From positions 26,116,333 to 26,180,332 of the forward strand of contig OX419756.1 in the NCBI GenBank assembly GCA_948567375.1: a DNA stretch of 64,000 bases, written 5' to 3'. Made by a program: the position numbers and the translations under genes. The first letter of the stretch is position 1; every line of letters starts with the position of its first letter. Source of the stretch: Lunularia cruciata. Taxonomy: Eukaryota > Streptophyta > Marchantiopsida > Lunulariales > Lunulariaceae. Below the pieces are notes generated by a model. It was given only the letters and a program-made list of their open reading frames with translations, was not told the DNA's origin and searched no databases. Below, piece by piece: positions 1-64,000 of this stretch.

Positions 1-191
1 TTTTGGGAATATTGGGGGAATTAGTGGAATTTCCTTACGGGGCACTAGACAGCCTCGTAAAAGAAAAAGTTGAATTCATGAGAATATTATTGAAATTTAG
101 GGGACTTCATAAAAAACCCGTAATATCTGTTATCGTCTCATTAAGATCGAACTGAAATCCCCACTATCTGGCACGAATATATGATATGCAG
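1..191 (+). other. Intron of ABCA transporter gene (partial)
   Basis: AT-rich non-coding sequence running into a 3' splice acceptor (tatgcag) that ends at 191. It directly precedes an exon starting inside an ABC Walker A motif, so this is read as the intron before that exon. The upstream exons of the transporter lie outside the window. No other feature is visible here. Confidence 0.6.
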
Positions 192-1987
192 GGGTGTGAA
201 TGGAGCAGGCAAGACAACCACGCTTTCAATCTTAAGTGGGGATATCAAGCCAACTAGTGGAAACGCTCTGATCAAGGGCCAATCTGTGGTGACAAATTTG
301 CGGGCAGTTCAGAAATACATAGGTTACTGTCCACAGTTTGACCCATTGCTGGATTTGATGACTGCCAGAGAACATCTCGAAATGTATGCACGACTTAAGG
401 GGGTTCCCAAGTGGAAAGTTAAATCCACCGCGAATGAACTTCTGCAAGCAGCTGGACTGCAAAAATATGCTGATCAGGTTGCCGGAGTATACAGTGGAGG
501 CAACAAACGAAAACTGGCCCTAGCTATTGCTTTGGTATGTTCCTTCTTCCAACCTCACCGAAATAAATTTCTATCTCGCCTTTCAGTTGTATATAATTAG
601 TACGGGTTATGCCAACCACATTCTGTATTTATCAAACGTTTTCTAACAAAAAAGTATAGGTGTAGATACATCACCTTTATTTTCTAGTTTTCCTCCAAGT
701 TAGCACCTTTGTAGTTCATCCCCGCCTTCTGGATTCTTGTAAGCTGCATGCTGGTGAGACCTAGAGGAATTTGACCATAGAGTGTACCTTTGAAGGAAAA
801 CAAAAAGACAGGATAATAAAATGCAAACATATATGTTAAAAGACCTTCTTTCTGTTAATTTGTAAGAAATGTACTTTTCCCGTTTTGTCAATGGAAAACT
901 CTTGGAAGCTATCACTGATTAGCTGCTTAACTACTCCCTTGACTTCAATCAAACAGGTTGGAGATCCTGCAGTTGTCTTCCTTGATGAGCCAAGTAGCGG
1001 AATGGATCCAGTGGCAAGAAGATCGATGTGGGATGTGATTGTAGACGCCGTAAACAATCGTGGTGTAAGCATGGTGCTGACCACCCACAGCATGGAAGAG
1101 TGTGAAGCCCTTTGTGGTCGGGTCGGGGTGATGGTTTCCGGGCGGCTCATGTGCCTGGGATCAATCCAGCACCTGAAGTCACGTTTTGGCAGCGGTAAGT
1201 ATCCACTTAACAACAGAAAGCTTGCAGAAACAATGAAAGCCTGCCACCTTACATCCATTGGAAACCATTTCTTTCCCAGTTCTCAAGTTTTAAGATCACA
1301 CCTAATTTTCATCTGTTACATTTTCTGTTCCAATTTTGTATCAACCTAGGAATTTCTATTCATATCAATTTTAATTTGGTCATCGTTAACCTTCCAACGT
1401 CAATGTTATTGCTTAGTTGGCCTAATTGCTCCTTGCATTGGCTCTGCGAATGACTCTCTTAAGCTCTGAATCAACCAATAATTCACATAATGTGTTCGTA
1501 ACTTGGCCAAGTTGATCCTTCGCTAAGTTATCAACCCCTGTTATTACTGGGGCCTAATTGATCTTTGCATTGGTTCTTTGATGATTCTCTTCAATTTTGA
1601 ATCAAATAGATACTATTATGTTCAGAACTTGGTCATATTGATGCGTAGTTATGTTCTCAACCTGTAATCTTATTACTGAGCCTAATTGATCACAAACTTG
1701 AATCTGCAGGGTATAACTTAGAGCTCCGATGCAGAAGACAGGAGGACATGGACCGACTTCACGAGTTCATCACTCGTTCTTTTCCTGGATCCGAGATTGA
1801 TGAACAGCATAGCACGAGAGTTAAGTACTGCATTCCGCTGGAGGGTGTCTCGTTGTCGAAGGTCTTTGGAGTCATAGAAGCAGAAAAGGAAGTGATTGGG
1901 TTGGAGGATTACAGTGTCAGTCAGAGTACACTTGAGCAGATATTCATTTCTTTCGCAAAGGGCCGTGATAGAAGTGACTTGGAGTAA
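192..1987 (+). CDS. ABC transporter A subfamily, C-terminal nucleotide-binding domain (partial, three exons)
   Basis: This is the last 285 residues of an ABCA-type full transporter, which pumps lipids or amphipathic substrates across membranes using ATP. Three exons join in phase: 192-534, 957-1194 and 1710-1987, with donors gtatgt (535) and gtaagt (1195) and acceptors cag at 954-956 and 1707-1709. Exon 1 has Walker A (GVNGAGKT), the Q-loop (YCPQFDPL) and the ABCA-style signature YSGGNKRKL. Exon 2 has Walker B and D-loop ([13 protein letters not shown]) and the H-loop (LTTHSMEE). Exon 3 is the regulatory tail ending SDLE-stop, with the [12 protein letters not shown] segment typical of ABCA C-termini. 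Plant ABCA1 (AOH) proteins are near 1,900 residues, so about 15% is visible. Whether it is a full-size ABCA1 or a half-size member cannot be decided here. Confidence 0.9.
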
Positions 1988-4074
1988 CTGCAGCTCCCTT
2001 GGAATTGAGCCACCTACAATTTTGCCCTCTCCCATTAGCAGCGTTGGGGATTCTTTTATTCATTTACCCCGTGTAGCATAAGTTCGTTCTTCCATTTGTA
2101 CAGGCTAGCTACCACATTGTACCAAAGTATTTATCTCAAGAAATCAATATTTATAATCTCAAGGGAAGCAGCAGTTGTGGTCCTGGATAATCTCTGGTCT
2201 TCATAGTTTCTCTGTTTAGAATAAAAACAATCTAAAAACTAGAAACAAAAAGGAATATCAATAGTAATATATGTGCAAGTCTATTATAACTCTATTTCAG
2301 TCATGGAAGCAAGCCAACCCGGCTTGCTCTAACAGTTTAGATACACGTCTCCCTGCAGTGTGAAGGAAATTAAGGGACCATGTTGTGAGGATGAAGCTGC
2401 TTCTTTACACGAATCTGTACGGCAGAAATCTTTGAAGTTTTCGTACCCACATTCTGACAGACTCGGTATCAGGCGCAGGTTTCTCATGAACATGAATGGA
2501 AACAGTTTGATCTAATAATGACTTAAAACGCTTCGCTTCGCATGCTTTTACATGTAAGAGATGAGGAAGTTCCTTCGTTACTTTACTTTACTTTCCTTTA
2601 TTAGCCAAGGAGAAGGATCATGCCAAATGTATGTTGCGCTAGCGCTTATACGTTGCTAAGGTTTCTAGTCTCAGCGTTAGGAGATGTCATCCATACCAGC
2701 TTGTCACCATAGCAGGGGCAACAGATGTACAAGAAGAAGCTGACTGAGTTGAAAATGACTGAAATTTTACAAATGTCTGAAGAATGCACTTACAAATTCT
2801 CACGAAGTGTTCAGTGAAACACACTACGTATGCCCACTGGAGAGAGAATCTGACCATCACCAACATATCTTAACTTGTTTGAATACAATCACTGTGGTCT
2901 ATGTGTTCACCACAATGAAATCCACGAGCAATAAGTTACTACGTATTAACCAAAGTACATCAATGAACTGTCTATTGTGCTTGCTGTGCAGCGAAATATT
3001 CATGGTATTTGCTGAAACTCGTCTGTTTCTTTCTTCCGTTGAATCGTGATGCTTGTTAATGAAATAAGTCAGATAGAACGTAAATGCATACGCAAACGAG
3101 CTAAATCCAGGAAGGTTGACACAGTTTCTGCAATCAGAAGAAGCACAACGGAAGGATATGCAGTGTACAACTCACATTCCTAGTACCAGTGCTTCGGTTA
3201 TTGAAAATTCAGGGTTGAGAGATTGGGAAAAAGCTCAGTTGACCATGATTGAGCGCAAGACTCGGCTGGTGTTCATGGGACTTTTGTGGGCCAACGATAA
3301 GATGCAAAGTTGAATTCCAGTTGAGACCGACATGTGCAGTCTAAGGGCATAGGTCTAATGTTTGTCTCCTCTGGGTAATTTTCCCTTAAGCTTTTAATAT
3401 TTTCACTTTTTGCCTCACAATTTTTTTCCTCTTATTCAGGCTTCATATTTTTGGGTCTACTTGCAACTTCATTGCAACTTCATTCAAATTTAATTTCTTG
3501 GGTCTACCTTACGTTTAATGAGCTAATCTCTCTTTTACCATATATTTGCAGGTCTGGTCAGGTCAGGTCTATTTACCAAATTAATTCCTGCTCTATGCTA
3601 AATTGCGATTAAGGAAATATTGCATCAGATTCTTCTTTACTGTATGCACGGAGAACGAATGTACCTGATGGTTGACCATGCTTTAGTCTAAGAACTCCGA
3701 AAAGCACGACTTGCAGTGCATTGAGGCTGCACAGATAGCTCAAAGGCCAGGTTTGCTCGACCACTGCAGGAGTAAAGTTCTCCATTTTGAACTGCAACCA
3801 AGATTTCTAGCTCATCCTCATATTCGTAGTCTGGGCAACTCCTTGAGCTTCCTTAGACTAAGTAGCCTCGTGCTTTATGTACTTGCTGGTTAATTTGGCA
3901 GCAGCTTCCAGGATCAGGGTCCACTAGCGCATTGGTATGGTCGCATGCAACGAAGAAGAGGGACATGGAACCTGACAGACTCTTAATGTCAGAATCGGAA
4001 TACAAGATTGTTTGAGTACGTTCTAGACACGATGTAAAAAGTATATGGGGTTCTCTGGAGTTAGGAACTAAAAT
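1988..4074. other. Intergenic region between ABCA and LecRK-1
   Basis: The first few hundred bases should be the ABCA 3' UTR; AT-rich stretches around 2100-2160 could hold the polyadenylation region. The rest should include the LecRK-1 promoter and leader. Small open frames occur (for example 2807-3049 and 3711-3893), but none resembles a protein family I know and none has a credible start context. No repeat or RNA gene was recognised. Confidence 0.4.
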
Positions 4075-6300
4075 ATGAAGAGTTTCGCTCTGGGAGTGAG
4101 TTTGTTGGTAGTGGTAGCTGTACTTGACGCATTCGGAGGTACGAGAGCCGCGGCCTGGTCCTTCAGTGTCGGGGACGGTGACTTCTCATGTGCAAAAAAC
4201 ACGGGAAATATGCTGTGCTCTGGTAACGCTACAACAAACAAAGCAGGAAGATTGAAACTCACCCCGGATCCGCCCAATCGATCTCAGAATGGATCTGTCT
4301 ACCACCATACAGTCGGGGTGGCCCTTCACAAGATACCGGTTCAGTTGATAGATTTAGCGACAGGGGAAATGGACTCGTTCAGTTTCAATTTCAGCTTCGA
4401 AATCGAAGGCGACGGTGACGGCATGGCGTTTGTAATGTTTGCGGATGAACACTTTATGGGAGATTCTGGTGAGTTCCTCGGTGTGTTCAAAGCACAAGAA
4501 CCGGCTGACCTCGTGAACAATATATTAGCGGTAGAATTCGACACTTTCCGAAACGGATACGATGCTGACTACAATCATGTGGGAATAGACACCGACAGCA
4601 TAGATTCCAAGGTGGCCAGAAACCTCTTGGACATAGACATCAATCTCCGCGAACATTTTAGAATATTTGCCTGGGTTGATTATAATCACGTAGGTGAACT
4701 ATTAGAGGTTAGAGTCTCAATTGATAATAGTAGGCCCGAGATAGCATTCATTAGCTATCCTTTAAATCTTATGATGATTTTCGACGTAAAACAGGTTTCG
4801 GTGGGGTTCTCCGGCTCCAATGGGTGGTGCACTTGTCATGGGTTTTACACAGTTTATCATCTGAGTGGAAGTACTAGTTTCGATATCAATCGGGTGCCAT
4901 CAAGCTCTGCTCCTGCGCCTGGCCCCTCTTCCACGCTCCAGAGTTTAACTTACTCAAATGCATCGGTGGGCAAAAAGATGAACTTCTCTGCAGGTCATAT
5001 TGTATCGTTTGCAGTTGGGACCTCAGCCTTTTTGACGGTTGCATGTTTCTTGGCTTACTGTTGGTTTCTACGAAGAAAACGAGGACGAGAATCCAGAATT
5101 CGCAGTCACTCGATTTCAGAAAATGATGGGGCCTCGTCAACACGTTCCACACCTAACTTGGGTGACAACTACAGCTTGAAACAGTTCACTTACAAGGAGC
5201 TCCATGCGGCCACTGGAGGTTTTGATGAGAGTGAGAAACTAGGAGAGGGTGGATTTGGGAGTGTTTATCATGGTGAGCTTCCTGTCACACATCAACAGAT
5301 AGCGGTGAAGAAACCGGCGGGTGACTCGAAGCACGGTGAGCGAGAGTTCTTAGCGGAGGTTTCTACCATCAGCCAGATTCGGCACCGGAACATCGTGCAG
5401 TTACTTGGTTGGTGTTGTGAGGGTCAACGAAAGTTTGTTCTCGTCTATGAATATATGCCCAACGGTAGTCTGGACAAGGCCTTGTTCGCCCCAATCACCG
5501 GTGCAGTGCTATCTTGGGAGGATAGGTTCCAAGTTGTACGTGGACTTGCAGCTGCTCTCCAATACCTTCATGAAGGTTGGCGACAAAGGGTGATTCACCG
5601 GGACGTGAAGTCAAGCAACGTGATGCTGGATGAAAACTTCCATGCAATGTTGGGGGACTTCGGGCTGGCTCGGATGGGAGACCACAACAGTATCACAGAT
5701 GCACGGACAATCGTGGCTGGAACATTTGGTTACCTTGCACCGGAAGCGCCTTTCACAGGAAAGTTTACGACCAAAACGGATGTGTATGCCTTTGGAGCGG
5801 TAGCTCTGGAGATTGTGTCTGGAAGAAGGATCTACGATGTAGACCTCCCCCAAGGTGAGAACTTACTTGTGGACTGGGTGTGGAGTAAGCTCCCCGACGA
5901 TGACCTATTTGAGGTTGTGGACGGCAGGCTGTCGGGAAAATACAATCTGCATGAAGTTGAGCTGGTTCTTCTGTTGGGACTCTTGTGTTGTCATCCGGAT
6001 CCTGGTGCGCGTCCTAGTATGAGCATAGTTATCGAAATTCTAACAGGCAGCGTCGATATGCCGCCAATACCCAAGGAGAGACCGGCAATGAAGTTTACTT
6101 CAAAACCGTCGGGATCCCATGTACCCTCGTGGAGTCCTCTACGATCACCAAACACATTATCTGCCGAGGCAGGTCACAGTCTTTCGAGCAACTCAGGATC
6201 CAATGCCTCTCAAATTTCAGGTCTAATTTCTTCCGCTAGCTCAGCATCTGTCCGTAATTCTAATCCGGATGCAGTCCACCAGATGGATGGACAGGTTTAA
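4075..6300 (+). CDS. L-type lectin receptor-like kinase (LecRK-1), intronless
   Basis: A 741-residue single-pass plasma-membrane receptor kinase encoded in one exon. Residues 1-25 look like a signal peptide. Residues about 29-265 are a legume-lectin-like ectodomain, with the metal/sugar-site signatures VEFDT (153-157) and NHVGID (167-172). Residues about 308-332 are the transmembrane helix, followed by the stop-transfer stretch RRKR. Residues about 385-655 are the Ser/Thr kinase: glycine loop GEGGFGSV (390-397), invariant Lys 412 (AVKK), HRD at 508-510, DFG at 528-530 and APE at 555-557. All catalytic residues are present and it is an RD-type kinase. The tail is Ser-rich. Length is normal for the family (650-750). 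The first Met gives the signal peptide, which supports this start. The ligand is unknown; the family is linked to defence, wall-plasma membrane contact and extracellular nucleotide sensing. Confidence 0.95.
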   Translation: MKSFALGVSLLVVVAVLDAFGGTRAAAWSFSVGDGDFSCAKNTGNMLCSGNATTNKAGRLKLTPDPPNRSQNGSVYHHTVGVALHKIPVQLIDLATGEMDSFSFNFSFEIEGDGDGMAFVMFADEHFMGDSGEFLGVFKAQEPADLVNNILAVEFDTFRNGYDADYNHVGIDTDSIDSKVARNLLDIDINLREHFRIFAWVDYNHVGELLEVRVSIDNSRPEIAFISYPLNLMMIFDVKQVSVGFSGSNGWCTCHGFYTVYHLSGSTSFDINRVPSSSAPAPGPSSTLQSLTYSNASVGKKMNFSAGHIVSFAVGTSAFLTVACFLAYCWFLRRKRGRESRIRSHSISENDGASSTRSTPNLGDNYSLKQFTYKELHAATGGFDESEKLGEGGFGSVYHGELPVTHQQIAVKKPAGDSKHGEREFLAEVSTISQIRHRNIVQLLGWCCEGQRKFVLVYEYMPNGSLDKALFAPITGAVLSWEDRFQVVRGLAAALQYLHEGWRQRVIHRDVKSSNVMLDENFHAMLGDFGLARMGDHNSITDARTIVAGTFGYLAPEAPFTGKFTTKTDVYAFGAVALEIVSGRRIYDVDLPQGENLLVDWVWSKLPDDDLFEVVDGRLSGKYNLHEVELVLLLGLLCCHPDPGARPSMSIVIEILTGSVDMPPIPKERPAMKFTSKPSGSHVPSWSPLRSPNTLSAEAGHSLSSNSGSNASQISGLISSASSASVRNSNPDAVHQMDGQV

Positions 6301-7070
6301 ATATGTAGATTGATTCACGGAAACTTGTCGCTAATTGCTATGAAACAATCACAATTTTTACAGATATTTGCAGAAATCTGGTGCAGTTGCACTGCAGAGC
6401 TCGTAGAACTGTGAATTTGTTCAATGCCCAGCTAGTACTGTACGATTATTATCGAGAAACACCACATCAAGGAACCAAGTCAGCAGGGTGGAATGTCAGC
6501 ATTATGAACCGATCCACCAATTGGCTCGGCAGTACTTGCATAGTAAATGGCGGGCACCTTTGGGATAAGAAGGATGCTCCAAGTTCTGGCCTTATACAGC
6601 TAAACCACACCAATAAGACCAACCACTAATTTCTTGATAGACAAGCAAGTAGCAAGTTTGTGAGGATAATAGTCCTCCCGAAATTGCATCCTTTGCAGAG
6701 AGCACTCCCAGAGCACACAAGCCTCCTTAACATAAATTACTTTCAAATTGGGTCCACGATACAATGCACGAATCACGTGTGCGTAGGCGACCTTAAGCTC
6801 GTTTGCAAGTCTTATGTTTCGTAAGCTGTAGATCGTAACACGATATGGTAACAAATTGGAGAACTTAAACCTGTAATGACCGGACAACTGAAACCTTTCT
6901 CGCGATAAATAGCGCATCCATAGCTAAAAGCTGCATGCTAAACGACTCAACAACCTGCGACTTGAGTTTCACAATATTGATGGAGCTACTGAGATATTTG
7001 GGAACTATACAAAACGTTTTGTGGGTGTTTTCTCCCCTCGATCGCGAGCTCTCCGCAGACACACGGCTGC
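6301..7070. other. LecRK-1 3' flank, no gene seen
   Basis: Probable 3' UTR and intergenic DNA. Short open frames on both strands (for example 6600-6917 on minus) show no recognisable family or domain. Nothing else was seen. Confidence 0.35.
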
Positions 7071-7071
7071 T

Positions 7072-7590
7072 TAGCTCAAGCACCTTTCTTTGGGCATGTT
7101 CAATCTGCTTCGAATCGATACACACCATCAAGTTAGAACATCTGAGAGACAAATCCCTCTGACAGTTTGGTTGTGTTCTCCCTTGAGTCACTTCATCATC
7201 AAAATCACTGTAGAAGGAGGTTACCATGGTTAACTTCAAATAAGCTCAAGCACCTGTCTTTGGGCATGTTCAATCTGCTTCGAATCGATATACAGCATCC
7301 AGTTAGAACATCTGAGAGACAAATAAATCCCACTGACAGTTTGCTTGTGTTCTCCTTCACTCACTTCATCATCAAAATCACTGTAGGAGGAGGTTGCCAG
7401 GGTTAACTTCAATTAAGCTCACGCTCCTTTCTTTGGGCATGTTCAATCTTCTTCGAATCGATATACAGCACTCAGTTAAAACATCTGAGAGACAAATCCC
7501 ACTGATAGTTTGCTTGTGTTCTCCCTTCAGTCACTTCATCATGTAAGCACTGTAGGAGGAGGTGGCCAGGATTTAACTTCAAAATAATAC
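7072..7590. repeat. Tandem triplication, about 170-173 bp unit
   Basis: Three head-to-tail copies anchored on the phrase tttgggcatgttcaatct, with corresponding unit positions at 7081, 7251 and 7424 (spacings 170 and 173). Each copy goes on through a shared tail containing cttcatcat and an aggagg block, and ends near gttaacttca. Copies differ by scattered substitutions and small indels, so the duplication is not recent. The first copy is joined to unrelated sequence upstream. Small open frames across the array are not conserved between copies, so I do not regard it as coding. Confidence 0.85.
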
Positions 7591-8970
7591 GAAAGACGGC
7601 AGGGACAACCACCAGCTATGTCAATTCATGTATACAGCAAAGCAGTGGATCACTTAGTACGTAGCAGATTCTGGTGGCTTGGAGGTTTAGGCATAACATG
7701 TTGATGATGACCTTACTTAGTTGAATCATTTTTACGGCAACGTACGGTGTAGATTCTTCCTTTCCCGATTATAGCATTTTCTTAAAGGAGTAGTAATCGA
7801 TATCAAACGTTGCTAAATTAAATATAATGATTTGGAAGAATGGTGAACGTTGCGTTGCGTTTGTCTTCAGGTATTTATGTAGCCCGTTTCCATCTTGTTT
7901 CTTGTGTCCAATTTGAGTCAAAATAAAGACGATTGATTTATATAGAACTTTATGAAATATGTAAATCTACACGGAATTAATCTTAACTGTTGACATCTGT
8001 ATTTTTTTCGCCTGAAGATGTAACGAACTGGATGTAGACGAACAAAAAAAAATGATTGTAGTACACTTTTCTAAATTCATAGTTTAAATTCAAATAGAAG
8101 TGGAATTTTCTTTCTAGTTTAAAATCTCTGTGCTTTAATTGCATATTCATTATAGATAAATCTTACTAAAGAGAAAGTGCCTTATTTTAGTTTACAGAAA
8201 TGGAATATACATGAAAGACCATGAAGAACCTAGTATTTCTATACGTACTTTAGAGATCGTAAATTGTTACAAGTGCTATATTGTAACACATGTTTTACCG
8301 TGAATCAGCATATACCCAGATAATGTTTACTGAAGATATAAAATACGAAATAAATTAAGAAACTAACTATTCTCAAACGCTCAAAATGTTTTATTAACTT
8401 GGATGATTTCTTTTTATTTTTAATTTTTAGAATCTATTCTAGAGCAGTTTATTATTTTCTTCACAAAATGAGATGTGGATTAGACTAAATTAAATTAAAT
8501 ATATAATTTAAATTTATTAGCCAAAGATTATATACGATATTCAGCTTTAGAGAAAAATAGAGAATTTTAATTACATCAATATTACATGGTTTAAATTTGG
8601 AATGAATGTAAATGGTCTCGGACGGCGCAAATTTTGAATCTTATTTGCAACCGTCCATTAAGCCTCATAGAAAAAATAGTTGCAAAAGTCATCGAGTTGT
8701 TATTGTATTTTTGTGGCATCATTAGTCGCATTCAGTCAACAGCTTAAACTTTGAATATAATTGACTAATCTAACAATTCTGATCGATTGCCATCAAATGA
8801 CCTCTCGCTATGTTTATGCTGTGATTTAGATCTTTCCAAAGTATGCTTGATAGTTAATTGATTCTCTAATAAATATGCTATCTTTGTGATTTGAAGTCCG
8901 CTTTGTTGAACTCAGATTCCGAGCAATTATGAGAGGTCACTTTGACCATAAAATTTTCTCGGAGTTTTAA

Positions 8971-9044
8971 ACTCAACGATACTCAAAATCATATTCATAA
9001 ATTAAATACTCAACGATACTCAAATTCGTATTCATAAATTAAAT
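8971..9044. repeat. 37-bp tandem duplication
   Basis: Two adjacent copies starting actcaacgatactcaaa at 8971 and 9008, each running to ttcataaattaaat. They differ at a few positions (aatcata versus ttcgta). A simple local duplication within the AT-rich island. Confidence 0.8.
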
Positions 9045-9140
9045 ACTCCTTTATGATTTATTATTTCACTGTGAGGAATTTATGTATTAGAATCTACTTG
9101 AAGGTTTATAAATATTGGATATAAAGAAAGTTACATATTA

Positions 9141-9145
<5 letters not shown>

Positions 9146-9190
<45 letters not shown>
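9146..9190. repeat. (TAT)n microsatellite
   Basis: About 15 uninterrupted TAT/TTA triplets. A likely length-polymorphic marker. Confidence 0.95.
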
Positions 9191-9191
<1 letters not shown>

Positions 9192-10650
9192 CAGAAGAAT
9201 AGTCCTATTCTACTTTCTATATAATGAATTTTAGAACTTAAAATTTTGTTATAGTTCCATGTAAGGAAGAACTAAATATTTGCAAGTATTGATTTCTAGA
9301 TGTTCCAGAATATTTGTAAAGTTATGTTGCAAATCTTTCGTGCATTTCTTTGTTATTTCTTGTATGCATGATTTTAGAAGGAGTTCTTTTTCATTAGGAT
9401 ATGTTTTTCGTTTGCTCTTGATTATTTCTGTGATTTTATTTTCATCATCGATATGTTTGGTCATGCAAAAATAAATATTGCGTATTAAATAAAATCATCA
9501 GTCGTACTTACAAATTAATTAACTATCTTAGGACATTCTGTACAAAGAGTTCAATTCAAGCAGAAAATAGCTGAGACTATTTAGTGATGGCTACTTTTTA
9601 TTAAAATTTTAATTTATTGATTCCTAGTTCTTGTGAAAAATATTTTTATTTCACTTATCAAAACCATCGATGAAAAAAGTCTTCTTATTCTTTAATGCTC
9701 AAGTATCTCTTCTTACCTAATATCAACTTGTTATATGGATAGTTTATGATGAATAAGGAGAAAAAATATATTCCTTCCTTGATGTAATTCATTCTTGATC
9801 ATTTTTAATTTATCATTTCTAAGTATTGCTAATGTTATTATGATATTGTTGACCATGGCTACATCATGGCTTTGGTAGTAAATCTTTCAGTGCCAGAATT
9901 TTAGATTGTATATGCATATTTTTTCATATATGTTAGATCTTTTCTTCTTCTTCTTCTTTTTGATAATAATATAGTAAAATTTATAGATATTTGATATAAC
10001 TTATATATTTTGATACTAAATTAGTATACTAGTAAAAAAAATTAAAGCTTCAATATGTCTTGTATAATGGCAAGAAGTTTATTAATTTATAGATTTGGAG
10101 GTAAAGTTGAATTTCAATTCTTATGATTACAAATTAAAAATCAAAAACTGTATGAAAGAGCTACGTGAGCGTTTAATCTATGAAGTGAAAATCTGCTTAC
10201 ATAAAATTATTTTGAATATGAGTATTTAGTATCTTAATATTTTCTTATAATTTAAAGGTTTTTTGTAGGTAGATATTTTATACTTGTCTGAGTTAAATTA
10301 TTTTAAAAAAAAATTATACATATTTCCTACATTCAATCCTTGTATTGCAACCATAATCATTTTTTATTTTATGCTAGTAATAATCAATAACTAATTAACT
10401 GTAAGCATAGAAAATTATACATATGTTAGATAAAAAATTTATTTATGTACAATTTCAGATTATAATTTTAAATTTATAATGATTGAGTTGTGAATATATT
10501 ATATTTTCTGATAAATATATTCAAAAATAAAAATTATATGTTTAAATATAATAAGAATAATATTAATAAATATTAAAGTTATTTTATATATTGAACATTT
10601 TTTAAAAACCTATATAATACATATATATATATGGGAAAGACTACTCTCGC

Positions 10651-13218
10651 AGAAAAAACGTAGGAAGTACGCCTAAACGGTAGCGAGTTCTTGGGAACAT
10701 CAAAATGTCCAACATTAAGAGAAAATGACAATCATTATGTAACTAACTTCAAGGAGTCGCCGACTATACACTGTTCAATTTTCACTTCTGCTTTTTCTTT
10801 GGCTTCCGCTGTTGGGCCTGTACACAATATGCGACTTCTCTCGAATTTAATATTGCAGTTTGACTCTTGATTATGGCGGAACTCTTCAGGTACCTGAAGA
10901 AGTACTTCCTGCCTTGCACCCACAAAAGCTGCAGCAGTCAGAGTCTACCGTCAACCTCCCTCGATTGGGAAGTTGACTTGTGGTGTCCATGTGGATACAA
11001 GCAGTGTAGCAATCTGCTTCTCAAAGTTCTATTACAGTGTAGACTTATCGTGAGCATCCGGGGCCGTTTGCAATTGAATCTTGGCGGATTGTATTTGATC
11101 GTTGAACATAGAGTCGATAATGTATAAGAAAACAATTCCAGGATATTTGGTATAATGTGATGTAAAGAGAAACCATACTCCCATGTTCTGGTAACTTATA
11201 CCAGGAGGATGAAGAAATCCACGAGCTGTACAGTATCACGTGCTGAAATTTGGTTTTTAGGCAGTAATTTCCACGTTTTAGCTTTACAGCCTGTTTGAGC
11301 AAAGGCCACAGTATTATGGTGCTTCAATTAAGGCTACACTGCTGCTGAAAAGGGCGTGCAAATGGAAGTAACTCGAATGAAGCCAAGATTCTATGATCGT
11401 CAAGTTTGACCTTTTGACTGATACTGATGAGTTCAAGCGGCTTTAGTCAATAAGAAAGAGGAGATTTAGGAGAATGGCAAAAGTCACCGTATGCTCGTGA
11501 TTTATTTATAGAGACTTTTCTAAGGATTTTGGCATTCTACGATCCAGAAAGGCCCCGAGAATCGAGGTCCAAATGGACAAATAAGTCCCAGGGCCTCTAT
11601 ATGCTGAAAGAATTAAAAGTCAAAGTAGAATACCAAGACCAATCATTGCAAACGTGGACCCATAAAATTGATGGTGCATTTTCTATCAGATCGACGCCAT
11701 GTCTCGGTTGGATCGCTCCAGGAGCTACTTATGGGTACTCTAGTTTCCAGTAGCTCTAACCAAGCACTGACTTAAGGACCAATACACATGAGAGAATGCA
11801 CAATTCTAGCTAATATCTTTTCCTGGTACAGCTCTTCTAAGTGAATTTAGTCGGTAAAAGCAGGTACATCAAAGGGTACAAATCATGCCACCCCTAAACG
11901 TTGACGACTGGAATAAGAATAAGACATGTTCCCACTACAGTAAACTCTGAAACTCAATTATCAATTGTGGAAATCATAAGTTATTCTAGTTTCAATGAAA
12001 TCATAATGTGGATACACTGCGCACAACTCTGAGTCTGTACTTCATACACGGCCCCAAATGCGTAGCTGATGCTAGCCATGCAATCCCTGATCATGAAATA
12101 CTCGTTGAGTTGCTTATGAACCATCAAAAAAATATTTTCAAAGAAATATGCTTCTCATGAAATACTTGTTGAGTTGCTTTAGCGTTCCCTATAACCTCTA
12201 TTGACTTGCAAGTGAGTTCTCTGGCGCTCATGCGTTGCCCCCTGTGTATCCTCCGTTCCGGTCCCCGAGTGTGCCTTGTATGCTCGTCAGTCAGATGAGT
12301 TCGATATAGTCTATCTGTGGCTAGTCCCATGGTCGAACTGTTAAATCTGATTCTTGGTTCTAAGTTGTTTACTACAGTTCCCGCTTAGTATGACATGCAC
12401 ACCTCATATCTTCACTTCGAATTCTGCACAAGTGGCCTGATGCAGGAATCTGTGTAGGGATTTGAACACTGTATTCGCCATTCTTAAGGTGGTTTTAGAG
12501 AGAACTGCAACTCTGAATTCGTCCTTCTCTTCGATGTTCGGTGAGATTACAGAACTTGCCAAGTTCACCACCATGCAAGGCTGTTGAATTTGGAAGTCGA
12601 GATATCAGATGATTGTGCTGGAAAGCATAATATGATGACTAGGTTTACTTTATGCCTAACCTTCTGCTGGATTCTGCATTTGACGCTTATTTGTAAGAGC
12701 TTTAAAAGCAGATGATTATATCATGGGTTGGGTATGAATTTAAGTGTATCATGAAAACTCTGGATCCACTTGAGGAGCTTCTAAGGCGTTATTCATAGCA
12801 GGTCCCCCATCTATGCACAAAATAAGAATCCTCTACTTCCCTGTCACATGGCTTAAGCTTCTTCGTGGTGAATCGAACGTAATTACAACTCTGAGCACGC
12901 CCGGACTTCAATTACGACCTTAATTAGTGCGAGTATAAAATCACCACAAAAGTGGAATGTACAGGAAAATAACGCCACTGCAGAAATGCCATATGTTACT
13001 GGCTCAGAATCTATCTTGTCTAGAAACCAAATGTGAACCCGAATCAGAATCTGAATTCGTAACATCAGTTTACGATACATGTTCAAATTGAGCGTCCTAC
13101 GTCTAAGTCAATATCACGTGCACAAAGTGGACTTCCCCTGATGTGATCACTTTTATTGGCGTTAGGAATCCCAGGTACTTGTAGGTGTGGGCGGTTATGA
13201 TACTTGAAAGAGCTCCAG
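10651..13218. other. Intergenic region between AT-rich island and LecRK-2
   Basis: Base composition returns to the level of the gene-bearing DNA. The right end must hold the LecRK-2 3' UTR (that gene is on minus). Short open frames such as 10867-11127 (+) and 12124-12330 (-) have no recognisable domain. No transposon or RNA gene was recognised. Confidence 0.35.
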
Positions 13219-15444
13219 CTAGCAGTTGGAGCTCAATGGAGATGGAGTAGTATCTGTAGCCTGGTTTGTTGATGAGCTTGACGCCATGGATAATTCAATT
13301 TCTGATCCATCAGGTGATCGGAGAAAACTCGGTATTTTAAACACTTCGGAATATTGTGATTCCCACTCTATAGCGGGTTTTGATCTTGGAACTGGCGGCA
13401 TCGCAACTCTTCCTCCTAGAATTTCTAAAACTTTGTGCATGGTTGGGCGCTCGTCGGGATCCGGATGGGAGCACAGCAGCCCTAGCAGAAGAACAAGCTC
13501 CATTTGCTTTTCACTGTACCCGCCCTTGAGTTTACTATCCACAACGGACAAAAGCTCATCATTACTAAGATGGCTCCAAACCCAGTCCACAAGTAGGATC
13601 GCCTCTTGTGGTTGGCTGGGATCGTAAACCTTCCTCCCACATGCAATTTCTAATGTCACAGCACCGAACGAAAACACGTCCGATTTCGCGGTAAATTTCC
13701 CAGTGAATGGTGATTCTGGCGCAATGTAGCCATAAGTTCCAGCAACGATGGTGGTGACGGGTTTCATTTGATGGTCTCCCGTGCGAGCTAACCCAAAGTC
13801 CCCCAGCATGGCGTTCAGTTTTTCATCCAACATTATGTTGCTTGACTTCACATCTCGGTGGATCACCTTCCGTCTCCAACCTTCGTGCAGATAATGGAGG
13901 GCTGCCGCGACACCGATCATAATCTTGAACCTCTCCTCCCAGGATAGTACGAATCCACCAGCAGGCTTGAATAGCATCTTGTCGAGACTACCGTTAGACA
14001 TGAACTCATAAACCAGCAAAAACTTTCCAAGCCCCGGCCCCTCGTTGCACCACCCGAGCAACCGGACGATGTTACGGTGTCGAAGCTGACCGATTGTAGT
14101 TAGCTCCGCTAGGAACTCCCGCTCACCCTGCTTTGACTCGCTACTCACCGTTTTCACAGCCACCAGCTGTCCTGTTCCAACAATTTCCCCACGGTATACA
14201 CTTCCAAAACTGCCCTCACCCAGTTTCATGTCATCGCTGAACTTCTTGGTCGCCGTCTTCAGTTCATTGTAGCTGAACATCCTCAAGTTGTCAGATAAAA
14301 CACATGCTTGGTATTTTTTAAGTCCTTTAGTCTGTTGAACGGAATCATCAGAGGACTTCTTACCGTTTCTTTGCCGCAAAAGGCAGCACCACCAGAGGAG
14401 CCCAGCCACGGTACCAATCGCTATCACAGAAACTACACCAACAGGAACGAGAATCGCCATCTGGGATACTGGAGATGATGCTCCGCGTCCTTCGTTCGAT
14501 TCTCCTCCTTCGCTATGAGTTCGACTTTTCTGCCCGGTGCCATCTGTACCTTCGGTACTACCGGGGGTTGCAGGGGATAAGACTTCATGGTCATTAGAAA
14601 AAGAACCAGTGTAATGCAGATCGTAAATGGTATGAAAGCTGTAACCGAAGCCGTTGGCCGCAGAGAATCCCATCCACACCTCAGGGTTGTCGAAGATATC
14701 GTACAAAGCTTTGGTACACTTGATGAAGGCGGCTTGGGGTTTGACGTAAGTCTTACTAACTCTAACCTCCAGAATCATGCTTTCCCCATCGTAATCGATC
14801 CAGGCAAACACCCTTGAAGTATCCAGAAACCTGAAGTCGACCTTTCTGGATACCAGTGAGCGGGATGTACTAATATCTATGCCAACGTGATTATTGCCCA
14901 TGTCATCTATACCTGGATTTTCCCATGTGTCAAACTCCACGGCCAGAACCTGGCTCGATGGAGACTCATCACTAAATACACCAAAATTATGACCACCCCC
15001 TCGAGCTTCTATCCAAGATGTACTCCGCTTCACAAACAGGACAAAAGCCAGGCCATCGCCGTTGCTAGGATTAGCAGGAGCTTCAATACGAAAACTGAAG
15101 TTAACGCTGAAGGAGACAACTTTCGGGGGTTCGTATCCGAGATCCATCACCTGAATGGGATCTTGCAAAAGAATTATTCCTTTCGTATTTACGTATCTCT
15201 CCCGAGAAAATCTGGCTGTTGTTTCGTTTTTGGGAGGCCCTGGAGTAAGCTGTGCTATCCCGTTTGATGTTGTGGCATTGCTATAGCAGATGAACCTCTC
15301 CGTCTCCCCACAAGAGAAGCCGCCCTCCTCGACAATCACCGACGTAACTTCTGCTACTACATCGACCGCAACGAAAATCATTACTAGAAGTAGACATGGA
15401 GGAAACTGTACTAGTCTGCTCATATTTTGAGTAGTTTGCTGCAT
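13219..15444 (-). CDS. L-type lectin receptor-like kinase (LecRK-2), intronless
   Basis: A 741-residue, single-exon paralogue of LecRK-1 and LecRK-3. A hydrophobic signal segment spans about residues 11-31; a second in-frame Met at residue 8 would give a more compact signal peptide, so the true start may be there. The lectin-like ectodomain (about 33-285) carries VEFDT (169-173) and NHVGID (185-190). A low-complexity Gly/Ser/Glu linker follows, then a transmembrane helix at about 328-352 and a basic stop-transfer region. In the kinase (about 405-675) the glycine loop is GEGSFGSV (409-416), the invariant Lys is 431, HRD is 529-531, DFG is 549-551 and APE is 575-577, so it is predicted to be active. 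Its promoter side faces the copia element, which begins about 0.9 kb upstream of the start codon. Confidence 0.95.
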   Translation of the reverse strand: MQQTTQNMSRLVQFPPCLLLVMIFVAVDVVAEVTSVIVEEGGFSCGETERFICYSNATTSNGIAQLTPGPPKNETTARFSRERYVNTKGIILLQDPIQVMDLGYEPPKVVSFSVNFSFRIEAPANPSNGDGLAFVLFVKRSTSWIEARGGGHNFGVFSDESPSSQVLAVEFDTWENPGIDDMGNNHVGIDISTSRSLVSRKVDFRFLDTSRVFAWIDYDGESMILEVRVSKTYVKPQAAFIKCTKALYDIFDNPEVWMGFSAANGFGYSFHTIYDLHYTGSFSNDHEVLSPATPGSTEGTDGTGQKSRTHSEGGESNEGRGASSPVSQMAILVPVGVVSVIAIGTVAGLLWWCCLLRQRNGKKSSDDSVQQTKGLKKYQACVLSDNLRMFSYNELKTATKKFSDDMKLGEGSFGSVYRGEIVGTGQLVAVKTVSSESKQGEREFLAELTTIGQLRHRNIVRLLGWCNEGPGLGKFLLVYEFMSNGSLDKMLFKPAGGFVLSWEERFKIMIGVAAALHYLHEGWRRKVIHRDVKSSNIMLDEKLNAMLGDFGLARTGDHQMKPVTTIVAGTYGYIAPESPFTGKFTAKSDVFSFGAVTLEIACGRKVYDPSQPQEAILLVDWVWSHLSNDELLSVVDSKLKGGYSEKQMELVLLLGLLCSHPDPDERPTMHKVLEILGGRVAMPPVPRSKPAIEWESQYSEVFKIPSFLRSPDGSEIELSMASSSSTNQATDTTPSPLSSNC

Positions 15445-16315
15445 CCTATAGTAACTCCATTTCTCCTGTGTCGTCCTGCTCTTTAGGAATTACATTTTAG
15501 AATGGAAGCATGCTCTGTGTGTGTGTGTGCGCGCGCGCGCGCGCGCAACTAAAATCTATCCCGCGGTTAGTCTCTAATCGTCCTGCTTGACGCTAGAACT
15601 GTCCAGACTTCGGAAAGAGCCGATTCCTATCATCTCGATTTGAGATTGGAAAATTGAGCCTCCGGATCCAGTAGCGCACTTATTGAATCTCAGAGATGTC
15701 TCAACACTAATGTCAATTTCCACTAACAGTTACTCCTGCTCGAATGCCACTTGCATTATCGATTAGTGTCCTCTTCTATTTGGTCTAAAGACTCAGATAG
15801 ACTATACAGCGCGATTTAAAATACAAAAATATAGTCAATTGATATCTTCAAAGCGACTATCGGATGCAGACTAATATGCAACGAAGTTTGGACTAGCTTT
15901 TAGTCCACTTGTATCACTATGGCTAAAAGTCTATATACCAATCAACAAATAGTAATGTATTAAGCATGTAGTTGTGTGTCAACCGGTCGTCACAGATTTT
16001 ATTTGAAGAAAATGGAGCACAAAAGAGGTCTGGAAACCTGAGAGACAGGTAAATTCACGAGGGAAGATCTTACTGAGACTCTTGACCAGTACCGAACAGG
16101 GAATCTCATCCACTTCCCAGAGGCGCAGGATTGGATGCACGATATGTGCTCTTAACGGGACACTATGCATGGTAGACTACGTGTAGAAAGCTTCGAATCT
16201 GGTGGACCGAAACTCGTAAGATGCAAGCGAAAGATAATTTATAAGCTTTATCGTTAACTCTTCTTTTGACTAATAAGACTTATGAGGTATTAATTGTGTG
16301 TCTTTGATTAAAGTT
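15445..16315. promoter_or_regulatory. LecRK-2 upstream region
   Basis: Sequence between the LecRK-2 start (minus strand) and the copia insertion. It must contain the LecRK-2 leader and core promoter, but no element is clear enough to mark. It holds a GT/GC dinucleotide tract at 15512-15546. Confidence 0.4.
15512..15546. repeat. (GT)n(GC)n compound microsatellite
   Basis: About seven GT units running directly into about nine GC units. Alternating purine-pyrimidine DNA of this type can adopt the left-handed Z form, and it lies only about 70-100 bp upstream of the LecRK-2 start codon. Confidence 0.9.
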
Positions 16316-16320
16316 GAATA
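16316..16320. repeat. Target-site duplication, left copy (GAATA)
   Basis: GAATA directly precedes the left LTR and is repeated exactly at 21429-21433 after the right LTR. Five base pairs is the standard duplication for copia elements. Confidence 0.85.
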
Positions 16321-16782
16321 TGATGAGAACCTTTTTTCCTAGTCTTTGAAATAGATGGTCTATCCTCCATCAGAATGATTGACGTATCGTACATCTTAGC
16401 ATTCAACTTTCCAAGTCTCACCTGAGTATACATTCCTGATTGCACACAACAATACTCAACTCACTCTCTCTCATATCCTTCAAAGATTGTACACAATAGT
16501 ACTCACGCATCATGAAAGGTACCCGAGTGGTAAGTAGCATAGAACACACCTAACACAAGGTACAAGGTGTTGGGAACGACCCTTATATGAGAATTTAACT
16601 AAACAACTGCAAAAAACACTCTTATATACACATAAGCAAACCCTAGAAGGTTGCTTTTCAGGACCCTAATTAGGGTTGCACCCCCTCTTTACCTTAAGTA
16701 TATTTAGCAGAGCTCCTAGAGGAATACAACAAAACCCTAAAAGTAGAGAAGTCACTAAACTAGATATTAACTAAATCTAACA
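16321..16782 (-). repeat. Copia 3' LTR
   Basis: 462 bp with canonical TG...CA ends. It aligns end to end with 20961-21428. It includes the palindrome accctaattagggt (16663-16676), also present in the other LTR. On the minus strand it carries a TATA-like tract near 16622. Confidence 0.92.
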
Positions 16783-16795
16783 CTCCCACTTAATG
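16783..16795 (-). promoter_or_regulatory. Copia polypurine tract
   Basis: Read on the minus strand, the bases directly before the 3' LTR are taagtgggag, followed by the LTR start TGTTAG. A purine run at this position primes plus-strand DNA synthesis in LTR elements. Confidence 0.7.
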
Positions 16796-16929
16796 AGAGT
16801 AGGACAATTCCCATTTCTACTGCACATTTTATGTCTTTATTTTTAGGTAGTACCTTTTTAAACACATCTGCTATCATCTCCTATGTAGGACAGTAACTAA
16901 CTTCACAACATTCTCCGTTTCTTTCTCCT

Positions 16930-17586
16930 CTACAAATCTTCTTCTAATCTCAATGTGCTTAGTCCTTGGGTGATGTACGGATTTTTGCTGAGTGCTATAC
17001 TTCCTGTATTGTCACCGTACAATATAGTAAGACTTTCCTGCTCAAAACCCAACTCCTTAAGAAGTTTCCTGTTCGAGATGACTTCTTGAGTAGCGTTTGA
17101 GGCAGCCATAAATTCTGCCTCAATAGTAGACAGTGCAACAGATGTTTGCTGTTTACTACGCCAGCTGATTGCTCCACCACTAAGCATGATTACATATCCA
17201 CTAGTTGATATGTTGTTATATGTGTCATCTCCCCAACAAGCATCTATATATGCTTCAAGTTTAGAAGCAAGTATGCTCCCTTGCTTTCTGTACTCCAAGA
17301 ATGCATCTTGAGTACCCTTTAAGTACTTGAATACTCTCTTTATACCTTTCCAATGTACTTCTGCAGGGTAGCTAGTATATCTAGCTAGTGCTCCCACTGC
17401 ATAGCATATATCTGGTCTTGCACAGACCATGATAAGCATTAGAGAACCAAGAGCACTCTGATACAACACTTTGTCATAGAGATTCACCTCCCCATCTATG
17501 ATTCTGTTGTGCTTCCACCCCAGATCAAGAGGTGTAGAGACAGGATTCACCTCTGTCATCTGATACTTAGCTAGTATGGATCTCAC
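16930..17586 (-). pseudogene. Copia RNase H and RT thumb region
   Basis: A 218-residue fragment beginning in the RT connection region (ARPDICYAVGALARY, matching the copia R-P-D-I/L-x-Y-A-V signature) and continuing into RNase H, with SKQQTSVALSTIEAEFMA and YGDNTGSIALSKNP. It stops short of a normal copia C-terminus and is in a different frame from the polymerase core, so it cannot be translated as part of the polyprotein. Confidence 0.9.
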
Positions 17587-17734
17587 ATACTATGGTTGAC
17601 TGATCCGGATCCATCCTGTTTCTCTATCTCTGCTCACTTTGATTCCCAAAACAATTTTTACAAGACCAAGGATAGTCATCTCAAAAACAAAGCACAAGAA
17701 ATCTATCACTCCTTTGATAGATTCACTGTTCCCC

Positions 17735-18349
17735 AACAGTAATAGATCATCTACCTATACAACTATGTATACATCATCTCTAGTATACACACTCATGTCA
17801 GAATCTGCTCATCTGAAATCCTGCTCTCTCAAGTATGTGTCTAGTTTCTCAGGCTCTAGGAGCTTGCTTAAGACCATACAAAGCCTTCTTAAGCAAGCAT
17901 ACTTTTCCTTTGCTTTCAGTATATCCATCTAGAACATCCATGTAGATAGTCTCTCTCAAATCTCCATTGAGAAAGGATGTTTTCACATCTAACTGATCCA
18001 CTTCCCAATCTCTCTCTGCTGCAAGAGCTAGAAGCATGCAAATAGATCCATACTTGGCAACTGGTGCAAAAGTTTCTGAGTAATCTATTGATGCTTTCTG
18101 ATTGAAGCCCTTTGCAACAAGTCTTGCCTTGTACTTCAGGACCTCATTCTCAGCTTTTGACCCTGAAAACCCATTTACAGCCAATTGCTTTCCTACCTGG
18201 TGGTAAGTTAGCCAGTATACATGTACCATTAGTCTGAAGAGACTTCTTCTCTTCTGATATAGCCAACTCCCACTGACTTGAATTTGGTCTGAGCATAGCT
18301 TCCTATAGAGTTTCTGGATCACAATCTTCATGACAGATGTAAGATTCAT
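17735..18349 (-). pseudogene. Copia reverse transcriptase core
   Basis: Residues typical of copia RT are clear: [36 protein letters not shown] and [13 protein letters not shown], up to 17849. The catalytic Y-V-D-D motif follows in another frame at 17746-17757, where the Tyr codon has become TAG (17755-17757). The polymerase is therefore dead even apart from the frameshifts. Confidence 0.9.
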
Positions 18350-19054
18350 CTAACATCTCTTTTGATAAAAAGCCAAGTCTGTCAATAGGTTTTCTATCTC
18401 TCTGTGATCTTCTTGGCTCTGTGCCTAGAAGTTTCATGTCATCTCTTGACATCTGTGGAATCTCACTCAGAGATTTTGCATTTACAGTCTGCTTTTGGGA
18501 GTAGTCTTCTAAAGTATTAGGATCAGAAACCACCTTCTGTATAGACCTTCTTTGGTACACCTTCAGACTCTCCTTTGATGAACCATCAGCTTCAAGTAGA
18601 GATTGCTCTTCTGATGATTGATTCAAAAAACTGACTCTAGAGCTTGGGAAGATAGGTTGATCAAGCTGATCAAACTGATCAGCTTGCTTCTGCAACTCAT
18701 CACTATTCTCACTCCAAGTCCTCAATTCATCAAAGAGTACATCTCTACTTTTGATGATCTGTCCAGACTTAGAATTGTACAAAAGATATCCTTTCAGTCC
18801 CTCTTCATATCCAAGAAAAAGCATTCTCTCAGCCTTCTTTGTGAACTTCCTCCTTTGCTCCTTGGGAATATGAACATAGGCAGGACATCCCAAACTTTCA
18901 AAGCTGAAAGGTTAAGTTTTTTACCACTCCAACATTCTTCAGGAGTTCTTCCTTGCAATGCTTTGGTACCACTGATATTTCTAAGGAAATTTTCAATGCT
19001 AATAGCAGCACCCCAAAACTTTCTCTCCAGCTTTGCATGTTGGAGCATTGCCAA
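18303..19054 (-). pseudogene. Copia integrase C-terminal part and linker
   Basis: Two overlapping frames (18794-19054, then 18303-18893) carry FWGAAISIENFLRN, TPEECWSGKK and FPRSKGG, then MGCPAYVHIPKEQRRK and MLFLGYEEGLKGYLL. These match the end of the copia integrase core and the downstream G-Y linker. The frame change near 18890 is a disabling frameshift. Confidence 0.85.
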
Positions 19055-19184
19055 TTGCTTTGTCCACCAGTGTTCTATTCAACCTTCCTGCAACTCCATT
19101 CTGTGCAGGACTGTCTTTGGCCGTACAGTCAAGGAGAATTCCTTTCTCTAACAGAAAAGAGATGAATTCCTCATTCCTGTACTC

Positions 19185-19736
19185 TCAGCCTCCATCTGTT
19201 CTCAATCGCTTGACTTTCCTCCCAGTCTTCAACTCAGCCATGTCTACAAACTTCTGGAATTTTTGTAGTTCTTTATCCTTGCTTTTCATGAGATAGATGA
19301 AGCTCTTTCTACTGTAATCATCCACAAAGGAAATATAGTAGGCTGCTCCACTCAATGACTTCTCAGTCATATATCCCCATACATCAGAATGTATGACATC
19401 TAGAAGACCAAAAGCTCTAGATGAAGATTTCTTGGGGATAGGAGCCTTGTGTGCCTTACCTTCTGCACACCCAATGCAGAACTCTAGTTTCCCTTTGGGA
19501 TCCAGTTTCAACCCATCCACTACCTTCTCTAAAGCATATAGATTTTGCACTGACAAGTGCACTAACCTCAAATGCCACATATGGATATCATTTCTGATTT
19601 TTGCTACCAATGCAAAATCAGAAAAATCAGCTTCCATCAACTTGAACAGCTTCCCTTTGGCAGTGCTATATCCAAGGACCAGCTCTCCTTTCTTCAAATT
19701 GCATTGATTTCTGTTGCTCTCAAACAGGACATCCAC
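19185..19736 (-). pseudogene. Copia pre-integrase and integrase core
   Basis: The HHCC zinc-binding segment (H-x3-LRLVH-like, then CIGCAEGK) is followed by the first catalytic Asp (DVIHSDVWGYM) and the second (RLRTDGG), which is the end of this open frame. The GAG-pre-integrase domain lies upstream within the same fragment. In an active element the frame would continue through the catalytic Glu; here it is interrupted. Confidence 0.9.
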
Positions 19737-20026
19737 TCCATGCGGTGATGTACTGATATCAAGTCCTTGGTGTAACCTAGAACATAGAGCACATCTTCCA
19801 AATAGTTCTTACAAGAACTTGTGTTAGATCTTCCCATGAAGGCAATAGGAATTTTTCCAGTTCCTAACACTAGATTCAGAATCCCAGGTCCACAACAAAC
19901 ACTCTTGGGAATTTTCAGAGGTTGAAGAGTCCAGAACAACTCCTTCTGGTAACAGATATGAGAGGTGGCTCCAGAATCCAAGAACCATCCAGAACAGTTT
20001 GTGGACAACTGTGATTCTGCCAACAT
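19694..20026 (-). pseudogene. Copia aspartic protease
   Basis: The active-site signature WFLDSGATSHIC is present near the start of a 110-residue frame, followed by the hydrophobic strand and YLEDVLYVLG typical of copia proteases. The frame overlaps the downstream integrase frame by a shift near 19700-19736. Confidence 0.9.
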
Positions 20027-20189
20027 TTTACAATCTAGCTCTTCTGCTGAGTACCACTCCTCGTCGCTTTCTATCTCATTGCACTCCTATATGTTGTAAG
20101 CTGAACTTGCAAATTTTTGACCTTTTCCTGGTTGAGGTCCCTTGCCTACCTTCTTCAGCTCTCATTCCCTCCTTTCTCCTCTCTTGGAA

Positions 20190-20264
20190 CATTAGGTGCA
20201 GCATGACCTTTCTCATGACAGAAATAACAAATCTTGTTATCAACACTACTAACTCATTTACCAT
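20190..20264 (-). pseudogene. Copia gag zinc knuckle (damaged)
   Basis: On the minus strand the frame reads KICYFCHEKGHAAPNV. The C-x2-C-x4-H part is intact, but the residue four after the His step, where the last Cys belongs, is Val. The nucleic-acid-binding knuckle is thus missing one zinc ligand. Confidence 0.8.
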
Positions 20265-20270
20265 ATTTAC

Positions 20271-20872
20271 TCACTCTGGATTGCTCACTCTTCTATTTGG
20301 CACTCTCCTTGACCGAGAAGAAGCATTGAATAGAGCAGAATCTCCCAAATCATTAAACTTCATCTCTAGGTCCTCTCTATCTGCGCTAAACACCAGCAAT
20401 CTGTTTATCACATAATCCCATGTGACAACTTCAATAGGTAGAACTTTTAGAGCTACTTTGATAGGCTGGTAGCTTGGAGGGAGAGTCTTCAAGAGATGGT
20501 TGATCTCATTTCTCTGTAAAGGGGACACCCATCCTCCTTGACACTCTTGAAGACCTTCTGTAACTTTGACAAGTGCAAAGTAAAGTCTTCACCATCTTCT
20601 AGTTTAGTGTCCCACATCCCATCCCAGATCCTATTAGAACTTTCCAGCCTCTCAAGAGAGTAAAAATTCTTGAGTTTGTGCCACATCTCCCAACTCCAAG
20701 CATAAGTGTCTACTAGGTCTTTGACTGGCTCTTGCATAGCCCTTAGCATAAACCTCCTAGTAGTAGAGTGTTTGATTCTCTCCTCCTTGTCGTACTCAAG
20801 CTCATCTATATCATGAGCTTCTAATGCCAAGTCTAAACAGTCATATCTGTCTAGGATACACTTCACATCCAA
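20271..20872 (-). pseudogene. Copia gag (UBN2-type)
   Basis: Two frames joined by a shift (20489-20872 and 20271-20528) give a copia gag. The first contains AMQEPVKDLVDTYAWSWEMWHKL and DGMWDTKLEDGEDFTLHLSKL; the second LLKTLPPSYQPIK. These are hallmarks of the UBN2/gag_pre family. The start codon at 20872 is about 90 bp after the primer-binding site, a reasonable leader. Confidence 0.85.
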
Positions 20873-20939
20873 AGCCCAGGCTTTTTAGTTAGTGTTTCCT
20901 AATTTCTCTAGCTCTCTGAGTTCTCCTATCAACCCCGAT

Positions 20940-20960
20940 GGTGATTGTGGGCCTATAACC
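20940..20960 (-). promoter_or_regulatory. Copia primer-binding site matching tRNA-iMet anticodon arm
   Basis: On the minus strand, directly after the 5' LTR, the sequence reads GGTTATAGGCCCAC. It differs at one position from the complement of the plant initiator tRNA-Met anticodon stem-loop (GGTTATGGGCCCAC, from general knowledge of that tRNA). It is not the usual TGGTATCAGAGC that pairs with the tRNA 3' end. Drosophila copia uses the same internal half-tRNA mode. Confidence 0.75.
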
Positions 20961-21428
20961 TAATGAGAACCTTTCTTCTTAGTCTTTGAAATAGATGGTC
21001 TATCCCCAATCATTCTAGCATTCTGACTTCTGATGTATCATACATCCTAGCACTCAACTTTCACAGTCTCACCAGAGTAGACACTCCTGATTGCACACAA
21101 CAATACTCAACTTACTCTCTCAAATTCTTCAAAGATTATACACAATAGCACTCACGCAGCATGAAAGGTACCCCAGTGGTAAGTAGCATAGAACACACCT
21201 AAAACAAGGTACAAGGTGTTGGGAATGACACTTGTATGAGAACTTAACTAAACAAGAGCAAAAAATACTCTTATATACACAAGCAAAACCTAGAAGGTTG
21301 CTTGTCAAGACCCTAATTAGGGTTGTGCCCCCTCTTCACCCTAAGTATATGTAGCAGAGATTCTAGAGGAATGTAACAAAGCCCTAAAAGTAGAGAAGTT
21401 ACTAAACTAAAGATTAACTAATCTAACC
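20961..21428 (-). repeat. Copia 5' LTR
   Basis: 468 bp homologous over its length to 16321-16782. Its terminal dinucleotides have decayed: on plus it begins TA instead of TG and ends CC instead of CA. A TATA-like tract is visible on the minus strand at about 21271-21277. Confidence 0.9.
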
Positions 21429-21433
21429 GAATA
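21429..21433. repeat. Target-site duplication, right copy (GAATA)
   Basis: Exact copy of 16316-16320, fixing the outer boundary of the copia element. Confidence 0.85.
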
Positions 21434-21822
21434 AATTCAATGGGGGAGAAATGACGAGGAGACGTTATCCAGGATTAAGTACCAGCTAGAATTGGTGACG
21501 AGCGGGGTCTCCCCACAGAATTCATTTGACATACCGTTTCTTTATGATGATAAACTGTGTATGCTGTATATGATCCACTAGATGATATTGTGCTTTTAAG
21601 ACCATCAATCACTTTACTGGTTTTTGTCTTACAAAATACCTAGCGCATCCCAAGGAGCTTTTACGTACGTCTACCCCCTTCGGTAAGCACCACACTAAAG
21701 TTCGAAGGACTTTGACTCATTAGAAGAAAAGAAAACATAATTTCATAAACTGTCGTGCTTGACTTTTGCCATTTGCGAAGGATGGTTCTAAGTTGAAAGA
21801 GAGAACAAGCTCGGCTTTTAAA
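21434..21822. other. Gene-free spacer
   Basis: Between the copia element and the solo LTR. No open frame or repeat of note was seen. Confidence 0.35.
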
Positions 21823-22051
21823 CGTTGATAGAGTATCACAAGCTAATATTCCTAGCGGGCTAGTGTACGCGGAAAAGTTTAATATTTAGTCCCTTTTTTT
21901 CAGTAGTCACCATTTCAAATCTGTGATGAAGGGTGACTCAACATACTTGTATACTTTTCTTTTCTTTTCTTTTATTTATTCTCTTTTTTTTATTCATATT
22001 TTTATTCACCCATTCTTTGGTGAACTTTGGTATCTCCACTCTCTTTTTCCA
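21823..22051 (+). repeat. Solo LTR of a second copia family
   Basis: Aligns with the LTR at 45944-46192. Shared blocks include gtatcacaagctaata, ggctagtgtac and cattctttggtgaacttt, in the same order. No coding sequence is attached on either side. The first base is C where the related copy has T (TG start lost). A pyrimidine-rich expansion (about 21955-22005) replaces the middle. No clear target-site duplication was found. Confidence 0.75.
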
Positions 22052-23710
22052 CTTCAGTATGAAGTGAAACACGTAACGTAGCACAGTACAGAACAGTGTT
22101 CGTGTTTGAGTCGTGAAGTGTAGAATCCAGGTCATTGAAGGACTCCAAGCCTCGAAATTTGATGCCAAACATCGACCTACATGTACAGCAGTTAGTGGAT
22201 TTAATCACCTGAAGGGTAAGCCGACCCTTCGGGAGTATCGTGAAAAATATCCATATCTAAGCCCAGTATCCAAAAGCAATGCATTCTACACCCGAATAGA
22301 ATTGATTGTCTTGCTCTTGGCTTTGTGTCATCGGAATCTGAAACTGCGTTTAACGAGCAAACCTTCCATAAATGGTTTCTTAAAAGCGTGACTTCCTAAT
22401 TGATCAGAGACTGAGTGATGAATGGACATTTTTCGTTCTTGTAAAACGTAACCATCCTAGAAGATGCCAACTGATCCGAGGTGTGCTCAAAGAAAGTAAT
22501 ACAATCTCACAAACTTTGACCAAAACGTCTTAAAGGAAGTAGGTAACGCGGCAGCCTAGTCAGTCATGATCACGGCTACTCACAGTGAAGTCTCCAAAGT
22601 GGGAAATTTGTTGTGTCTGAGCACTGTCATTGATCGAAAAGCTCGATCAATGACAGTGCTCAAGCTTCGGGACAACAATTACTGGACCGTGCGCTCGTCG
22701 ACAACAGGAATAAGGACTTTCATGCACTTCGATCAATGTAACAGCTGCGAAGGTTGTCTCCAGCGACATGATAGTGTTTCGCTCTACAGTTCATATGGTC
22801 TTCATAATCTGAAGTAAAGCGCTGACCTTCAAGAATTTCTAGATTCAAAGTTCCATAGAGGTTTGCTGTGCCATGGTGGTCACGGACCAAAGACTTAATA
22901 CTTAAATCGTTTTGAGAGAAATAGATAGCTAAAATACTATTCAGATCGCATTTTACTTAACTGGAACCTGCAGTAAAGTCGACAGGAATTGCACAGGCAC
23001 ATTTCTTCAAGCCTTTCTTAAGATCCAGAGTTGCAGATTGGATCACCCGTAACAAAGAGGACACCGTATACTGCGTCTTGGTCAACCGTACGAAAGGAGA
23101 CCACATATGAATTAACATGCCATATCGCTGTTCGTCTTCCGTAGTTTCCTTCTCATAACGGTTTTCTCCTAATAATTAGACGCAATTAAACACTGCAAGT
23201 TACTAGAGATGTCTTATCAAAATCTCAAAATTCTGCATGACGATCCGATACTCATATAATATGCGAGTTTAGGCATCACGTGGAGGTTACTGCAGTTACG
23301 AAATCAAATGCTCAAGTGGACGAGACCTTACAGTCGCTTAGCTTGATTGTTCAACTTCCACATCATGACACACGGAACTTTCGGTGGTGGTTCAGAACTG
23401 ATCGAGAGAATCTAGCCAGGGGGTAGCAGGGTCGAACCGGATAAAATATTCTGCCGGGTCATTTGAAATGAAAGATAGATTACAGGTTGAGCAAGAGCTC
23501 TTGTTTTGCGGATAAAATCATTTGGACATCTCAAACTTGGAGGTCAGTGGTACCTGCATTTGGTCGTGTTTCAGGTCACTCGTCATGCTGGTCGGATCTA
23601 CTCCAACATTACTGCCGAAACTAATCAGAATCAATACGGTAGTAGTTCAAATTCGTGGTTAAAACACGTGTATAATTACAAAACCTGCTGCGAACTGGAG
23701 TTTAACTTCC
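22052..23710. other. Intergenic region 3' of LecRK-3
   Basis: Contains the LecRK-3 3' UTR at its right end and a perfect 20-bp inverted repeat at 22618-22662. Small open frames such as 22113-22391 and 22566-22817 have no recognisable similarity. Confidence 0.35.
22618..22662. repeat. Perfect 20-bp inverted repeat, 5-nt spacer
   Basis: Arm 22618-22637 (TGAGCACTGTCATTGATCGA) is exactly complementary to 22643-22662, with aaagc between. As RNA it would form an uninterrupted 20-bp hairpin. Too short a loop and stem for a standard plant miRNA precursor. It may be a terminator-like or protein-binding palindrome, or the scar of a fold-back element. Confidence 0.9.
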
Positions 23711-25993
23711 TTAAACTGTCTCCTTGTTTGCGCTAGGAACTGGGAGTTTTCCTTGCCGATCATAAACTACATTACAATCCTGACCTACTAATATTTGTCT
23801 CTCTAGGGAAGAACCAAAAGAGGTATGAGAAGTTAGAGTAGAGGTTTGAGAAGACCGTGCTTCCTGCTGAGAGAGGTTACTTGCCAAAGAGTTCAAGCTC
23901 TTGGGGCCGCCGTCCTTTGACCGATCTGATGATTGACCAGACCTTGGCATCTGATATAGAAGTTCGTTTGATTTGTACTCTATTACTGGTTTTTGTCTCG
24001 GTATCGGTGGCATCTCAACACTGCCCGATAAAATCTCCATCACGCTCTTCATGCTCGGACGCTCGTCGGGATTTGGATGAGAACACAACAGAGCGAGCAA
24101 GATAACAGTTTCTACTTCTTGTGGGTTGAAATCACCTAAAACTGTTTCGTCCACAACAGCAATGACATCCTCCTCGTTTAGCTTGCTCCACACCCAGTCC
24201 ACTAGTAAAATTTTCTCCGCACCCCGCTCAGGATCATAAACCTTTCTCCCACACACAATCTCTAGTGCCACCGCTCCAAACGCATACACATCTGTTTTGA
24301 TACTGAATCTACCGGTCGATATTGCTTCTGGTGCCAAATAGCCGAATGTTCCAGCAGCGTACGTTGTGGCCAGCCTCCTGTGATGGTCTGCTACACGAGC
24401 TAGCCCGAAATCTCCCAACAAGCCATTGTAGCTCTCATCGAGCATTATATTGCTTGATTTCACGTCTCTGTGAATAACCTGTTGCTGCCAACCGTAATGT
24501 ATATACTGGAGACCTGCGGCTACTCCCTCCAAAATCTTAAACCTCTGCTCCCAGGATAAAAGAAGTTTCTCGCCCTGCTCCTTAAACAAGACCTTGTCTA
24601 AGCTGCTATTTGCCATGTATTCATAGACCAGCAAAAGCTTCCCTGGGCCCTCACTGCAGTAACCGAGCAGCTGTACGATGTTTCGATGTCGAAGATGGCT
24701 GATTGTAGACACCTCTGCTATGAACTCTTTTTCGCCCTGCCTTGAATCAGCACTCAGTTTCTTCACCGCCATAGACTGTTGATCAAGTGTACGATGGTCA
24801 TGAAAATCACCGCGGTACACATTGCCAAAACCTCCTCCCCCTAGTTTCCTCTCATCACAGAATCCATTAGTGGCCGTCAGGAGCTCCTGGTAAGTAAACC
24901 TTTTCAAGGTGAGGGATAAGCCAGCTAAATTGACCTCCTGACTCCCTACGGATCGAATCGATCCACCGCCAGTATCGAAGTCAGATTCTTTCCTTCGCCG
25001 CAGATAAAACCAATAAACTAACAAAGTAGTAATTATCGTTCCGACTGTGGTGAAAATTGCGATAGCTGAAATGACAGCAACGGAAATGGTCGGAGAAGCA
25101 AGCTTATCCACTGGCGGTATTACGAGTGCTTTGGGTGCCGGTGCAGGTGCTGGTGTTAAAAGCTCTTCAGTAGAATTACTAACCCTCATTGACAAGTGAT
25201 AGCCTGTGTAAACGCCGTAATTGGGGCCTCCATTGGATCCGGTAAAGCCCACCCAAACAGCTCCTGAACCTTCAGAGAATATATTGCGAAGATCTGTGGT
25301 GACACTGATTAGAGCTTCTGCAGGCCTATCAGGTGCAGAAGCCACCCTGACGGCCAGAAGGAACGTGGATCCGTCATAATCAACCCAAGCAAATAATCTG
25401 GGCGTCTTCACAAGCGTTATACCAATGGACGCGACATCTTTAGCAGCCACGGACTTAATACTGTTGATGTCAATACCAACGTGATTCCCATCCATGTCGA
25501 CGTCAGGATCTTGCATGTTTTTGTAGGTGTCAAATTCCACGGCCAAAGTTGGACTGCTCGCAGTCCCATTGCTTTCGAAAGCACCGAGATTACCCTCCAG
25601 AGACCCATTCCAAGCCTTATTTCCGAACATGACAAAAGCCATACCATCACCAAATGGGTCTCCTTCTATACGAAGACTGAAGCTAACGTTGAAAGAGGCT
25701 ACTTCCCTGGTGCTCGAATTTACCAGTTGGAACGAATCCTTGTAAAGTGCCGCACCAACTGAATGTTGGTAGTAAGCGTTCGGATGTGCTTTCAGGGGGT
25801 ATGGCGTGAGTTTCAACAGACCATCTCCTGTTGTTGTAGCATTACCAGAGCACAACATATTGCCTTTAGACCCGCATTTGAAAGCACCATCTTTGACACT
25901 GATTATCGAGGTTGCGCCATGCACTGAAATGCTGCCACTCTCATACACTCCCAGGAGAACGAGGAACACCATGAATTCCACAATTACGCTCAT
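23711..25993 (-). CDS. L-type lectin receptor-like kinase (LecRK-3), intronless
   Basis: A 760-residue single-exon paralogue. It has a signal peptide (about 1-26), a lectin-like ectodomain (about 30-268) with VEFDT (152-156) and NHVGID (170-175), a Pro/Ala linker, a transmembrane helix at about 304-331 followed by LRRRK, and a kinase from about 380 to 652. The glycine loop is GGGGFGNV (385-392), invariant Lys 411, HRD 508-510, DFG 528-530 and APE 554-556, so it should be catalytically active. The C-terminal tail (about 690-760) is Ser/Gln-rich and longer than in the paralogues. A shared N-terminal pattern (GNMLCSGNATT) links it most closely to LecRK-1. The upstream flank has two GC-rich hairpins. 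Confidence 0.95.
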   Translation of the reverse strand: MSVIVEFMVFLVLLGVYESGSISVHGATSIISVKDGAFKCGSKGNMLCSGNATTTGDGLLKLTPYPLKAHPNAYYQHSVGAALYKDSFQLVNSSTREVASFNVSFSLRIEGDPFGDGMAFVMFGNKAWNGSLEGNLGAFESNGTASSPTLAVEFDTYKNMQDPDVDMDGNHVGIDINSIKSVAAKDVASIGITLVKTPRLFAWVDYDGSTFLLAVRVASAPDRPAEALISVTTDLRNIFSEGSGAVWVGFTGSNGGPNYGVYTGYHLSMRVSNSTEELLTPAPAPAPKALVIPPVDKLASPTISVAVISAIAIFTTVGTIITTLLVYWFYLRRRKESDFDTGGGSIRSVGSQEVNLAGLSLTLKRFTYQELLTATNGFCDERKLGGGGFGNVYRGDFHDHRTLDQQSMAVKKLSADSRQGEKEFIAEVSTISHLRHRNIVQLLGYCSEGPGKLLLVYEYMANSSLDKVLFKEQGEKLLLSWEQRFKILEGVAAGLQYIHYGWQQQVIHRDVKSSNIMLDESYNGLLGDFGLARVADHHRRLATTYAAGTFGYLAPEAISTGRFSIKTDVYAFGAVALEIVCGRKVYDPERGAEKILLVDWVWSKLNEEDVIAVVDETVLGDFNPQEVETVILLALLCSHPNPDERPSMKSVMEILSGSVEMPPIPRQKPVIEYKSNELLYQMPRSGQSSDRSKDGGPKSLNSLASNLSQQEARSSQTSTLTSHTSFGSSLERQILVGQDCNVVYDRQGKLPVPSANKETV

Positions 25994-26560
25994 TTTCTAA
26001 ACTTCAGGCCCCAAATGCTGCCGCGTTGAAGCACTCAGCTGCATCCGGCCAACGGTGTTTCTATCGTTCCTCCCTCTGTATCATATCTCTTCCATGAAGA
26101 TTTCAGAGTGCACCAAAGTTTTACTCAAGGATTGCTCGTGGCTCCCTCCTCCTGCGGATTAGTGCCGGCGTTTAGTGCACTATTTCACTAAGCGCCGGGT
26201 TTGGTCACCGGTAATTTCTTACCGGCATCTGCCCAATACCCAGTACCGGGTCACAATAAGTCTAGGTGGCCGACCTATTCAGCCATTTGTTGACATGGAC
26301 ACCAGCATATGTCCTGCTGGACACTGTCATCACATCAAGAGTTTAGAGGGTTGACGCTGTATAGGAGAGTGACCGTGTATGCATCATATAAGAGAGGAAC
26401 ATGTGGTTGATGGTGGCTGAGGTGGCTGTCCATGAGGACTGCTTTTGATGGGGATAGGACCGTTCAAGGCATACTGCAAGTTTTGGATCATTCAAGAGAC
26501 AGCCAAGCGGGGGTGGTGCGAGAATTCCCGCTTGTATTTCTAATATTACCCCGTTTCTAT
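25994..26560. promoter_or_regulatory. LecRK-3 upstream region with GC-rich palindromes
   Basis: The region 5' of LecRK-3 (minus strand). Two stem-loops are visible. In the first, CCGGCGTTTAGTG (26165-26177) pairs with 26186-26198 except for one G-T step. In the second, CCGGTAA (26208-26214) pairs with TTACCGG (26219-26225). They lie 170-230 bp upstream of the start codon. Function is unknown; they could be promoter elements or a transposon end. Confidence 0.45.
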
Positions 26561-26867
26561 TTTAAGTGTTGGATGTAGCAATTAATTTACCGGCAGATCA
26601 AAGAATCTCATTTTTGATTTGATCATACTGTATATTAATCTAGTCATGAACTTTCTCCGTTAGAATAAGGAAAATTCTTACAGAATAACACTGTCGAAAT
26701 CCGCTCGAATAGATAATAACGGTTGTTTGTAACATTTGGAAACCTTTGTAACCTTTATCGAGAGGGGAAGTATCGTATTATTCATTATGAATTTGAAAGA
26801 TGTTAATGATCATCATTAAATGACCGTGATCACATCATTAGAAGAAACGACATTTTATATAGTTCTA

Positions 26868-26915
26868 TATATAGTTCTATATATATAGTATATATAGTAT
26901 ATATAGTATATATCT
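26868..26915. repeat. AT-rich short tandem repeat
   Basis: Repeats of tatatagt and atagttctat. Simple sequence with self-complementary potential. Confidence 0.8.
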
Positions 26916-27551
26916 TCATGGATTATATAGTTTGGGTTAAGAATATCTATCAAGAATTAAGAATATATGTGTGACCACCGTCTCAATCTTGCCATGAAAT
27001 TGTAGAACTTGCCCACGTGCAAGGAGTTATGGTTCTTTTTCTTTCTTTTTAAAAAACACTTCTCTTTTATTGTTTTAGACTCGATTTACTCACTCAGTTT
27101 TATTTTGTTTGCTCATCGACCTCTCATAATAAGAAGTAAGGAAGACAAGTTAAATATTCTAATTTTCTGGGGAACACCTTATCAAGAAACTTTGCGTAGG
27201 AAGAGGAGTGCAATGCTTAGCTTAGGACACATTCTTGTATATTCTGATAGTAATTCTCATGTCTCACTAGTTTATAATTTGAGATGAATATCTCTTTCTC
27301 TCTACATTTCATATCCATATCCAATATCAATCATCAATCTACCATTTCTCATATTAAGCTATGGAACATTTGACTATTGAAACTGATATGGTTTGAAATA
27401 TCAAAGCTATCCATCATGTTCTTATGCTAGAGTGATATAAAACAGTAAAATTACTCAAGATTTCTTTCTAGGAAAGATTTTCTTTAGATCTGTTCCAGAA
27501 GCTCCTTTTGGGTACACCTCTTTACTATTTTTGCTTTTTAGAACATTACTT

Positions 27552-27580
27552 AGCATATTGACCAACCTGGTCAATATGCT
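27552..27580. repeat. Perfect 13-bp inverted repeat, 3-nt spacer
   Basis: AGCATATTGACCA (27552-27564) is exactly complementary to 27568-27580, with acc between. Confidence 0.9.
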
Positions 27581-29720
27581 GAAGTGATAATTACAAAGTT
27601 TTACTCGGTGTGCTTGTGCTTGTAATGGAGCTACCTCTTTGGTTACTCCTCTTTCATCATTAGTTCTAAAAAGAGCTTCATGAAGTGTTTTCTTCTAATG
27701 AGAAAAGTTGATTCTTTTCATTTATCTCTTCAAAAGTTGTCTCTTTTGAGTGTTGATCTCTTTCTGCAGTACCAAGCTTTAAAATCAAGCTTTTGTGAAG
27801 GAAGATATTTCAAGTCGGAAGGATTTTAGAGCTTGGATAAAAGGCAAAATTCCCACTATTGACTTATGGAAAGCCTTCAAAAGCTAATAAAAGAATTCAC
27901 TTTTGCTTTTTTTTTCTTTGCTTTGTTATCACATCTCTCCAACCTTAAGTACACTAATGACTAGTACCCTCCTTGTTCTTATTAGTACAAGAATCCACCG
28001 TCAATATATCAAAGCCTCTTCATATTTCCTAATACAACTCTTTGGCTTTTTGAACCTCTCAAACTTCTTGCCTAAACTTACTCATCAACATTTAGACCTT
28101 TTCTACTATTAGCATAGCATTTCTTATTTAACATTCTTTGCACAAGAACTTATTAGTACCTCTAATACAGTATGATGAAATCTACGTAAAACATGCATAA
28201 ATAAACAAAGTATCCATGTCTTTTAAAAGAAAAAAATTGGGTTTTAAATTACTTTACTTTCTTTTAATAAAAAAATAAAAAAATTTGAAAAGAATGCGAG
28301 AAGCCATTTAGACCTAGAAGACAAACTTCTTGATATCGAAGGCATGTCGATAATCAAACAAATGGACATAATGACAAGAAAACAAGTATATGCTACGCAA
28401 AAAGGAGTGGAAGAAGAACTTCTTGAGAAATGCATCTTATATCATAAATAAATAAGGTATGACCAAATTGTCAAATTGCTAACGATTAAAAGGCGAGAAA
28501 GGCCTTCTCCAACCATATTGGCACGATTCTCGGAAAATCCTTAAAGGGAAGAATCATGTAATTTCTTCAAGTCAGTTAAAACTTAAACCGAGAGGAAAAT
28601 TGAGTTAAAGTACCATCGCAAGCTATAGTGTGGAAACAGTGATGATTTAAATCGTCTATATGCTCTTGACAGTCAAAGTTTAGTTTAATTTGCCATTGAT
28701 ATTCGCTATGCCCAATGTTTAATATGCGGAATTCTGGATGAAGGTCAACCATAGTCACTTCAATCTAAACCCACGTAACAATCTGATGCCCTGCAGCTCT
28801 AACTTATGAAAGCCAAGGGAAACCGGACCATCGCCACGAACATGTTATGAAATGTTTCTTGTCGAGATTGTCTATTTTCTATTGGGCCACTCACAAAGAT
28901 ATACGTGCCATTGCGAATAACAATCAAATCGACTGTGTCTTCCTTTTCTTCTCAGCATGATGATGATACTTTGAGAATGAACAACATCGCAGAATTCATT
29001 TCTTTCACTAAAAAACCATTTAACTTGCATAATTTGTAGTTATATAGTCCTAATTTATAATTATAGTTATAGGATGACTGAGGAAATGACCACCTTTGGG
29101 CACGCGTACGACATTGTGTTTCTCGAAAGTCAATATGCTAGAATTTGAAGTATAGGGAATACCAAAGGCAGATTAAACATTTCTAGTTAGCATTCCCTAT
29201 GCTCAGGTTGATATTTCGCATGTTGAGTTTTGAGAAGCACAATATGGGGTTTCAGAAGTAGGTTTGACGATGTCTACCGGATAAATAATAAACTTCAAAA
29301 TAATTTTTATTGAACTCTGTAGTGAGATGAGATTGCAATAAATAAACGCTATGTAAATTCAGTTACATGGTATTTTGTCCAAGTTGCATTCATTTATAAA
29401 AATTAGGCTCGGTGTTACGGAGATCTAGGAATAAATGATTGTCAGAAGAAGTGACATGGTTTCTTGAGAGGATGGTTACGTGAGTTGGTTTTCATTATGA
29501 ACTTTTTGGCGAATTCAAAATCCAAAATGCCCCCTCTCAACTATTCAAATTCTAAACTGAAATGCACCCTCCCAAGCAAATGCTCTTTTTGTCAATGAAC
29601 TAAATGGCAGTTTTGTAGTTTTGTATTGGTGTGGGAAATGATCTATGGCGCCGTGCGGCAACCAAGAAATTGATTGGGGGTTGAGGAATTTTACTCCAAA
29701 AGTGCAGCAAAATTTCAGCA

Positions 29721-31046
29721 ATGGGAGATCAAGTACCTTGTTTCAAGGCAAGAGTCTTGCTTTTGGATGCAGATCCAAGATCGGTAGATTCATCTTTGGA
29801 TTCACAACCTGAAAAACCATTAGTGAAATTTGGAGAACTGTTGAGGATGGCTTTTTTCATGCTTAGCAAAACAAAGGAGGATGAATGGTTTTGCATGACA
29901 ACACACCATTATGGCCAAGTACTGGATTATTTGGAGTACTTACAGCATTTTGCACATATTCATGGTGGGAATTGCAAAAAGCCTATTCAAAAATCAGTCA
30001 CATTTAGTTTCATGGCACCATTTTTTATTAGGGAGGGGCAAGGATTTCCTACTTCTATGACATTTGATAGGCTTCACAAGAAATGGTTGAGGTAAATGAA
30101 ACAGTACAAAGAAACTCGTGAGCTTAAGAAGAAGTCTATTGGAGAAGGTCTCATCAAGAAGGAATATGACAAAGGGTGGAGAACTATAGAATATAAATTG
30201 AATGGAATGTGCACGTATTTTACCAGAATGGATGCCATGTTCGGGAATAGAGCAAACATTAGTCCACTTGCGATGGTAAGTTTGGGAGATTTAAATCCCA
30301 ATTCAAGCAAGGTTTGCAAGGAGGAGGTCCATGAAGGTGCATAGGAGTGCTCACAATTCCCATCTCTTCCAGAGGTGGTGCTCCTAGACTCGAGCCACCA
30401 GATTGTCCCAAACACCCAAGGGGTGGAAAGTATATCAAGTGTAGGCGTAGATAATGGAATCCTATCACCCGAGGATGAGCACCATTTGTTGGACCAATTG
30501 AGGACTCACCTTTTGTTACACTACTTCCTTTAACTTCTATAGGGGATGGATTTGAGTGTGCTTTCCTTGACCAAGAAAGTGAACGTGGCCCAAAGAGGAG
30601 AAAAGGTGGAATATCAGCAAGTAAGATATCAAGGTTGTCACTTAGTATGTCATTGTCTCACAATTTAGCAAAAATTACCCTATTGAAGGTAGATACTATA
30701 GAATTCAAGGAGAGGTTACAACTAACTAAACTAGAAGCCACCAACATGAGGAAAAGAGAGAAAAAATGATGAAAATGGAAGCCGAGCATGTAAGATTAGA
30801 GATAGAGAAGATGAAAATTGAAACTCAAAATTGGGTGCAGATAAAAGGAAAGCTAGGGCAGACAAACACAAATTTAATGAGAAGATTTTGGAATCAAAGC
30901 GCACTCATGAAATCAAAATAAGTCTCATACAAGAAGGAAATTCTCATGAGGAAATAAGTCAATATTTCAAAGTGCTCAATCAAGTTCAGCATCCTACTCC
31001 AAATCCATCATACTCTAGTGATAGCAAGAAGGATACCAAAATGTAA
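29721..31046 (+). pseudogene. Broken Myb/trihelix-like gene, possibly transposon accessory protein
   Basis: A reading frame begins at 29721 and runs to a TAA at 30093-30095. The same frame then continues directly (MKQYKETRELKKK...) to 30344, so the TAA is a single nonsense change within one protein. Further coding traces follow in other frames: an acidic/basic block with GPKRRKGG (NLS-like, near 30590) and a charged helical segment to 31046 (SKRTHEIKISLIQEG). The layout (helical DNA-binding-like N-terminus, W-R-T-I-E-Y-K-L-N-G-M-C block, coiled-coil C-terminus) resembles plant Myb/trihelix-like proteins, some encoded by PIF/Harbinger elements as the second gene. The family assignment is uncertain; the decay is clear. 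Confidence 0.45.
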
Positions 31047-31609
31047 CCTCATTATGATTATAATAAAGATGAGTTTTAGAAACTTGATTTAGGTTCCTTC
31101 TCTATGTCTCTAATTGGTTAATTGTTGCTCATTGGTGCTAGATGCCGCTAGTTGTCACTTAGTGTCACCCATCTACTTTTTTTCACCGCCCCTAGTCACT
31201 GCTAGATACTTCTTGTTGCTGCTAGATGCCGCTCAATGTATCCATCACCTTTTTGTGCTAGTTGTTGCTTAGTGTCACCCTAAGTCAATTTTGTGTCGGT
31301 TGGGTTTGGAGCACCGCTTGACGGTGCACATAGGCACTAAGTGACGCTAAGGGGCACTGTGAGCCGCTAAGGTCTGCCAAGTTTGATTAAGTGTGACTTA
31401 TGATGTGGGTGGTGCACGTAGGCACCAAGTGATGCACAAGGCACAAGTGATACAAAATACATGAAAATATGAGAGTTTGACAAAAAAAATGATAGATATA
31501 TAAATGAGTATGAATGAATATAAGATGTATATAAATGTGGAGCCAATAAAACCTATCACTATGGTAGAGGAGAAGGAGGTGCAAAAGAAGAGGAAGATGC
31601 AACATGGTG
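31047..31609. repeat. Cluster of degenerate GCCGCT/CTAAG motifs
   Basis: The core gccgct or its near-palindromic extension with cttag/ctaag recurs here at 31141, 31225, 31341 and 31361, in both orientations. Similar motifs recur at 34831, 34909 and 36111. The pattern resembles subterminal repeats at the ends of DNA transposons. Coordinates of any element end cannot be fixed. Confidence 0.4.
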
Positions 31610-34600
31610 TCAAAGTGTTGCTACTACATCCTCAAGTCTACAATGGTATACATGATGTTGAATCCTAAACGGACTCAATGACCACCATAGGGGCCACTCG
31701 CTCTCATCCAAGTCTCTATGCTTGATACCTCTAGCAAGAAGAGAATATAAATCACTATTATAAGAACTCAATTTACAAGATGTCCACTCCTCTTCTGCCC
31801 AACTAACAGCAAGCCTTTGGACAAATCTGTACAAAGCCCTCATCAAAGGGTCAAATGACAAATTGTATGATGCTCGCTCTTCCCTATAAGGACAGAAGTG
31901 GGTAGGGTGGATAGCACCATGTGTATGGTTCTTATAATAAGAGAGTGCATAACTATCTAATATCAAAAGATCACAAAGAGGTAAACCTAATGAAGTGAGA
32001 TGCTCATATGATCTAACTATAAGTCCTTTAAACTCAAAATCTCACTTGATATCTGTAGAACACAAACAATTCATGAGGCAAGACTTGGCATGAACTCCCT
32101 TTAGGAGTTCTGACCACTACTACATGCTCTATAGCAACCACTCCACTCCATTTGGAGTAAGATCTATCTACGCGATATCCTCAAAGCATAGCAAACAAAA
32201 CTGGATGGAATGGCTAACACCAAGGCGTGCTACCCACCCTACAAGCACAAATTTTGTGTGAGGGCACCAACCATGCCTAGTCATCTAGCTCTCCCTTGCA
32301 CAAAAATTGGGCACACCACAAAGCCATGATGATGCCAAACAAGTAACATCCACAACAATAATCTTCTTCCGTAGGAAGCTTGGGAAGAGGATGCATGGAA
32401 TATACTCTCTTGATAGACAAAGGCCCTCTCTAAATTTGAGTGCCTTGAGTCTCCATACTATGAGGTAACACATGGGTGGCATTGGTTTGTATCTGCATCT
32501 CATGATGAGTATGGGTTTGGCAAGCAATAGTACATAGTCTTGGTCCAAGATAAGCCACACAAGCCCTCATCTAAGCTATACTACTCTCTCTCTCTCCTCT
32601 ACCTAAACATGTGCACTCTTGCACCTCTCCATAGCAAATGCTAACTCTTGTGCCTGATTCTATAACTGGATCCTATAACCCTCTGCCATGGCAACTGCAC
32701 CTAAGATATCCAAGTCCAAGTCAACTAATCTCTGCTCTCTCTCCATCTAAAAAATAATCAAGGTCAAATGTCTCTCCTCCTTTGCAGCAAGAGTATCCTC
32801 TTGCTCACAAAGGAGTCTCTCTCTCTCTCTAAGGTCAATCTACCATGCTCCTCAAAGCTCTCCAATCTACTCTCGCGCTCAAGCACTAATTTCTCTTGCT
32901 CCTCTACATTCTACACTCTCCAATCTACTCTCACGTTTAAGCACTAATCTCTCTTGCTCCTCTACACTCTCCAATCTACTCTTGTGCTCAAGCACTAATC
33001 TCTCTTGCTCCTCTACACTCTCCAATTGCCTCTCCCGTTGAAAGAGATGTCTCTCTCCCTCATTAGCCACTTGAACACAATCATTTAAAACACACATGAT
33101 GTCAATAGAACTAGAAGAAGGTAAAAGTACTTTGAAATGCATGGGGTCTATTACCTCCTCAACTACTAGAGAAAGGGGAGAAGGGAAAGAAGAGGAAGAA
33201 GGAGCTATCTCAACAAGGAGGCATCTCAACACAAATATGTTGAACACATGATCATAAGTGGTACATTTAATCATCTATCAAGTAAAAATTCATTTTTGAA
33301 TTTTAAAATTACACAAGTTCATTAATTAAGGCCTCTTAAATAAACTCACTTATTAAATCCACTAATGGTATATACAATAGAACTTTGTATTTTTTCAAAC
33401 ATATATATATATGCCAAAATCCTAATCTAATCAATCACTCACCATCCTCATCCTCTCCCTCATCCTCCCCATCATCAGTAGTCTCATCCTCATTCAAGCT
33501 ATCTACATCCTCATGATCATTATCATGCTCTGTGAACCGGTCTGTCTCTCACTCATGATGACCTCTAATGGTTATTATGGTAGCGCACCATGGACTAAGA
33601 AGGCAAGGAACCCCAACTCCATCATACTCCTCCAAGGCTATCACTCCAAGACTCGAGACATTGCTCACTAGAGAACTCAATGAGAGAGAGATAGTTGCAA
33701 ATGAAAGGATGATGAGTACCTCCTCACTCCTAGTTTATATACTTGTGAAATAGTTACGCACCAAAGTTACTAATTATTGGAGTAATTCAAGTTACTAGGC
33801 TAAAAGTCAAGTAAAGTCAAAAATTATAAAAGAATATCCATCTACATGGGCATATTCCACTAGCATGTGATCTTATCTTGACCCAACCATTGAGTCAAGG
33901 ATTCCTTCACATGGGCTATTCTTGGATTATAGAAGAATCCAAAACAAAAAGGCTTACGGGCCAAAGAGTTCTCAACTCTTTTCTCAAAGCCAAACACCTA
34001 GGAATAATACCAAGTCAACACACTAGAATCCAATATAGTAGTGCTCATCTTTTCCACTTCCTCTAAAGTAAAGTCCCCACTATCTAAGCTATGACTAACT
34101 TTAGCTAATCATGATTAATGTAGACCATCCTTTATCTTTATATAAATAATATATCTCAAGTATTTGTAATACCAAGCTAAATATCATAATACCACACACA
34201 TGCACAAATGGGTGTTAAAACTCTCCCTCGTGTATAATCTCCTCCTCTCCATCACTCAAGTACATCATGTCCTCCTTTGGAATGAAACTTCTCTCCACAA
34301 AGAGATGAGTGAGTATCTGCCCAAGGAAGGTGATTCTGAACCTGCGCCCCTTAGGACTTGTCAATTGGCTTTGCAAACTCCCCACCTCAGCAACGATAGC
34401 TATAGATGCTAACTCTTTCCAATCATACTCCTCCACACCAAATCTTCTCAATTTTGTTTTGATGTTTAGTACCAAATTCCCATGTACAATCTAAGGCCAA
34501 ATAGTTTTTGCAACAAGTGCACCCATCAACTGGAAGAAAGCCCTAAACATAGGATACACATATTGTTTTGCAAGATACCTTTTTGCAACCCTATCTCTTT

Positions 34601-34793
34601 GTGGAAACCATTTAGAAACAATTGTGTAAGGAATTGTCCTCCATCTTGGTATTCTCCCCCTTGGCATGGCAAGTTCATCTCTAATTATATCCACTATCAA
34701 TTGAAATTGCCTCCCTCTTACCAAACTTGTGCAAGAATTCTTGTCCCATGTACTCACAAACTCCATACATGAAGAACCTGCAAAAACCACCAA
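31610..34793 (-). pseudogene. Degenerate multi-exon reading frame, unknown product
   Basis: Several long, protein-like segments lie in order on the minus strand. (a) 34491-34793, ending at a TAG and continuing in the same frame at 34215-34475 (GRIPRWRTIPYTIVSKWFPQ; KELASIAIVAEVGSLQ). (b) An acidic segment about 33440-33560 (TTDDGEDEGEDED) running into a good splice donor, gtgagt. (c) 32879-33274 with a coiled-coil repeat. (d) 32285-32560. (e) 31610 to about 32055 (LSFDPLMRALYRFVQRLAVS). The in-frame stops and missing joins suggest a decayed gene or transposon-carried gene. I do not recognise the family. Surrounded by transposon relics, it is more likely mobile-element cargo than a host gene. 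Confidence 0.4.
32860..33035. repeat. 51-bp tandem repeats encoding 17-residue helical units
   Basis: About 3.5 copies of a unit starting ctctccaatctactct and ending cttgctcctctaca. On the minus strand each unit encodes a version of SRLESVEEQERLVLKRE. The length is a multiple of three, so copy-number changes keep the frame; the charged pattern predicts a coiled coil. Confidence 0.85.
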
Positions 34794-34799
34794 GAAAAA

Positions 34800-36580
34800 A
34801 CCTTAAACCTCAATCCTTACACCCAAAGAGGCTAAGTGCCGCTCGAAGCCACCCTCGGAGAGGAAAAAGGAAGCAGCACCGCTGGCTGCCACTTGTTTCC
34901 ACCACTGGGTGCCGCTTAGGGATGCCCAATGGCATTGGTGGATAGTCTCTTATGCACACATGGGGCGGTGGCAAGCGTGGGGTGACGCCCAAGGCCGCGC
35001 ATATATGCCCATTGGTGTTGCTAGTGAGATGTAGCTGTGCTAGGTGCCACTACAGGACAAGGTTTAGGGTAAAGTGGCATTGGATGGCACTCATCAACAT
35101 TGGATGGCCCTCATCAACACTACAAGAAGGGTTTAGGGTTTTCACTCTAGACAATGACAAGTGACATTGGATGGCAATGCAAAATAGGGGGAGGGAAGGC
35201 ACAGAGTGATGCTCATTACATGGAGTAGTACTACAAGACAGATGCAGTCGGGACCGGGCAATGCTTGTAGGCATTAGGAATTCCAAGGCCTAAGGGAGAG
35301 AAACTCAAAACTACAGGTGCTGAAAATTTTACAACTAGAATGAAATGAAGAAAAAACACTTGAGGAGTCCAAAATAATACCTTAGGATGTGGGTACTAAA
35401 GGCCAAGGGTAATTTTGAGGCCAATTACAACAAGATCAACCTCCCAAATTCCAACTATAGCAATTCAAATCTGATGTTTGTCAAGCCAGCACCATTTGAT
35501 GAAGTTCAATGGGTGTTGAATTACAAAAAATCAATGAGCCAATCTCCTTCTTGAGTATTTCTCATGTTGGGATCATCCACAATCTTCTCATATCTCCAAA
35601 TTTCTGCCATAGAGAAATGTGTAAATTGTGAGGAAATTTGGTTCCAAGCTCTCCTCTCCCTTCTCACTTGCAATGAAAAGCTCACAAACTCTCTCCTCTC
35701 CTTCCCAATTTTGAATCCTCACTCCTCTCCTTCTAAACCCTTAAAATATTCCTTAGTTCTAGTTTTGAATCCTCCTCAATTCCAATTTCAAATCCTCCTC
35801 TCTCTTGGGCCTCCTTCTCAATTTTGAAGTCTTGATCAAATGCAAATCTCTCAAACCCCAACACTAAATCAAAGCACATCAACTCAATCAAAACACCTTT
35901 GAAACTACACTCTCCTCCTTTGAACACCCATGCAGCGAGTTCTTGCCAAAATGACTTCCCAAAATGGTTCAATTCTAGAAAATGTGAAACATATGTGCAA
36001 GAGGAAGGTTTATATAGCCCCACACCAGAAAAAAAAATATGTATATCACTTCCTAAATATATTTATATTTGAAGGAAAAAATGTGAGTTCTATGAGAAAG
36101 AACTCAAAGCCTAAGCGGCAATCAATGGCAATATGCGGCACGCCATGTTGCAAATTAGCACACCCAAGTGTTACTTTGAGCTTGAGTGCCTACGGGCTCC
36201 CGCATGTTGTTCAATCACGTGGAGCCTTTGATGGCCAACACATGGCACCTACAAGCATCATCGCATGGTGCCTACAAGCGCCACCGAGAACCAATGAGCA
36301 CAAGCCAAATTTTACCAAGCTTGAGTGCGGCTCTCAATGCCTACTAGAGTTGGTGCCTCTTAGCAACATCCAGCAACTTTTGAGTGTAAACTTTGTGTCC
36401 TATCAAGTGTAAAATAGGCTCCTACAAATGTACACATGGCATCTCAAGAGTTCTTTTTTCATTTTTACATAAATATACACTTATGGTAGAGGGAGAAAAT
36501 TTTGTAAACTTGGTGTTGGTGATAAAATACAAGAAACATTACCTGATGTGAAGAATTGAAGAATAAATAATTTATTAAAG
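34800..36580. other. Non-coding region with further GCCGCT/CTAAG motifs
   Basis: No recognisable protein. Motif copies lie at 34831 (ctaagtgccgct), 34909 (gtgccgcttagg) and 36111 (ctaagcggca). A pyrimidine-rich plus strand (35640-35830) is probably the complement of a purine-rich leader. This stretch may be the non-coding part of a DNA transposon whose transposase remnant starts just to the right. Confidence 0.3.
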
Positions 36581-36625
36581 AGAAAATCATTTGATTATAT
36601 CATTGAGGTGATAATCAAGGTAGTG

Positions 36626-37070
36626 TTACATCACCCTTGATCTACTTTCTTCTCTACCAAGTTCTATACCAAGAAAAGACATTTTTGAATCTATTTGAGC
36701 ATCCTCATTAAATCCTCTTTCATCTTTTGACCAAACATCTGATCTATTGATTAAAAAATTATGTAAGAGAATACACACTAACACACACATTAAAAAATAT
36801 GCATTTCTACTATTGTTTTTGAGTTTCACTCTTAGCTCACAAAGAGAATGTCATCTAGCTTTCAATACTCCTATACAATGCTCATTTATCACTCTTGTCT
36901 TTGCCAAATATTGTTGAACTCTTGCTTGTCCTTTGATCAGGTCTGCTTGAAAGCTTGGACTAGGTGATGCATGGGTACATAACCCAAATCACCTAAAAGG
37001 TACTCCTTTGCCTCAAAATTGCAACAACTCCCTCCCTAGTTCAAATCATTCCATAGTGATTTTTTCAAAC
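36626..37070 (-). pseudogene. PIF/Harbinger transposase C-terminal remnant
   Basis: The minus strand reads EYLLGDLGYVP (36979-36993 holds the GDLGY core, the region of the second catalytic Asp of Harbinger DDE transposases). A frameshift follows, then QARVQQYLAKTRVINEHC and GVLKAR, an in-frame stop, and KLKNNSRNAYFLMCVLVC then ILLHNFL. The I-L-H-N-F ending is characteristic of Harbinger proteins. The N-terminal half with the first Asp is missing; the fragment abuts the gypsy LTR at about 37075, so it may have been truncated by that insertion. Confidence 0.75.
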
Positions 37071-37076
37071 AAGTCA

Positions 37077-37516
37077 TGTCGTGACATGACCTTGGCATTC
37101 TTGCTGTAACAATATGGAGTTTAGCGACAAAGTTAGTAGGGCTAATGAAGTAGCAAATAAGACAAATTTGCCTAGAATATTCCAAAATTCTCTAGGAAAC
37201 TTCTTGGGAAGCTTCCCAGATAGCTTAACTTGCACTCCAAGTAGGTAGCTTCTAGAAGCTTCCAACTAACTTAGCTTGCATGCTAAGTAAGCAACTCCTA
37301 GAATGAAGCTTCTTGAGAAGCTTCCTAATTAACTTGGCTTGCACTCCAAGAAAGTGGCTCAAGAAAGCTTATTGAGAAGCTTCTCAAGAGCCTTGTATAA
37401 TCCCTATAAATACAAGAGCCAAAGCTCATGCTAGGCATTTAGAGTTTTCACACATTTAAGTGTCCCAATGTGAATTTCCATTCTCTTATTTCTCTCTTTG
37501 GTCTCGGTCTTTCACA
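37077..37516 (+). repeat. Gypsy 5' LTR with GAAnnTTC cluster
   Basis: The right boundary is set by ...tttcaca directly before the primer-binding site. The left boundary is uncertain, TG at 37077 or 37105. It has a TATA box (TATAAATA, 37405-37412). Upstream are six GAAnnTTC palindromes: 37196-37203, 37208-37215, 37255-37262, 37305-37312, 37317-37324 and 37376-37383. This is a plausible promoter with heat-shock-element-like dimers. Confidence 0.7.
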
Positions 37517-37517
37517 T

Positions 37518-37529
37518 TGGTATCAGAAC
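37518..37529 (+). promoter_or_regulatory. Gypsy primer-binding site (tRNA-iMet 3' end)
   Basis: TGGTATCAGAAC differs at one base from the standard plant site TGGTATCAGAGC, complementary to the 3' end of initiator tRNA-Met. It lies one base after the LTR end. Confidence 0.85.
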
Positions 37530-37772
37530 AAGAATGGGATGGATGGAATTTATAGACCACCAAACCATTGGAATTTTTGTGTCCAAGTACTACCCAATCA
37601 TTATTTCACACAATTCATCACCTCACACTTTGGACAAGATTTTATGCATATGATCACCATATTTGAGGAACCTTTGGTGCTTCCGGTTGTAACTTATGGA
37701 GAATGGTGGATGTGCTACTTTTATGTGTTAATAAATTAGATAGATTAGGTGTGGCATGATAAAGTAGCAACC

Positions 37773-38690
37773 ATGGCGGAAATGCCCGAGGTTATCCTTG
37801 TTATGTAGCAACAAATTGAACACCTTACTCAATTGTTGGATGAACAAGAGCTTCGACAAAAGGAGCATGTAGAGAGAGTATCAATTCAAGAAGGAGAAGA
37901 TCAAATCCAATTCTCTAAATCCAAGGTGTTTGAAGGCAAGAATCTCATGGTGCAATAGAGAATTTTGTGTTTGACTATAAATGCTACTTTGAAGCTACCA
38001 ATCTGCAAGATGAATCTACAAGATGAACTTGCAAGATGAATCTGCAAGATGCAAAAACAGATTCTCTTGGCTTCTAGCCAATCAGATGGAGTAGCAAAGC
38101 TATGGCGGAGATTCCAAGTAGAGCAAGCTGAAAAAAAAATTTTTACACCTATCTTGATGTGGGCAAAATTCAAGAGTGCAATAATTAGTCAATTCCAAGC
38201 TATAAATGCCACACAAGCTACAAAAGATAGGTTTGCAGAGTTGAAACAGATTGACTCTGTAAGAAGTTACATCACGTAATTCCAGAACACCATCATGCAA
38301 ATTCTAGATATATTGGAAGGTGAAGCTCTGGATTGATTTGTGAGGGGCTTGAAATCAAGAACCAAATTAAAGGTAACCATGCAAGAGCCACAACACTTGG
38401 AGGAAGCCATGCGATTGGTTGAATGTTTTGATTCCTTGGTTGCAACAACTTGGTCTTGACCTCAACCTCCACAAAACCTATCGATACACTACACATGGGT
38501 GGAGGAGCCAACACCAATGGAGATTGATGCCATTCAACAGAGACCACTTGGCACTACAGATAGAGAGAAATTGAGACAAAATAGGGATTGTTTTTATTGT
38601 CACCAATTGGGACATTGCATTGCTGAATGTCCACTCAAGAATGGGCGACCTCAACGAAGTTGCCCATATAGAGTTTGTGGAGCAGAATGA
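37773..38690 (+). pseudogene. Gypsy gag with CCHC zinc knuckle
   Basis: Starts at ATG 37773 (MAEMPEVILVM, then an in-frame TAG) and continues IEHLTQLLDEQELRQKEHVE. The capsid-like region (WAKFKSAIISQFQAINATQA, then LKQIDSVRSYIT) and FVRGLKSRTKLKV match the Retrotrans_gag family. The knuckle CFYCHQLGHCIAEC is a perfect C-x2-C-x4-H-x4-C near 38600. At least four stop codons interrupt the frame. Confidence 0.8.
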
Positions 38691-38781
38691 TTAGTGAAAC
38701 AAGGAATCCTAGTATGAGATTTTGAGCCACCTATTGGGAGCTTGATTAGTTCTAATGGGATTGAAGGTTCAACTTATGCAA

Positions 38782-38925
38782 GTTTGTTTCACTTGCAAGT
38801 TACAATATTTAATCGAGGTTGTAGGATTTTGGTTGATTATGGAAGTTCAAAGAATTGCTTGTCTATGCAAGTAGCAAAGGAATTGGGTATTCCTATCAAG
38901 CCAATCATTGGAAGTGCTTGAATTG
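38782..38925 (+). pseudogene. Gypsy retropepsin fragment
   Basis: Reads RILVDYGSSKNCLSMQVAKE. The catalytic triad of the retropepsin type (D-S/T-G-S) is altered to D-Y-G-S (Asp at 38835-38837). The fragment ends in a stop after GIPIKPIIGSA. Confidence 0.7.
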
Positions 38926-39059
38926 TCTTGATAGGCACAGAGCTCACAAGTGTCCAAGTGATGATGCCTATCAAGCGCATCCTATGCTACTCTACCAAGC
39001 CAAGACTCACAATCCAGGTCAAACAGTTCAATTCCATAGCATGACCTAACACCTGATGC

Positions 39060-39849
39060 CTTGATGCCTCTGACACTACTAGAATAGCGATAATACCAGT
39101 GCAAAATCACCCGCTCTCTCTCGTTAGCATTGGGCTCCACCAATTGCTATAATTGTGAGTCCCAAACCAGTCCATGTTCTCCCTTTCAAAAAGCATGAGA
39201 GCCTGGGAAACTCTTGAGTGTGGGAAATATGGCTCTAGGCTGTCCAACTAGGTTCACCATTGCCATAGGTGACTATAATACTCCAAGGACAAGAGAAAAG
39301 TGAAAACACTAATTACACACTCAACATTCGATGCCTCAAAGGAGCATCTTCTCTTTATTATATAGACAAAGAGGATCTACTCCAAGGAAGCTCCACCATA
39401 GGATTAGGCACATAGATAGGTGACATGTTAGCAAGCTCCACCCTTGGATTATTTACTTGGATGGGTGACATGTCGGTCTAGATCCTATCTGGTTGGTCAA
39501 ACAAGCTTTGATCGGAGGGAATCTTTTAGGGAATCTTCCTATAGGAGTCTCAAAATCACGTAAGGTACCATTGGAAAGCTCTTGACAAGACAAACCAAGG
39601 AGGAGGGAAGGCCAGCCTTTCCTCTATTGAGGGGGGAATCTTCACATTTTTTAGGCCTAATTCATCCATTTAGGTCTCCAAAATTCTTTCAAAGATTTTA
39701 AGCATATTTTGGTTCCTACTCTATTAGTAGAAGTCCCCTTTTGGTGATACCTCTTTATGATCTATTTTGACTATCATGTATAACATCATTCTAGATGTTA
39801 CTAAGCTGAATTTCACATCTAGATCATATGGCTAGCTCTTGGTGTTACA
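39060..39849 (-). repeat. Possible LTR of the methyltransferase-bearing relic
   Basis: On the minus strand this begins TGTAACACC, a common start of plant gypsy LTRs. It directly follows the decayed methyltransferase frame and has a TATA-like tract (ctatataat) with a plausible downstream leader. No matching second LTR was found in the window, so this is a hypothesis. No coding sequence was seen inside. Confidence 0.35.
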
Positions 39850-40690
39850 GTGACCTATCAGCCATTATCACCATTTGAGACTCACGCCCAACATCTAAGA
39901 TGTCATCAACAAGGATGTGGTCAAGTGGTTGAATCCCATATAAGCACATTGTAAAACCTTCTAGGTAAGAGGTTTTTCCACCAGAGACAAAGATGATGAG
40001 CTTGTGATCCTACTCTAGCTGCATCTAACAATATAGTAGATCCCATCTAAGAATGGACCTAATGTGTACTCGTCACCACTTGAGTATGAGAATCACTCAT
40101 CAAAGGAACTTTCTCCAAAATGTAAGCTAGAGAAATGGATTGATGAACCTAGAGATGTTGTAGTATCCATAACATCTCCCAAAGCACAAGGATCCTAAAG
40201 ACCCAAAGCTTGGCCAGCACGTGTATGTCCCTAATGTGGCCATCCATAAATCACCAAATGAACAGGCTCGTGTTGCTCCAAATCATACACCCCCAATAAG
40301 GAAATGTTTGCTAGTAGGGCCTTCTGATAACCTTTGACTGTTGACATTGGTAATAACTTAGGATACTTGTAGGCCAAGTGTGCCACATCATGTAGAGAGA
40401 CTTGCCTAGCAGTATTATATCTCTCCACGTACAAGTACCTTTGTACTCGTATACCTGCCTATAATACCGCAGCTAGTCCGATGCTAATCCCACCAACAAC
40501 TCCAATAGAAATACTCCCTCTATTGGATATTGCCAAGCAATGAGTGTGGTATCCAAAGGTGTCAAGGTAATCGACTCTAGAGGCTCATCCTCACACTCAT
40601 CTCTTGATGGTAGAAGGCTCCACTCCAAGCTTGTTGCACCAATTGATATGCATGCTATTGCAATGCCTCCTCTGAACTCCACAATGGAAC
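39850..40690 (-). pseudogene. C5-cytosine DNA methyltransferase domain in a retroelement relic
   Basis: The minus strand carries the ordered motifs of a C5-MTase. Motif I (SAM binding) is LLELL then, one base out of frame, GGISIGLAAVL (about 40465-40515), then a TAG. RYLYVERYNTARQ follows, leading to motif IV GWPH-stop-GHTRAG at 40213-40245, where the catalytic Cys position is His (40234-40236) and the next codon is TAG. Motif VI is YILEKVP (40104-40124) in place of the E-N-V core. Motif VIII-like QAHHLCLWW is at 39978-40004, then VDDILDVGRESQ. The enzyme is dead. It sits directly after the gag and protease remnants in the same orientation, so it was probably part of the same element. A target-recognition domain is not visible. 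Confidence 0.7.
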
Positions 40691-40839
40691 ATCCAAGGTA
40701 GATGGAACAATCTCACTCATACTCCAAATCTGAGTGATCTCCTCTGGTATTGGAGTATCCTCTACATGAGCATTCCTCTCCAACAAGTCATCAAGCTAAG
40801 TAACTGCACCACTAAAAGCTGAAACTAATGTTTCCATGG

Positions 40840-41607
40840 TCCTAAACTATAGTGAGCCAAGACTACCACTACTAAAGCGTACTAGTAGGCAACATACCCA
40901 TCCCTCACCAGACTGCCAACCTGGTCTATAGGAGGTTGTCTCCTCCCAATAGTCAATGTTGAAACCCATGAGGTATAACATGGCTCTCCTAACTAGCACA
41001 GCATATGACTCATCTATTCTTGCAATAGCCTGAGCTCTCACCACCGAGCTATAGTTGGATGACCAGATTGAACCTAGACAACAAGCTTCCCATGTGTAAT
41101 GTACTATGTCAAACCACCACCTAGAGATGTCTAGATCTGAAATGGACACCTCTCCACATCGGTCTTCCGTAACTCCAGACCGACTCCTATAGCCTTCTCC
41201 AACATAAAGGGCTATGCACCAAAGTCCAACAAGACTCTTTGTGGTGTATAAACCTTCCTTGAAGGTCCCACCAAACGGAAAATCCCCCTTTGGTTAGCCA
41301 ATAGGACAACACCAAGTATGAACTACGCTCTCTCAAAGGTCGGTCTAGCTTGCAACTCCTCCAGTCTAGACGCTCTTGCCTGCCATAAACCATTGGTTGT
41401 TGAACGAATCCCATGCTCCTCAACCAAATCAGCTCCACTATCAACCACATATGCTCTAGTAGTAGGAACCGCATCATCCCTACTCTCATAAAGCATGGTA
41501 GCCAACCAGAACATTAGGGTTAGGTCAACTCCCAATGTGAACATCTCAATGGTTGAAAACAAAGGGCACCGCATAATCAGTTGAGCCGCCCCCAACATCA
41601 TACTCAA
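40840..41607 (-). pseudogene. Retropepsin-like protease region of the methyltransferase-bearing relic
   Basis: The segment reads RAYVVDSGADLVEE, then ERAYFILGVV-like sequence, then LLDFGA-stop-PFMLEK. The active-site Asp is at 41224-41226 (D-S-G replaced by D-F-G, followed by TAG). Downstream DESYAVLVRRAMLYLMGF and IDYWEETTSYRPGWQSGEG follow in frame segments. These are consistent with a gypsy-type protease and its C-terminal extension. Many frameshifts and stops. Confidence 0.6.
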
Positions 41608-41899
41608 CTTAGTTTGAGTAGTAGCAATGGCTGACTAGTAAGTAGTCCATCATGCACCCCATCACCACCTATCACACTAGCACTAGGACATCTAGGAGCC
41701 ATGGATGTTGTCTGCAATGCCTTAGAGAGTGTGAAAGATTGTGGAAGTTAGACCTGTCTCCCAACCTCTCCTCTCTGTGGGTCCAACTGCACTAATGCTC
41801 CTCTAGGCTCTGGAGCACGTATTACACTCCTAATCACTGCTACAAATACATCCACCTATGTTACTCTGCATATGAAATCCAAAGCATCTCTATCACCAA

Positions 41900-43110
41900 C
41901 ATATGAGGTGGAAGCCTCAACATCCAAATCTGATCTCCTCTAAGCAATAGCCATACTATTCAATCTATGCTCCAATTGTTCAATCCGAGTGGTCATAGTT
42001 GTATCAGAAGTAAGGGTCGGTACTGCACTCCTACTAGGTGTAGATCCTCTACCACCTCATCTTCCATGACCTGGAGCTCCTCTACCACCTACCATAGTAG
42101 CCCTACCACTCTGTAACTCCGGGTGTAGGTCAGAGCATTGATCACTAGAGTGACCATATTTGTGACAATGCTCACACTGTCTCTATGCTGGTTGTGGTGC
42201 ACCAAAGGTATCAGGTCCGCTGCCTTGAGTACACTCTCTCCTATGGTGAGGTCCACCACAAGTCCAACAAGCAACACCATCACTCATTGGCTGTTGTTGA
42301 CCTGAAAATGAAGGTAAGGGTCTAGCTCCACTAGGCCCTCCACTCGCTCCATAGGATTTGGGTTGTCCGCCCTGTCCTCAAAAACCAATTGGGCATAGTG
42401 CACTCTGCTGTACTCTAGAAGAATTAATAGTTGAGGATGAGGTCTTCCTACCAAATCCAGATGTCACTACCCTCTCCTCTGCCATGTTGAGCTCAGCCAA
42501 ACCAAAGAGTGCAAGTGTATGCCTCGTGTAAGCTCTCTCCAACCTTCCACTGGAACTCTCGCAAGCTCCTCTGCTTGTTAGTCCACACTCTTGGTAGTTC
42601 TACCTCAAACATTGGAAGAACTCCACCATGGGGTTAAACCCCGGTACCACACTACCTCTTATAGCGGTACCTCCACTTATGGTAGCACTATCTCCAGCTA
42701 GTGCACCTCCACTAGCTCCATCAACACTATTTGAGCTAGAACTCGTGGGTACAACAAATCTAACATATATAATATATAATATTGTCTCCATAACTCAATC
42801 TCCTCCAAATGAGCTCCCTTAAAATCATGGTAGTTGTCCATTGGTGGACCCTCCAAATGTTGAAATAACCCCTTCCATGCCATGAAAGGTACAAACAAAG
42901 TTGAGTTCCGCATCTATTGCATATCACACCAACTATCCAACTCCTAGATGAAGTCATCCAACTCAATGGTACCCATTGTACCAAAGTAACGCCTATGGCC
43001 TTTGGAGGCCCCATAAATCTTGTCTGTGTTCTATAACAACGGTGCGGACATGCCAAGTGCACTCTCAATTGAAGCAACTCTTGTGTTGAACTCCAACTTA
43101 AAGTCAATCT
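41900..43110 (-). pseudogene. Gag-like protein with two zinc knuckles
   Basis: The N-terminal part has FVPFMAWKGLFQHLEGPP, a capsid-like helix pair. Two knuckles follow: CWTCGGPHHRREC (42231-42269) and CEHCHKYGHSSDQC (42135-42176), the second a perfect C-x2-C-x4-H-x4-C. A Gly/Arg-rich basic segment (GGRGAPGHGR) and a predicted helix (MTTRIEQLEHRLNSMA) come next. Interrupted by stops. Two knuckles in tandem are unusual for plant gypsy gag, which mostly has one. Confidence 0.65.
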
Positions 43111-45012
43111 CCTCCCTCATTGGGACCTAAGATATAGGCTAATATCGAGCGCCACTCCGAGTAAACCCATTGCATACTATAGGGCTAACTCCTCTAGAAT
43201 CCCCAAAGAACTTTGTTGTGACAAAGTAACCGCAAACGAAAACCACAAACTGCAACCGCAAGTACCCCACCAAGTGCCAACACCACCAAGTGCCAACACC
43301 GACTGAGCACCACCAAGTGCCAATACCCACGGAACACCACCCACTAATGTAACTCTAACTAAGATAACTACACTAGAAGAAAGGGCGACCTATAACCTAC
43401 CATCACAACACGCACTCTCACGGTCTGCAAGTCATCACTTCCGGCTTCACCAAAGAGAAACAAATGTAATCTGACTGGTCATCACTCCCAGTCTCATTAT
43501 CGAGAGCACACCAGAACACCAACGCTCAAAAGTCTGAGCACCTCATACAAACATGGTGCACAAACAAGAAGAAAAGAATGGAGGGGGTCCAATCACAAGA
43601 AATCTAAACAAAAACTTTCCATCGCATAAAGAAACACGTGACTTACTTTGCCACCATTTGGCATTTGACATAAGAGAAGTTCATATCTACGTCCTAAGCT
43701 ACCAGGATCACCAAGAATGGATCAAATTGTCTCTCCTAGCCAAAGCCACAGGTGTATAGATAACATTGGGCTAGTTACTAGGACAACAAGTGAGGGTGGA
43801 CCAGTTGGCTAGGGCACAAGTCTAGGAACAAGAGATCTAAAGGTCAAACCCTGTTGTGCACAATCTAGCAAGATGGGTAGATTTTGCCAAAACAAACAAG
43901 ATCTACTCTAAACTAGCTAGCCTCGCGCCAGCAAGTTAAATTGCTGGCCTTTGTAGCCTCTAATAGCCCATAGCCCTATGCCTTGAAGCCTTTAAATGCC
44001 CAAATGAAGCCTTTCTTCTTGCCACTTTGAACCTCCTCCCAATTTGGCAAAAACTCCTCCAAATCTGCCAAAAAATCCACCAACTCTGGCCAAAATCTAT
44101 AACTTTAAAACTCCTCCAAATCTAGCAAAACTCCTCCAAATCTGGCCAAAATCTAACATAAACTCTAGCAAAAATCTGACATAAACCCTAAATTTGGCTG
44201 ACCGCCAAATCCTCCGCTAACTCTCCACTTGAGCCAAACTAAATTAACAAGTTTTTCCAAATCATAAATTCACAAGAAAATTTTCCCAACTCCACCTTTA
44301 ATTTTACTTTCTGAGCACAACTCGCAATAAATTGGTCTTGCTTTCACCTCATAAGCTCAAAATCACAACCACCGCTCAAAAATTGCTTCTTCTTTGCTCA
44401 CAAATTGGCTAGCACTTCCACACACCATCTGTCTCACTGCCAAATCTGCATCAAGCAATGAGCTTCTGTGCACCAGGAAAAAACTAAACTTCAATTGAGC
44501 TACCAATGATCCACCGAGCTTGGAGATACCACCAACACTCAAAGTTCATGCACTTGACTTCTCTAATATAATCAGATTATTTACAACTCTTGAATCAACT
44601 CAACTCAGATCAGTACTTGATCTGTCACTCTATAAATGGCCAACAATTAGGCACTGATTATAGTCAAGCCACACCCACTCTAGTTAAGAGAATCCAGGTG
44701 ACACTCGCCGGCCTCTGTCCACCATAGCTAGGAACTCGAAGGCTCAATATCATAGAAGTGAGCTCTCTAGAACTACACTTCAAAAGTATACCTTTGGACT
44801 CGAGCTAGGTCTGAAACCCTAACGGTCCTACTAATGGCACACTCGATGGTGCAAAGTGATGGTGGGCCCCACCATGAAGTCAGTCCTCCAAACACAAAAT
44901 CTAACCATCGGAAAGTAGTCTATGGGAAACTGCTGAAATAACTCTAACTAGTATTACTACAACTCCAATGTCGAAGCAACCTAGATGCGACACTACAAAT
45001 GGCGTGACACCT
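43111..45012. other. Repeat-rich non-coding stretch, possible leader or LTR of the relic
   Basis: No recognisable coding sequence. It contains short imperfect tandem repeats: ccaccaagtgccaacac (about 43265-43330, three copies) and aaactcctccaaatct (about 44035-44185, several copies). It could be the 5' leader or decayed 5' LTR of the methyltransferase relic, but no similarity to 39060-39849 was seen. Confidence 0.35.
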
Positions 45013-46192
45013 GATCATCATTGGTAGCTATCAAGAGCTCATTTTGCAAGTACAAGATCAGTTGAATTGAGAGTTCAACATGAAGGGCTTGGGAGAAGTC
45101 AAATACTTCTTGGGTATTGAGTTTATTCAAGATTGCAACAACCTTTGGTTAATGCAGTGTCAATGTTCTCTCAACAGGTTGGAGAGGTTTGCTATGATGG
45201 TTTGCAAGCATATTTCTACTCCTCTCCCAGCTTCTGTTAAGTTAAATGCCAGAGATTGTGAGTTGTTAGCTGATCCAATCATGTAGAGACAGATTGTTTG
45301 AAGTCTTATTTAGTTGACTCTTACTAGACCAGATCTAAGCTACACTGGTGGTGTATTGAGTCAATTTGTACAAGCACCAAGGAAGCACTATCTTGATTAT
45401 GGTGAGAAGCTTTGTATGTTACGTGAAGCTTACCATCCAGTTTGGTCGTCACTATTCAGCTTGTGGATTACCCATTCTACAGGGTTTCATCGATGCAGGA
45501 CTGGGCAGGAAGTGCTCAAGATCAAAAATAAGCATTAAGTTGTGTTTCCAACCTTGAAAGTTCTCCAATTAGTTGGTCATTGAAGAAGCAATCTCCTGTT
45601 GCTTTATCATTGACAGAAGCAGAATATAGGGGTGCCACTAATGCTACATGTGAGTCTATTGGGGTTCCCACCTTATTAAAAGATATGGGATATACATTTC
45701 ATGATATGTAATCATATATTCAGATATTAAACTTGGTAGCAATCCAGTATTTCATGCCAGAAATATTGAGGTTCATTATCATTTTATTAGAGGGAAGGTA
45801 TTGGCCGGAGAAATAAATCTGCAATACATTCCTACAGATCAGCAAGTTGCAGAGATTTTCAACAAAACGTTACCTAGAGATAAATTTAAATATTTAAGAT
45901 CTCATGTAGGAGTCAAATATATTGATGTTAGCTTGAGGGACAATGTTGATGAAGTATCACAAGCTAATACTCCAAACGGCTAGTGTACACGGGAGAGTTG
46001 ATCTTTAGTCAGAGTTTATTCTTTAATCACCGGATTCTCGTTAGTCACCACTTGAAAACTATGGTGAAGAGAGACTCACCATATTCAACAAATTTGTGTA
46101 CTTCTTCGGTACCTATATATATTTCGAGCAGGACTTGTGTCCCGCAGACCATTCTTTGGTGAACTTTGGTATTTCCACTCTCATTTTCCCCA
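45013..46192 (+). mobile_element. 3' fragment of a second copia family (RT end, RNase H, LTR)
   Basis: Starts immediately after where the Y-V-D-D motif should be (LIIIGSYQELILQVQDQLN) and continues MKGLGEVKYFLGIEF, LTRPDLSYTGGVLSQFVQ, SPVALSLTEAEYRGATNATC and LQYIPTDQQVAEIFNKTLPRD, the standard end of copia pol. Frameshifts and stops interrupt it. The 5' break is sharp. A purine run (gcttgagggacaa) precedes the LTR at 45944. Confidence 0.85.
45944..46192 (+). repeat. 3' LTR of copia fragment
   Basis: 249 bp starting TGTTGATG, directly after the polypurine tract, and ending CA at 46191-46192. It aligns with the solo LTR at 21823-22051. The right edge is estimated from the end of that similarity. 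Confidence 0.75.
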
Positions 46193-49100
46193 CGTAATAG
46201 GTCCGAATACCCATGGCTTTCGTAAGTTAGAGCTGCAAGGGCATCAGATTGTTTTGGAATTTAGATTGAAGCGACTATAGTTGACCAAAGTCCTGCTCCT
46301 GCATAATTTTGTCTGCTGGAGCTCTAGGAAGTGAGGAACAAGACGGTGTGCGTATCGAGAAACCTTAATAATGTCATCAAACGGTTAATTTGCAGAAGCA
46401 GCAGTGAGGGCAGAATTGCCGCAGGTACTGCCCATAACATATCGACTGAACTTCACCGTACAGTATCACTTTGACTACATCAAGCTTGTATAGTGATGTG
46501 AAAGACCGGAATCGAAACAATGATGAGCGAATTGATCCATCCGACAATCCGCAGGACAAGACAATCAACTGCTAATAGTTTCATTTGACCCAATCGATAT
46601 TTGTCCAGCTCCAGGGATAGGGAAGTGTAGCATGTCAATGTAGTAGAGTACCTGGGTTTCCTTCATGTATCTCCTGAACTTCGTGATCGTCTCCTTGCCA
46701 GTGGGTAGAATCTTGAAGTGTTTCGCACGCCGTACAGAGTCCATATTTCCGAAGGAATGGTGATCATTCTCTCTAGATTATTTTCTCTCGGCGCCAGATC
46801 AAGTACCACGAAAGATTGTCACCGGCTTTGACTTTTCGCAACTTCTTTTCTTCAGTTTGTGAAGTGCTGCCTCGCCTACAACAGGAGTTGAGGTCCGGTG
46901 ATGAGACTCAGCACATATAGTTTTCTACTGCTCTACATGCGTGCTGTGTTCGTGCTTGGGACTCCATTTATGGAAGTTAAACGATTGCTTGCTCTGGAAT
47001 AAACATCAGGCTTGTTGTTCCCGAAGGTCATAGGATTTACGTCAGTTGTATTTGAAATTATGTTGCAGTACTCTTCACCTTCCACTGTTCTGCAATTTTC
47101 GTTCCTTCGAAGTTGTAGAGTGAACATCACGATTCTTCTTGTGTTCAGAGATCGCTGAAATTACATCACAATATCCTTGATTGCAATGGCAGTAGATTTT
47201 CCGCACTGATTTTCTGTACTTTACAGTTCTTTTCTACGTTGTTCGAGCGGTGCCCATATTCTGGATCGTTGTATTTCTGTCCAAATTGATCTCATGCAAT
47301 CTGCTTACTAGGCATAAACTTCCTTTTTCCTTTGGTTGGGAGAGGAGACGACCAATTTGACGACGCGTTGTGCATAGCTGAAACAAGGTGGGAACTTCCT
47401 AAACAATGGTAGCATCCGAGCTCTTTTGAGCCTCGGATACAAGGAACAGAAGAACTTGATCACGTCATATTCGCTACCTGTCTTAGGTCATACGTGGACA
47501 GTTCCATGTTGAGCCCCACTACCAGCATCAGCTCTTATCCAGATCCTCTTAGGAATTCAATGCCCATGAATAGTCCTTCTAAAATCTCTCTTCCTGTCAT
47601 ATCGAGTTCTCTCTCCGGAGTATATAGAGATCTTGAAAGCAGAACGAGAGATCCCTGAGCAACAAGATATCTGGAAGAAAAAGCCTTCAAGCTGGAGAAC
47701 AACATGCACTTGTGCAGTGCAATCTCCCTATGAGCAAGTTGAAAGGTCGATCAATGTCAGGAGGGTGAGCTGCTACTATATTATTACTGATACGTATATT
47801 GATTTCGACAATATCTCGACAGGAGTTCTTTTCTACTACCTGATTAGAACTGGGACAGTTCAAAACTGAAACTTGAAACTTCTTTTCTCTGCATGGATGA
47901 CGGATTTGAACAATATTTGAATCTCCACAACCGTCTATGCGAACTGCCAATACGTAGGTGACTGCGATATAGAGCTTTGAGTTTTTCTATCTAGATCTGG
48001 AGGAAAACCGGTTCTAAACTTACTAAACAATATTTGAATCTCTACAAACTTATATCTGAGTTGCCAATACATAGTAGTTTGCGATATGGAGCATTGAGTT
48101 CTTCTATCTGAACTTGGAGGAAAACCGGCACCAAATCTTACTAATTTTAAAAGCAATCATTCAGCTAAGAAGACTAATTTCACTTGCGCAGCACATTTGA
48201 ATGAATAAGCCTGGTGAGAGATAGTCGAGGAGATCTTACGGGAATGTTAGCGACTTTTTTTTGGAGCTCAAGAACCCCACGAAATCTCAGCTCAGCTCAC
48301 TGCTGTCTATATTGTTTCAACAGCAGCTGGTCACCTTTTGTTTCATTCAAAACTCCTGGTGGCGAAACTCATCCCCCGTAGTTAACCAGCCACCTTCAGG
48401 TTCTAAAGCCTATCAGAGGCTCATTGCTACTTTGTTAAGATCTGTCTAGTCATGAACAGATTCTAATCTCAAACAACTTAGTATCGGTTGAACTCAGTTG
48501 GCAGGGTAAGCTTAGAAAAGACATCTATAAACTAGGTCCTGAAATCAATCGTTGTGGTATTAGATTTGGATTGAGTCAAGCAGTTACTCAAAAGTTACTA
48601 GGAACGTTCCACACTGTGTCGTTCCACCACTATGTGAAACAGGACTCTACAGACCACAAATTGCTACTGGACCGAGCGCCGACCTCTTAAATGCCTCTCT
48701 TTGCTTTTGAATTTGAAGGTTGTAAAGTATAAATTGGATAGCTAGTCTTGAGTATGAAACTGTGAACTGCCTACTCCCACTGGAACCCTGAACAGCTCTA
48801 CATACATCTGCGTATACATCTGTGACTACCGAGCACAAAACAGGCTCTTTTCAATTGAGAAGCATGAGTTCGGTCGAGCCATGTAGCGTCTGCAGGGCTA
48901 GCAAGACCAAGCAGTGGTGATAACGTTGAGACTGCTACAGATAACGAAGAAGATTGATGTTGCACATGAATGGCGATGGTGCAAACATACATTGCTTACG
49001 TCCGGGACATCCACTAGTTAAAACCAGTTTACAAAAGTTCAGTGCAGTACTTCATACAATTACTTCTCCCCCTAGTGGAGAAACACATGCTTGTGTAATC

Positions 49101-49978
49101 ACTTCGAAAAGAAAGCAATTTGATCATACCCTTCTGATACAAAGAAACACAATGTCCATTAATCACGTGGTTATAAACTCGGCCGTTATCGGTCACAACT
49201 CACGAGGAAAATCGCACCACAACAGTTTGACGATTTCTCTCGATACGAACAAAAGTCGATGGTTGAGGTTATATCTTTACCTCGTATTTAACAACAACTA
49301 CTTTTATGTTTGAATTCGCCCTGGTTGTTGGAAAAACTTGACGTACTTTGTTAAGTCAAGGGCTGTGATAATGATCTGCCTGCGTAGTAGTTGTCAATTC
49401 TTAAATCCAGTCGGCAAGTGGATTCTCGATTGGCAGCTACGGTAGCCTTGATTCCATCATGAGGAACGGGTTTAAGAGGATCTGTTGACTGGATCCGTGT
49501 TCGGTGCCGCTTTGAATTCAGACGCTGGACACTGGTTGGAGTGTTTTACAGAAAGACACTGAGACTTTAATCCTAATTTCTTCTATTTTATTATTTTGTT
49601 TATTTTATTTTATTTATTTTATTCGAATTTTATCTGAAAAAGATGACTGTTTGGGATTCGATGGCAATTCTCGTGGCTGGCGGATGTGGCCCGAATGGAC
49701 AATATGATGGCATAGTTTTGATGTGTCTAAGATATCTGTTCTTCTTGGTTCCTTGGAAAGGCGATGTAATCCAACCCAGATACAATCCAATTACATTCCA
49801 TTTACGTGAAAAGGTTCGTGTGCCAGATCATTCAGACTGTGTACTGCGTGTCATTGCATCAAGATGACGTGTCCCAGCCTACCGGCCAAACAGGAATGGG
49901 GTTTTCAAACCTCCGGTTGTTCGCTTAGATTCGTGCAACCGGGAACTTCCGTTAAGGCACGGCAGTCCTTTCTTTCTT
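46193..49978. other. Intergenic region, no intact gene
   Basis: Nothing recognisable apart from a 117-bp tandem duplication (47910-48147) and a (TTTTA)n-like tract (about 49583-49628). Small open frames have no family similarity. Confidence 0.35.
47910..48147. repeat. 117-bp tandem duplication
   Basis: Two adjacent copies beginning acaatatttgaatctc at 47910 and 48027. Both contain ttgccaatac, gcgatat and ggaggaaaaccgg. Divergence is moderate, so the duplication is old. Confidence 0.85.
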
Positions 49979-50149
49979 CTTCTCTAGAGAAAAAGGCGCA
50001 CACATAGGAAAAATGGAGGATGGAAGACCCCATCAAGCCTTACAAGGGAGAGACAAAAAGGGTAACATGGGGCTAAGCCCCAATAGAGTCTGTATGAGAA
50101 ATCTGCACTACCGCACCAAAGATATCCGAGCTATGCAAGTCAAACGGTC

Positions 50150-50790
50150 TACACACACAAACATCACCTAATGTGATTGCTCTCCTATGGATTGCACCAG
50201 CCACTGCTCTCTGTAGAGCAATGGACACACGTTGTCTATAATATGCTACAAAGTATGAGAGTGAGAGCGGTACCCCTGTCGCCTAACATGATAAGCTCTC
50301 GTGCACTCCATGACAAATGTTTCAAACGTCGTGTCCATCGCTCCATATAACTCCAAGGCTAGAGGAACAAAGCTCCATATAACTCCAAGGCTAGAGGAAC
50401 AAAGAGGTGACCTCGCCGCATGCCCCTATACTTGGAGACCTTGCGACCTGCTGATGCACTCGCCGCCCATCCAGGGGGATGGGTAATCACTCCCTCCGAA
50501 ACTATATCCCATGTAGGGTCCATGACCACGACATCCGCTACTGTCACCTGATCATCTCAGATCAAGTATAAATCTGCCCTAACACGTGTTGTCTGCAAAG
50601 TATACGAACACTCCTTCCAAGCCAAGTATCCACTCTCTTGCACCATAGCAAACACTATGTCTCTAATGGCATCATGGGTAGCTCTCCTCTGTCTTCCAAA
50701 AGGACACCGTGTCATGTGGACGGCCGCTGCATCTAGTGTAGAAATACACTCACAAGTGAGTAGTGAAGATGCAGATGGGTGGACCAAACC
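50150..50790 (-). pseudogene. C-terminal relic of a LINE-like retroelement: CCHC plus nuclease-like domain
   Basis: The minus strand reads TCECISTLDAAAVHMTRC (a C-x-C...H-x3-C knuckle), then RDIVFAMVQESGYLAWKE, then RADLYLI-stop, DDQVTVADVVVMDPT and KYRGMRRGHLFVPLALELYG. Next comes YRQRVSIALQRAVAGAI after a frameshift. A CCHC knuckle followed by a D...VADVVV...K/Y nuclease-like core is the arrangement seen after the reverse transcriptase in retroelements with restriction-like endonucleases. The RT itself is missing. Family assignment is tentative. Confidence 0.5.
50341..50404. repeat. 32-bp tandem duplication
   Basis: Two identical copies of a 32-bp unit starting ctccatataactccaagg (50341-50372 and 50373-50404). 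It lies in the decayed LINE-like coding region and shifts its frame. Being identical, it is recent relative to the rest. Confidence 0.95.
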
Positions 50791-51070
50791 TAAACGAAAC
50801 CTCGTCGCGGTAGATGAGGCGAAACCTCATCGCGGTAGCTTCTTCCCTTCTCTAGAGGGAAGAAGGCGACCGCATGTGACAACATCAAGCCGTACAAGAG
50901 TACGAATTGTAGTATTGCAGTTCAGTCAATAAACTTTGTATTGAAAATTAGTGCACATATCTTTTGTAAAGTAAGCGACCGCTGAGGAAAACCGAAGGAT
51001 GAGAGGACCCCATCAAGCCGAGCAAGGGAGAGACAAACATGGGGCTAAGCCCTAATAGACTCTATATCTT

Positions 51071-52476
51071 TTGTCACCCCCAACTTATGTGAAAAGTAAG
51101 CTGTAATTGGGATAGATGTCTACGCTGTCTTTGGGAAATTTTTGTATAAATGACATGTGGTTAATACATGAGGGTAAGAATAGCGTATTTCTAAAGTTGT
51201 GTGAATGGTACAAAATACCTCATTTCAGTATTGTCACCTATTCATATTCGTAATATGTGTCCTCGTCATTTCTAGTCTATTCGTCAGAACTAAACAATAC
51301 ACTTTCTCGAGTCTGCATCGTCACAGGTTGCACCTGTACTCTACGTGCATGTGCACGAGGCAATGCATGGGCGAAACAATTTTGAAAAGGGATCCACGAG
51401 CACGTTTCTCGGGATTTTTCCCCAACACTTAAGAGAAAGCAGGTTTTTCTAAGAATTTCCTCCAAACTGTTACGTGATACAAGAAAATATAAACCATATC
51501 ATAATCAGCATAGCAACAACACGTGACTTGCTACTTCTCGGAGTCACCCTTTGCTCGTAATCAAAAGCATCTGATTCAAGATAGAAATCTTTAGTCTAAG
51601 AGAGAACAAGTGGCTAAGGTCTATACTTGTTGGTTTCATTCAACCCAACGTGATAGTGTAGTGATTTTAGAGTCATAAGACTCTAAAATCAACTTAGCGT
51701 TCAAATCAGGTCACCAATCAAGATATGACCACTTGTGTCAGACTAAAGAGCATCTAGTTCAGATGAAACTCGTAACTCGAAGACAAGAAAGAATTAGACA
51801 TACTCATGTCACTTGATGGTGTATCTAGACCCATACTGCTAAACAAAATCAAACTGCTTCCGTAACCCGGTTAACACTAATCCCAGTTAACACGTCATTT
51901 AGGCCCTAAACCCGTTTGCAGAAATGCCCACACACATGAGTGTTCGTTCGCTACTGTACAAAGTAGTACAAACATGAGTGACAGAATCCATCACTTTCGG
52001 TGGAGTCAACGATGGGACCACTTTGCAGTAGCAATGGAGAAGACCGGCGGACGAAGAAAGACACAAGTCTTCGTCAATTTGATGTCAAGTTGCTCCTGCT
52101 AGAGCATAGGCGGTATCGCCTTCTTCCCATAAATTGACGAATCAGTCAACGCTACGGCCAAGTTGCTGCCGCAGCTCGATTCTGTCAATCAATCAGCCTC
52201 CCTGTCTGACAACGGATGTCGCGATAGACGTTTCCCGCACTTCAAACCCAACAGCAGCGCTAGCTCCTGCTGCTGGATTCGCATCGCTGTTTCCAACCCT
52301 CGAGAGCGTGATGTTTGTAGGGCTGGTGGGAGAAAGTCGTTCTTAAGGCCGAGGCTGTGGATTTAGACGGTGGGGGACGCAGAAGTCTTGTTTTGTTTGA
52401 GAAATTGAAGGAGAGGAGAAAAAGAAGAAGAAGGGAGTGAAGGAGAGCGGGTTGGCTTGAAGTCATAAAAGGAAAG
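51071..52476. promoter_or_regulatory. Upstream region of glycerol kinase
   Basis: Holds a long imperfect foldback (51560-51790) and, just before the gene, a purine-rich leader (52420-52476, gaga/gaag runs) typical of plant 5' UTRs. The start context is aaaggaaagATGGG. No TATA box is obvious. Confidence 0.45.
51560..51790. repeat. Imperfect long foldback with perfect 13-bp core
   Basis: Core: TGATTTTAGAGTC (51662-51674) pairs exactly with 51679-51691 around ataa. Farther out, agtctaagagagaacaagtgg (51591-51611) pairs with ccacttgtgtcagacta (about 51730-51746), and catctgattcaaga with tctagttcagatg, both with mismatches. The total arm length is about 100 nt. Confidence 0.65.
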
Positions 52477-54027
52477 ATGGGAGAGGGTTCGTACATAGGA
52501 GCAATCGATCAGGGTACGACGAGCACAAGATTTATGCTCTACAATGACAAGGCTCAATTGATAGCCTCCCACCAGGTGGAATTCACCCAGATTATGCTGG
52601 AAGCAGGGTGGGTGGAGCACGATCCACTGGAAATTCTAGACACTGTCAAAATCTGCATGACGGAGACGCTGAAGCAAGTTTCCCCAGAAGTGGTGGCTGG
52701 TATCAAAGGAATCGGGATCACAAATCAGAGGGAAACGACCGTTGTTTGGAGCAAGTCCACCGGCGAACCTCTCCATAACGCCATCGTGTGGATGGATGTT
52801 CGCAGTTCTGGTATTTGCAAGCGGCTGGAGAAGGAGCTGGGAGAAGGCAAGAATCATTTTGTCAAGAGCTCCGGGCTTCCTATAAGTACCTATTTTAGTG
52901 CCACGAAGCTGCTATGGCTGCTGGAGACCCAAGAATCTGCGAAAGAAGCTGTGGAGAAGGGAGATCTTTTGTTCGGAACGATCGACTCTTGGTTGATTTG
53001 GAACCTCACAGGAGGAAAAGATGGTGGTATTCATCTTACTGATTGTTCAAATGCAGCGCGGACTCTGCTGATGGATTTACAGACTTTGGAGTGGCATAAA
53101 CCGAGTTTGAAGGCTCTCGGAATTCCGGAGGCAATTTTGCCGAAGATTATAAGCAACTCGGAGGTGATGGGGAAGGTGAGAGAAGACTGGCCAGCCGCAG
53201 GGGTGCCGTTGGCAGGGTGCCTAGGAGATCAACATGCTGCTACATTAGGGCAGCAGTGTAAGAAAGGAGAAGCTAAGAGTACTTATGGAACAGGGTGCTT
53301 CATTTTGCTGAATACAGGAGAGGAGATTATACCTTCTAACCATGGTCTGTTGACCACTGTAGGGTTTAAGTTGGGCAAGGATGCTCCCACTAATTATGCC
53401 CTAGAGGGTTCTATTGCCATTGCTGGAGCTGCTATTCAGTGGCTGAGGGATAATTTGCAGCTGATTACTAAGGCTTCTGATTCTGAGAGCCTTGCAGCTT
53501 CTGTGCAAGATACTGGGGGGCTTTATTTTGTCCCCGCTTTTGGTGGGTTGTTTGCTCCCTGGTGGAGGGATGATGCAAGAGGTGTTTTGGTTGGGATTTC
53601 AAGGTACACTTCAAAGGCTCATGTTGCACGTGCAACTTTGGAAAGTATGTGTTTCCAGGCGAGGGCGGTGTTGACAGCAATGAAGTCCGACTATAGTGGG
53701 ACGAAGAAGGAGGGAGAGGAGGAGTTTCTGCTGCGAGTGGACGGAGGCGCTTCTGCCAACAACCTTCTGATGCAGCTGCAGGCTGACATCCTGGGGGCTG
53801 CAGTCGTACGGCCTGCAGATATTGAGACCACGGCGTTGGGTGCGGCTTATGCCGCTGGCCTGGCAGTAGGAGTATGGACTGAGAAGCAGATTTTTGAAGA
53901 TAATCATCAGTTTGCTAAGCCGACCACGTTTACTCCTAATGTTGATGAAGAGAACAGGGAAAGGCGTTACAAGTCTTGGAATATTGCCGTTGGAAGATCT
54001 TTTGGGCTTTCTGACCTAGCACTCTAG
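52477..54027 (+). CDS. GLPK: Glycerol kinase (EC 2.7.1.30), single exon
   Basis: A 516-residue FGGY-family kinase that converts glycerol and ATP to glycerol-3-phosphate. This is the step by which cells reclaim glycerol from lipid breakdown; in Arabidopsis the orthologue is cytosolic (GLI1/NHO1) and affects stress and pathogen responses. The N-terminal phosphate-binding loop DQGTTSTR is at 11-18; NQRET (83-87) supplies the substrate Arg. FGGY signature 1 spans MDVRSSG to STYFSATKLLWLLE (106-150). The catalytic Asp is in GDQHAA (D251). The second FGGY signature and VDGGASANNLLMQLQ (421-435) complete the nucleotide site. Length is normal (bacterial 502, plant about 522). No insertions, stops or targeting peptide. 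Probably active. The symbol is a family name, not a proven orthologue assignment. Confidence 0.97.
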   Translation: MGEGSYIGAIDQGTTSTRFMLYNDKAQLIASHQVEFTQIMLEAGWVEHDPLEILDTVKICMTETLKQVSPEVVAGIKGIGITNQRETTVVWSKSTGEPLHNAIVWMDVRSSGICKRLEKELGEGKNHFVKSSGLPISTYFSATKLLWLLETQESAKEAVEKGDLLFGTIDSWLIWNLTGGKDGGIHLTDCSNAARTLLMDLQTLEWHKPSLKALGIPEAILPKIISNSEVMGKVREDWPAAGVPLAGCLGDQHAATLGQQCKKGEAKSTYGTGCFILLNTGEEIIPSNHGLLTTVGFKLGKDAPTNYALEGSIAIAGAAIQWLRDNLQLITKASDSESLAASVQDTGGLYFVPAFGGLFAPWWRDDARGVLVGISRYTSKAHVARATLESMCFQARAVLTAMKSDYSGTKKEGEEEFLLRVDGGASANNLLMQLQADILGAAVVRPADIETTALGAAYAAGLAVGVWTEKQIFEDNHQFAKPTTFTPNVDEENRERRYKSWNIAVGRSFGLSDLAL

Positions 54028-56430
54028 GGAGTCCTCCGAGTGTGAAGATTGTAAAATATCATTCTGTTAGTTCTGCAGACGCGACTGTGGAAGTTTCATA
54101 ACCCTCTGATTCATCACCCCGTCTTTGATCTATAAAGTTTGGTGTGTCTACCCTTCATTGAAGAGTCAGGCTTGGCATACATTTACTCTTTAACACAAGA
54201 AATGTTGTTATTCCAAGTTCTCTTTGATGAAGCTCTGGGTTGTGAAGCGTACGATTGGAGTCAAGGAGGAAGCAGTAGTTTGATAAAGGAGTGCTGACAA
54301 ATTGAGGAGCAAATCCTAAACTGACAGTCTCGTCATGGTTTCTGCTTAAGTCTTGTTTCCACTGGGGTAAAAGACTGGAGGGGACGGGCACGAATGTAAA
54401 ACGACATAATTTGTCCAAAAAGGGAGCCGCTGTAAGGCAGGATGCTAGAACATCTGTAACCAGCGATATGTCAAATCAGCTATCCCTTCTTCCCGCTTCT
54501 TCCCGTTTCTTTCACCCTGCTTATAACCGGAAATCTTTCCAGCAGCTTCTACTACTACGTTAAGCTTTCTGTAGTTCCCTTTGTTGGTTGAGGCGACTAC
54601 ATGTTAGAAGATCTGCGAAAGTGCCTTTCTAAGTCCAATACATGATCAGTAAGATTATGAATTGCCAGCGTGGAATGACTACAGACTTGACTTGCCTGTG
54701 GATGAGAAGTGTGATTTGCCATCACTGCCAGCACAGAGATGGACATGACCTGGTTAGGTTCTCGTTGGTACTGTCGAACTTGAAGGAGTCTGTCAGACCT
54801 CTTGTCATTGATAGTGGAAGCACCACTCCCAAATTTACTGTTACTGTTAATTTGTCATTACAAGACTTGTATTCGTCCGACTACAAGTCTTGCATTTGTC
54901 AACAGGATTATATTTGTCTTTGTGAGCTATTGTCTCCTTGGTGAAGTACTGCTTGAACTGAAAGATGCGGACCTAAAACGCTGCCTCTCCAACCTATTCA
55001 TTGGACAGATCAGAGCGTCAAAATCTTAAGCCCTGCCGCTTTGGTAAGGTAGTGTTCCCTGCTGTGCAACTTCTGTTAGTTAATCCTGATGATGGAGAGT
55101 GGAGAGTAAGCAGAGAGCAGAGAGGAGAGAGCAGGTAACTATAGTCTGAAGGAACAATGGGATAGCTGAGACTCCATGCTTCTGAACTGAAATCTGAACC
55201 GTCCATACCCTTGCGCTGCTGCTGCGAAAAGTAGCGCGCAAAATTAAGAGCAAGAAGGACACGGCACGATAAAACCGTGCAATGAAGGGACAAACGCATC
55301 GACGTCGATACAGATTCTATATACATGGAATTGAGATCCCTCATTTGCTACCGACGAGTTTACCTGATGAGAACCTTCAGAGCGCAAGACAAAACTGGGA
55401 AGGGAAAATACAGGTCTCTCTCTAGATTAGCCTCCCCATCACAGAAAACGCTTCATCGACGATGTGCATCCATACAGACATTTGTTTGAGTTGCAAGGAT
55501 AGATCTACCAAACCGATCATAGCTCTATCCTCTCTCCAGTTCAATTGCCTGACAGGGATGCGCTCGTTCTGCTCCTATGCGTGCGCGTCGTTGTGTGACG
55601 GGGCGATCACAGTGACAAGCCACCAGGTATCATTTAAAATTGAGCAAGTGATAAAGGGACTGTTCGGAACACATATCTAAACTAAATACAACTAATTAGC
55701 AGACACATCTAAGACCAAAAAGCAGGACTATCTATCCCATGTAATCTAGATACATTAATTCGACAAGTAGTAACTGTACTGATCCGTCTTCATTCTCAAG
55801 TTATGAATACTTCGTTCGGACTACGGAGACTCGAAATCGTGAAGGCTACCATAGTTACACACATCAAAGGCTCGGTACCATTCTAAATATCAAGATTACT
55901 TCAAGCACTTCATGAATTGGCTGGCGAATCACAGGCCACTCACTTCACATAAGAATCAGTGGTGACGAATCAACGCCCCGCACAAAGCTTTCAGATAGTC
56001 ACCTATATGTCGTTTATTGTACTTAATGATAAAATACACTAGAGACTTACTGTACAATGGGTGCAACTAGGACCATCGATCTCTCCTGATGTCCTAAAAT
56101 TCCGAGTGGCCTTCCACTACATCGAAAACAAAAACATTCTCCTGCCATAAGCTGCCTACAGTCCTCCTGTATCAACATGATTCTAAGAAGGCAGGACATG
56201 GCACGAATTTCTCTGGTAAACATACAATCTTCTGATTTTCATCGGAACTTGGATCATGAATGGGTCATGACTTCAGTCGACCCTGGAGAGACTTTGATCT
56301 CTACTCATCAAATAGAATAGCTCAAGCGGACTTACATATAAGAATAGTTGACAATGAATCATGCAACCTTCTAACTCACATAAATGGAGAAGAAGACCGA
56401 GAAGTAGAATCTAATCAAAGTGCAGTGTAA
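54028..56430. other. Intergenic region between GLPK and SLX1 (convergent)
   Basis: The 3' flanks of two convergent genes. Open frames at 54642-54944 (+) and 55018-55344 (-) have no recognisable domain. No repeat or RNA gene was recognised. Confidence 0.4.
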
Positions 56431-59400
56431 CTAACTGATATAGACATTCTCTTTCCCTTGAAATAACGTCGATCGTGTTCTCCTTGACATTCTGCTTTCC
56501 TGAAACTTACTTACCGATATCTCTTGCAGGTCATCGTCATCCTCACAAACAATTTTCTCTGCTCCTTTCAGTAATTTTGCTGCAAGTTCTCTCCGAAGAC
56601 CTTTATCTACAAAGATCGTTTTATTGGCAGATTCGCTAGTGTTCGAACGATCCTTCAGTACTTTGCGTGAATCTCCCATCTTTAGTAAACTAAGAAAAGA
56701 TCCCAGCTCTGTGGGATGTTTCCTGGCCGAATAAAACTTCGTCAAAGATGTAGGATGTGAACCTCTAACTGGGACCATCGTGTTACCAGCACCAAATTTG
56801 TTGTCCACCCTGATTTTCTCTTCATCATCAGCATCGGATAAGAAGATTCTGGTGCTTCCAGTACCGCATGGCTCTTTGCCCGACTCCTCCAGCTTGCTCG
56901 GATTAACCGCTGTGGTAAGTGGTTTTGTCCGTCTCCCCGCAGGTTTGAATGCCTCGGGCTTGATCTCTTGAATATCACTGTCACTATCTTCTGAGTCTAT
57001 TTTGCGTCCTAGCTGGCGGGTGGTACTACGCTTTGCAATTGAGGGACTCGAAAATTCCTCGATATCTACATCAAAGCCTGATCTCGAATTGTAAGACAGG
57101 GCGTCGAAAACGTCAAACAATTGATAAAGTCTCTCCTCAGTATCTCCGGAAGCGGCTGGTTTAGACCTGTCTGGTAAATCTTGGACAGAGAACAAACCAC
57201 TTCTTCTCTCTTGGTTTGCCTCTTGAACATCACTCACTTCCGATCTAGAATCGACTGCTTCCTCGCCAACCCTGGTAGGAATACTTTTATCGTACCCGTG
57301 GGAGGGCTCGTCTGTGAACTCATGTGAGTTCGCGCTCTCCCAGCCTGCCCATTTGACATCCCAAGATTTTGTTGCTGAAGTACTTGGGTAGTCCGGCGCA
57401 AGAGAACTAACAAGTGAATGGGACCTCCTTGAAATACCCTTCACAACAGTTTCAGAGTCGTTCCTTTCCCCTTGGCTGCTAGTAGTGCAGCCTGTGTCCT
57501 CGAGAGATGGACGAACTCTAGGACATCTAGCATCACTTTCGTTAAACTCTTTCGGCTGGAATCTTTCGGGTTCTGTCAAAGAGGAGGCCTGTGGTTCGAG
57601 ATTCTCTTTCAGGTGAGATACCGTGGCTTTAAGGGTCTCACTAGTGCACCCCTTTGCCCTTCTACTTTTCTTGCCCTGTACTGTATCACATGGTGGTGAC
57701 CTTCTTCTGATTTCAAGAGATGTCTTTTGACTATCGTTCAGACTTGGATCTAAGGTCAAAGCTCTTGTCATAGGAGATGTGACCGCAGTTAAATCACAGT
57801 CCTCTTCCAAAAGAACGTCATTCTGGGATAACGTGTCTGGACACCCACTCAGGTCGTCACCATCATCATCGGAATCTTTACCAGGAAGTGTATGCATAGG
57901 TGCAGCGAATAATCGCATCTGAGCTGGAAGCCCCGGAGCCCCCTTCCTGTGCTGAAGATTGCTCGATGATATAAACTGTATTGTGAGATTCAAGCTGCAC
58001 ATCCAGAATCCCACACTTCAGTACTCCAAACCCGGATAAGCACTGTGGAGCTCACGAGAATTTCATCACGGAAATACTTCAAGAATGTACAGTCACTTTA
58101 CTCTACTGATAAAACTTCGTCATGCTGCAGGTAGAGTAAACTTTTAATAATCAATCTATATGAAGAAATTCTAAAGGGGAATCGAGAAACAGCTAAAGCA
58201 GACACAATCTGCTCACTATTCACACTACAACCATGAAAAATCTGGCTTATCACTTATTGTTCTGAAGTGATACGGCCATATAGTTCACTCATATAGAGTC
58301 GTACTAGTAGCCACAATGATGCAGTGCCTGGATACTTGAGAGCCCTTTTGAGGAATTTTGCTGACAAGTCGCGACATTTCTGATCTACCAACCACTAGAC
58401 AAAATTACTTTATATATACCTTTGCCACTCCGGTAGCGTCACCATTGTGCACACAAGCCTTATCATTCCAGGTACACCTTTCAGAGAAGGTAATTCTCCG
58501 GCAGCATCCCTTACAGCAAGTGACTTCAAAGGGTGCTGCCAAGCCCACTCAAACTGCAAAGAGCGACAGAATCAACAAGATACGTTAACTCTAAAACTTG
58601 ACACGAATTCTAGCAGCTCCGACACCCAGTACGAAAATGAATAAGATCATGGAGTGATTTTGCGTCCATGAGTATCGAGTCTGGAAGATACCTGTAGGGC
58701 AGCGACATGGGACGGGAAACCGTACACACACAACACCATCTCCCATGGCCTCTTCTCTTTGGTGAGCCGTGCTCCTTGTGATATTTCACCGTTATGTTGT
58801 CTCAAGCGACGTCGGGGGTCCACCGTACAGCTGATACACAAAATTCTCAAGTGTGAGTTGAAGTACTTTAAAGAGAGCCTTAGAATTATCAGCGTCATAC
58901 GCAGAAACAGTACCACGAGCTCTCTGTTGTCCTAGAAGCTTTCCTGGAATAAAAAGCTTTCATGTCCCATGCAAGTGGATTAATCCTTAAAGTGGGCTAC
59001 TCTCGATCGTTTAGAAACTGGAATCTAAAGGTAAGTTGACTGTGACACGGTGAGGGATAAAACTCCCCGACATAGTAATGAGACACCACAAATGTATCAC
59101 TCTCGGAGCTAAGAATGACAATGTGACAAGAGGAAACACAGCCTTGTGACTGAAGACAAACATACAAACAGCTATTTTGTACCGTCAACTATTACTCCCA
59201 GTTCAATTAACTCTGGAATTGCCAAAAACTCCCCTACGGCGAGAAACTTGAGTAGTGGATGAGGTGCAGCCCAAATTGTCTGCTTGCATGGAGGACCAAC
59301 CCTCTAGCCATGACAGGACAGCACAGGTGCACAGAGGGGGTTTTTGAAAGGGTAAAAGCTCATAAAGTACAGATTTATGCAGAAACCTATTCACAAGCCT

Positions 59401-59753
59401 CCAATATGAGCACCGTACAAAAAGGAGGAAGAAGCAGCGGCCGAAGGACAATGAAATGAAGATATCAAAAATAGACAGTCAAGAGGCACAGAAACCGCCA
59501 GATGCAGAGAAAAAACACAACAGCGCTGGCGAGGGAGAGATAGAATCAGATATTGAGATTGTATCAAGTACCACAGAGAGTGAAATGGGCAGCCGAATTC
59601 TTCAGAAGCCCGCTAGAGACCAAACACTAGTGTAGCCAAGGACAAATGGAAGGGGCATCAAAAAAGGGGGAAAAAACCAAAATCGTACCCGATGTATAAG
59701 CGGCTGCGGAATCGGGGATTAAGAGATCGCAGAAGATAGCAAGCGTGAGTCAT
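56431..59753 (-). CDS. SLX1: SLX1 structure-specific endonuclease subunit (GIY-YIG), four exons
   Basis: Catalytic subunit of the SLX1-SLX4 nuclease, which cuts branched DNA (Holliday junctions, flaps) in the nucleus. Exons on minus: 59753-59689, 58830-58692, 58553-58420 and 57994-56431. All introns are GT-AG and phases agree (2, 0, 2), giving 633 residues. Exon 1: [22 protein letters not shown] holds the GIY and YIG elements (Y6, Y20, G22). Exon 2: [12 protein letters not shown] (28-38) and [15 protein letters not shown], with the catalytic Arg. Exon 3: FEWAWQHP with catalytic Glu70. The first part of exon 4 ([11 protein letters not shown]) ends the conserved domain. The remaining roughly 500 residues are acidic and low-complexity; no cysteine cluster resembling the C-terminal RING/PHD finger of animal and fungal SLX1 is visible. 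The start ATG is the first in frame after an upstream stop. Confidence 0.9.
58831..59688 (-). other. SLX1 intron 1
   Basis: 858 bp, donor gt at 59688-59687, acceptor cag at 58833-58831. No gene was found inside; the open frame on minus at 59203-59451 is not conserved with anything I know. Confidence 0.8.
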
Positions 59754-60400
59754 TTCAGAACTCGACTGTTCCCTCAACTTCAAAATCAGGATTCTCCTCC
59801 TGGCGGCTCCCTGCACTCACTCTCTCATTCTCCACTACCAGGAGACCAGGACCTCCTGTTCAGTTTTCCTTGAAACCCACCTGCAATCTCCTTCCCACTA
59901 CCCCACTGCCACCCACTGATCGGCACCATGCCCCACCTCACCCCCTCATCATCCGCATTTTCTCATCCCCCTCCTACTCCCCCTGCCCCTCTCCTTCCCA
60001 ATTTCTCTCTCCCCCCACCCCAAACTCCTGTACTCCCCTCTTTCCTCTCTCCTGCGACCCCCTCCCCTCCCACCAACAAGGAGATTCACTCTCTTCAATT
60101 CTACCGTCTCTCAATTCTCCTCTCCTCTCTGCCGTCCCCGCCCTTCCCTTTGTCCCCACCATAATCTTGCAGTCTTGATTGCACAAAGCCAATCTGATGA
60201 ACAAGAAACCAAAGAAACAACCGATAGATTCGATAACAAGCAAATCGGACAAACAGTTGATCTCCTGACCGCCATCCCCAGCTCCCTCCCTTCAGAAGGG
60301 CAGGACTGAACTCAGGCCGGCTGGCTGGAGGAACTTGACCGTTACCTCAGGTTCGGGAGAGCCTCGAAGTACCATCCGAGTTAGGCTCCGTTTCGACATG
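59754..60400 (-). promoter_or_regulatory. SLX1 upstream region with long purine tract on minus
   Basis: From about 59820 to 60160 the plus strand is almost pure pyrimidine (ctcccc and tctctc runs); the minus strand is the purine-rich complement upstream of SLX1. It resembles GAGA-type leader or promoter DNA of plants. Two open frames on plus here (Pro/Ser-rich) are a by-product of this composition. Confidence 0.5.
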
Positions 60401-61276
60401 ATAGATAGGTTGGGAAACTCGTGATGTAACCGCAGTTAGATTCGGTGACTGCCCACCATCGTCTGGGCTGGTCAGCCTGTCTGTCTGTCGCCTGCCTGCC
60501 TGCCTACCGCCTACCTGTCTGTCCGGTTGAGGGGTAACTCCAACCTGTTACTGTTGTTAGTTGACGGAAGATCCTACAGTAACTCACATGACGGGCCACC
60601 GCGATCAGTCGAGGGTCGGCCACTTACGTTTATAGGGCCGGGACTGTTCCCACTATCTACGGGTGTACTTAGCATTCTATAATTTGGTAGTTACAGTAGT
60701 TATGGTAGGCTACTTAGGACTAAGTAGTCATAATGTTGTACCCCCATTCCCACTCCTTTTATTCATGAGGCTATGATCCTAAGGATTCACAACGTTTTAC
60801 GCCTTAACCGAAATTATGCAGATCATTTTCATAGACCGAATTTTTCTATACTTTTTTTGTTGAATGTCATTACATAGGAAGGCAATATGATCAAAATTGT
60901 GTTATTTTTGTTACGTTGAGGATTACTTCACTATCTACAAAATCAGTGTGGAAGGATAGATAAGGGGCTAGAATATTATTCTTGTGTTTAAAGGGAGAAG
61001 ACAATATGCATATACCAACAGATATTATATATACAATAAACAAGCATAAAATTTTTAAATAAAAATTTTAAACCATCAAGGTTATGTCAGTTGGACTAAA
61101 CCCATGGTAACACTATATTCGGGATGGATTATATTATCATACTTGAATCAAACATCAGAGAAGTATCATGACAATAGGGAGAATCGGCCAAAATGATAGA
61201 GGACAGTATTTCTCTCTATTCCAAATAGTAAAGCTGAAAATATGTAGCCTTTCTATTTGTCACTTTAAAAGGACAT

Positions 61277-61338
61277 AACTTAATGGTTAAGAACTTAATG
61301 GTTAAGAACTTTTATCTTCAACTTAATGGTTAAGAACT
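61277..61338. repeat. Short triplicate aacttaatggttaag
   Basis: Three copies, the first two adjacent and the third after an 11-14 nt gap. Each is nearly palindromic (cttaa...ttaag). Confidence 0.85.
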
Positions 61339-63116
61339 ATCAGCCCCTCCTTTATTCGCACTCTGAGTTGAACCAGGACAAAGTTCAAATATAGACTGCA
61401 CAGTAGCATCGGATCGGAATATCCCTTACGGCACCCCAGATTTGTAGCTTCGTCATTCTAAGGCACTAAGACATCCAAAAAGACGTGAACTATGGGGTAC
61501 TGCCCCTCAAACACAACATCACCAGGACGTAGTAATACGTCCAGGTTTTTTTCTTTGTACTTTTTTCTTAAAGCAAAAGGATGGCTATTTGTCTTCATCA
61601 AGGCTTCCTTTCCTTCATTCCTTCCTTTGTTTTGCTTTGAGTTGCTACTCAAAGGGCTAAAGGAAAATGTTTTGCATACCATGTCGTCGTCAGAGCTATG
61701 GAATAACTCCACTACTATGATGAAGCTAAAGAGAATCATTCCTTCAACTCTCGCCCTATACAAAGCTTACACCACACTGATGAAAAAGTTTAGAAGTCAA
61801 ATGTTTGGAATAGAATCAGACGATACAATTTATCAACTAGCAATTTGTCACAGTCGTCGAATCAAACACCAACATGGATGTAAAGCTCTTCAACGATCGA
61901 GGGTGGACGAGTTGGTGGAGACATGAAAAAGGACTAGTGTAGTTTATTGCTTCAACTTTTATGACCTCCAAACTTTAAAGAAGTTTAAAAGAAAGTGGAA
62001 AAGCAAGGGGTGTCTCACACCATTAACATTGCTTATCCCAGTGAAAGAGGTGAAGCAGAGATTATTAAGTCAGGATGGGTAAAGTGTATAATAGCTTGTC
62101 TCTTCTAGATGAGAGGCTTCTCCCCACTGAAATTATTCTACCTCCATTTGGAAGTGCTTCTGAAGTGAATTGAGTTTTAACGATTGAGTCTTTCTAACGG
62201 GATAATGGGGAAAGTGGAGTGAGTACCTCTTGAGCCAGCTCTTATCTTATGGTGCAAAGTCTTTTGTCTTTACCCTTAGTTATGACATGATTGAAGAGTT
62301 ACGAATCTAGATATTCCTTTTTGCACTACTTGACTCACCGGTTGAGGGTAACGATGGTTTTTGAAATGAGAAAGATGTCATTATATTTTAAGGTTGAATG
62401 TATTTCCCACATTTATATTTCTGTGTTTCGGTTTTGAGATAGATCCCCTAACAAGAGGACTTTGTATGAGACTTGGTATTGTTTTGATACTTGGACTACT
62501 CGTCGAGTTGCATTCGGCCTAAAAACGAACATTATAAAGGGTTTAATAACCACTGAATTGGTGCTGCTCCACGAATTTTTAACGATCTTATTGACACTAG
62601 TATTCAATTACTCAGCATAGGGAACTCCTCGTGCTGACTATTTACAATTAAGAACCTTGTATGTGGGGTTTACTTTGGTCAATCTTACAAGCTTGTTTAA
62701 TTTTATGTAAAATTGATTTTTCATGAATGGGGTATATTATTCGAAGGCTTGGATGTATAATTGTTTGAAATTCCTGGATTCATCAACTAACTAGACTTTG
62801 TAATTCATGGTAATGCCATATTAGTGTAACATGAGAATATTCAAGTAATCACATTGTATGATCTACATGTACACAAGGACCATATGTTTTCCTACTGAAT
62901 TACTATCTCAATATGGAGTGCAGTAGACTAATAGGACGGACATAATAATTCACGAAATTGATTATAGATAAAGAACTCCTTGTTCAGATAGTTCTCAGAA
63001 GAGGTATCTTGTTCAGCAATAACTTCTTCTTATATTTTGCTACTTCTATAAGCTTCGTAGACTTAAACACATAATCCCTCAGTTATAATATGCAATACAC
63101 AGATTTTAGTTCTCAA

Positions 63117-63118
<2 letters not shown>

Positions 63119-63176
<58 letters not shown>
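63119..63176. repeat. (CT)29 microsatellite
   Basis: 58 uninterrupted bases of CT. The length suggests high polymorphism; assembly length may be unreliable. Confidence 0.97.
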
Positions 63177-63181
<5 letters not shown>

Positions 63182-64000
63182 TCTCTTCAAGTATTAAATT
63201 TTGAGTGCACGGGCCTCCTTCAACTAACCCTTGATACAAAAGAAATTTTACTTGCGAAGGATAAACTCCAAAGGACCAACATCTGCGAATCTTCGAAATG
63301 TTGTCATCTATTTTGTAATTTATTTGTAATTTTTAATTTATTACGTCTATGTAAATTCTTTATGTTTAAAGCAAATTCCTAGATCTATAAGTTATCTCAT
63401 GTCGCAAATCACCACAATTCTCTCTAAGAGAACTGACGAGTACCTCTAAAGTTCAGATCTGCAATTTTATTATCTGGTATCGCGGAGTAAATTTGCATGC
63501 TTCCTCTAACTAATCTCTATAAAAGTTTTGGGTTCAGGGTGGTTCAGAAGTATATTTCTTTGAAGGTTGCAACCTATAATCCTTCCTACTTCAGCACAAT
63601 AGACTTCTTAAAGGGTAACGTCCCTTCGAAATTTCCATGCAATCAAATGAGAACAACCACCCACGAGAATACTCAACAATCGGTTTCGTTCTCCATTTTC
63701 TGACTAAAACCTACAGTGCCTCCTCCATATGATGAATCTTCCGTTCTCTACGAGTAATAAATGCTCGCCCTAAACACTTTTGCAGAATAAGATCTTCTCT
63801 TCAGATTTGGTTCGCATTCCAAAGACCCCCCAATAGGGGCAAATAGCCGGTAAATCCACGTAGGATCACTTTTGACCATCAGTAACTTACTGAAGTCGAC
63901 CAGCGATGTGACCCCAGCAAATCCGTGTGAAGGACGCCAATATTTAAACAACAAAGAAAAAGGGCAGGACAGGATATCATGATGCGTGGGTAAAAGGAGG

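Follow-up and report, generated by a model that had tools for sequence, protein, structure and literature searches.

A dead copy of a methyltransferase-carrying Gypsy-type retrotransposon, and its high-copy family, in the genome of Lunularia cruciata

Methyltransferase-carrying retroelements have been described in algae and are said to be absent in land plants, which is why land-plant copies matter. The closest known relative of the family described below, compared by its published description, is KnitGypsy-Dnmt3, a group of DNMT3-carrying Gypsy-type elements of the charophyte Klebsormidium nitens (de Mendoza et al. 2018, PMC5890265). The dinoflagellate SymbioDIRS-Dnmt3 enzymes carry out de novo CG methylation in yeast (PMC5890265). 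De novo methylation by the KnitGypsy-Dnmt3 enzyme was absent in yeast, a result that its authors judged inconclusive because human DNMT3B also failed (PMC5890265). An earlier note on the DNA analysed here mentioned the charophyte precedent, read gag, a protease-like region and a decayed methyltransferase in this order on the minus strand, and proposed that a land-plant copy would extend the known host range. The order is real, as judged from the reading frames and from mapping the parts against less-decayed copies, and, against the papers searched, the host range is extended by a family present here in thousands of motif places.

The window, by which we mean the whole stretch of 64,000 nucleotides analysed from Lunularia cruciata, contains what is, by its sequence, a dead and decayed retrotransposon copy with its own methyltransferase, of which the 5' half is left. 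On the minus strand this copy extends from 45009 to 38914, from the A1 repeat through gag with its two zinc knuckles and the protease-like region to the C5-cytosine methyltransferase; it is truncated ahead of the polymerase genes, which are absent from it. Its parts are as follows.

45010-45013: CAGG, presumed left target site; the right end of this copy, with any second target site, is lost
45009, minus strand: left end of the element, TGTCACGCC, the outer edge of A1
44568..45009, minus strand: A1 terminal repeat, 82-86% to the A repeats of other copies
42509..43120, minus strand: N-terminal part of gag, decayed and frameshifted, aligned to the MREEID... reading frame of copy L014
42108..42508, minus strand: C-terminal part of gag with two CCHC zinc knuckles, mapped by alignment
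42269-42231 and 42176-42135, minus strand: the zinc knuckles of gag
40874..41313, minus strand: retropepsin-like protease (PR), placed by DSG motif and position
41232-41215, minus strand: DSG site of PR, decayed to DFG in the window copy
39002..40520, minus strand: DNMT3-like C5-cytosine methyltransferase (MTase), decayed and split by a solo LTR
near 40499 (I), 40245-40213 (IV), 40121-40104 (VI), 40007-39966 (VIII) and 39119-39035 (X), minus strand: MTase motifs
39274..39849 (576 bp), minus strand: insertion interpreted as a solo LTR of another family inside the methyltransferase, with TG...TA ends and a 5-bp duplication, GTCAC
38914..38986, minus strand: remnant of the post-methyltransferase tail, and truncation point

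The limits first given, 39850 to 43110, were too narrow at both ends, and the lower one is the edge of the solo-LTR insertion (39274-39849), not the end of the element. The inserted LTR has 40 scored places including that in the window, nearly full length, the others being 89-91% identical. Over 4.8-5.1 kb the window copy shares 85.9-86.8% DNA identity with nine other copies, and its last 360 bases are 87-90% identical to other copies. A search elsewhere in the window for the UAG-ORF2-B-A2 and right-end pieces gave no match above 150 bp, and an Rfam scan of the window found nothing.

Neither Pfam, searched directly with the decayed frames and pieces from the window, nor the PDB, searched with one piece, gave a relevant family, so homology was established by way of better-preserved copies elsewhere in this genome. 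A search of this genome, on the lines proposed in the earlier note, did find such copies, in which gag-PR-MTase is followed by reverse transcriptase (RT), RNase H and integrase. Of 8,103 first-look candidates 150 were scored, and the MTase piece of the window (40150-40539) is 68-77% identical in protein sequence to the 149 of them other than itself (E 7.4e-51 to 5.3e-47). A word from methyltransferase motif IV occurs at 3,399 places in the 566-Mb genome, a count that leaves out copies differing from it at more than two bases, for example those as decayed as the window copy. Full 9.6-kb copies at all these places would account for about 6% of the genome; systematic sampling of 30 kb of it turned up 0 element bases. 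Related copies number in the thousands in this genome, and some are almost intact. Those examined are biased to young ones, because long open frames were the main ground for choosing them. Viral contigs, scanned with the MTase of the window and with the MTase and RT of another copy, gave no confirmed relatives, and a phage tblastn produced four matches only (E 0.1-4), taken as chance.

That the three parts came from one element, which had been no more than surmised, is now shown. Each of 12 retrieved stretches of 10 kb can be aligned with the window copy over the MTase. Spacing downstream of the MTase word is fixed: of the first 100 exact occurrences listed, all from contig 1, 46 are followed at 999 bp by the exact stop word of ORF1/ORF2 and 30 at about 1,692 bp by the exact RT word. 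Identical 4-bp target duplications surround the whole unit in 9 of the 10 copies with both ends readable (the exception is L013), two further copies being without both ends readable.

In the less-decayed copies, ORF1 (gag-PR-MTase) ends at a UAG, after which ORF2 (RT-RNase H-DDE integrase-PHD finger) continues in the same frame. Pfam RVT_1, RT_RNaseH, Integrase_H2C2 and rve occur in this order in ORF2 of L013 and L014; the long ORFs of these less-decayed copies have no Pfam protease match, so that the PR assignment rests on the DSG motif and its position. The element ends are TGTC...GACA, and the repeats are split, with A1 alone at the left end and B1-GC-A2-B2 at the right end. Two identical full LTRs were not found at the element ends in the copies examined, and the element is for this reason called Gypsy-type by its enzymes and is not a standard LTR element. 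Within copies, K2P distances are 0.7-2.7% between A1 and A2 in 7 of 8 and 0-3.9% between B1 and B2 in 8 of 9, with L013 the exception in both cases (11.1% and 8.4%); both pairs are evidently renewed at each insertion. Where the A1 end is intact, it is followed by CATCAGAGAAG, with no primer-binding site of the TGG type, and a G-rich run stands directly ahead of B1. In L020, B1 is followed directly by flank, perhaps a one-repeat form. By sequence, the family belongs to the Ty3/Gypsy-type retrotransposons, is present in high copy number, has split direct repeats like those of DIRS elements and encodes a DNMT3-like methyltransferase of its own.

The MTase ends ahead of the conserved UAG and RT comes after it. 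The stop is TAG in all 15 distinct copies in which the site was found and is followed directly by CAGCCA in 14 (L021 has CAGCTT); across the genome, UAG is present at 872 of 896 places with the fixed flanks. CAR YYA after UAG is the published readthrough signal of tobacco mosaic virus (PMC2754532). The position of the enzyme ahead of a UAG in this context suggests Gag-like dosage.

As to its class, the long ORFs of the family score above the Pfam DNA_methylase cut-off (E 3.4e-7 and 1.5e-7), so that the profile check called for in the earlier note succeeds with less-decayed copies and fails with the decayed window pieces. Against PDB the element MTase finds DNMT3A at E 3.3e-11, DRM2 scoring 0.0055, and its alignment to DNMT3A places motifs I to X in canonical order. 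DRM methyltransferases have a rearranged motif order. Host DRM-type genes are represented by L003 and by L063, the latter assigned by motif order. The element enzyme is DNMT3-like, with its catalytic motifs kept; its de novo methylation activity is a prediction.

The reading that we favour, with a probability of about two in three, is that the window holds the 5' half of a dead Gypsy-type element with split repeats, whose own DNMT3-like enzyme would have been supplied at a Gag-like dose through readthrough and would have served self-methylation. ORF1 would be the main product, and ORF2 would be made by occasional readthrough of the UAG, as its context implies; the methyltransferase would then accumulate in Gag-like amounts and enter the particle. 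Once reverse transcription is done, the enzyme might methylate CG sites in the cDNA of the element or in fresh insertions, a step to which we give somewhat less than even odds. Such CG methylation may give element DNA a host-like look or lower the cost of insertion. Two observations weigh against this reading: the absence of de novo methylation by the KnitGypsy-Dnmt3 enzyme in yeast, inconclusive as it was, and the C-to-T decay of the window relic, of the kind expected where DNA is methylated and silenced. The earlier note's idea that the enzyme could hide the element from host silencing is a conjecture. The B-GC-A unit, with the G-rich run just ahead of B1, could act as the LTR during reverse transcription, and the palindrome GACA-GC-TGTC within this unit could be the site at which integrase cuts a circular form, or one joined LTR to LTR, to yield A1...B1-A2-B2.

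The strongest competitor, unlikely but to be taken seriously, has the enzyme act on RNA or host DNA, for example by overloading or blunting host silencing, and not on element cDNA. De Mendoza et al. suggested RNA methylation for the LINE type, inactive on DNA in yeast, and the KnitGypsy-Dnmt3 enzyme was likewise inactive there, if inconclusively (PMC5890265); the predicted Gag-like dose would suit such a target, and the PHD finger of ORF2 may point to contact with chromatin. However, the DNMT3-like type includes CG DNA methylators, namely SymbioDIRS-Dnmt3 (PMC5890265).

More improbable is the idea that the methyltransferase is a captured passenger, with no function for the element and carried since it is harmless. 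The MTase domain is open end to end in 10 of 24 distinct element copies (27 rows minus the duplicate L007 and the host loci L004 and L005), and the inconclusive yeast inactivity of the K. nitens relative (PMC5890265) could be read in the same way. So could the C-to-T decay in the window relic, the pattern expected of methylated, silenced DNA, from which it follows that the enzyme did not spare this copy. Against a passenger, all 10 distinct copies with an open MTase keep the catalytic PC and ENV, and MTase dN/dS is 0.446 (bootstrap 95% 0.29-0.72), similar to PR (0.41) and RT (0.32) and below the adjoining tail at 0.90 (0.55-1.60), the MTase and tail intervals overlapping. Intervals for integrase, the PHD region and the PR-MTase linker extend above 1; the gag estimate covers four copies of the N part, the C part being open in one. 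The host locus L005 is a divergent exon.

Derivation of the split repeats from a DIRS/Ngaro-type tyrosine-recombinase element is very improbable. The A-coding-B-A-B order is that of DIRS elements (PMC5890265), but integrase core (rve) and zinc-binding domains are present, and Pfam found no tyrosine recombinase in the four ORFs scanned (L011 ORF1, L013 ORF2 and most of L014). The 4-bp target duplications also speak against it. Finally, a host methyltransferase gene adjoining an unrelated gag/protease insertion might be imagined, land plants having several C5 methyltransferase genes and no window piece alone matching a methyltransferase profile, but this origin was rejected, given the motif IV word places, the fixed spacing to the stop and RT words, the target duplications around the whole unit, and host DRM-type genes (L003, L063) that are clearly different proteins.

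Set against the literature searched, the land-plant host and the placing of the enzyme ahead of a UAG in a CARYYA readthrough context appear to be new. We suggest, with more reserve than for self-methylation, that a DNMT3/split-repeat Gypsy lineage may span charophytes to a land plant, the enzyme here being set at Gag level by a tobamovirus-type leaky stop, in thousands of copies, with DDE integration from a circular intermediate at a repeat-internal site. The family has numerous related copies that differ in age and is a natural setting in which to ask whether self-methylation benefits an element. It also shows split direct repeats in an element with a DDE integrase, and the literature consulted does not explain how this element replicates. 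Ty3/Gypsy bursts are said to have enlarged the Lunularia cruciata genome (PMC9985172), and the family could belong to them.

Among known systems, the plant DRM methyltransferases L003 and L063 belong to the same wider family, but their motif order is rearranged and that of the element enzyme is not. DNMT3A and DNMT3B share the motif order I-IV-VI-VIII-X and are its best solved-structure matches; identity is low, however, motif IV reads PCQ here as against PCN, and no PWWP or ADD domain is among the Pfam matches of element ORF1. The stop resembles the tobacco mosaic virus readthrough stop in having UAG followed by CAR YYA, here CAG CCA (PMC2754532), a likeness that in this host is one of sequence context alone. 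SymbioDIRS-Dnmt3 and SymbioLINE-Dnmt of Symbiodinium are likewise retroelements with a C5 methyltransferase in hundreds of copies (PMC5890265), but on tyrosine-recombinase DIRS or LINE backbones, whereas the present one is a DDE-integrase Gypsy. KnitGypsy-Dnmt3 has an algal host and carries its DNMT inside the Pol polyprotein ORF; here the host is a land plant with the motif word in thousands of places, and the enzyme lies in ORF1 with gag and PR, ahead of the UAG. The two share a Gypsy-type backbone, a DNMT3-like domain that is intronless and under purifying selection and, matched against the published description, a DIRS-like repeat arrangement (PMC5890265).

All the motifs that the earlier note named for gag, zinc knuckles, protease-like region and methyltransferase are visible in translation of 43600-39500 (minus strand), interrupted by stops and frameshifts. 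Because searches of these decayed frames and pieces against Pfam, and of one piece against PDB, gave no relevant match, the window alone is insufficient as proof. Relatives occur elsewhere in the same genome (565,766,749 bases, 74 contigs; window at G000:C2:26116333-26180332). A protein search with the 130-residue methyltransferase piece of the window returned, among the best 150 scored places including the piece itself, 149 others at 68-77% protein identity (E-values 7.4e-51 to 5.3e-47). Among the best 123 scored of 2,161 candidates in a PF00145 search, many cover profile positions 48-120 and lie in open frames of up to 1,428 residues.

We fetched twelve 10-kb stretches, a sample biased to young copies because it was chosen mostly for long open frames. 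They contain a unit of about 9.6 kb made of ORF1, a single in-frame stop and ORF2, the longest open versions having 1,428 and 1,037 residues. Gag, protease-like region and methyltransferase form one ORF1 in these less-decayed copies, so that the three parts, joined only by order and orientation in the earlier note, do belong to one element, and the DNA_methylase profile is matched as that note proposed (Pfam 3.4e-7 in L011, 1.5e-7 in L014). The Retrotrans_gag match is weak (E 0.2, L011); the protease region gave no profile match when the long ORFs were searched against Pfam, and its putative naming follows from a DSG site and position. ORF2 of L013 and L014 matches reverse transcriptase (RT), RNase H, integrase zinc-binding, integrase core and PHD finger families. 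The PHD finger lies 3' of the integrase at the C-terminus (L014 5968-9078, residues 992-1036, Pfam 2.2e-10), a place occupied by a chromodomain in some other Gypsy elements, and could steer integration toward chromatin marks.

The ends of the element, and an insert in the window copy, are as follows.

Left end of element: repeat A, 454 bp in L012, starting TGTCACGCC
Right end of element: B1 (106 bp), GC, A2, B2, terminating ACGACA
Window 39274-39849: 576-bp insert splitting the methyltransferase, GTCAC on both flanks

Identical 4-bp flanks were found in nine of the ten copies with both ends readable (L018 and L020 of the twelve being left out), the exception being L013. The same copy is the outlier in repeat divergence: A1/A2 distance is 0.7-2.7% in 7/8 copies (11.1% in L013) and B1/B2 distance 0-3.9% in 8/9 (8.4% in L013). 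Such near-identity implies that, like LTRs, both pairs are made anew with every insertion. Ten of the 12 copies (all but L013 and L020) keep the B1-GC-A2 junction, GACAGCTGTC, intact, and in most of these an AGGGGGG run lies just 5' of B1. No TGG-type primer site follows A1 in copies whose A1 end is intact. We infer that B-GC-A would be the LTR of reverse transcription, and that the integrase, acting on a joined or circular form, would cut within it at GACA-GC-TGTC. In L020 (oriented 9120-9225) B1 runs straight into flanking DNA and A2-B2 are missing; a circle with one repeat may have given rise to this insertion.

The window copy can be aligned to less-decayed copies from 45009 down to 38914. 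Its DNA identity to nine of them (all but L011, L016 and L020) is 85.9-86.8% across 4.8-5.1 kb and 87-90% in the final 360 bases; among themselves the nine are 96-98% identical in the longer part. Relative to L014, the longer part carries 37 insertions/deletions, 1-138 bases in size, and the shorter part a single one of 5 bases. We take the 576-bp insert, nearly full length at 40 scored genome places including itself, to be most probably a solo LTR belonging to a different family. The window copy stops shortly after the methyltransferase, and the remainder of the element has no match above 150 bp anywhere within the window.

The window's open frames are presumably plant genes. Three long uninterrupted ORFs (4072-6300, plus; 13219-15489 and 23711-25996, minus) we take by eye to be a small paralogue cluster of legume-lectin-type receptor kinases. 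Fairly open polyprotein pieces at 16930-20884 (minus) and 45705-45983 (plus) appear by eye Ty1/copia-like; the latter, just beyond the element's left end, is presumably the tail of a further copia RNase H. A repeat at 33530-34217 is about 92% identical to sequence inside or adjoining L016, L018 and L020, and a tandem repeat with 51-58 bp spacing (32837-33075) lies within a minus-strand ORF reading ESVEEQERLVL...

Genome word counts (two mismatches permitted; zero matches each time for the reversed control) gave 3,399 places for the methyltransferase motif IV word, 2,761 for the A1-internal junction, 3,012 for A2-B2, 1,821 for B1-A2 and 4,839 for RT, where related families may be included; these are not directly comparable, since the words differ in their number of decay-prone CG sites, and they miss copies as decayed as that of the window. 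Twenty sampled genome stretches of 1.5 kb held no element bases. Of the first 100 exact methyltransferase words, all on contig 1, at least 46 are followed downstream by the exact stop word at 999 bp and at least 30 by the exact RT word at about 1,692 bp, with one or both present downstream of at least 54; conversely, a methyltransferase word lies upstream of at least 30 of the 47 RT words that match exactly in the same range.

The stop was surveyed at 18 loci, which reduce to 15 distinct copies (L004, a host gene, and L028 yielded none; L007 and L016 are one place). All 15 have TAG, followed directly by CAGCCA in 14 and by CAGCTT in L021; with flanks fixed and any codon permitted, TAG occupies 872 of 896 genome places. 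The passage of PMC2754532 on this point gives CAR YYA 3' of UAG as the signal by which tobacco mosaic virus obtains readthrough in plants. As the stop lies 3' of the methyltransferase, the enzyme is part of the product before the stop.

In PDB the L014 methyltransferase domain is closest to DNMT3A (3.3e-11) and DNMT3B (5.2e-8), with HaeIII methylase (2.7e-4) and DRM2 (0.0055) ranking lower. The host possesses its own, distinct methyltransferases: L003 matches DRM2 at 1.6e-103, and L063 has what we take by eye to be DRM-type motif order. At L005 1513-2135 (minus) a host gene has divergent C5-methyltransferase exons; the nearest PDB entries for one of them are 8c56 and 4dkj (cytosine-specific methyltransferase, 1e-4), with a weak match to DNMT3B. 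The element's motifs are in canonical order, and PC and ENV are kept in 10 of 10 distinct open copies; single changes occur elsewhere (LFGRI in L016; STRL and RCQ in L015; SRAHCLR and RKRAMGF in L013; VFGQAM in L025).

Pairwise dN/dS with codon bootstrap range, by region. Of the 27 rows in the pool, 24 are distinct copies of the element, two are host loci (L004, L005) and one, L007, is a duplicate that was removed; the gag C part, open in one copy only, has no value.
Gag N part: 0.301 (0.12-0.70), n=4
Region before protease: 0.482 (0.31-0.78), n=16
Protease: 0.406 (0.23-0.77), n=13
Protease-methyltransferase linker: 0.502 (0.20-1.44), n=7
Methyltransferase: 0.446 (0.29-0.72), n=10
Tail after methyltransferase: 0.899 (0.55-1.60), n=19
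RT: 0.323 (0.17-0.62), n=6
RNase H: 0.327 (0.17-0.70), n=7
Integrase: 0.480 (0.20-1.26), n=5
PHD region: 0.459 (0.21-1.23), n=11

The decayed window copy differs at 629 of 5,222 sites where at least eight of the nine copies agree. C-to-T or G-to-A changes account for 411 of these, with rates by context of 74/245 (30%) at CG, 159/504 (32%) at CHG and 134/1,719 (8%) at CHH. The pattern, whose direction is read without outgroup polarisation, looks like that of long CG and CHG methylation, and the methyltransferase gene apparently did not keep this copy unsilenced. Silencing despite the gene argues against a simple hiding role, or else the hiding did not last. Methylation of the element's own cDNA, as de Mendoza et al. 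proposed for the DIRS type (PMC5890265, section 11), is in our analysis the likeliest role, with a probability of about 0.4. Action on RNA or host DNA seems rather unlikely, and that the enzyme, with its kept PC and ENV, is a passenger we consider more doubtful still. In yeast, single DNMT domains of both SymbioDIRS-Dnmt3 copies tested gave de novo CG methylation, whereas SymbioLINE-Dnmt and KnitGypsy-Dnmt3 did not; the authors called these negatives inconclusive because human DNMT3B also failed (PMC5890265, section 10).

Among the titles and abstract openings listed from the open-licence literature, none showed a retroelement-borne methyltransferase in a land plant; a passage of PMC9985172 puts the Lunularia cruciata assembly at 580 Mb and describes Ty3/Gypsy bursts in that genome. 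The published KnitGypsy-Dnmt3 of Klebsormidium nitens and the present element are alike in combining DIRS-like repeats with Gypsy domains (PMC5890265, Fig. 4 legend). They differ in the position of the enzyme: the K. nitens DNMT is described within the Pol ORF (PMC5890265, section 9), whereas in Lunularia the methyltransferase belongs to the product made before the stop.
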